A DNA stretch of 28,229 bases, taken from positions 1-28,229 of IMG/VR virus record IMGVR_UViG_3300047409_000224; one strand, 5' to 3'. Origin of the DNA: a virus. A program made the translations under genes and the position numbers. The notes under the pieces are model-generated. The model saw nothing but the letters and a program-made list of their open reading frames with translations. It ran no database searches and was not told the DNA's origin. Shown here piece after piece: positions 1-28,229 of the stretch (the stretch's first letter is position 1; each line of letters starts with the position of its first letter).

Positions 1-3000
1 ATGCTTCGTCTCGAAGGTGTGTGTCGCCTCGTGGAACAGGGTTTCCATCATGCTCGATGCTTGGGCTTCGGGCAGGTCGGTCCGCACCGCGATAGGGTTG
101 AGGAAGAACCCACGGAACGGCACCCTGAGATGAACGCCGTGGTAGCCCGTGTCTTTGCGGTCGTCCTTGACGCCTTTATCGAGAGACACGCCGACGATAT
201 GTCCGGGCTCTCCCCATAGCTCGTAAGCGCGACCCTGGCCCGTATCCACCTTGGCCAGCGCGTCACGGAAATCGAGGACAATCGTTCCGATCCCAGCGAA
301 GAAGCGCCGGGAGTCTGCCTGCGGTATGCCATACCGCTTTTCGGCTTCCACGATCGGATCGAGGTTCAGGTTATTGTGATAGTAGGGCAAGCCCGCGGGC
401 GTGACTTCGACCGGGAAGGCGAAGTTCTTAGGCGAGAGGCGTTCGAGTTCCTTAAGATCTTTCGTAACGTCATGTTCCTCGCCACCAATCAGCGTCTGGC
501 CCTGGCTGATGGTGATGTGGGGCTCGATACTGACCCCCTTCGCGCCTGGGACGTGCCGGCGCAGGTTCAGATCGGCAAACTCAAAATCACGCTTGGGGTT
601 TTCGCCGTCGCGGTAGATGGGCATGGTCTTGGTGTCGACAAACGTCCCGCCAAGCCCGGCCGCGTTTTCTGCGGCGTACTTTTGCTGCAAGAACGCCTGC
701 AATTGGCCAAGGTCTTTTTTGACCTTTTCGGACCAGCCCTCGCGCTGATTGTTGAACGGATAGTAGGCATCCTGCGCCGCAACCTTGGGATGGACATCGA
801 AGATCAATTCATAAGGCAGCATGTCACTGCTGAACGGCCGATCCATGACGCCTGCGTTGAACTGGTAAAGGCCGCTGGATAGGACTTGGTGATTGGGATA
901 GGCCTTCTTGCTCCGCTCCTTGCTCATGTAAACATCGACATCACCCCACGGGAAATGCGCCGTGGTGATCTTTGGCATCCCGGACATATCCTGGTTGCGT
1001 CCGATGGCCACTGTCTGGGTCTTGGTTTCGTCGGCGTGAGTGCCCTTCGTGGTGAAATTCACCTCGACATCGCCAATCAGCGGATGCTGCAAGATATGAA
1101 GGAAGGGCCTGGAGTCGCCCCACCAGCCAAGATCAATCGGCCTCATCGTCTTCGACCATGATTCCATAAGCTGGGCTGGGAAGGTGACCGTCACAATGGT
1201 GCCGTTCGGCTCCGTCGTTGGCTCGGTCTGAAGATTGGCCTTGCCGTCCAGAAGCTCGTTGCCGGAAGTGTCGAGAACGGTCTTCATGCCATCCCGCACG
1301 GTGGCGAGCTGCAGCCGTTCATTGCCAAAGATGAAGGCGAGCTTGGCAACGCCAAAGCCACCGGACCGCTCGGCCTCCGACAGATCGCCCTTGTCGGTTC
1401 CGGCGATGGTCAGGAAGGCATCCTTGACCGTTTGCCGGCTCATACCGATGCCATTATCGGCCACCGTCAAAGTCCGCTTGCCGCGATCCAGCGTCATATC
1501 GATCCTGGCTTCACCCGGCTTGATCAGCCCGGCCTTGGTCGCGGCCTTCACACCATCGAAGCCGTTTTGGAGAAGCTCCTTTCCGGTCACCTGCGGCATG
1601 TCGGAGCCGTACATCTTTTCGCCGTAGAGGCTGATCAAGCCCTTGATGTTGGCACCGATGGCGACCTGTTCGGATTGCCGCGCGGCCGGCTTCTCAGGCC
1701 CACCCTTGCCGAACCAGGGCGAATGCAGCGGTGCGAGATCGCTCCCTGAACGAAGCTGATCGATCACCCGCGCCTTGGTGATGAGGCCCTTCTGATCTTT
1801 CAACCAAGCGCCGAGTCCGGACTCGCGAAAGCCTTCCGCGTTCTTCAGTACGCCAGCCCATTGCGAGCCATGGCCGATTTTCAGCTTGGCATTTGCGACG
1901 GCGCGTTCGAGGCCCGAAAGCTCGGGCTCGATCCGGCTATACATCGCGCCGGTTTCAAAGTTGAGCCTCGTGCCCGGCCGCTTGCCCCCTTCGTCAGGCT
2001 CGGTCGTTTCCCATCCGCCCTTGGGCTTCGGCTTGACCTTCGATGCCGTGACGGGGTTGTTCTGAATGTCCTGTTCGAGCGTATAGACCTTGCCGCGCAA
2101 GTCCTCGATCGCGTCGTCTTCGGTGAAGGGCTTGCCGATCTGCGGCGTGATCGAGGCAATTCGCGCTTCGTTTTGGGCGATACGCTGCTTGGCTGCCTGG
2201 ATGTTGTGCTCAAAACCGCCCACCCGATCCTGCGCCGACATGAAGATGCCAGCCGGCGTATCGGCGCGCAGATACATTTCGCTGTTGCCGGCGCCGTAGA
2301 GCTTGAAGGACAGATTGATTTTTTCCGACCAGTCGCGATCGACATGGAGATCGAAGCCCGCGATCGAGCCGATCTTTTTGACCTGCCCTTTGTGGAGTTC
2401 GCCGGCGGACTTTTTGATCTCTTCAGCCAGCGCGTCGGTCGCGTCCTTGCGGGTGTCGTATCGCTTGCCCGCCACCGTCATGTGGAACTTGTCGCCGCTG
2501 ATGTCGACGCGGCGCTTGATGTTCTCTTCCTGGCGGCCGATGAAGGTCTCATCGCTCGCGATATTGTCGTTCGCCCATTTCAGCGTATGGCGCAGCGCAT
2601 ACTGACTGTTGTCATGGGCGATCTTGCGCCGTTCGACCTTCTCCAATTCCTGCTTCAGATCGGTGAGCTTGACCACCCGCTCGTCCATGGTCGACATGGC
2701 GGCGGCCTGCTCGTAGAGGCTGGCTTCGCCGAGATCTTCCATCTCGCGCAGCGTGGGATCGCCGCGGAAGAACTGTTCGATGAAGCGCCCTTTGCGCCCC
2801 ATCATGTCCCACATCGCCGAATCGTAAGTGCCCTTGGTGGTGTAGTCGTGCGCCTCGATCTCAGGGTTCATGTTGCCCTGGCGCAGAATGCGGCCCATGC
2901 GCTGCTCGTCATCGGCCGGATACCAGAGCGGATCGAGATTGTGGATGGCGTAGAGCCGCTTCTGCACATTGAGCCCGGTGCCCATCATCTTGGTCGAGCC

Positions 3001-6000
3001 GATGAGGAAGCGCACCTTGCCTGAGTTCATGTCGTTGTAGAGCTTCTGGCGCTTGGCGAGGTTCTTGTAGTCGCGGATGAAGGCGATCTCTTCGGGCTTC
3101 ACGCCGCCGGCGATCAGTTGCCGCTTGATCTCGTCATAGACGTTGAAAGAGCGCCCCGGTTTGGAACGCACGCCCAAATTGGCAAAGATGATCTGGGTGG
3201 CCGGGCCTTTCACCGTCTCCTTCTGGTAGTTCGATGCCGGATCGTAGAACTGAACGTCATGGGTGCGCTGATAGATATCGAGCGCATTCTTGAGCATCAG
3301 GTTGAGCTTGCTGTTCTTGGCGTCATTGGCGTCCCCGCCCACCAGCCGCGGATCGATGGCGCCCAAGCGGCCATCGCCGATGACGGACAAGACGATGTCT
3401 TCGCCCTTCTCGGCCGGGCGCTTGCGCTCCTTGATGGCTTGCATGCGCTGATCGAGCCCGGCCTGAAATTCATCCAGGAATTTGGTGCGCGGGGCGACAT
3501 TGAGTTTGCGTTCGCCGCCTTTCAGCTTGGGCCGGACAACGTATTTGCCGAGTTCATTGGAGGTGACGATGTCCATCATCTCGCCGACGATGTGGAACAG
3601 CTCGGGCATGTTGACGAAGCTGGAAAAGCGCGTGACCTGATCGTAGCCGCCGGCAGCAGTTGGTTCGGTCTTCGTCTGGGTGTCACCGAAGGCCGATGCC
3701 CAACTGTCGAAATGGCCGAGCCCGTACTTCTTCAGGGTGGGCCGCTGCAGATAGCGGCTAAGGGTGTAGAGTTCGGCCATGGTGTTGGTGATCGGCGTGC
3801 CAGAAGCCAGCACCACCGAACGGCCGGGCGTCCTGCTTTCGAGATAGTTGATCTTGGAATACAGATCCCATGCCATCTCCGAGCCTTCGGAATCGATGCC
3901 CTTCACCTGCTGGCGCGTGGCGAAGTTCAGCTTCCGGAATTCATGAGCCTCATCGATGAAGAGGAAATCGACGCCCATTTCCTCGAAGGTGTTGGTCATG
4001 TCCTTGCGGCCGCTCATCGCGCCCTTCAAACGCTGGGTGAGCTTTTCCTTCTGGTTCTCGATGCGCTTGATGGTGTGCCGGTCGTCCTGCTTGTCGAGGC
4101 CCTTGAGCGCTTCGTCGAGATTGGCGAGTTCCTCGTTGATGAGGTCTTCTTGGGCCTTCAAACCGAGCGGGATCATGCCGAAGGAAGAATGGGTGATGAT
4201 CACCGCGTCGATATCGTCCTGTGCCACATTGGCCATGAACTGCTTACGCCGGCCAGTATGGAATTGGCGGTCATCGGCGACCATGATCTTGGCGGTCGGG
4301 TATTGCTCATAAAACTCTTTGGCGAACTGGCTGAGCATGTGGTTGGGGACCACATACATCGGCTTCTTCACCAGCCCTAAGCGGCGCATTTCCATGCCGG
4401 CGCCGATCATCTCGGATGTCTTGCCGGCGCCGACCGCGTGCCCGAGATAGGTGTTGCCGGTGAGGATGATGCGGGCGACGCCACGCTGCTGATGCGGACG
4501 CCAGCGCCATTCCGTCGAGACGCCCGGCGTCGTCAGCCAGGAGCCATTGATGAGGCGCAAGACGCGCCGGTTCATTTCGCGGTTGTAGATCCCGGCAAGC
4601 TCATCGCCCTTTTCCCCGGATGCCCAGGCGTAAAAGGCGTTCTTGATCTCGTTGATCTTGTCGGCCGCGGCCTCGGTCTCTGTGACGTTCAACGCGCTCT
4701 TGGGCGTGCCGTCCGGGTCGCGCCAGCGGTCGTAGACCTTGGGCGCCGTCAGGTTCATGGCATTGTTCAAGAGGGTGAAGGCATCCACCCGCGGGGTTGC
4801 CCACCGCGCCTCTCCGATCGCCGTGCCAACATTATCGTCCGTCACCATCCAGCCGCCTGCCGCGGCCGAATGCTTCACCTTGGCAGCCCCGAGATCGAGC
4901 TTGTCCTTGATGAAGGCGGCATACTGCTCTGGCGGTATCCACGGCATGCCGAGCCGCATGCGGATCTGGCCGGGCGCCAGTGGCGGCGGCAGCGCCGCCT
5001 CCAGCGCCGAGGCGTTGCGCTCGTAAGCAGGATCGGACTGAGCCGCGGCTTTGGCGATCGCGAGCTTGTCGGGAATGTCGCCCGACAGATACTCGTCCGA
5101 AGTCTGGTAGGTGTCTTTGGTGCCCGGCAGCTTGAAGACGCTATCGCCCAGATCCTCGATGATCTTGTCCGGATCGACACCCATCTTCTCGGCGATGGCG
5201 GGAAGATCGAACCGCCCGAATTTGTTGAGCGACCACAACACGCCGTCCTGGGCGGATTTCAGATTGGGTTCGAGGGCTTTGCTGATGACCGATTCAAAGA
5301 AGACGCGCTTCTTGCTGCCTTCGCCGGTTTCCGGTTTGTAGTCCTCGATCGCGCGCAGGCGATACGATTCCGGATCGTCCATGAAAGGATCGATGTTGGG
5401 GAGCTTCTCCCGGACATTGTCTTCCATGTCCTCGGGATCGAAGCTGCCTTCGCTATAGCCCTTACGTTCTCGCGCTTCCTGGCGGGCGCGGGCGATCTCG
5501 GCAAGGCTTGCGCCTCTGCGTTCATAGGGCTCGGTGTCGAAGCTGCCATCATCCCAAGGCTCGCCGGCAGCGCGCGCATCCTCGCGGGCCTGGAGCCGTG
5601 CGCCTTCCTGCTGGACGCGGCTGGGGCGCGAATATTGATAGACAGTCTTGTTGATCGGGCCGAATTCGCGGGTGAAGGCGTCGTAGGCTTGGTTGAGCTT
5701 TTTGCGGGCCGCGGCAGCATGCTCGGTATTCTCGGCCAGATCATGCGTGAACACCTGCCGCAGCGCATCGCGGATGGGGATCAGCTTCACCACGCGGTCG
5801 TATTCGGCCTTGGCCATGCCGCTCTGCCCGGCCCCACGCGAGGCAACGGGCGTGCCGACGCCGCTATTGTATTGATAGAGCTTCCCGTCTTTGAGGTAGA
5901 AGCTGCCGTCCTTCTTCTCGGCCGCTTGCAGATCGGCGAGCGCCTTATCCGGATCGTCCCGCGCGGGCGGGTCCATGATGTCTTTGGGCAGCCGATCCAC

Positions 6001-9000
6001 CGCCTCGTTCAGATCGGCGGTCAGATCCTGATCGGGTCTGGCGTGAACCGCGTAGCGGTCCTTGTAGAGCTTGTCGAAGAACCCTTCCTCTCCCAGCACC
6101 ATCTCGGGGTGTTCGGAGAAATAGCGGCTGACGGCGCCCTTCTTGGTATCCCCTTCGGACGTCGGAAGATCGCGCATCACGGTATCGGCCCATGACGCCT
6201 GCGGATCGCCCTTGCCGAACAGCTCGTCGAACTCCTTCGCCGAAAGCGGTTCTTGCCGCTTCTTGAAGAACAGGACGTCCGTCGTCACCTCGGTATTGGC
6301 GTTCTGCGCGAACGCGGTCGAGGGAAGCCGCACGCCACCGATGAACTCCGCGCGCTGTCCGAGATAGGCGCGCGCCTTGGTGTCCAACTTGTTCATGGTG
6401 CCGGCGGAGGTGACGAAGGCGAGAAGCCCACCCGGCCGCACGGAGTCCAATGTCTTGGCGAAAAAGTAGTCATGCAGCGCGAAGCCGCGCGCCTTGTATT
6501 TGGGATCGGCCTTGATGACCGTGTCGGAGAACGGCGGATTGCCGATCGCGAGATCGTAGAAATTCTCCGGCATCGCCGTGTCGATGTAATCGGCCGCGCG
6601 CACCCCCGATTGCGGATAGAGGTGCTTGGCGATCAGCGCGGTCATGGGATCGCGTTCGATGCCGGAATAGCGTGTGGCCGCGGCCAGATCGGGCGGCATG
6701 AGGCCGAGGAAATGGCCGATGCCCATGCCGGGCTCGAACACAGCACCACCCTTGAAGCCCATGGCCTGCACGGCGCCCCACATCGCATTGATGACGTTCT
6801 CGGCTGTGTAATGGGCGTATTGCGTCGAGGTGGAGGCCTGCTTGTATTCGTCGTCGGTCAGAAGCGCCTTGAGGCGTTCCCCGATATCGGCCAAGCCCGT
6901 GCCGTACTTGCCGGTGACAGGGTTCGGGAACGCGCCGGAGAGCCCGCCCCAGCCAACATATTTGGCGAGTTTAGCCTGCTCATCAGCGGTGGCCAGACGG
7001 CCTTCTTTCTCGATCGTCTTGGCGAGTTCGATGGCCGCGATATTGTCGAGGGCCTTGGTCTTGCGCGTGCGTTCTTCGGCCAGAGCGCCCGGCGCGATAT
7101 GGAAATTCTTCCCCTCTACTCCTCCGGGACTTGTGGGGGATTCGTGCTTGGGGCGCTCGGGCCCGGCGGGAGGTCGAGCATTTGTCCCATCACTCTTTCC
7201 TCCGCCAGTCTTAGCGCCTGGACGTCCTTTGGTAGGCCGTCCACCCCCTTGGGCTCCTTCGCCAGTATCTGATCCAGGAGCACCCTCGCCTCCTGGCATT
7301 TCTCCTTCAGGAGGTCGTTGATCTTCCCCGTCCTCACGAGGTCCCGGAACCCCTTCGGGTCGCTTTTCGCCAGCGCCTGTTGGTACGCCAGGGGGAACGC
7401 TTCCAGTGTCATTTTTGGCCCGCTCTATTTCCGCATCGATCTCGGCAAGCCCGGCCTTCACGGCCGCGGCGTCGTCCATGCCGGAGACGTCAAGCCCGGA
7501 GTCTTCCATAACGTCTCGCGCGTGGTTGTACCACCCTCGCAAATGCGGACGAAGCTGCTTCAGACTGATGCCGAATTTGCCAAGATGGGCAGACATCGCC
7601 TGTACCCAATCGGCGAATTTCCTGGCCCCGGCCTCGATATGGAAGGCGGCCAGTTTGGACGCGATGGGCAATATCTTGGGATCGAGCCCGGCCGACATCT
7701 GGCCCTTGAGCAAGGCGGCCAGTTCGGCGGCCAGATCATCGGCTTCCTTCTGAGTGACGCCCGTGTTCTTGGCACCCCATTCTGCTGGCAGTTCCGGGGG
7801 CTTGGGCGGCTTGACGGGTTCGGGTGCCTTCGGTGGCGCTTGTGGCGCGGACGGACTTGTCCCCTTTTGTCCGCTCTTGCCGCTTGACTTTGGCGCAAGG
7901 AACGCGGTCGCCGCAGCGTGCCCAGCCTTGTATTCAGGGCCCGTCTGCATCCCTTCCGTCTCGCGCGGCTTGCCCGCCTTGGCATCCGCCCAGCCGGCGA
8001 CAAATTGCGCCGAGGCTAGACCGGCCCTCGGGGCATTCTTGCCGAACTTGTCATGGAAGGCCGCAATGGCTGCGTCCTGTTCTTCGTCGGCCAGCGAGGC
8101 GAAATTGGTGTGCCGGTTGCGGTTTTTGTCTGGTTCGGCCGGCTTTGGCGCAGCCGGGGCCTTGCCTCCGATGATGTGCTTCTCGCTCGGGCCGTCATCG
8201 CCGAACAGGATGTCATTCAGCAGATCGCGGTCGGACGGGCTGAGGTTCGTCGCGTTCATGCCCTGGACGAGCGTCTTGTTATAATTGTCGCCGGTGGCTT
8301 CCTTCCTCGCTTCGTCCAAGATCCACGCATCGTACCGGCTGAGTGACATCTTCCGTTTGCGATTGGTGGAAGCATCCATCTTCGGCACCGGCGCCAGCTC
8401 GCGGCCACTGTCGCTGCGGAAGCGGACGCCGCTGTTGATCAACGGGCTGACGTAGATGTCCTGACCGGACAGCGGGCCTGGGGTGGGCTTTGCGGCCGGC
8501 GCTTCGGGCGGGGCCGCCTCATGGCGATCACGCTCGGCGTTGTAGGCTTTGTCGAATTCAGCCTGCGCCGCTTTCCATGCGGTCCGCGCCTTCAAAAACT
8601 CATCGTCACCGATCTTTTTTGCCCGGTAATCCGCCACTGCTATCTGATAGGCACGACCGGCCGCGTTGCTTTTCTCGATCGCGGCTTGGTACTCCGGCGA
8701 TAGTGCAGGCCCTGGCTTGGGCGCCGTTGGCTTCTCGGCCTCCGGCATTGCCAGCGCCTTCTTGAGATCGCCGCTTTCCGCCCAGCCCTTGAACTCGGAG
8801 ATGTGCATTTCGGAGATGCCGCCGAGACGCGATGATCCGCTCTTGTCGGAGAAGCTCGCCTTGTAGGCGTCGATCGCATCGTCTTCGCTGTCGAAGCCGA
8901 GCATCGCCTTGTGCTCGTCGAATTTGCCCGTCTTCGGATCGATCTGATCGATGACATAGACCGTCTTCGCCTTCGGGTTCTCGCCGATATAGACGTCGAG

Positions 9001-12000
9001 CGGATCGCCATCGGCGCCTTTGGTGCGCGGGATTTCGCCGTAATGGGCCGGGGCTTCTGCTTCCCATTTCTCGCCTGTCGACGAGACACCCTTGCGCATC
9101 TCGCCCTTGGGCGTCGTGATCTTGATGGGAATATCCTGGAACGTGGCGGGGGCGGGCGTGGGCTTCGTCTGTGAAAGCCGTTCATCAATTTGCTTCTTGG
9201 CCCGTTCCACTTCCTCAACTGACTTGCGGGCCGGTCCCAGCGCCTGCTCGGTAAGATCCTCCTTCATGCGCTGGATGTCGCCGAAACCCTTGCCGGTGCG
9301 CTTCTGGATCTCGTCGGTGGGAAGATCGAGAATTTCCTGATCGGTTAAACCACCCCATTCGGGACGCGCCGGCGCTTCTTCCTCCGCGCCCGGCAGTTCG
9401 TAGTCCGAGCCTTCCGCTTCCGGCGTCTCGACAGTGATGGTCTTGGTCGGCGTCTCAACGGTGCGCTGCCCAGGCGGCGCCTCTGCGGCTGCCCCTGCGG
9501 ACGGCATAGGCTCCCGCATAGGCGGCGGCGCGGCCGGGCCTTCGCCTTCTTCGACGGTGACGGTCTTGTTCGGTGTCTCAACGGTACGGCGCGGCTTGAA
9601 CGTCTCTTTTGTCAGCATCGCCGGCGTTTTCATTTCAAGCGGCGGCGGCTCGGCAAACGTCCTGCCCGCATTCGGCACCGGACCGGTAGCGCCGGGTACG
9701 CCTTCGAGGAAATTGGCGAGCGCCTGAGCGCGTTGATCTTGCGGGGACAGCCTGCGGCCGGCGCCACGACGGCCCAAGGCCAAGGCTGCAACCTCGGCGA
9801 TCGCACCCGCCCCGCCACCGCCCAGCGCATTGAGGCCGACCTGATCGAGCAGATCCTGTTTCGGGTTGTAGATGCCTTTGGCCACCAAGTTCTGCATCCA
9901 TTGCTGGATGCCTTCCTGGCCGCCTTCGGCAAAAGCCTGCATGCCGATCTTGCCCACGACCTTGATCGCGGTGCCGAGCAAACCGGGCGGGACTTTGATG
10001 AGGCCAACGCCAGGAACGGGGATATGGCCGAGCAGCATCTCGATCGGCAGGCTGTCGGTCAGGCCGGGAATGCCGCCGATCGCAGCGGCTTGCATGATCT
10101 GGCCTTCGGTTGCGCCATGCTCGACGGCGTCCTGCACCTGCTGGCCAGCCTGCGAGAAGTAAAAGAAGGATGGCGCCAATTCAGGAGCTACGAGTGAAAT
10201 CCCGACGCCGGCGCCCATGGAGCCGAGGGCTTCGCCGATGACGCGGCCGGGGGATTGTTCATAGCCCGGCCTCGCCTTGAACCACGGGGCGTTCTCGATC
10301 GCCTGTTGAAGCTCGCCGGCCTTCTTGTAGATCGGGTTGTCCGAGGTCTTCTGCACCCGGAAGGGAACGCCGCGGATGGCACTCGCGGGTTGCGCGATCG
10401 CCTCGGCCGGCGACATGCCCTTGTCCAAGTTCTGAAAGATATTCTGGATGGCGGTGTTCTGATCGGAGGGCAGTTCCTTCTGCGCCTTCTGTCTCCAGGC
10501 GTTGCGCTGGATCGCCGGCATCTTGCCCCAGCCGGTGAGGGCCTTCTGATATTCGGGCGGCAGGTACGCGCCTTCTTCCGTGAAGGGCACAAGGCCCTGC
10601 ACCGTGCTGCTGACCATTCCCGTAAAGCCGGGAACGACTCCCCTTAGCTCAAGAACATTGCGGCCCACCTCCCGATACGGGTGGGCCCGCTTCACCGCGT
10701 CCGAGGCGGCCGCGAGTTTCGCCTGATCCGACAGCGGCAGGGCGCGCGCCGCTTCCGTCGAGAGGATCGGCAAGTCTTCGCCGCGCTGGGTGCGCGCTTC
10801 TTTCTCCGTGTACGCCTGGATCTCGGCGTCGGCGGGCCGCGGCTCCAGCGCATAGGGCGGCTTGATCTGATCGCGGATCGCCTGCTGCTGTTCGGCCAGA
10901 TCCTGAAATGTCTTCAGCTTGTCGGCCACCGGTGCGACCAGCGCCTGCCGCTGGGCGAGAAGCGCGTTGTACTGATCGCGCTTGGCGTTATGGACCTGCA
11001 ACGCGGCATCGGCCTGCAGCTTCAGCGGCGCCAATTCCTTTTGCAGCGGAACGAGCTTTGCCTGCGCCGCATCGGTCAGCGCCTGATGCTGGGCGAGCAG
11101 ACCGTTGTATTCGGCGACATGGGTGTTGAACACCTCGTAGTCGGCCGCGGACCACAGCTTTTGCGTCCCCTGCATCGCCTTCATCTCGGCGTTGAGCGCA
11201 TTGATCTTCGCCGCGGTGTCGGCAAGCTTCTGCTGCTGCTCGGCAAAGATGGCGTTGTAGTGTTCGACCTTGGCGCTGTAGGCGGTGTTGGCCGCTTCGG
11301 CATTCGCCCGTAGCGGTGTCAATTGCGCACCGGCCGCCATCAGGGGCTGATCGAGAGTTTCGAGCTGCTTCAGCACCGGCGCGACTTGCGGATAGATCGT
11401 CTCCAACTGCGCGCGCCCGGCCTTGGCCTGCTCTTGAAGGGCGACCATCTCGGCCGGCTTCAGCGGCCGCTGCTTCGGCGTGGGCACGGTATGAGCCTGC
11501 ATGAAGGCTTGGCCGGCCTCGTCCGAATCGAAGGCACCGTAATATTTGCCGGTCTTCCTGAAGCGTTCGACCGCATCGCCGAGAAAGCCCGTGTCGTCAT
11601 TGGCGGGCCTGTCGCCCTTTTCGGTCGGCAGGACGTAGTGCTTCGGGATGCCTTCCTCCGACACCTCGAACGTCGCCCACTTATCCCCCGCCCGGCCGGG
11701 ATCGAGATTGCCTTCATGGCCCGGCAGCATGCCGTTATCGAGCACGCCTTTGGATAATGAAGGGGCTTCGCTATCCGGCGGTGGAGCCGTCTCCTCCGGT
11801 GCTGCCTGCTCGGGCGGTGCTTCAGCCGCTGGCGCTGCTGGTTCAAGATCATCGGGCGGAAGAAGATCATCGGGCGGAACGAGTTGACCAGCCTTGCGCA
11901 GCCTCGCCCTTTCGCGAGGGCCCGGCAGACCGCCTAGAACGAACTGAACATTGCCGACATAATCTTTGACCGTCTCGGGCAGCCGCTTGATGAAATCGCG

Positions 12001-12393
12001 TTCCGAGATTTTCCCCTTGCGCGGGTCGCCATAGGCCGCAAGCGCCATATTGAGATTGCCTGGACCCCAATTATAGGCCGCCGCGGCAAGCGCCGGAGAC
12101 CCATATTCCCGCTGCAGCGCGCGCCAATAATCCACCCCGACGCGGTTGTATTCCGCGATGGACTGATCTCTCGCGGGCTCTACCTCATATCCAGGACGTG
12201 CCGCAGTTGCTGGGCGCACCTGCATCCGCCCGCGCGCCCCGGCTGAAGAAACGACGTCATCGGGCGTGTTTTCCGCATACTCGATTTCCGGTGCGGAATA
12301 TTGACCTGCCACGTCCGGTGGCGGCTGTGCCGGCGCTACCGGTTCAAGATCATCGGGTGGGAGAAGATCATCGGGCGGAACGAGTTCGTCCAT
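1..12393 (-). CDS. Giant polyvalent ejection protein, DarB-like (3' end beyond window)
   Basis: One frame is open from ATG 12393 to base 1: I checked every triplet and found no stop in 4131 codons, so the C-terminus lies outside the window. The start follows an AGGAA ribosome site by about 9 nt and lies one codon after the stop of the upstream gene. Domains in order: lytic-transglycosylase-like module (about 20-170), small virion domain (228-301), coiled coil (305-520), hydrophobic region (712-880), InPase-like domain (1087-1214), conserved helical domain (1538-1630), N6-adenine methyltransferase (1770-2045), SNF2-like helicase (2620-3210), a helical QW...LK domain around residue 3512, GHKL ATPase (3590-3760) and HExxH (4121-4125). 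T7 gp16 also starts with a transglycosylase and is ejected. Phage P1 DarB pairs methylase and helicase to block host restriction from inside the virion. I infer an injected, multi-function anti-defence protein. The domain assignments are by eye; continuity of the ORF is seen directly. Confidence 0.9.
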   Translation of the reverse strand, partial: MDELVPPDDLLPPDDLEPVAPAQPPPDVAGQYSAPEIEYAENTPDDVVSSAGARGRMQVRPATAARPGYEVEPARDQSIAEYNRVGVDYWRALQREYGSPALAAAAYNWGPGNLNMALAAYGDPRKGKISERDFIKRLPETVKDYVGNVQFVLGGLPGPRERARLRKAGQLVPPDDLLPPDDLEPAAPAAEAPPEQAAPEETAPPPDSEAPSLSKGVLDNGMLPGHEGNLDPGRAGDKWATFEVSEEGIPKHYVLPTEKGDRPANDDTGFLGDAVERFRKTGKYYGAFDSDEAGQAFMQAHTVPTPKQRPLKPAEMVALQEQAKAGRAQLETIYPQVAPVLKQLETLDQPLMAAGAQLTPLRANAEAANTAYSAKVEHYNAIFAEQQQKLADTAAKINALNAEMKAMQGTQKLWSAADYEVFNTHVAEYNGLLAQHQALTDAAQAKLVPLQKELAPLKLQADAALQVHNAKRDQYNALLAQRQALVAPVADKLKTFQDLAEQQQAIRDQIKPPYALEPRPADAEIQAYTEKEARTQRGEDLPILSTEAARALPLSDQAKLAAASDAVKRAHPYREVGRNVLELRGVVPGFTGMVSSTVQGLVPFTEEGAYLPPEYQKALTGWGKMPAIQRNAWRQKAQKELPSDQNTAIQNIFQNLDKGMSPAEAIAQPASAIRGVPFRVQKTSDNPIYKKAGELQQAIENAPWFKARPGYEQSPGRVIGEALGSMGAGVGISLVAPELAPSFFYFSQAGQQVQDAVEHGATEGQIMQAAAIGGIPGLTDSLPIEMLLGHIPVPGVGLIKVPPGLLGTAIKVVGKIGMQAFAEGGQEGIQQWMQNLVAKGIYNPKQDLLDQVGLNALGGGGAGAIAEVAALALGRRGAGRRLSPQDQRAQALANFLEGVPGATGPVPNAGRTFAEPPPLEMKTPAMLTKETFKPRRTVETPNKTVTVEEGEGPAAPPPMREPMPSAGAAAEAPPGQRTVETPTKTITVETPEAEGSDYELPGAEEEAPARPEWGGLTDQEILDLPTDEIQKRTGKGFGDIQRMKEDLTEQALGPARKSVEEVERAKKQIDERLSQTKPTPAPATFQDIPIKITTPKGEMRKGVSSTGEKWEAEAPAHYGEIPRTKGADGDPLDVYIGENPKAKTVYVIDQIDPKTGKFDEHKAMLGFDSEDDAIDAYKASFSDKSGSSRLGGISEMHISEFKGWAESGDLKKALAMPEAEKPTAPKPGPALSPEYQAAIEKSNAAGRAYQIAVADYRAKKIGDDEFLKARTAWKAAQAEFDKAYNAERDRHEAAPPEAPAAKPTPGPLSGQDIYVSPLINSGVRFRSDSGRELAPVPKMDASTNRKRKMSLSRYDAWILDEARKEATGDNYNKTLVQGMNATNLSPSDRDLLNDILFGDDGPSEKHIIGGKAPAAPKPAEPDKNRNRHTNFASLADEEQDAAIAAFHDKFGKNAPRAGLASAQFVAGWADAKAGKPRETEGMQTGPEYKAGHAAATAFLAPKSSGKSGQKGTSPSAPQAPPKAPEPVKPPKPPELPAEWGAKNTGVTQKEADDLAAELAALLKGQMSAGLDPKILPIASKLAAFHIEAGARKFADWVQAMSAHLGKFGISLKQLRPHLRGWYNHARDVMEDSGLDVSGMDDAAAVKAGLAEIDAEIERAKNDTGSVPPGVPTGAGEKRPEGVPGPREDGEDQRPPEGEMPGGEGAPGSDTGEGAQGGGRPTKGRPGAKTGGGKSDGTNARPPAGPERPKHESPTSPGGVEGKNFHIAPGALAEERTRKTKALDNIAAIELAKTIEKEGRLATADEQAKLAKYVGWGGLSGAFPNPVTGKYGTGLADIGERLKALLTDDEYKQASTSTQYAHYTAENVINAMWGAVQAMGFKGGAVFEPGMGIGHFLGLMPPDLAAATRYSGIERDPMTALIAKHLYPQSGVRAADYIDTAMPENFYDLAIGNPPFSDTVIKADPKYKARGFALHDYFFAKTLDSVRPGGLLAFVTSAGTMNKLDTKARAYLGQRAEFIGGVRLPSTAFAQNANTEVTTDVLFFKKRQEPLSAKEFDELFGKGDPQASWADTVMRDLPTSEGDTKKGAVSRYFSEHPEMVLGEEGFFDKLYKDRYAVHARPDQDLTADLNEAVDRLPKDIMDPPARDDPDKALADLQAAEKKDGSFYLKDGKLYQYNSGVGTPVASRGAGQSGMAKAEYDRVVKLIPIRDALRQVFTHDLAENTEHAAAARKKLNQAYDAFTREFGPINKTVYQYSRPSRVQQEGARLQAREDARAAGEPWDDGSFDTEPYERRGASLAEIARARQEARERKGYSEGSFDPEDMEDNVREKLPNIDPFMDDPESYRLRAIEDYKPETGEGSKKRVFFESVISKALEPNLKSAQDGVLWSLNKFGRFDLPAIAEKMGVDPDKIIEDLGDSVFKLPGTKDTYQTSDEYLSGDIPDKLAIAKAAAQSDPAYERNASALEAALPPPLAPGQIRMRLGMPWIPPEQYAAFIKDKLDLGAAKVKHSAAAGGWMVTDDNVGTAIGEARWATPRVDAFTLLNNAMNLTAPKVYDRWRDPDGTPKSALNVTETEAAADKINEIKNAFYAWASGEKGDELAGIYNREMNRRVLRLINGSWLTTPGVSTEWRWRPHQQRGVARIILTGNTYLGHAVGAGKTSEMIGAGMEMRRLGLVKKPMYVVPNHMLSQFAKEFYEQYPTAKIMVADDRQFHTGRRKQFMANVAQDDIDAVIITHSSFGMIPLGLKAQEDLINEELANLDEALKGLDKQDDRHTIKRIENQKEKLTQRLKGAMSGRKDMTNTFEEMGVDFLFIDEAHEFRKLNFATRQQVKGIDSEGSEMAWDLYSKINYLESRTPGRSVVLASGTPITNTMAELYTLSRYLQRPTLKKYGLGHFDSWASAFGDTQTKTEPTAAGGYDQVTRFSSFVNMPELFHIVGEMMDIVTSNELGKYVVRPKLKGGERKLNVAPRTKFLDEFQAGLDQRMQAIKERKRPAEKGEDIVLSVIGDGRLGAIDPRLVGGDANDAKNSKLNLMLKNALDIYQRTHDVQFYDPASNYQKETVKGPATQIIFANLGVRSKPGRSFNVYDEIKRQLIAGGVKPEEIAFIRDYKNLAKRQKLYNDMNSGKVRFLIGSTKMMGTGLNVQKRLYAIHNLDPLWYPADDEQRMGRILRQGNMNPEIEAHDYTTKGTYDSAMWDMMGRKGRFIEQFFRGDPTLREMEDLGEASLYEQAAAMSTMDERVVKLTDLKQELEKVERRKIAHDNSQYALRHTLKWANDNIASDETFIGRQEENIKRRVDISGDKFHMTVAGKRYDTRKDATDALAEEIKKSAGELHKGQVKKIGSIAGFDLHVDRDWSEKINLSFKLYGAGNSEMYLRADTPAGIFMSAQDRVGGFEHNIQAAKQRIAQNEARIASITPQIGKPFTEDDAIEDLRGKVYTLEQDIQNNPVTASKVKPKPKGGWETTEPDEGGKRPGTRLNFETGAMYSRIEPELSGLERAVANAKLKIGHGSQWAGVLKNAEGFRESGLGAWLKDQKGLITKARVIDQLRSGSDLAPLHSPWFGKGGPEKPAARQSEQVAIGANIKGLISLYGEKMYGSDMPQVTGKELLQNGFDGVKAATKAGLIKPGEARIDMTLDRGKRTLTVADNGIGMSRQTVKDAFLTIAGTDKGDLSEAERSGGFGVAKLAFIFGNERLQLATVRDGMKTVLDTSGNELLDGKANLQTEPTTEPNGTIVTVTFPAQLMESWSKTMRPIDLGWWGDSRPFLHILQHPLIGDVEVNFTTKGTHADETKTQTVAIGRNQDMSGMPKITTAHFPWGDVDVYMSKERSKKAYPNHQVLSSGLYQFNAGVMDRPFSSDMLPYELIFDVHPKVAAQDAYYPFNNQREGWSEKVKKDLGQLQAFLQQKYAAENAAGLGGTFVDTKTMPIYRDGENPKRDFEFADLNLRRHVPGAKGVSIEPHITISQGQTLIGGEEHDVTKDLKELERLSPKNFAFPVEVTPAGLPYYHNNLNLDPIVEAEKRYGIPQADSRRFFAGIGTIVLDFRDALAKVDTGQGRAYELWGEPGHIVGVSLDKGVKDDRKDTGYHGVHLRVPFRGFFLNPIAVRTDLPEAQASSMMETLFHEATHTFETKH
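19..33 (-). other. HExxH zinc-metallopeptidase motif of the giant protein
   Basis: Residues 4121-4125 of the giant ORF read H-E-A-T-H, preceded by Met-Glu-Thr-Leu-Phe and followed by Thr-Phe-Glu. A hydrophobic residue before HExxH is typical of zincin active-site helices, with the two His binding zinc and the Glu activating water. The third zinc ligand would lie beyond base 1, so it cannot be checked here. Metallopeptidase domains are known in phage polyvalent proteins, where they may mature the polyprotein or cut host targets. The short motif alone is weak evidence; the domain context raises it. Confidence 0.5.
1114..1626 (-). other. GHKL (Hsp90/MutL-type) ATPase domain of the giant protein
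   Basis: Residues about 3590-3760 carry the Bergerat-fold motifs in order and at normal spacing. The N-box is ELLQNGFD (E3606, N3610, D3613). Motif G1 is DNGIGM (D3646 to M3651). The G2 lid motif is SGGFGVAKLA, starting at Gly3678-Gly. The catalytic Glu of Hsp90-type ATPases corresponds to E3606 and is present. The downstream segment has alternating beta-strand character, like the transducer domain of this superfamily. The function in an injected phage protein is unknown to me. ATP-driven clamping on DNA or chaperoning of the unfolded polyprotein are both possible. Confidence 0.85.
2764..4536 (-). other. SNF2-like superfamily 2 helicase/translocase domain of the giant protein
   Basis: Residues about 2620-3210. 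A Q-motif-like stretch WRPHQQRGV is followed by the Walker A loop HAVGAGKT (K2658, T2659), Walker B/motif II DEAH (D2814-H2817) and motif III-like SGTPITNT. The second RecA lobe has GTGLNVQ and motif VI QRMGRILRQG (Q3164-R3171). This is the arrangement found in DarB-like methylase-helicase fusions of phages and integrative elements. It is expected to move on DNA using ATP next to the methyltransferase. The region that follows (about 3260-3430), with an FDLHV...EKINLSF core, matches the extension that usually follows such helicases. Confidence 0.92.
6259..7086 (-). other. DNA N6-adenine methyltransferase domain of the giant protein
   Basis: Residues about 1770-2045. The motifs appear in the order of a class I amino-methyltransferase: STQYAHYT (H1861, motif X), VFEPGMGIG (from V1885, the AdoMet-binding motif I), GIERD (motif II acidic residue) and GNPPF (N1952-F1955, motif IV, the N6-adenine catalytic signature). 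Further on comes RPGGLLAFVTS, typical of the post-catalytic strands. The preceding segment with KYVGWGGL is also typical of this family. The domain probably methylates adenines in the incoming phage DNA, or mimics such an enzyme, to defeat restriction. The target sequence cannot be predicted. Confidence 0.93.
7116..7412 (-). CDS. Nested ORF overprinted on the giant gene, 98 aa, function unknown
   Basis: This ATG-to-TAG reading frame lies wholly inside the giant gene but in another frame, with an in-frame TAG at 7425-7427 just upstream. By hand count 79 of 98 codons end in G or C in this frame, against about 38 of 98 in the giant frame over the same bases; elsewhere the giant frame has the strong bias. 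The product looks like a real protein: about 80 residues of amphipathic helix (MTLEAFPLAYQQ start, charged and Leu-rich) and a Pro-rich tail ending PPQVPEE. In the giant frame the same DNA is Gly/Pro/Glu low-complexity linker. Codons such as AGG, GGG and CTC are commoner here than in neighbouring genes, suggesting imported DNA. The ribosome site is poor (GAGCGG, about 9 nt upstream). Expression is unproven. Confidence 0.5.
   Translation of the reverse strand: MTLEAFPLAYQQALAKSDPKGFRDLVRTGKINDLLKEKCQEARVLLDQILAKEPKGVDGLPKDVQALRLAEERVMGQMLDLPPGPSAPSTNPPQVPEE
7504..7782 (-). other. Conserved helical domain preceding the methyltransferase in DarB-like proteins
   Basis: Residues about 1538-1630 begin EWGAKNTGVTQKEAD and contain AGLDPKILP, AFHIEAGARKFADW and RGWYNHARDVM. 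I recognise this arrangement from many phage and plasmid methylase-helicase polyvalent proteins, where it sits just before the methyltransferase. Its biochemical role is not known to me. It supports assigning the giant gene to that family and shows that the upstream linker is in the correct frame up to about base 7440. Confidence 0.6.
8752..9135 (-). other. InPase-like (inorganic pyrophosphatase-like) domain of the giant protein
   Basis: Residues about 1087-1214 contain PRTKGADGDPLDVYIG, VYVIDQIDPKTG, DEHKAMLGF and later SEFKGWAESGDLKKAL. The D-G-D-P-L-D cluster recalls the metal-binding acidic residues of soluble pyrophosphatases. The overall string matches the domain described in phage polyvalent and MuF-type proteins. 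What it does after injection is unknown; hydrolysis of pyrophosphate or a nucleotide-related substrate is possible. The family assignment is from memory and was not checked by search. Confidence 0.7.
9754..10260 (-). other. Hydrophobic Gly/Ala-rich ejection region of the giant protein
   Basis: Residues about 712-880 include ALGSMGAGVGISLVAPE, a polar stretch (SQAGQQVQDAVEHGA), AAAIGGIPGLTDSLP and further Gly/Ala/Val-rich helices (HIPVPGVG, LNALGGGGAGAIAEVAAL). Such segments are common in very large phage internal virion proteins and fit insertion into, or passage through, the cell membrane during DNA ejection. The location in the membrane is inferred from composition only. Confidence 0.5.
10834..11481 (-). 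other. Coiled-coil segment of the giant protein
   Basis: Residues about 305-520 are rich in Ala, Gln, Leu, Lys and Glu. They contain a loosely repeated motif, HYNAIFAEQQQKL, EYNGLLAQHQAL and QYNALLAQRQAL, about 45-50 residues apart. The pattern predicts long helices or a coiled coil, perhaps a multimerisation rod for the ejection protein in the capsid. Confidence 0.6.
11491..11712 (-). other. Small phage virion-associated domain of the giant protein
   Basis: Residues about 228-301 run from GNLDPGRAGDKWATFEV to FRKTGKYYGAFDSDEA and end QAFMQAH. Similar short domains, with a GN(I/L)D start and a TGK(H/Y)xGxFDSxEAA...H end, occur beside lysozyme-like domains in many phage internal proteins. I know no proven function. 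Its presence supports a virion role for the N-terminal quarter of the giant protein. Confidence 0.45.
11840..11885. repeat. Direct repeat, left copy, flanking the transglycosylase-like module
   Basis: This 46-bp stretch matches 12341-12386 at 44 of 46 bases. On the minus strand it encodes a PPDDLLPPDDLEP segment (residues about 172-185 of the giant protein). Each copy is itself a tandem of two PPDDL units. The two 46-bp copies start exactly 501 bp apart, which is 167 codons. Confidence 0.95.
11884..12336 (-). other. Lytic-transglycosylase-like (SLT) module of the giant protein, N-terminally short
   Basis: Residues about 20-170. Recognisable SLT elements are SSAGARGRMQVRPATA (residues 49-64, the GxMQ signature), AAYNWGPGN (about 105-113) and LPETVKDYV (138-146). 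This fold cleaves peptidoglycan and, in phages, opens a path for DNA. The usual N-terminal helix that carries the catalytic ES motif is missing. The best candidate for the catalytic acid is E41 in YAENTPDDVV, followed by Asn rather than Ser and one residue nearer the GxMQ motif than usual. The fold assignment is strong; catalytic activity is uncertain. Confidence 0.85.
12341..12386. repeat. Direct repeat, right copy, at the start of the giant gene
   Basis: Partner of 11840-11885 with two mismatches in 46 bp. It begins within codon 3 of the giant gene and encodes residues about 4-18 (LVPPDDLLPPDDLEP). Recombination between the copies would delete 501 bp and keep the reading frame. Confidence 0.95.
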
Positions 12394-12396
12394 GGC

Positions 12397-15300
12397 TCAT
12401 GTTCCTGTCCGCCACTGGCCATTCTCTTGCCACCACCATTTGCCCTGCGATGGGCTCCATCTCGCGCCCGCCGGCACGGTGGCAGGACGCAGCGGTTTAG
12501 CCTTGGTCTCGACAGGCGCCTGCGCAGCCGCGGGCGTGCCGGGCTTGCGCACGAGGTTGTTGCCGGGCAGGCCTTTCTGGGACGACGACGACTGCCGCGT
12601 CTTGCGCTCTGTCTGTTCCAACTGCTTCCAGCCGTCCTTGATCTCCTTGATCCGGGCATCGACATCTTCTTTTGAATCGTAGAGACCGCGCACATTTTCG
12701 GAATTGACGATTTTGCGCGCCTCGATGTCTTTTTCCACTTCGGTCGGCGGGATCTTTGAACTGGCAAAACGCGCCGCCTTATCGTCGGCGTCGGGATCGC
12801 CCGCATAGAGTTGCAGGCCGATCTTGTATTTCTCGTCGAAGACCGAACGCTCACCGCTCTTGGTCTCGTCTGGCTGCATACCGCGCGCTATGTCGCGCAA
12901 GGCCTTTATGGGCTTGCCGTCCGGACCGATGACATTTTCCAGCGGGCGGTCTGCTTGCTCCCTGGCCTCTCTGTCCCGCGCGATCTCAAGCTGCTTTTCC
13001 TCATAGGCCGTCAGCTTCTTCGGTGCGGCACCGGCTTCGGCCGCTAATTCGCCTTCCTTCTCGGCCTGCTTTCTCTCCTTCATCTTCGCCGGGTCGTGTT
13101 CGATATCCCAATGCTTCTGGTCCTCAAGTGCCTTATCCGTCAAAGCCTTGAGCCGCTTCGCGTTGAGATCGGCGTTCGAGCGCAGGATGGAGAGCCGGGC
13201 CGCAGCGCTCTCGCGCTTCTCTTTTTCGGCTCGCAGATCCTTGATCTCGGAGAGGGCCATCTTTCCGCCGGTGCCGATATTGACCAGCGGATAGGGTGAC
13301 GTGCCCGACATGGTGCCGAGCCCGGCCGCGAGCAGCGCCATCCATGGGCTGCTTGCTGCTTTATCCAGCCAATTGCCTTTGGCCGCTTCCGCCCCAGCCC
13401 CGCTTGCCGCATCGCCGACTTGGCTTGCCCCGGCGGTCAATTGATCGAAATCCGGCATCTGCCCGGCGGCACCGAGGCCGGCGTTCGCCTGCATGGGCAG
13501 CGTGTCGTCATTGGCCGGGAGGCTTGGAATACCCGGCGTCGGCTTGACATTGACGACACCGGGTTGTGCCGGATCGGCCGGGCCAGTTGGCGTATAGGCC
13601 GGCGGCACATCGGGCGTCGACGGGAGCGACAGCCCGCCGAAAGCATCCGGGTTGGCACTGTCCAGCGCCGTCTTGTCGTCGATGTCCTGTTGGTTTGCGA
13701 CGATGCTATCGCGTATCCGCTGTAAGAAGTCGTCGGACGAGTCGAGTCCTGGCGCTCCAAACACCTCGCCGCCATCCGCGTAAAGACGGCCACCCCTCGA
13801 CAGGATTCCGTGCAGCAAGAAATTATGTTTGATCGGGTCTTCGATCTTATTGTAGGCGATGTCTTGTGCCTGCTGCGCCTGCTCCGGTGTCGGGTCTGCA
13901 CCGCCGGTGATCTGATTGATGGCGTCCTGTGTGGCCTGCGTGACCATGTCCAAGGTGGGTGGCCCGTAATACGGCTCGCCCGGCGACCAGTTGGACGCCT
14001 TCTCTGTCGGCAGCGCGGCAAGGTTGTCGGGAACGAAGGCCCCGCCGAGCGCGCTTGAGGGCCAATTGAAGTTCAGCACCGGGCCGTTTGCGACCGTGGC
14101 AGCCGGAACGGTACTCCAGTCGGTGGGTGGCGCAATCGCGGCCATGCCCCTTTGCATCGCATCTGCCGAAAGTGGTCCCAGGCCGCCTTGCTGCCCGACG
14201 AAATTTGGCGCTGCCACCGATCCCGGCGTGCCTGACGTCACCGGAATGGCCGGCGTAAAATGGGGCGCGTCGGTTGGGGCCGCCGGATGATCGGTGGTGG
14301 ACCGCAGCACATTTTCGGGCGTGATCACACCGCCAGGGCTGAACACCGGCCCGCCGGCATCGAGGCCGACCCGCCCGCCGCGCTTGACCAGTTTGGCCAA
14401 CGCCAAGCCGGTCATGCCGAGGCCGCCCAATTGCGAGAGCAGCGAGGGCGCTGGAGCGGTCTGGCTGGAGGTGCCGCCCATGCCCTGACCGAGATTGCCG
14501 GTGATGCCGGCAAGGAAGCTTGTCGTGGTGAACGGCCATTGCTGTGCCGCCATGTAATTCGCGTTCTGGACGTTGTTCCATTCCTGCTGAAGCTGCTGCT
14601 GCAAGCCGCCCGACTGCAATTGCGCACTCGCCTGCGACAGCCAGGATTGTGGAATGTTCATGCCGAGGTTGCTGTAGAGATCGCCGGCGCCGAGCCCGAG
14701 CTGACCGGATTGCGCCGCGGCCTGCATCGCGAGCTGCGCGTTCTGGCCGAACATGCCCTGCGCAGCTTGTGCGCGGGCCATCGCCATCTGGTCCTGGTTC
14801 TGCGATCCGCTCATGCCGAGCTGCAGCGCTTGCAGCGCTTGCTGAGCTTGGTTGATACCGACACCCTGTTGGCCGAGCGAAAGCTGACCGCTCGTGCCCA
14901 TGAGGCCGAGGCCGTAATTCTCCTGCCCGAGCCCGAGTTGGCCGGACGTGCCCATGCGCGAAATGTCCGCCTGCTGCTGGCCAAGGCCGAGTTGTCCACT
15001 CGTCCCCATGCGAGAGATGTCGGCTTGTTGCTGCCCGAGTCCGAGCTGGCCGCTCGCCGACATGCGCGAAATGTCGGCCTGCTGTTGGCCAAGGCCCAAT
15101 TGACCAAGCGCCTGCAACTGCTGAAGGCTCAAGCCCGCCTTCGCGAGACCGGTTTGCTGCTGCTGATTGGCTTCGCTTAAGGCCTGCCCGTAGCCCGATT
15201 GATAAAGATTGGCGATGACCGGGTCTTGCGCGAGATGCTGCTGGTTGGCGAGTTCGGCTTGCGCGACACCGGCACGATCGCCGCCCCAGGCGCCGGCCGA

Positions 15301-16053
15301 GATCGCATTGCCGACGAGACCTTGGCGCTGCTGTTCGTTCTGATTGTTGAATTGCCGCTGCGTCGCATCGATCACCTGTTGGGTATAGGGCGACATGAAT
15401 TGGTTGATGGTCGACGCATTGACACCCGGCACCATGCCGCCAGTGATGTCGGAGAGCGATCCACCCGAAATTCCAGGCGGCAAATTGCCGGTGCTGCCAG
15501 TAAAGGTGCCCGGCGGCAGATTGCCGGAATTGCCCATCCAGGTGCCCGGCGGCAAAGCGCCGGAACTGCCCGTCCAGGTGCCGGGCGGCAGCCCCATGCT
15601 GTAGCCCGGTGGCGCATAGGTGCCGGCTGGCATGCCGCCTTGGGGCGAAAGGCCTGCGCCCGTCATGCCCATCAGCATCGGCAGCGCGGCCAGCGCGCTC
15701 TGCAGATAGTTCGGCGTCCAACTGGTGAATTGATTGGCCGCGGACGAGGCGAGCTGGCTGTTGGTGTTGTCGGACAGAAGCGGCGTCTGATCGGAGATGT
15801 TGGCGCCACCGATGCCGGCGTAATCGGATGCCCGATTGAAGAACGGCATGCCCATGCCTTGGGCTTGGTTGATGGATTGGAAGGCGTTCATCTGGTCGGG
15901 CGTGAACCCGGCGATGTCCACAGGGGCGCCGGTGTAAGGCAGGTTCGCGACGTTCTGGGCCCGGCCGACGACATTGCGATACGCCGCCATCACCTCGGGC
16001 GGCGGGGTGCTGGTGGTGGTGGTGGTGTTCGATCCCTTGGAGCCGAGACACAT
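12397..16053 (-). CDS. Repeat-rich internal-virion-type protein, 1218 aa
   Basis: A strong ribosome site (GGAGG, about 9 nt) precedes ATG 16053. The N-terminus, MCLGSKGS then a Thr run and Pro stretch, is typical of podovirus internal or tail-tip proteins that start with Met-Cys. The middle holds two repeat arrays: four 12-residue units of LPPGTW type, and five 18-residue units of the form SGQLGLGQQQADISRMG. Ala/Gln-rich helices follow. The C-terminal third is charged (coiled-coil-like, about residues 930-1100) and ends with WSPSQGKWWW. RGG motifs (KRGGRVGLDAGG, SRGGRLYADGG) recur. It sits just before the giant ejection protein and ends in TGA with only GCC between that stop and the next ATG. 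By position it resembles T7 gp14/gp15-type ejection proteins. No enzyme motif was seen. Confidence 0.85.
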   Translation of the reverse strand: MCLGSKGSNTTTTTSTPPPEVMAAYRNVVGRAQNVANLPYTGAPVDIAGFTPDQMNAFQSINQAQGMGMPFFNRASDYAGIGGANISDQTPLLSDNTNSQLASSAANQFTSWTPNYLQSALAALPMLMGMTGAGLSPQGGMPAGTYAPPGYSMGLPPGTWTGSSGALPPGTWMGNSGNLPPGTFTGSTGNLPPGISGGSLSDITGGMVPGVNASTINQFMSPYTQQVIDATQRQFNNQNEQQRQGLVGNAISAGAWGGDRAGVAQAELANQQHLAQDPVIANLYQSGYGQALSEANQQQQTGLAKAGLSLQQLQALGQLGLGQQQADISRMSASGQLGLGQQQADISRMGTSGQLGLGQQQADISRMGTSGQLGLGQENYGLGLMGTSGQLSLGQQGVGINQAQQALQALQLGMSGSQNQDQMAMARAQAAQGMFGQNAQLAMQAAAQSGQLGLGAGDLYSNLGMNIPQSWLSQASAQLQSGGLQQQLQQEWNNVQNANYMAAQQWPFTTTSFLAGITGNLGQGMGGTSSQTAPAPSLLSQLGGLGMTGLALAKLVKRGGRVGLDAGGPVFSPGGVITPENVLRSTTDHPAAPTDAPHFTPAIPVTSGTPGSVAAPNFVGQQGGLGPLSADAMQRGMAAIAPPTDWSTVPAATVANGPVLNFNWPSSALGGAFVPDNLAALPTEKASNWSPGEPYYGPPTLDMVTQATQDAINQITGGADPTPEQAQQAQDIAYNKIEDPIKHNFLLHGILSRGGRLYADGGEVFGAPGLDSSDDFLQRIRDSIVANQQDIDDKTALDSANPDAFGGLSLPSTPDVPPAYTPTGPADPAQPGVVNVKPTPGIPSLPANDDTLPMQANAGLGAAGQMPDFDQLTAGASQVGDAASGAGAEAAKGNWLDKAASSPWMALLAAGLGTMSGTSPYPLVNIGTGGKMALSEIKDLRAEKEKRESAAARLSILRSNADLNAKRLKALTDKALEDQKHWDIEHDPAKMKERKQAEKEGELAAEAGAAPKKLTAYEEKQLEIARDREAREQADRPLENVIGPDGKPIKALRDIARGMQPDETKSGERSVFDEKYKIGLQLYAGDPDADDKAARFASSKIPPTEVEKDIEARKIVNSENVRGLYDSKEDVDARIKEIKDGWKQLEQTERKTRQSSSSQKGLPGNNLVRKPGTPAAAQAPVETKAKPLRPATVPAGARWSPSQGKWWWQENGQWRTGT
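14842..15111 (-). repeat. Tandem array of five 54-bp (18-residue) units
   Basis: The units are at 15058-15111, 15004-15057, 14950-15003, 14896-14949 and 14842-14895. Units 1-3 encode nearly the same 18 residues with the core QLGLGQQQADISRM; units 4 and 5 diverge (QLGLGQENYGLGLM, QLSLGQQGVGINQ). The DNA of units 1-3 differs mostly at synonymous sites, so the amino acid sequence appears to be kept. The array probably forms regular Gln/Leu-rich helix in the internal virion protein. Confidence 0.93.
15448..15591 (-). repeat. Tandem array of four 36-bp (12-residue) units
   Basis: The units are at 15556-15591, 15520-15555, 15484-15519 and 15448-15483. They encode LPPGTWTGSSGA, LPPGTWMGNSGN, LPPGTFTGSTGN and the decayed LPPGISGGSLSD. 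The Pro-Pro-Gly and Gly/Ser-rich composition suggests an extended flexible linker in the 1218-residue protein. Confidence 0.92.
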
Positions 16054-16056
16054 GGC

Positions 16057-16536
16057 CTAAACCTCCGGACGATAGAGGAAGGCGCCGCCCGCAAGCGGCA
16101 GACGGCGGCTGTAAAGCCGAAGCTTGGCTTCGACGCGGTCCGTCGCCATGACGCCCATCAACAACGGGATCGGCCGCCCCATTTCGCGCGACATCTCATC
16201 GGCAGCGTTGGTCGCAAATTTCCACAAGGCATCGAAGCATTCGCCATCGCGATACGCATGCCGCACATACACCCAGCGATCGCGCAACAGCGTGGCGCCC
16301 GGATCTGTGGGATCGGAATACCACCAGCTATCGAAGACGAGACCCACGGTGCCGGCGATCTCGTTATCGCCATCGACCACGCCGATGATGGCGCCGCGCG
16401 CTCGCGTGCCTTCGCGGATGGCCCGCTTGACCAAGCCTGCCGAGAGGGGACCGATGCCGTTCTCGGCATGGTTCTGTGTCAGGATGTCGAGCAGCGCATC
16501 CTCGTCGGAAGGCAGGGCGAGCCGCGCTTCAGGCAT
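16057..16536 (-). CDS. GNAT-like N-acetyltransferase, 159 aa (second of a pair)
   Basis: I place the start at ATG 16536 (MPEARLALPSDED) because GAGG lies 6 nt upstream; a GTG at 16548 would add four residues. The ATG overlaps the end of the previous gene by 8 nt, which suggests coupled translation. The order of elements fits a GNAT fold: an N-terminal acidic helix (DEDALLDILTQ), central strands with GTVGLVFDSWWY, and the acetyl-CoA-loop region near VYVRHAYRDGECFDALWKF. The classic Q/RxxGxG/A loop is not clean. Phages often carry such genes near tail and ejection genes; the target is unknown. Confidence 0.65.
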   Translation of the reverse strand: MPEARLALPSDEDALLDILTQNHAENGIGPLSAGLVKRAIREGTRARGAIIGVVDGDNEIAGTVGLVFDSWWYSDPTDPGATLLRDRWVYVRHAYRDGECFDALWKFATNAADEMSREMGRPIPLLMGVMATDRVEAKLRLYSRRLPLAGGAFLYRPEV

Positions 16537-17005
16537 AGCCAGCCTCACGCTCTACGAAGATGGGCTCGTGCTGGAACACGAGGCCGACGCGGCTCAATTG
16601 ACGCGCCAGCACGAAATCGATCTGCGGCTGTGTCTCTGCGCTTTCGGCCTGCAGCATGATGAGACGCAAGCCCATCTGGTTCGACACGCCTTTGGCGAAC
16701 GCGATCAGGTTCTTCAGATGGCTGGACTTGCGATGTTCGGGATGCACGAAGGTCCAGAGATCTTCGAGATGATGATCGGACGTATCCCAGAAGCGCGCGA
16801 CCGTAAGCCCGACGCTGGCGACGACCGGATCTCCGTCGCGGATGATGCCGACGATGCCGACGCCCTTGGGATGCGTCATCTCGATCAGCTTGGCGCGGGC
16901 GAGAAGCATATCGAAGCGGCCGACCGTGCGTGACATTTCGCGGTGGCGGAGTTCGATCAGGGGCAGGATCGCATCGATGTCCGCGGCCGTGGCTTTCGCG
17001 ATCAT
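16529..17005 (-). CDS. GNAT-like N-acetyltransferase, 158 aa (first of a pair)
   Basis: It starts at ATG 17005, overlapping the upstream stop by 4 nt (ATGA). The N-terminus (MIAKATAADIDAILPLIE) is the usual first strand and helix of GNAT enzymes. A strand pair GIVGIIRDGDPVVASVGL and the segment DLWTFVHPEHRKSSHLKNLIAFAK correspond to strand 4 and the acetyl-CoA pyrophosphate loop with its following helix. The C-terminal GLVFQHEPIFV resembles the last GNAT strand. It shares a plan with the next gene, so the two may be an old duplication. The substrate cannot be read from the sequence. Confidence 0.72.
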   Translation of the reverse strand: MIAKATAADIDAILPLIELRHREMSRTVGRFDMLLARAKLIEMTHPKGVGIVGIIRDGDPVVASVGLTVARFWDTSDHHLEDLWTFVHPEHRKSSHLKNLIAFAKGVSNQMGLRLIMLQAESAETQPQIDFVLARQLSRVGLVFQHEPIFVEREAGYA

Positions 17006-17613
17006 TTCACCGGCCCTGGCAGCTTCTTCAACGTCTTGATGTGTTCCGGCCGCATTTGCCGGATGTAACTGTCGAGCGTGTTGTGGCCGTGGCGCAGATT
17101 GCCGAAGCCCAATGCGGCGACATGCTTGGGCGAGACCACATACTCGCCATCGGAGAGCCTGACCGGCACCGGGGCGCCCGGCATGCGCGGTATGCCGCCT
17201 AAGCGCAAACCTGGTTTGTCATCCTCCGGCACCTCGTTCTGCAATTCGTTTGCGAACATGCCGTCGAGCTTGGCCGCGCCGGCGAGCGTGTTGCCTTCGC
17301 CCAAGCCTGAGACGATGTCGGCCGGAATGACATAGGCGCCGGACGGCACCTGGAAGTCGCGGCGATCGGCACGGCCGGGCGTCTGGCCGGTGATCAGCCC
17401 ATGCTCGATCATGGGATCGTTGGGCTTTGGCTCCCACCAATTGCCGATGTATTCCGGCGCCAAGCCGCCTACGGCGCGGCGTGCAGCCCGCGGATGACGC
17501 CTTGCATTGTCGAGAGACGCGGCCACCGCCTGCTTCTGCGGATAGCCGGCCGCCACCATCTCGCGGATGTTCTTGGAAACGGTCGCTCTATCGTGTCCGG
17601 GTGAGAGCGGCAT
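17002..17613 (-). CDS. Conserved phage protein of unknown function, 203 aa
   Basis: The N-terminus has SKNIREMVAAGYPQKQAVAASLDNARR, a helical motif I have often seen in phage hypothetical proteins from high-GC hosts. The centre reads SGAYVIPADIVSGLGEGNT and the C-terminus SDGEYVVSPKHVAALG and IKTLKKLPGPVK. The two halves look like a repeated YVI/VVSP theme. It lies directly upstream of the acetyltransferase pair and overlaps it by 4 nt, so it is probably co-translated. No catalytic motif is visible. The ribosome site is weak (GGGTGTG). Confidence 0.75.
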   Translation of the reverse strand: MPLSPGHDRATVSKNIREMVAAGYPQKQAVAASLDNARRHPRAARRAVGGLAPEYIGNWWEPKPNDPMIEHGLITGQTPGRADRRDFQVPSGAYVIPADIVSGLGEGNTLAGAAKLDGMFANELQNEVPEDDKPGLRLGGIPRMPGAPVPVRLSDGEYVVSPKHVAALGFGNLRHGHNTLDSYIRQMRPEHIKTLKKLPGPVK

Positions 17614-17615
17614 GG

Positions 17616-17834
17616 CTACACACCCAGCAAGGCGTCGAGAATGATCCGCGCTTCACTGAGATCACTATTGGCGGGATACGGCACGATCGCCCGGTTCACC
17701 GCGGCAAGCGCCCGTTCGAGAGCGCTTCTCGGAACCATCATCGCCGGCAGGCCAGCCACCAGCGTTTCGTTCAGATTGTTGACCGCACGCACCACGTCCT
17801 GAAGCGTAGCGTTGAGGTCATCGAGGTTCGCCAT
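17616..17834 (-). CDS. Small helical phage protein, 72 aa
   Basis: It begins MANLDDLNATLQDVVRAVNNLNETLV, an amphipathic helix with Leu at coiled-coil spacing, and ends EARIILDALLGV. AGAGG lies about 10 nt upstream of ATG 17834. It fits between the tail nozzle gene and the 203-aa gene with 2-3 nt gaps, which supports expression as part of the operon. A small virion assembly or trimerisation factor is possible; I do not recognise the family. Confidence 0.65.
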   Translation of the reverse strand: MANLDDLNATLQDVVRAVNNLNETLVAGLPAMMVPRSALERALAAVNRAIVPYPANSDLSEARIILDALLGV

Positions 17835-17837
17835 GCG

Positions 17838-19853
17838 TCACACACCTCTGCCATCCGGTGCGACGCGATAGCGGATTAATCCGATCCGCCAGAACGATCC
17901 CATATCGCTCGACCCGATGCGCATCGCCACTTCACGCCCTCTGAGCCTCGGGCGGATATACTGCGATTTGCCGAACATGCGATAAGGGCCGAACGATTTT
18001 ACGGGGCCGTTAGGAACTTTCTTTGTACGGAAGGTGAACTGCAACACCGCACCGCCTTCGAGCTTGGCGTTCGGGATCACCTCGTCCATGAACTGAATTT
18101 CCTGGCCGTTGACGATGTCCCAGAACCCGCTTTCGGCGAAGGAATCCATCGGCTCGCCATCGGCGTCGTTGCTGGTCTCATGCTGCAGGAGATAGCCTCG
18201 CGTATCGGCGCCCACCGGCGGCCCGAACACGGAGCGATCTTCCCACGCGGTTTCCTTGGTCGAGCCGTAATCCCAGATGTAATGTCCTTCGGGGTCGATC
18301 TCCTTCAGCGACACCTTGACGTAGCTATCGATCTCGCTCGCGTTCTTGCTCACATAGCGCCACGAGAGTTCGGTGAAATCCGAATTGGCCGCGGCGTGGA
18401 TCTTCGAGACCTGCGTCTTGTTGATGTTGGCGAAAACGGTGTCCCACACCTTGCACAGCATCGGCCGCACGCCGTTGCCATCCGACATGAAGAAGCCGTT
18501 GGGCCCCATCCAATAGATGCCCGACGCCGTCGACCAGCCGGCGCGCGCCGAAATCATGCCGCAGCCCGACGCGATCTTGGTGAAGCCGAAGATGAACGGG
18601 GCGCCGATATAGCGCATCGACCACAGATCGAGATCGGTCCAGATCAAAGCGAATTGCGGCCCTTGCAGCCCACCGACAATGCGCGATCCGGTCGAGATGC
18701 GGAACGATCCCGCCTGATTGATCGCCGATGCGGTCCAGTCGGTGTAATCGGCGACATCGCACCAGCGCACCAGATTGGGATCGAAGATGCCGACCGTCTC
18801 CGAACCCAGCGTGACGGCGACCTGTTGCGGCATCGACACGAAGGACACCGTGATCCGCGACGGCGCTTGGGTAATCCGCGTCATCCGGTTGTTGGGCACA
18901 TAGGGCGGGTTCCAGATGTAGAGACCGCCATCGGTCGGATTGCCAATCGCCGCTTCACCCCAGGAATCGAAGAACCATTCCCGCGCCGGCGTGAGGAAGC
19001 GGCCGCCGCCGCCGACGCCATAAAGCCTGCGGCCGTAAAGCCCGGCGCCATAGATGCCGGCATAGGTGGCGTCCACGAGCCCCGGCTGCAGCAGATAGAG
19101 GATGCGGGCATTGCCGCTATTCTCAGCCGCCGTGGCCGTGGCTGTGGCGGGAATGGTTTGGGTAATGACGAAGGTATTGGCATCGGTAACCGACTGAACC
19201 AGATAGGTGCCGCTGACCGTGATCCCGCCGACTGCTACCGATATCTCGACATCGAACTCCGCGCCCACCGCAAATCCGTGGTTTTGCAGCGTCACATTGA
19301 TGTTTTGCGCGCCTATGGTGGTGGCGAACACTGGCACCGCGCCGGCATTGGCGATCGTACTGGCTGCGTTGGACGCGGCGCTGATCACATAACGGTCGGC
19401 ATCGATGATCTGATTGATCCGGTAATAGCCGTGCAGAATGAGGCCGCCGACGCTGATCTGCGTCTGCAGGTAAATCCATTCGCCGGTGAACGCGCCATGC
19501 GCCGCATCGCCAACGGTAACGCTGGGCGATCCCGCCGTGGTCGAGAAATTCACCACCGTATCGGCCGTGCTTTGCAGCGGCGTGATGTCCTGGATGGCGC
19601 CGCTATCGTAGAGCTGCACCCGCTGTTCGGTGCCGATGATGAGATAGGGCGTCCCATCGAGGCTGGCCCAGGCGTGCATGCCGCGGCAGGTGCCGATGAA
19701 CAGCGTCTCGGATATCCGCTTCCAGCCGCCCAGCTTCTGTAGCAGCCCGTCCTTCCAGCGGATGTTGTTACAGACCGACCAGGAATCCCGGTTCAGATCC
19801 TGGGTGACGAGGGTGTTGACACCAGGCTTGAGCGCGAGCGGGACGAGCGCCAT
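17838..19853 (-). CDS. Tail nozzle/hub protein (P22 gp10 or T7 gp12-like), 671 aa
   Basis: The N-terminus (LALKPGVNTLVT, then NNIRWKDGLLQKLGGWKR) matches the conserved opening of podovirus tail hub and DNA-stabilisation proteins, where a chain wraps into a large beta-propeller that closes the tail tube. The rest is beta-rich, with repeated Gly/Thr/Val strands (for example GGITVSGTYLVQSVTDANTFVITQ) and no enzyme motif. The length is similar to T7 gp12 and longer than P22 gp10. It follows the adaptor gene at 19858 with the next ATG four bases on. A GGTGA ribosome site precedes ATG 19853. Confidence 0.8.
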   Translation of the reverse strand: MALVPLALKPGVNTLVTQDLNRDSWSVCNNIRWKDGLLQKLGGWKRISETLFIGTCRGMHAWASLDGTPYLIIGTEQRVQLYDSGAIQDITPLQSTADTVVNFSTTAGSPSVTVGDAAHGAFTGEWIYLQTQISVGGLILHGYYRINQIIDADRYVISAASNAASTIANAGAVPVFATTIGAQNINVTLQNHGFAVGAEFDVEISVAVGGITVSGTYLVQSVTDANTFVITQTIPATATATAAENSGNARILYLLQPGLVDATYAGIYGAGLYGRRLYGVGGGGRFLTPAREWFFDSWGEAAIGNPTDGGLYIWNPPYVPNNRMTRITQAPSRITVSFVSMPQQVAVTLGSETVGIFDPNLVRWCDVADYTDWTASAINQAGSFRISTGSRIVGGLQGPQFALIWTDLDLWSMRYIGAPFIFGFTKIASGCGMISARAGWSTASGIYWMGPNGFFMSDGNGVRPMLCKVWDTVFANINKTQVSKIHAAANSDFTELSWRYVSKNASEIDSYVKVSLKEIDPEGHYIWDYGSTKETAWEDRSVFGPPVGADTRGYLLQHETSNDADGEPMDSFAESGFWDIVNGQEIQFMDEVIPNAKLEGGAVLQFTFRTKKVPNGPVKSFGPYRMFGKSQYIRPRLRGREVAMRIGSSDMGSFWRIGLIRYRVAPDGRGV

Positions 19854-19857
19854 CGCA

Positions 19858-20577
19858 TCACCGTTCGGGCTTCGCGATGACGGTGGGCGGTTTCGGCTGC
19901 CAGGACGCGGACTCGCTCTTGCGCCGCGCCTCTTCGACCGCGGGCCCGAGTTTCAGGACACCGAACTGGTTCTCCCAGGATTGCGCCTGTTGCGGGTTGT
20001 CCGATTGCGCGCCGAAATTCTTCAGATACGTGCCGCAGAGATAGACCATGGACGCGGCGGTAAAGAGGGCCGGCATGTTCAGGGTGAGGAAGGTGGTGCG
20101 GTTGGCATCGGACAACGGCTCGGGCCGCGTCGGGCCGACGAATTCGGCAAGATACGCATCATCGGGCAGCGCGCCGATGCGGAAATCGGTATCGGAAAGC
20201 GGGGCGTATTTTGAAGGCACACCCGACATGCCGGGCGTATTCGCACCGCTGCCCCAGACCTGATCCAGAAAGCCGAGGCTCACCCGTTCGAGCGGCACAC
20301 GCTCCAGATCGTCATCGCCAGCCACTGCGCCGGCAGGGGTCAGAATGTTGATTCCTTCAACAATCAACACCGAAGCCGGGCGCGTGATCTTGCGGCTTCC
20401 GATCGTACAGACCGCGTAATCCGCATTGCGCAGCGTGAGAAAATCGAAAGCGGGATCGCGATAGATGCGGTCCTCGGCATAATCGACGGCCGAAGCCAGC
20501 AACGCGGTCAGGTTCTCGTCCGAACTATCGGTTGCGAGCGCCACGGAGATGGTCGAGACCCATTGCGAGTAATCCAT
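19858..20577 (-). CDS. Phage adaptor (head-tail connector) protein, 239 aa
   Basis: I chose ATG 20577 (MDYSQWVSTISVALA) because AGAGG lies about 8 nt upstream and overlaps the stop of the previous gene; the frame is open for 21 more codons upstream but those overlap that gene. Typical adaptor features are the early helix with VDYAEDRIYRD, a beta core (ASVLIVEGINILTPAG), GVPSKYAPLSDTDFRIG, and a C-terminal helical part with MVYLCGTYLKNFGAQ. Such proteins form the ring below the portal (T7 gp11, P22 gp4). A second gp4-like gene is present at 21690-22385, so the two probably form successive rings or one is a tail component. Confidence 0.8.
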   Translation of the reverse strand: MDYSQWVSTISVALATDSSDENLTALLASAVDYAEDRIYRDPAFDFLTLRNADYAVCTIGSRKITRPASVLIVEGINILTPAGAVAGDDDLERVPLERVSLGFLDQVWGSGANTPGMSGVPSKYAPLSDTDFRIGALPDDAYLAEFVGPTRPEPLSDANRTTFLTLNMPALFTAASMVYLCGTYLKNFGAQSDNPQQAQSWENQFGVLKLGPAVEEARRKSESASWQPKPPTVIAKPER

Positions 20578-20588
20578 CAGGCCAGCCT

Positions 20589-20804
20589 CTATTCGCGCGG
20601 AGTACCATCCGGCAGGCGCGTGATTGCCACGTTCGCCCACATGGCATTGGAACGATGCGCACGGATCACAAAGGTTTTGTCTGGGCCATCTGGCAATTCT
20701 GCTTCCAGGATATCGTTATAGGCCTTTGCCGCCGCTCTGACGCGAGCCATGCGCGCGATCTGATCTTCCGTCGGTTTCAGATACTCATAGGTTGAAGGAT
20801 GCAC
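20589..20804 (-). CDS. Candidate Acb2-like anti-CBASS/anti-Thoeris protein, 71 aa
   Basis: The start is GTG 20804, with AAAGGAA about 6-7 nt upstream overlapping the previous stop. The product is two helices: YEYLKPTEDQIARMARVR and AAKAY in the first, then ELPDGPDKTF and AMWANVAITR in the second. This matches my memory of the Acb2/Tad1 hairpin family: a Y.Y..PT..Q start, an R/K-rich helix, a (E/D)K turn and a MWAN.AI.R end. Acb2 binds cyclic di- and trinucleotide signals and so blocks CBASS immunity. The gene sits between two tail-connector genes. A simple structural role is the main alternative. Ligand binding is inferred only. Confidence 0.6.
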   Translation of the reverse strand: MHPSTYEYLKPTEDQIARMARVRAAAKAYNDILEAELPDGPDKTFVIRAHRSNAMWANVAITRLPDGTPRE

Positions 20805-20816
20805 GCTGGGTTCCTT

Positions 20817-21266
20817 TCAGTTCTGCACCGTGATGGAAAGCTGCTGCGAATACCGCTGCGCCGGTGTGGTGTCGGTCGTGATCACGCTTTCGATGATGTA
20901 GGACGTGCCTTCCGTGCCGCCCGAGATCTGGACCGAATGCGTTCCGTCCCGGATTTTGGTTCCGCCGAGCGTGAAGGTGGGCGAAGGCGTAGCGCCGTAC
21001 ACCGGCACCACCGCGTCAGAGAACGGCAATTCGGTATTGCCCGGCAGATCCGGCACCGCGGCGGGCACCACCCAATAGGCCGATGCGATGGCGCCGCCGA
21101 AGCGATCAAGTTCCGCGTTGTAATCCACGGTGTAGATCACACTCGAAACCGGGCGCTTGAAGAATTCCGGAGGGCTGCTCGACATATCCACTCCACCGGG
21201 AACGAAGACGGTGCGGGCTTGCGCTGGTACCACGAGCGTCCGCGTCTGGTTCGATGTTAGTACCAT
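20817..21266 (-). CDS. Fibre-tail adaptor-like structural protein, 149 aa
   Basis: The beta-rich protein has an N-terminal strand pair (TRTLVVPAQARTVFVP), then FFKRPVSSVIYTVDYNAEL, ASAYWVVP and an Ig-like end, VQISGGTEGTSYIIESVITT. The order (YTVDY, then a W-containing strand, then GTxGxxYxI) is that of small podovirus proteins thought to join side fibres to the tail. Two starts are possible: ATG 21266, or ATG 21185 with a better GGTGGAG ribosome site 5 nt upstream, giving 122 residues. I kept the longer one because its first strands look conserved. No Cys or catalytic residues stand out. Confidence 0.7.
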   Translation of the reverse strand: MVLTSNQTRTLVVPAQARTVFVPGGVDMSSSPPEFFKRPVSSVIYTVDYNAELDRFGGAIASAYWVVPAAVPDLPGNTELPFSDAVVPVYGATPSPTFTLGGTKIRDGTHSVQISGGTEGTSYIIESVITTDTTPAQRYSQQLSITVQN

Positions 21267-21268
21267 CG

Positions 21269-21529
21269 TCAGTCCATATCGACGTTCTCGAACCTGGGAT
21301 TGCGGATCGGCAGCGGATCGGCGCCAGGGTTATAGGTGCGCAACGTCTCGTTCGGTTGATCGAGACAGGTGCGGCACACGAGCAGGCGCGTGTTGTACAG
21401 CGTCTCGCCAGACCATTCGTGCTGCCACGCCAGCGTGTGATGATTATACCGGAACCCGCAGCGGTCGCAGATCGCTTGCGCCTGCGGATGACGTTCGTCG
21501 ACCTTCACGGCGTTGTTGCGGCGGCTCAT
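21269..21529 (-). CDS. Conserved phage putative zinc-binding protein, 86 aa
   Basis: Four cysteines in two CxxC pairs (ICDRCGFRY and VCRTCLDQ), about 27 residues apart, suggest a zinc ribbon. Between them lies LAWQHEWSGETLYNTRLL and after them NETLRTYNPGADPLPIRNPR. I have seen this pattern in phage structural operons of high-GC hosts, without a known function. ATG 21529 overlaps the stop of the previous tiny gene by 3 nt (AATGAG). It may be a small virion part or an assembly factor. Confidence 0.75.
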   Translation of the reverse strand: MSRRNNAVKVDERHPQAQAICDRCGFRYNHHTLAWQHEWSGETLYNTRLLVCRTCLDQPNETLRTYNPGADPLPIRNPRFENVDMD

Positions 21530-21693
21530 TCGTACCCTTCCGCTTTTTGAATGTCCTTCAGCCGGTCAGCCTTATCGAGGCAATTCACGCACGCGAGGCC
21601 GAGATGCTGAAAGCGGTCACCACACTGGATCTCCCTGACCGGCTCATCCGGCCCGATCTCTCGCATGCAGAAATCGCAAACAGGCTGCATCAT
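21526..21693 (-). CDS. Tiny Cys-rich putative zinc protein, 55 aa
   Basis: This short gene is bounded by translational overlaps on both sides: ATG 21693 overlaps the upstream stop (ATGA) and its own TGA overlaps the next ATG. The product begins MMQPVCDFCMREIG, then IQCGDRFQHLGLACVNCLDK, then a charged helix to the end (AEGYE). Two CxxC pairs plus an extra Cys and His are compatible with one zinc site. It lies beside another double-CxxC gene, which supports its being real despite the size. The function is unknown. Confidence 0.7.
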   Translation of the reverse strand: MMQPVCDFCMREIGPDEPVREIQCGDRFQHLGLACVNCLDKADRLKDIQKAEGYE

Positions 21694-22385
21694 CGGAAAT
21701 AACTCGCGAGTGCGGGCGCCACCGTCAAGGGCGAATCTTCCTGATCCTGGATGACCGCCGCTTGGAAGCGCGACTGATGACGGGCTTCGAGCGCATCGAA
21801 CAGAGTGGCCGCATAGGTTTCGGAGAGCCGCGCCGCGAGGCCTGAAACGAAGGCCGGCAGGAAGCGGCGCACGACATCGGCGGTTTCCGCGCCTCTAAGC
21901 CGCACATCCTCGAATTGCGTCACGCGATAGAGTTTGGCCGTGTACGGACCGTTGCCGTCCGGTGCTTCATAGAAGCTGATCTGCGGCACCTCCTGGCGAT
22001 TGAACCAATAGACGTTGGGCGGCCCCTGTGCGGCCTTGTTCGGATAGCTCGCATAATCACTGCGGCTGATCGGGAAAATGATGCGATCCTGCGTCATGCC
22101 GCCAATGGTGCGGGAGAGATAGACATCCAGCGCGAGGATCGTTTCAGGGGGCAGGATGTAGGTCGCCTGCCCTTGTATCAGCGGCAGATCGAAGGGCTCG
22201 GCATCGACCTTCCAGAGATGGGGCTGGCTGTTCTCCCATTCGGCGAGCAGCAGGTTCGCGTTCACGCGCGCATCGACCATGTGCTCGGGCGTGAGTGCCG
22301 GGCGCTTCACGCCGCAGCGGCCGTAAGCCTGGACCACGGCATCGGCTTCGGACAGCTCGAACGCGGTGGTGCCGCTCGTGGCCAT
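21690..22385 (-). CDS. P22 gp4-like tail accessory / head-completion adaptor, 231 aa
   Basis: The first 60 residues (ELSEADAVVQAYGRCGVK, then DARVNANLLLAEWENSQPHLWKV) match the helical start of gp4-type packaged-DNA stabilisation proteins: an (A/E)-Y-x-R-(C/I)-G motif followed by an LLAEW helix. Next comes GQATYILPPETILALDVYL, the typical beta strand, and later WFNRQEVPQISFYEAPDG. The C-terminal helices include VRRFLPAFVSGLAARLSE. It should bind below the portal after packaging. The start ATG 22385 shares one base with the preceding stop. Confidence 0.85.
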   Translation of the reverse strand: MATSGTTAFELSEADAVVQAYGRCGVKRPALTPEHMVDARVNANLLLAEWENSQPHLWKVDAEPFDLPLIQGQATYILPPETILALDVYLSRTIGGMTQDRIIFPISRSDYASYPNKAAQGPPNVYWFNRQEVPQISFYEAPDGNGPYTAKLYRVTQFEDVRLRGAETADVVRRFLPAFVSGLAARLSETYAATLFDALEARHQSRFQAAVIQDQEDSPLTVAPALASYFR

Positions 22386-22753
22386 CAGCCGCCGCCTGAC
22401 TGGATACCGGCCTGGGTTGCGGTGACGGTGACGGTGCCGGTGCCGGCGCTAACGGTGACGCGCCAGCCGAAGACGGGGCCGAGAGTTGGCGTACCCATAC
22501 AGCCATCGGCATTGGCGGCTTTGGCCGCGATCGCCGTGAATGGCCACCATGTCGTGGTCTTGGTCTGCGCCGGCCACGCGCCGATCACACCGCTAGGGCC
22601 GGTGTTGGGATCGTCATAGGTGTATTCGATGGAGTACGTGACGGTGCCAGTGATGACGCAGCCGAACGAGACTGCGAACGGCGCGATGTCACGCGCGAGC
22701 GCTTGCAGCGGGGAGCTGCCGATACCGGTTTGAGAAACGATCTGCGGGTTCAT
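22385..22753 (-). CDS. Small beta-rich structural protein, 122 aa
   Basis: It is rich in Thr, Val, Gly and Ala with alternating strands: SFGCVITGTVTYSIEYTYDD, ATTTWW-like aromatic patches and AGTGTVTVTATQAG at the end. Similar short proteins lie between capsid and adaptor genes in many phages of high-GC hosts. The ribosome site is poor, so it may rely on coupling to the upstream gene, 15 nt away. It could be a minor capsid, decoration or tail component. Confidence 0.7.
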   Translation of the reverse strand: MNPQIVSQTGIGSSPLQALARDIAPFAVSFGCVITGTVTYSIEYTYDDPNTGPSGVIGAWPAQTKTTTWWPFTAIAAKAANADGCMGTPTLGPVFGWRVTVSAGTGTVTVTATQAGIQSGGG

Positions 22754-22768
22754 GCGCGCTTGGCCACA

Positions 22769-23236
22769 TCAATCGAGGTCCGGGCCCAGGCTGGTGGGCG
22801 GCAGTTTGCCCTTGGGAAAGCGTTCGCCACTGGTCCGCGCCCGCGGCTGGCTCGGCGGCAGCGACATCGGCGGCCCTGCCGTTGGCAGGTCTTTGCCGGG
22901 AAAGGCGCTACGCCGCTTAGGCGGCCCTCCTCTCGCGAAGCCCGGAGGGCCATCTTCGTCGTGGCCACCTCCAGAGCCACCGGAAACGCTATGGGCTGAC
23001 GTCATGGGCGAGCTGTCCGCGCCCACCGCCCCGCCGCGCTTGCGGCCGGGACGATCGAGACGTTTGACGGCCGAAGGCCCGCCGAACGGCGTGGACGCGC
23101 CAGCGCCACCGACAATGCCGCCGCGCTTCAAGCCTGCGGCCTTGGTGACGTAATTGGACGCGCCACCCATGGCGTTTGCCTTGGGCGGCTTCGCGCCGAA
23201 ACTGCCTTTGCCCTTCTTCGCGCTACGGGACGCCAT
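22769..23236 (-). CDS. Basic, Gly-rich RGG-motif phage protein, 155 aa
   Basis: ATG 23236 has a strong AAGGAG site 6 nt upstream; the frame stays open far upstream, but that part is a shadow of the 298-aa structural gene. The N-terminus is very basic (MASRSAKKGKGSFGAKPPK). Two LKRGGIVGG / RKRGGAVGA motifs, a short acidic patch (GGHDEDGP) and FARGGPPKRRS follow. The protein looks disordered and might bind DNA or RNA or act in assembly. The same RGG style occurs in the 1218-aa protein. I do not recognise a named family. Confidence 0.75.
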   Translation of the reverse strand: MASRSAKKGKGSFGAKPPKANAMGGASNYVTKAAGLKRGGIVGGAGASTPFGGPSAVKRLDRPGRKRGGAVGADSSPMTSAHSVSGGSGGGHDEDGPPGFARGGPPKRRSAFPGKDLPTAGPPMSLPPSQPRARTSGERFPKGKLPPTSLGPDLD

Positions 23237-23246
23237 GTGTTTCTCC

Positions 23247-24143
23247 TTAGACTTGCGGGACGCCGAACAAACCATTGGTGAACAAAGCTGACGGATCGGG
23301 CGTCCAGAAGAATTGCAGACGCCGAGTGCCATCCGAGGGCGTCTGCACCGCATAGGTGCCGCGCACATCGCCGAGCAACGGAGTCGAGGGATCGGTGGTG
23401 ACGGCACCGGTAAAGCCCGCAGCCGCGGTTACCAGCAAACCCGCCGCATAGAGTTCGACATAAGGCATCGACTCAGCCCGCAACATCAGACCGAAGACGT
23501 CGCCATTGCCGACCTGGACATTGGCGCCCGAAAGCCCGGCCGATGGTGTGATGCTTTGGATGTATTTGAAGGCCTTCTTGCCCGAGGCGATGCCGATGCC
23601 AGCACCAGTGATGATCTCGGTCACCGGGAAGCCGTAAAAGTCGAAGCCCTTCACGGTGAAGGTGCCGCCTGAATCGGCACCCGCCGAGGTGATGCGCACA
23701 TTGCGGCTGATGGCATCTCTTGGGTCGTAGAGCGAGATGGTCGGGAAGCTGGCGGACGCATTGATCGTCGTGGCGAGATTTTCCATGGCGAGCACCGGCG
23801 TGGACAGCATACCCGTGACGGCATTTCTCACCGAAGCGCCCGCGATGATCCCATTCCCCGAAACGGTGACCAGGGTCAAGGGCGTGCCCGCGACCGGAAC
23901 CTGGGAGGCCGCGATGTTATTGGCGAACATGGCGGTCGGGATGGCATCGAGAATAGGAATGCGGGTCGTGCCATACCAAGCATAGGTCGCCGCATTCTCG
24001 CCGCTGCCGAAACCGGCATTGAAGCGCGGATCAAGCAGGCCGACGCCGTGACGGAACAGCGATGGCCCAGCCGATGGATTGCTGTCACCGGGCGCATCCG
24101 CGCCTGAAACAACCAGCGGGCCGACGTGATGAACTACAGTCAT
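23247..24143 (-). CDS. Capsid-associated structural protein, 298 aa
   Basis: The protein is beta-rich with few charged residues. Marks I recognise from podovirus structural proteins are SRNVRITSAGADSGGTFTVKG with FYGFPVTEIITGAG in the middle and GDVRGTYAVQTPSDGTRRLQFFW plus FGVPQV at the end. It lies directly downstream of the major capsid gene with a 15-nt gap. GAGGGTGAC precedes ATG 24143. A decoration or head-stabilising role is likely, but no direct evidence is visible. Confidence 0.75.
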   Translation of the reverse strand: MTVVHHVGPLVVSGADAPGDSNPSAGPSLFRHGVGLLDPRFNAGFGSGENAATYAWYGTTRIPILDAIPTAMFANNIAASQVPVAGTPLTLVTVSGNGIIAGASVRNAVTGMLSTPVLAMENLATTINASASFPTISLYDPRDAISRNVRITSAGADSGGTFTVKGFDFYGFPVTEIITGAGIGIASGKKAFKYIQSITPSAGLSGANVQVGNGDVFGLMLRAESMPYVELYAAGLLVTAAAGFTGAVTTDPSTPLLGDVRGTYAVQTPSDGTRRLQFFWTPDPSALFTNGLFGVPQV

Positions 24144-24158
24144 GTCACCCTCTCGGCC

Positions 24159-25064
24159 TTAAACGGGGAAGCTGCCCCAGACACCGCGCGGATTCGCTTC
24201 GCCGAAGAAGTAGCGTTCGCGGGCCTTCACCAGCAGATTGTCAGTGGCAAAATCGACGTCGGTGGACATTTCATAGGGCGCGCGCTGCAGATAGATGAGG
24301 CCATCCTTGTAATCGGTGCGGATGAACCACGCCTTGGGATTGGTGAGATAGCGCCAGACATGCAGGCCGCCGGGCAGCGTTCCCTTGATCACGTTGGGAT
24401 CGTTGTCGCTCGTGCCGGGCCGGAGATCGGCATTCAAGAGGCGCTTGCCGACCCATTCGAGCTGCAGCGGCACGGTCAGCGAATTGCCCATGATCGGCGT
24501 GCGCAGGCCCGACTGCGTGCGGAAATTGTTCTTGATCGCGGTGAGGCCGGTGAGCAGCGAGGCCTCGTTCAGATCCACCTGCGTCACCGGCATCTTGCCG
24601 AAGCTGCCGCCGTCGATCGGATGATTGGGCGAAAACAGCGCCACGCCGTCGCCGCCCACGGAAGGATCGTAGATGTTGCCGCGGTTGAAGATGTCGGCGC
24701 CGTAGATGTCCTTGGTCTGCGAGAAGCTTTCCTGCAGGCCGAGATTCGAGGCCGGGAATTGCGTCTCGTAGAGATTGTCTTCAATGGCGCGCAGCGTGAT
24801 CGCGTAGCCGAGTGCGATCTCGAAATGCTTGTGATTGAAGACCCAGCGCGCGCCGGACTGGTTGTCCATCGTGGTGGCGCCGCCTTCGGTGCGGAGCGAA
24901 GCGACCGGCAGATAGCGGTTTTCGAGCGTGCGCTCGACCGCCATCTTGGAGGTGCCCTGCGCATACATGGGCCCCCACTCGTTCTTCATTCCGGGGTAGC
25001 GGCCTTCGATCGCGCGAAGACCCGGCAGCGTCATTTCGTAAATGGATGCAAGTGTGATCGCCAT
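24159..25064 (-). CDS. Major capsid protein (Mu gpT-like), 301 aa
   Basis: Recognisable features of Mu gpT-type head proteins are: an early GLRAIEGRYPGM segment, QSGARWVFNHKHFEIALGYAITLRAIEDNLYE, the ALFSPNHPIDGG loop, then DLNEASLLTGLTAIKN and later GKRLLNADLRPGT. The length of about 300 residues is normal for this family. A good ribosome site (AAGGGGAA, about 5 nt) precedes ATG 25064. It sits between two structural proteins in head-gene order. No cleavage site or scaffold fusion is evident. Confidence 0.88.
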   Translation of the reverse strand: MAITLASIYEMTLPGLRAIEGRYPGMKNEWGPMYAQGTSKMAVERTLENRYLPVASLRTEGGATTMDNQSGARWVFNHKHFEIALGYAITLRAIEDNLYETQFPASNLGLQESFSQTKDIYGADIFNRGNIYDPSVGGDGVALFSPNHPIDGGSFGKMPVTQVDLNEASLLTGLTAIKNNFRTQSGLRTPIMGNSLTVPLQLEWVGKRLLNADLRPGTSDNDPNVIKGTLPGGLHVWRYLTNPKAWFIRTDYKDGLIYLQRAPYEMSTDVDFATDNLLVKARERYFFGEANPRGVWGSFPV

Positions 25065-25075
25065 CTGAGTTCCCC

Positions 25076-25675
25076 TTACGCAAGGCCGGTGAGAGACAGA
25101 CGGTCGGTGTTGTTCAACCGCACCAGGATCACGTTGAACGGTGAGGTGTCGTCGGTGCCGTCAGTGCCGGGCGTGGCCCATTGCGAAAGCAGGCCCACCA
25201 TCCGGAACGGGAAGGTGGCGGTGGGCGCCGGCGTGTGGTTGGCCGAAAAGCCCGAGAAGCCGGTGACATCGTTGCCAACGCCCGCGACGAATTGGATGTT
25301 GTTGTCCGACGAGGCGAACGCGACCGGTGCAGTGCCATCGGTCTGCACACGGAACACCATGTTGGGATCGTCGTAGATGCGCGCCCGGATCTGCATCCCG
25401 GCGGGAGACGGCGCATTGCCGGGCCACCAGGGCGACCAGATCCAGCGGTTGATCGACTGGTTGTAGAATTCGCAATCCCAGAAGATGCCCGCGACCTGAA
25501 CCGCACCGGCGGCGGCTGCGTTGAGATAGCCGCCGTTCAACACCACGGGCGTGCCGCGGTGGATTTTGGTGTTGTACGTGGAAAGGATCTGGCGCTCTTG
25601 CAGCGCGAAATTCGTACCCGGTGCCGCCATCTGCCCGAACGGCAGGAAGCCGGTGGGGTTATTCGGGTTTGCCAC
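25076..25675 (-). CDS. Capsid-region structural protein, 199 aa
   Basis: I place the start at GTG 25675 (reading M-A-N-P-N-N-P) because GGAG lies 8 nt upstream; a TTG at 25681 is too close to it. The protein contains GFLPFGQ near the start, then GTPVVLNGGYLNAAAAGAVQVAGIFWDCEF, RWIWSPWWPG, IYDDPNMVFRVQ, and FPFRMVGLLSQW followed by FNVILVRLNN. This order is common in small proteins encoded next to Mu gpT-like capsid genes. It is probably a head fibre, decoration or minor capsid protein. It is the first gene after the only real intergenic gap. Confidence 0.78.
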   Translation of the reverse strand: MANPNNPTGFLPFGQMAAPGTNFALQERQILSTYNTKIHRGTPVVLNGGYLNAAAAGAVQVAGIFWDCEFYNQSINRWIWSPWWPGNAPSPAGMQIRARIYDDPNMVFRVQTDGTAPVAFASSDNNIQFVAGVGNDVTGFSGFSANHTPAPTATFPFRMVGLLSQWATPGTDGTDDTSPFNVILVRLNNTDRLSLTGLA

Positions 25676-25745
25676 GGACAAATCTCCGACTTGGAGACGA
25701 TCCGTGAGCGGCCCGCTACGAAAGCGTCAGGGAATTGTGATCAGC

Positions 25746-25804
25746 GAACACCGGCCCGGTGTTCAAGTGCTGCGATAGCGCGTGCGATTTGAGATTTTTG
25801 TCAA
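25746..25804 (-). promoter_or_regulatory. Candidate promoter box and operator-like dyad ahead of the head genes
   Basis: The gap 25682-25800 is the only one over 100 nt. On the minus strand TTGACA occurs at 25804-25799, overlapping the fibre stop codon. About 35 nt on lies a perfect 9-bp inverted repeat with a one-base centre (GAACACCGG, C, CCGGTGTTC) at 25746-25764. No good -10 box is at the right distance (best guess CGCTAT near 25775-25780), so the promoter call is weak. The dyad could be an operator or a 5' hairpin in the head mRNA. It lacks the T-run of an intrinsic terminator. Confidence 0.35.
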
Positions 25805-26772
25805 GCGGCAGAAGCGGCCGGCTTAGCGCCAAGCAGCAGCAAGACGGTCTTCTTCAATTCCGCGATTTCCTTCAGCGCGCGGGCAAGCAGCGCATGCGCG
25901 ATGTGGGTGAGGTCGGTTTCGTAGATGACTTTGCGCTTTTCGACCGGCTTACCATCCTCGCTTTTCACACCAAGCTCACCCTCATCGACCAACTCCGGGG
26001 CCGTGGCGGAGAAAGCCCGCTCGACGCCTTGCGCAGTCGGGCCGTGATTCCAATCGTCGTGAGTTTGGTCCCTGTACTTAAATTTACCCCAAATGACATC
26101 GGTAAAAGAGTTTTCCAGCGCGTCGAGTTCAGCCTTGTCATAAGGCGTGATGTAATCCTTCACGCTCTCGTCTGAGATGTTGGCGTTATTCGCAGAGAAA
26201 TTCGCAAGGCCGCCATCGGAACGGATGACCGCTCTGCTGCTATTCGTATCCTGGCAATAGAGAAAATAATTCGTCGCGTTGTTCGGCACAGCCGCCGAGA
26301 AATGGATGCTCTGACCATAAGGATTGGCCGAACTAGCGGTGACAATCAAAGTCTGACTGCCGGGCGTGTTGCTGCAAATCTCGTGGAGTAGGTTATTGGG
26401 AAAAGAATAAGCCCCGAAATTGCTGGCCTTGAGATAGCCGTTTGTGTCGAACCGTGCGCGCTCAGTGTTGTTGACAGCAAAAATAATCGGCTTAGCGCCA
26501 CCTCCTGTACCTATGACAAGATTGGACCCCGAGGTCGTCAATTCGAGAGAATTAGCGATATCTACACCTGCCGTTGAATAATTCGGACCGAAAAAATAAA
26601 GCCCGCCAGATGATGTCCCATTGTTCAACAGGAGTTGCATTCTGGCCGCTGAACCGGAATCGGTGTTCACAAGATTAAGCGCGGTTGCTCCGTTCTGATT
26701 TCTCCTAACGTCCAGCACCCCGCCGGGGTTAGCTTCCCCAATCCCGACATTGCCGCTGGCGTCGATCCGCAT
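25801..26772 (-). CDS. Tail fibre C-terminal part with S74-type chaperone domain (frame after the shift)
   Basis: This is the second part of the fibre gene, in a different frame from 26667-28229; its frame is open from 26847. It starts within a repeat unit (MRIDASGNVGIG). After the last repeats the chaperone domain begins at S200-D-E-S-V-K205, the site where endosialidase-type (peptidase S74) domains cut themselves off the trimeric fibre. WNHGPTAQGVERAF and a final helix with HIAHALLARALKEIAELKKT follow, the expected tentacle helix. ATG 26772 may allow independent translation, as seen for some chaperone domains, but no good ribosome site is visible. The protein probably folds and trimerises the receptor-binding fibre. 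Confidence 0.8.
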   Translation of the reverse strand: MRIDASGNVGIGEANPGGVLDVRRNQNGATALNLVNTDSGSAARMQLLLNNGTSSGGLYFFGPNYSTAGVDIANSLELTTSGSNLVIGTGGGAKPIIFAVNNTERARFDTNGYLKASNFGAYSFPNNLLHEICSNTPGSQTLIVTASSANPYGQSIHFSAAVPNNATNYFLYCQDTNSSRAVIRSDGGLANFSANNANISDESVKDYITPYDKAELDALENSFTDVIWGKFKYRDQTHDDWNHGPTAQGVERAFSATAPELVDEGELGVKSEDGKPVEKRKVIYETDLTHIAHALLARALKEIAELKKTVLLLLGAKPAASAA

Positions 26773-28229
26773 GCGCTCGAAGTCATTGGTGCCAAAATAA
26801 ATCGGCGCGTTGGCTCTGCCGAAGTATGAAGCGACGCTCCATCGGCCCTAAACAACGGAATACCGGGAGCCGAAAAGCCCGCACCTAAATAACACACGGT
26901 CAAAGTGCTCGAACCAGCCCCAACTTGAAATTGGCTATTCGCATTCGGCCCGGTATCGCTGTTTAGTAACCGCGCGTATGTTGTCGAATTCTGATTTCTG
27001 GCGACATCGAGAATGCCTGTTGGCACCATGCCGATCCCGACGTTGCCCGCCGCGTCGATCCGCATCACTTCAGCACGATTCTGGCCAAAGATGATCGGGG
27101 CAGCGGGAGTCGTGCCTATGTAATAGCTACTGCACGACTGCGCTTCTAGGATGATCTGATTGCTGCCGGTAACGCCGCCAAACGAATTGCCACCTATTGT
27201 CGAGCCGTAACAAGTCTGAACCCATTGCGCAGTATCGGACGTCGTTACTGTCTGAATCCATCCACCAGGATTGTTGTTGGTCCATCGTATTGCAGTTGCT
27301 GTCGCTTGATTGTTTTGAACATCTAAGGGACAACCAGGAATTCTGCCGATCCCGACATTGCCCGCCGCGTCGATCCGCATGCGTTCGCCGCCCTGCGTGG
27401 CGAAAATAATCGGCGAAGCATTGAATGTCGTAAGCCCTAGCCCACCAACATCAGCGGCCCATAATAGAGCGCCTCCCGCGCGTTGCTGCCCGGAAGTTGC
27501 AAAGCCAGAACCGTAGTAATGAAACCCTGCGCTCGATGTACCGTTGTATAATTGCCAAGCACCATAGCCAGCCGCGTTCGTATTAGAAATCTGCGCCATC
27601 GTGACAGACGGCTGATTTCTACTGATATCAAGAATAACACCTGCATCCGGTGTCTTCCCGATCCCGACATTGCCGCTGGCGTCGATCCGCATGCGCTCGG
27701 CCCCGCCAGTGCCAAAACGCATCGGAACAGCCGACGTAGTGAAAATACCAATACCGTTAGGGGCGGTTGTGTAAATGGACATGCTATCCGGCAAGTCCAT
27801 CCCTGATGCCGTGTAGCCAGTCCCCAACATTTGCAACGCCCCAACATTCGCGCCGTTGCTCGCTTGCAATATGGCGCGAACCGCGTTCCCTGCATTGTCG
27901 TTCTGGACCCTGATAATGTTGTAGGTATTCTGATTTTGACCAACATCGAGGTTGATCGTTGCTTGCGGCACCTTCCCAATCCCGACATTGCCCGCCGTAT
28001 CGATCCGCATGCGCTCGGGATTGGAGCCTGGAGCACTTACGCCGGAATAAAACAAAACCGGCCCGCCAGCGCATTCCAGCCCAAGGGCTTCACCGGCGGC
28101 GTGAGACAGTTCAAAGATACGCGACCCTATGGCCCCGTCTAAGTCACGCTTGAAATCAATCTCGCCCGGCGTGCCGGTTGCGCCGATTCCCATCGGGCCA
28201 GTCGCAGAAAAAGCGCCCAACGCCGTGAG
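26667..28229 (-). CDS. Tail fibre, repetitive shaft (5' end beyond window, frameshifted at 3' end)
   Basis: The frame is open at the right edge (first full codon at 28229), so the start is outside. It consists of repeats of about 105 residues, each opening with ERMRID(A/T)xGNVGIG, then LDVxRNQN and a variable Gly/Ser/Asn-rich beta region. This is a common architecture of phage fibres carrying an S74 chaperone. From about 26820 onward the frame yields nonsense (RRFILAPMTSSACG to the stop at 26667), while the -1 frame continues the repeat perfectly (APIYFGT, then ERMRIDASGNVGIG). I conclude that the real fibre continues into 25801-26772. The cause may be mutation, programmed slippage or sequence error. 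Confidence 0.85.
   Translation of the reverse strand, partial: LTALGAFSATGPMGIGATGTPGEIDFKRDLDGAIGSRIFELSHAAGEALGLECAGGPVLFYSGVSAPGSNPERMRIDTAGNVGIGKVPQATINLDVGQNQNTYNIIRVQNDNAGNAVRAILQASNGANVGALQMLGTGYTASGMDLPDSMSIYTTAPNGIGIFTTSAVPMRFGTGGAERMRIDASGNVGIGKTPDAGVILDISRNQPSVTMAQISNTNAAGYGAWQLYNGTSSAGFHYYGSGFATSGQQRAGGALLWAADVGGLGLTTFNASPIIFATQGGERMRIDAAGNVGIGRIPGCPLDVQNNQATATAIRWTNNNPGGWIQTVTTSDTAQWVQTCYGSTIGGNSFGGVTGSNQIILEAQSCSSYYIGTTPAAPIIFGQNRAEVMRIDAAGNVGIGMVPTGILDVARNQNSTTYARLLNSDTGPNANSQFQVGAGSSTLTVCYLGAGFSAPGIPLFRADGASLHTSAEPTRRFILAPMTSSACGSTPAAMSGLGKLTPAGCWTLGEIRTEQPRLIL
26761..28010 (-). repeat. Fibre repeat cores (five copies of a conserved segment)
   Basis: The 12-nt core gtcgatccgcat (plus strand) recurs at 26761, 27054, 27369 and 27681, and with one change at about 27999, inside a longer near-identical stretch reading atcccgacattgcc...gcatgcgctcg. 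Spacings are 293, 315, 312 and about 318 nt. All are multiples of three except 293, the interval that holds the frameshift. The variable regions between cores differ strongly, as expected for domains exchanged by recombination. Confidence 0.9.

What the first reader, a model, noticed from the sequence alone, without database searches (positions are those of the whole stretch)
1..12393. A >4100-residue ejection protein joining transglycosylase, methylase, helicase, GHKL ATPase and peptidase
A single stop-free frame links a T7 gp16-like N-terminus (SLT module, coiled coil, hydrophobic region) to an InPase-like domain, a DarB-like methyltransferase-helicase, an Hsp90-type ATPase and an HExxH motif. 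Polyvalent proteins with several of these parts are known, but this order, with the cell-entry domains and anti-defence enzymes in one chain, looks like a self-contained entry and protection machine. That it is injected is inferred from the N-terminus, the position after internal virion genes and the DarB precedent.
Basis: partly seen in the sequence, partly recalled or inferred. Interest (0 to 1): 0.85.

Follow-up and report, generated by a model that had tools for sequence, protein, structure and literature searches.

The report
Giant phage protein with added Hsp90-protease module
A phage gene encodes a single protein of more than 4,131 amino acids that joins a cell-wall enzyme and a known anti-restriction (DarB-type) engine to an Hsp90-like ATPase plus a metal-dependent protease; the giant DarB protein is a known type, but the Hsp90-protease unit, found in about 80 uncultured-virus and genome records, is not described in any source I could search.

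Summary
One stop-free frame of 4,131 codons lies on the MINUS strand (12393 to 1) and runs off base 1, where the record ends. Domains in order: N-terminal repeat, SLT transglycosylase, helical and weakly hydrophobic stretch, InPase, DarB-type methylase-SNF2 helicase, Hsp90-like ATPase, HExxHxxxxxH zincin. The core is known: Bcep22-like phages carry 4,500-4,700-aa SLT-methylase-helicase proteins, and JC1 gp69 was found in virions by mass spectrometry. The C-terminus is unusual. The Hsp90-zincin module has intact catalytic motifs and folds like Hsp90/GyrB (Z about 20) plus a Wss1-like protease (Z 8.6, borderline). It occurs in 77 IMG/VR loci but in none of 50,697 phage records, and no other DarB protein sampled carries it. 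The module and the SLT both match the same contig best (L007), while the middle matches DarB phages; this argues for gene shuffling rather than a two-piece assembly error. Most likely it is a virion-packaged, injected polyvalent protein: SLT helps entry, DarB blocks restriction, the Hsp90-zincin unit processes the chain or removes host proteins. Injection, protease and chaperone activity are inferred. New variant of a known kind.

The parts
1..12393 (-). Giant ORF, at least 4,131 aa, 3' end beyond the window
12340..12387 (-). N-terminal short repeat ELVPPDDLLPPDDLEP (aa 3-18); candidate capsid-targeting signal (inferred)
   Evidence: repeat test z=5.3; P1 DarB precedent
11947..12312 (-). SLT lytic transglycosylase domain, aa 28-149; candidate catalytic Glu E36 (E38 and E41 nearby)
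   Evidence: Pfam E=2.4e-6, match starts at profile position 30 so the Glu helix is not covered; alignment; 52% identity to L007 over 104 aa
11839..11883 (-). Second copy of the repeat, LVPPDDLLPPDDLEP, aa 171-185, so the SLT is bracketed by two copies
   Evidence: sequence
10804..11466 (-). A/E/Q-rich, probably helical stretch, aa 310-530
   Evidence: composition; no homologue among the giants
9694..10296 (-). Gly/Ala-rich weakly hydrophobic region, aa 700-900, shared with L025
   Evidence: KD peaks 1.55 and 1.41
8779..9144 (-). InPase domain, aa 1084-1205
   Evidence: PF18823 E=1.9e-39; also in L014, L015, L017, L025, L030
6004..7056 (-). N6-adenine methylase region, aa 1780-2130 (GWGG motif of LPD36 type at about 1814, NPPF at 1952)
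2584..5106 (-). SWI2/SNF2-type helicase/translocase, aa 2430-3270
2029..2562 (-). Post-helicase region of the DarB family, aa 3278-3455
436..1656 (-). Hsp90-like ATPase plus middle/transducer domain, aa 3580-3986; E3606, N3610, D3613, D3646, G3650, R3884
1..396 (-). Zincin, about aa 4000-4131 (cut by window end), HEATHTFETKH; Wss1-like by fold of the L007 homologue
12397..16053 (-). 1,218-aa protein directly upstream; its L025 homologue weakly matches 'DNA ejection protein'
17838..19853 (-). Virion structural protein (phrog_3287), part of the block syntenic with L014 and L025

Best explanation
A DarB-type polyvalent protein of a tailed, probably podovirus-like phage, made in the late virion operon, packaged in the capsid and sent into the cell with the DNA. 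Proposed order of action: (1) an N-terminal signal recruits it to the prohead; (2) the SLT domain helps cross peptidoglycan; (3) the methylase-SNF2 translocase acts on incoming DNA and blocks type I-like restriction, as P1 DarB does; (4) InPase hydrolyses pyrophosphate or a nucleotide; (5) the Hsp90-like ATPase and the zincin work as one ATP-driven protease unit that releases or refolds the domains of the chain or degrades host proteins. In this lineage the usual DarB C-terminus was replaced by an Hsp90-zincin cassette from another family of giant phage proteins. Shown: frame, domains, motifs, homology, cassette exchange pattern. Supported by published homologues: virion packaging, anti-restriction (P1 DarB). 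Inferred: ejection of this protein, order of action, step 5.
For: Frame and domains. Homologues with the same SLT-MTase-helicase order downstream of virion genes. JC1 gp69 in virions with 51 peptides. P1 DarB packaging signal and anti-restriction. Upstream genes syntenic with DarB loci L014 and L025. Hsp90 identity by sequence and fold. Invariant Bergerat residues, R330 and HExxH in 61 aligned modules. Module and SLT both closest to L007, middle closest to DarB loci. Codon usage of the C-terminal module matches the rest (cosine 0.986).
Against: No experiment on this phage. The C-terminal end is missing, so further domains are unknown. The combination is seen in one contig only. The SLT Pfam match omits the helix with the catalytic Glu. 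TM segments are weak. GHKL fold alone does not prove chaperone function, since GyrB and TopoVI-B score as high as Hsp90.
Confidence: 0.72

Rival explanations
1. The Hsp90-zincin end is a RIIA-like or independent counter-defence effector, not a processing unit: the ATPase disarms a host defence and the protease cuts host proteins.
For: T4 RIIA joins a GHKL ATPase to a variable C-terminus and is discussed as counter-defence (PMC7824862); RIIA proteins are prominent structural matches in BFVD and a weak sequence match (phrog_38678 E=0.0019). The zincin model is closest to Wss1, a DNA-protein crosslink protease.
Against: RIIA matches are not better than Hsp90 in sequence; the module is always embedded in a giant chain among the loci seen, which suits processing as well.
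Confidence: 0.35
2. The Hsp90-like ATPase mainly refolds the giant chain after it is threaded unfolded through the tail.
For: A giant ejected protein has to pass a narrow channel (N4 vRNAP, PMC12633501); Hsp90-type ATPase with R330 in an N-x-[S/Q]-R-E loop.
Against: No evidence of chaperone activity; most DarB giants manage without it.
Confidence: 0.2
3. Assembly chimera: the C-terminal 560 aa come from another virus.
For: Single contig; in the sample the two families are otherwise mutually exclusive.
Against: In frame and same strand; codon usage uniform; the SLT at the opposite end is also closest to L007, which a single join cannot explain.
Confidence: 0.1
4. The protein stays in the virion or acts during assembly and is not injected.
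For: N4 vRNAP-type and DdrB-type proteins can be processed in the head (discussed in PMC5512222).
Against: Methylase, helicase, InPase and ATPase need nucleotides or SAM in the cytoplasm; P1 DarB is believed to enter the cell.
Confidence: 0.1

Closest known systems
DarB-like giant of Bcep22-like phages (BcepIL02 gp70, DC1 gp67, JC1 gp69, CSP3 orf43; phrog_10089)
   Same: N-terminal SLT, methylase-SNF2 helicase dyad at about 42% identity, one chain over 4,500 aa, downstream of virion structural genes, HExxH after the helicase
   Different: No InPase or Hsp90-like domain in BcepIL02; C-terminal LPD3/LPD38; their HExxH lacks a His at +6
P1 DarB
   Same: Methylase-helicase anti-restriction dyad, N-terminal targeting region
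   Different: About 250 kDa; the SLT, InPase and Hsp90-zincin features were not compared directly here
Giant protein of IMG/VR contig L007 (3,005 aa)
   Same: Closest SLT (52%) and Hsp90-zincin module (50%)
   Different: Has ddrB-ParB and ART in place of InPase and methylase-helicase; no DarB anywhere on its 66-kb contig
Polyvalent proteins (Iyer et al. 2017, PMC5512222)
   Same: Lysozyme, InPase, LPD36-MTase-SNF2, metallopeptidase in one phage protein
   Different: Their text does not contain GHKL, Hsp90, gyrase or histidine kinase; their MPTases use Glu as third ligand and are unrelated to known clades, here HExxHxxxxxH and Wss1-like
T4 RIIA
   Same: GHKL/Hsp90-like ATPase with variable C-terminus in a phage
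   Different: Stand-alone protein, no zincin reported, weak sequence match only
HtpG/Hsp90
   Same: N-terminal ATPase and middle-type domain; Arg in an N-x-[S/Q]-R-E loop
   Different: C-terminal dimerisation domain replaced by a zincin domain

Membership tests
DarB-like giant (phrog_10089) | Methylase-SF2 helicase dyad with NPP[FY], Walker A, DEAH and motif VI | tested here: met
DarB-like giant (phrog_10089) | N-terminal SLT domain upstream of the dyad (Bcep22-like subgroup) | tested here: met
DarB-like giant (phrog_10089) | Encoded at the end of the virion gene block | tested here: met
DarB-like giant (phrog_10089) | Present in the virion and blocks restriction | not testable with these tools
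   published for JC1 gp69 (virion) and P1 DarB (restriction) only
Polyvalent protein | Several unrelated enzymatic domains of the phage type in one chain, with MPTase | tested here: met
Hsp90 family | Bergerat motifs and best sequence match to Hsp90 over other GHKL proteins | tested here: met
Hsp90 family | Middle-type domain with catalytic Arg | tested here: met
   R330 of the module invariant in 61 sequences; fold Z 20.4, but GyrB 20.2 and TopoVI-B 19.9 are tied
Hsp90 family | C-terminal dimerisation domain | tested here: not met
   followed by a zincin domain instead; so Hsp90-like, not an Hsp90 orthologue
Wss1/SprT-type metalloprotease (WLM) | HExxH with third His | tested here: met
   HExxHxxxxxH in the window and in 63 of 75 modules with HExxH
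Wss1/SprT-type metalloprotease (WLM) | Wss1 fold | tested here: inconclusive
   VIA Z 8.6, 110 aligned, rmsd 3.1, top four rows all Wss1, but Foldseek E only 0.53 and Pfam WLM E=0.0011 in L007, below its cut-off; window domain itself is cut
T7 gp16 ejection protein | Sequence or structural homology beyond a generic SLT domain | tested here: inconclusive
   no solved structure hit by aa 1-900

The most novel reading that the evidence does not exclude
The Hsp90-like ATPase and the Wss1-like zincin form a so far undescribed chaperone-protease machine, carried by many uncultured phages in injected giant proteins, that strips or degrades host defence proteins bound to incoming DNA, here coupled directly to the DarB translocase.
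Probability: 0.2. Interest if true: 0.85.

Novelty: new variant of a known kind. Interest (0 to 1): 0.6.

Why it matters
It shows that C-terminal cassettes are exchanged between two otherwise separate families of giant phage proteins, and it exposes an Hsp90-zincin dyad present in about 80 environmental virus or genome records and missing from 50,697 phage records. If the dyad is an injected chaperone-protease, it would be a new type of phage counter-defence or self-processing device, testable with simple ATPase and cleavage assays.

Tried and rejected
Readthrough fusion with the upstream gene: the 1,218-aa ORF is in the same frame, separated by one TGA, but in L014 and L025 the two genes overlap in different frames, so this looks like coincidence. 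Missing SLT catalytic residue: the Pfam match starts after it, but an alignment places E36 at the expected position. Near-identical contigs spanning the junction: none; an N-terminal viral scan found no relative and the C-terminal and core scans gave 50% and about 55-60% best. DNA matches in phages: none; in plasmids one 37-base methylase match; protein search of plasmids only general Hsp90-like ATPases. PDB sequence search with aa 1-900: nothing. Paper searches for Hsp90/GHKL in phage polyvalent proteins gave no description, but subscription papers and preprints are largely not held, and Gill et al. on Bcep22/BcepIL02 was not available.

Full report
Observation. The minus strand holds one open frame from ATG 12393 to base 1, 4,131 codons with no stop. 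The window is the whole IMG/VR record, 28,229 bases and classed linear, so the sequence left of base 1 cannot be recovered here. A chance frame of this length is not credible, and it translates into known families along most of its length.

Anatomy. aa 3-18 carry a doubled motif ELVPPDDLLPPDDLEP that recurs at 171-185 and brackets an SLT domain. aa 310-530 are probably helical; aa 700-900 are Gly/Ala-rich and weakly hydrophobic. aa 1084-1205 are an InPase (E=1.9e-39). aa 1673-3454 match the DarB-like phrog_10089 at E=0, with a GWGG motif like that of LPD36, NPPF, Walker A, DEAH and motif VI all intact. aa 3580-3986 are an Hsp90-like ATPase with its middle-type domain; aa 4000-4131 begin a zincin whose HExxHxxxxxH ends on the last codon of the window.

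Known relatives. tblastn of the dyad finds 112 phage records, 47 covering at least 80%. The best are Lessievirus phages, whose proteins of 4,500-4,700 aa lie after virion genes and before lysis genes. BcepIL02 and PEp14 giants have SLT, methylase and helicase plus LPD domains. JC1 gp69 was identified in purified virions with 51 unique peptides (PMC9144972). CSP3 orf43 was described as SLT, helicase and methylase (PMC10269572). P1 DarB is directed to the capsid by its N-terminal 30 residues and belongs to a six-protein anti-restriction system (PMC9024508). InPase, lysozyme, methylase-helicase and metallopeptidase were all listed as polyvalent-protein domains by Iyer et al. (PMC5512222).

The unusual part. 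A search with aa 3550-4131 found five viral loci; a profile from them found 77 viral loci and 3 bacterial or archaeal assembly loci. A 61-sequence alignment has invariant E52, N56, D59, D92, G96, M97, K130, R330 and H567, with E568 and H571 at 90% or more. A profile of the first five modules hits HtpG at E=9e-11. The AlphaFold2 model has mean pLDDT 85.5 and pTM 0.83; it matches Hsp90 (Z 20.4, 307 residues, rmsd 4.0), GyrB (20.2) and topoisomerase VI-B (19.9), which are tied, so sequence and not fold points to Hsp90. The R330 loop reads YPFNNQRE or YPFENSRE in many members, which resembles the catalytic-Arg loop of the Hsp90 middle domain (from general knowledge). The zincin, modelled from L007, is closest to Wss1 (Z 8.6, 110 residues), but Foldseek gives only E=0.53, so this is a lead.

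Distribution. No member appears among 50,697 phage records: the window module hit only two short Listeria-labelled contigs over 120 residues and the L045 module hit none. None of the 80 module-bearing loci encodes the DarB methylase or helicase nearby. Over whole records, 0 of 38 module-bearing records have the DarB core and 0 of 18 DarB records have the module, while the window and the L014 and L025 controls are found as expected. Many of these records are fragments, so the exclusion is a tendency.

Chimera test. Codon usage of the C-terminal module matches the rest (cosine 0.986) and GC is 0.584 against 0.617. The SLT at the N-terminus (52%) and the module at the C-terminus (50%) are both closest to L007, while methylase and helicase are closest to DarB loci at 56-62%. 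The six genes upstream that gave matches are syntenic with DarB loci L014 and L025. A single misjoin cannot give this pattern; recombination of gene segments can. It rests on one contig.

Function. Packaging is inferred from close homologues; anti-restriction from P1 DarB. For the Hsp90-zincin dyad three roles remain: processing or refolding the chain after ejection, RIIA-like counter-defence, or removal of proteins from DNA suggested by the Wss1 likeness. None is tested.

Side result. In 39 of 72 non-redundant giants of both families the first 100 residues contain an internal repeat at z>3, against 3 of 72 for residues 600-700 of the same proteins. The motif differs between lineages. Because the P1 DarB N-terminus is a capsid-targeting sequence, these repeats are candidate packaging signals. 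The z-scores come from 60 shuffles each and low-complexity stretches contribute to some.

Noticed in passing
aa 3-18 and 171-185 of the giant; L012-L105 giants: Lineage-specific short N-terminal repeats (for example NFFDQFD, RDLFAEL, FSFEEA, NPQTGEYVFLVDNQW) in 39 of 72 giants against 3 of 72 internal controls; candidate capsid-targeting signals.
   Followed up: partly
16057-16548 and 16529-17005: Two adjacent overlapping ORFs both match the same single acetyltransferase-like ORF in L014 and L025, suggesting a tandem duplication of a GNAT-like gene.
   Followed up: partly
12393-12397: The upstream 1,218-aa ORF and the giant are in the same frame, separated by one TGA; not conserved in L014 and L025, so probably coincidence.
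   Followed up: yes
L058 1346-13582: A 4,079-aa giant joining InPase, LPD5, LPD1, MutS-I, RadC and the Hsp90-like module.
   Followed up: no
L007 1223-10237: A 3,005-aa giant with SLT, ddrB-ParB, ART, two HExxH sites and the Hsp90-like module.
   Followed up: partly
25801-26772 and 26667-28229: Two tail-fibre-like ORFs overlap by about 100 bases; the second runs off the record end.
   Followed up: no
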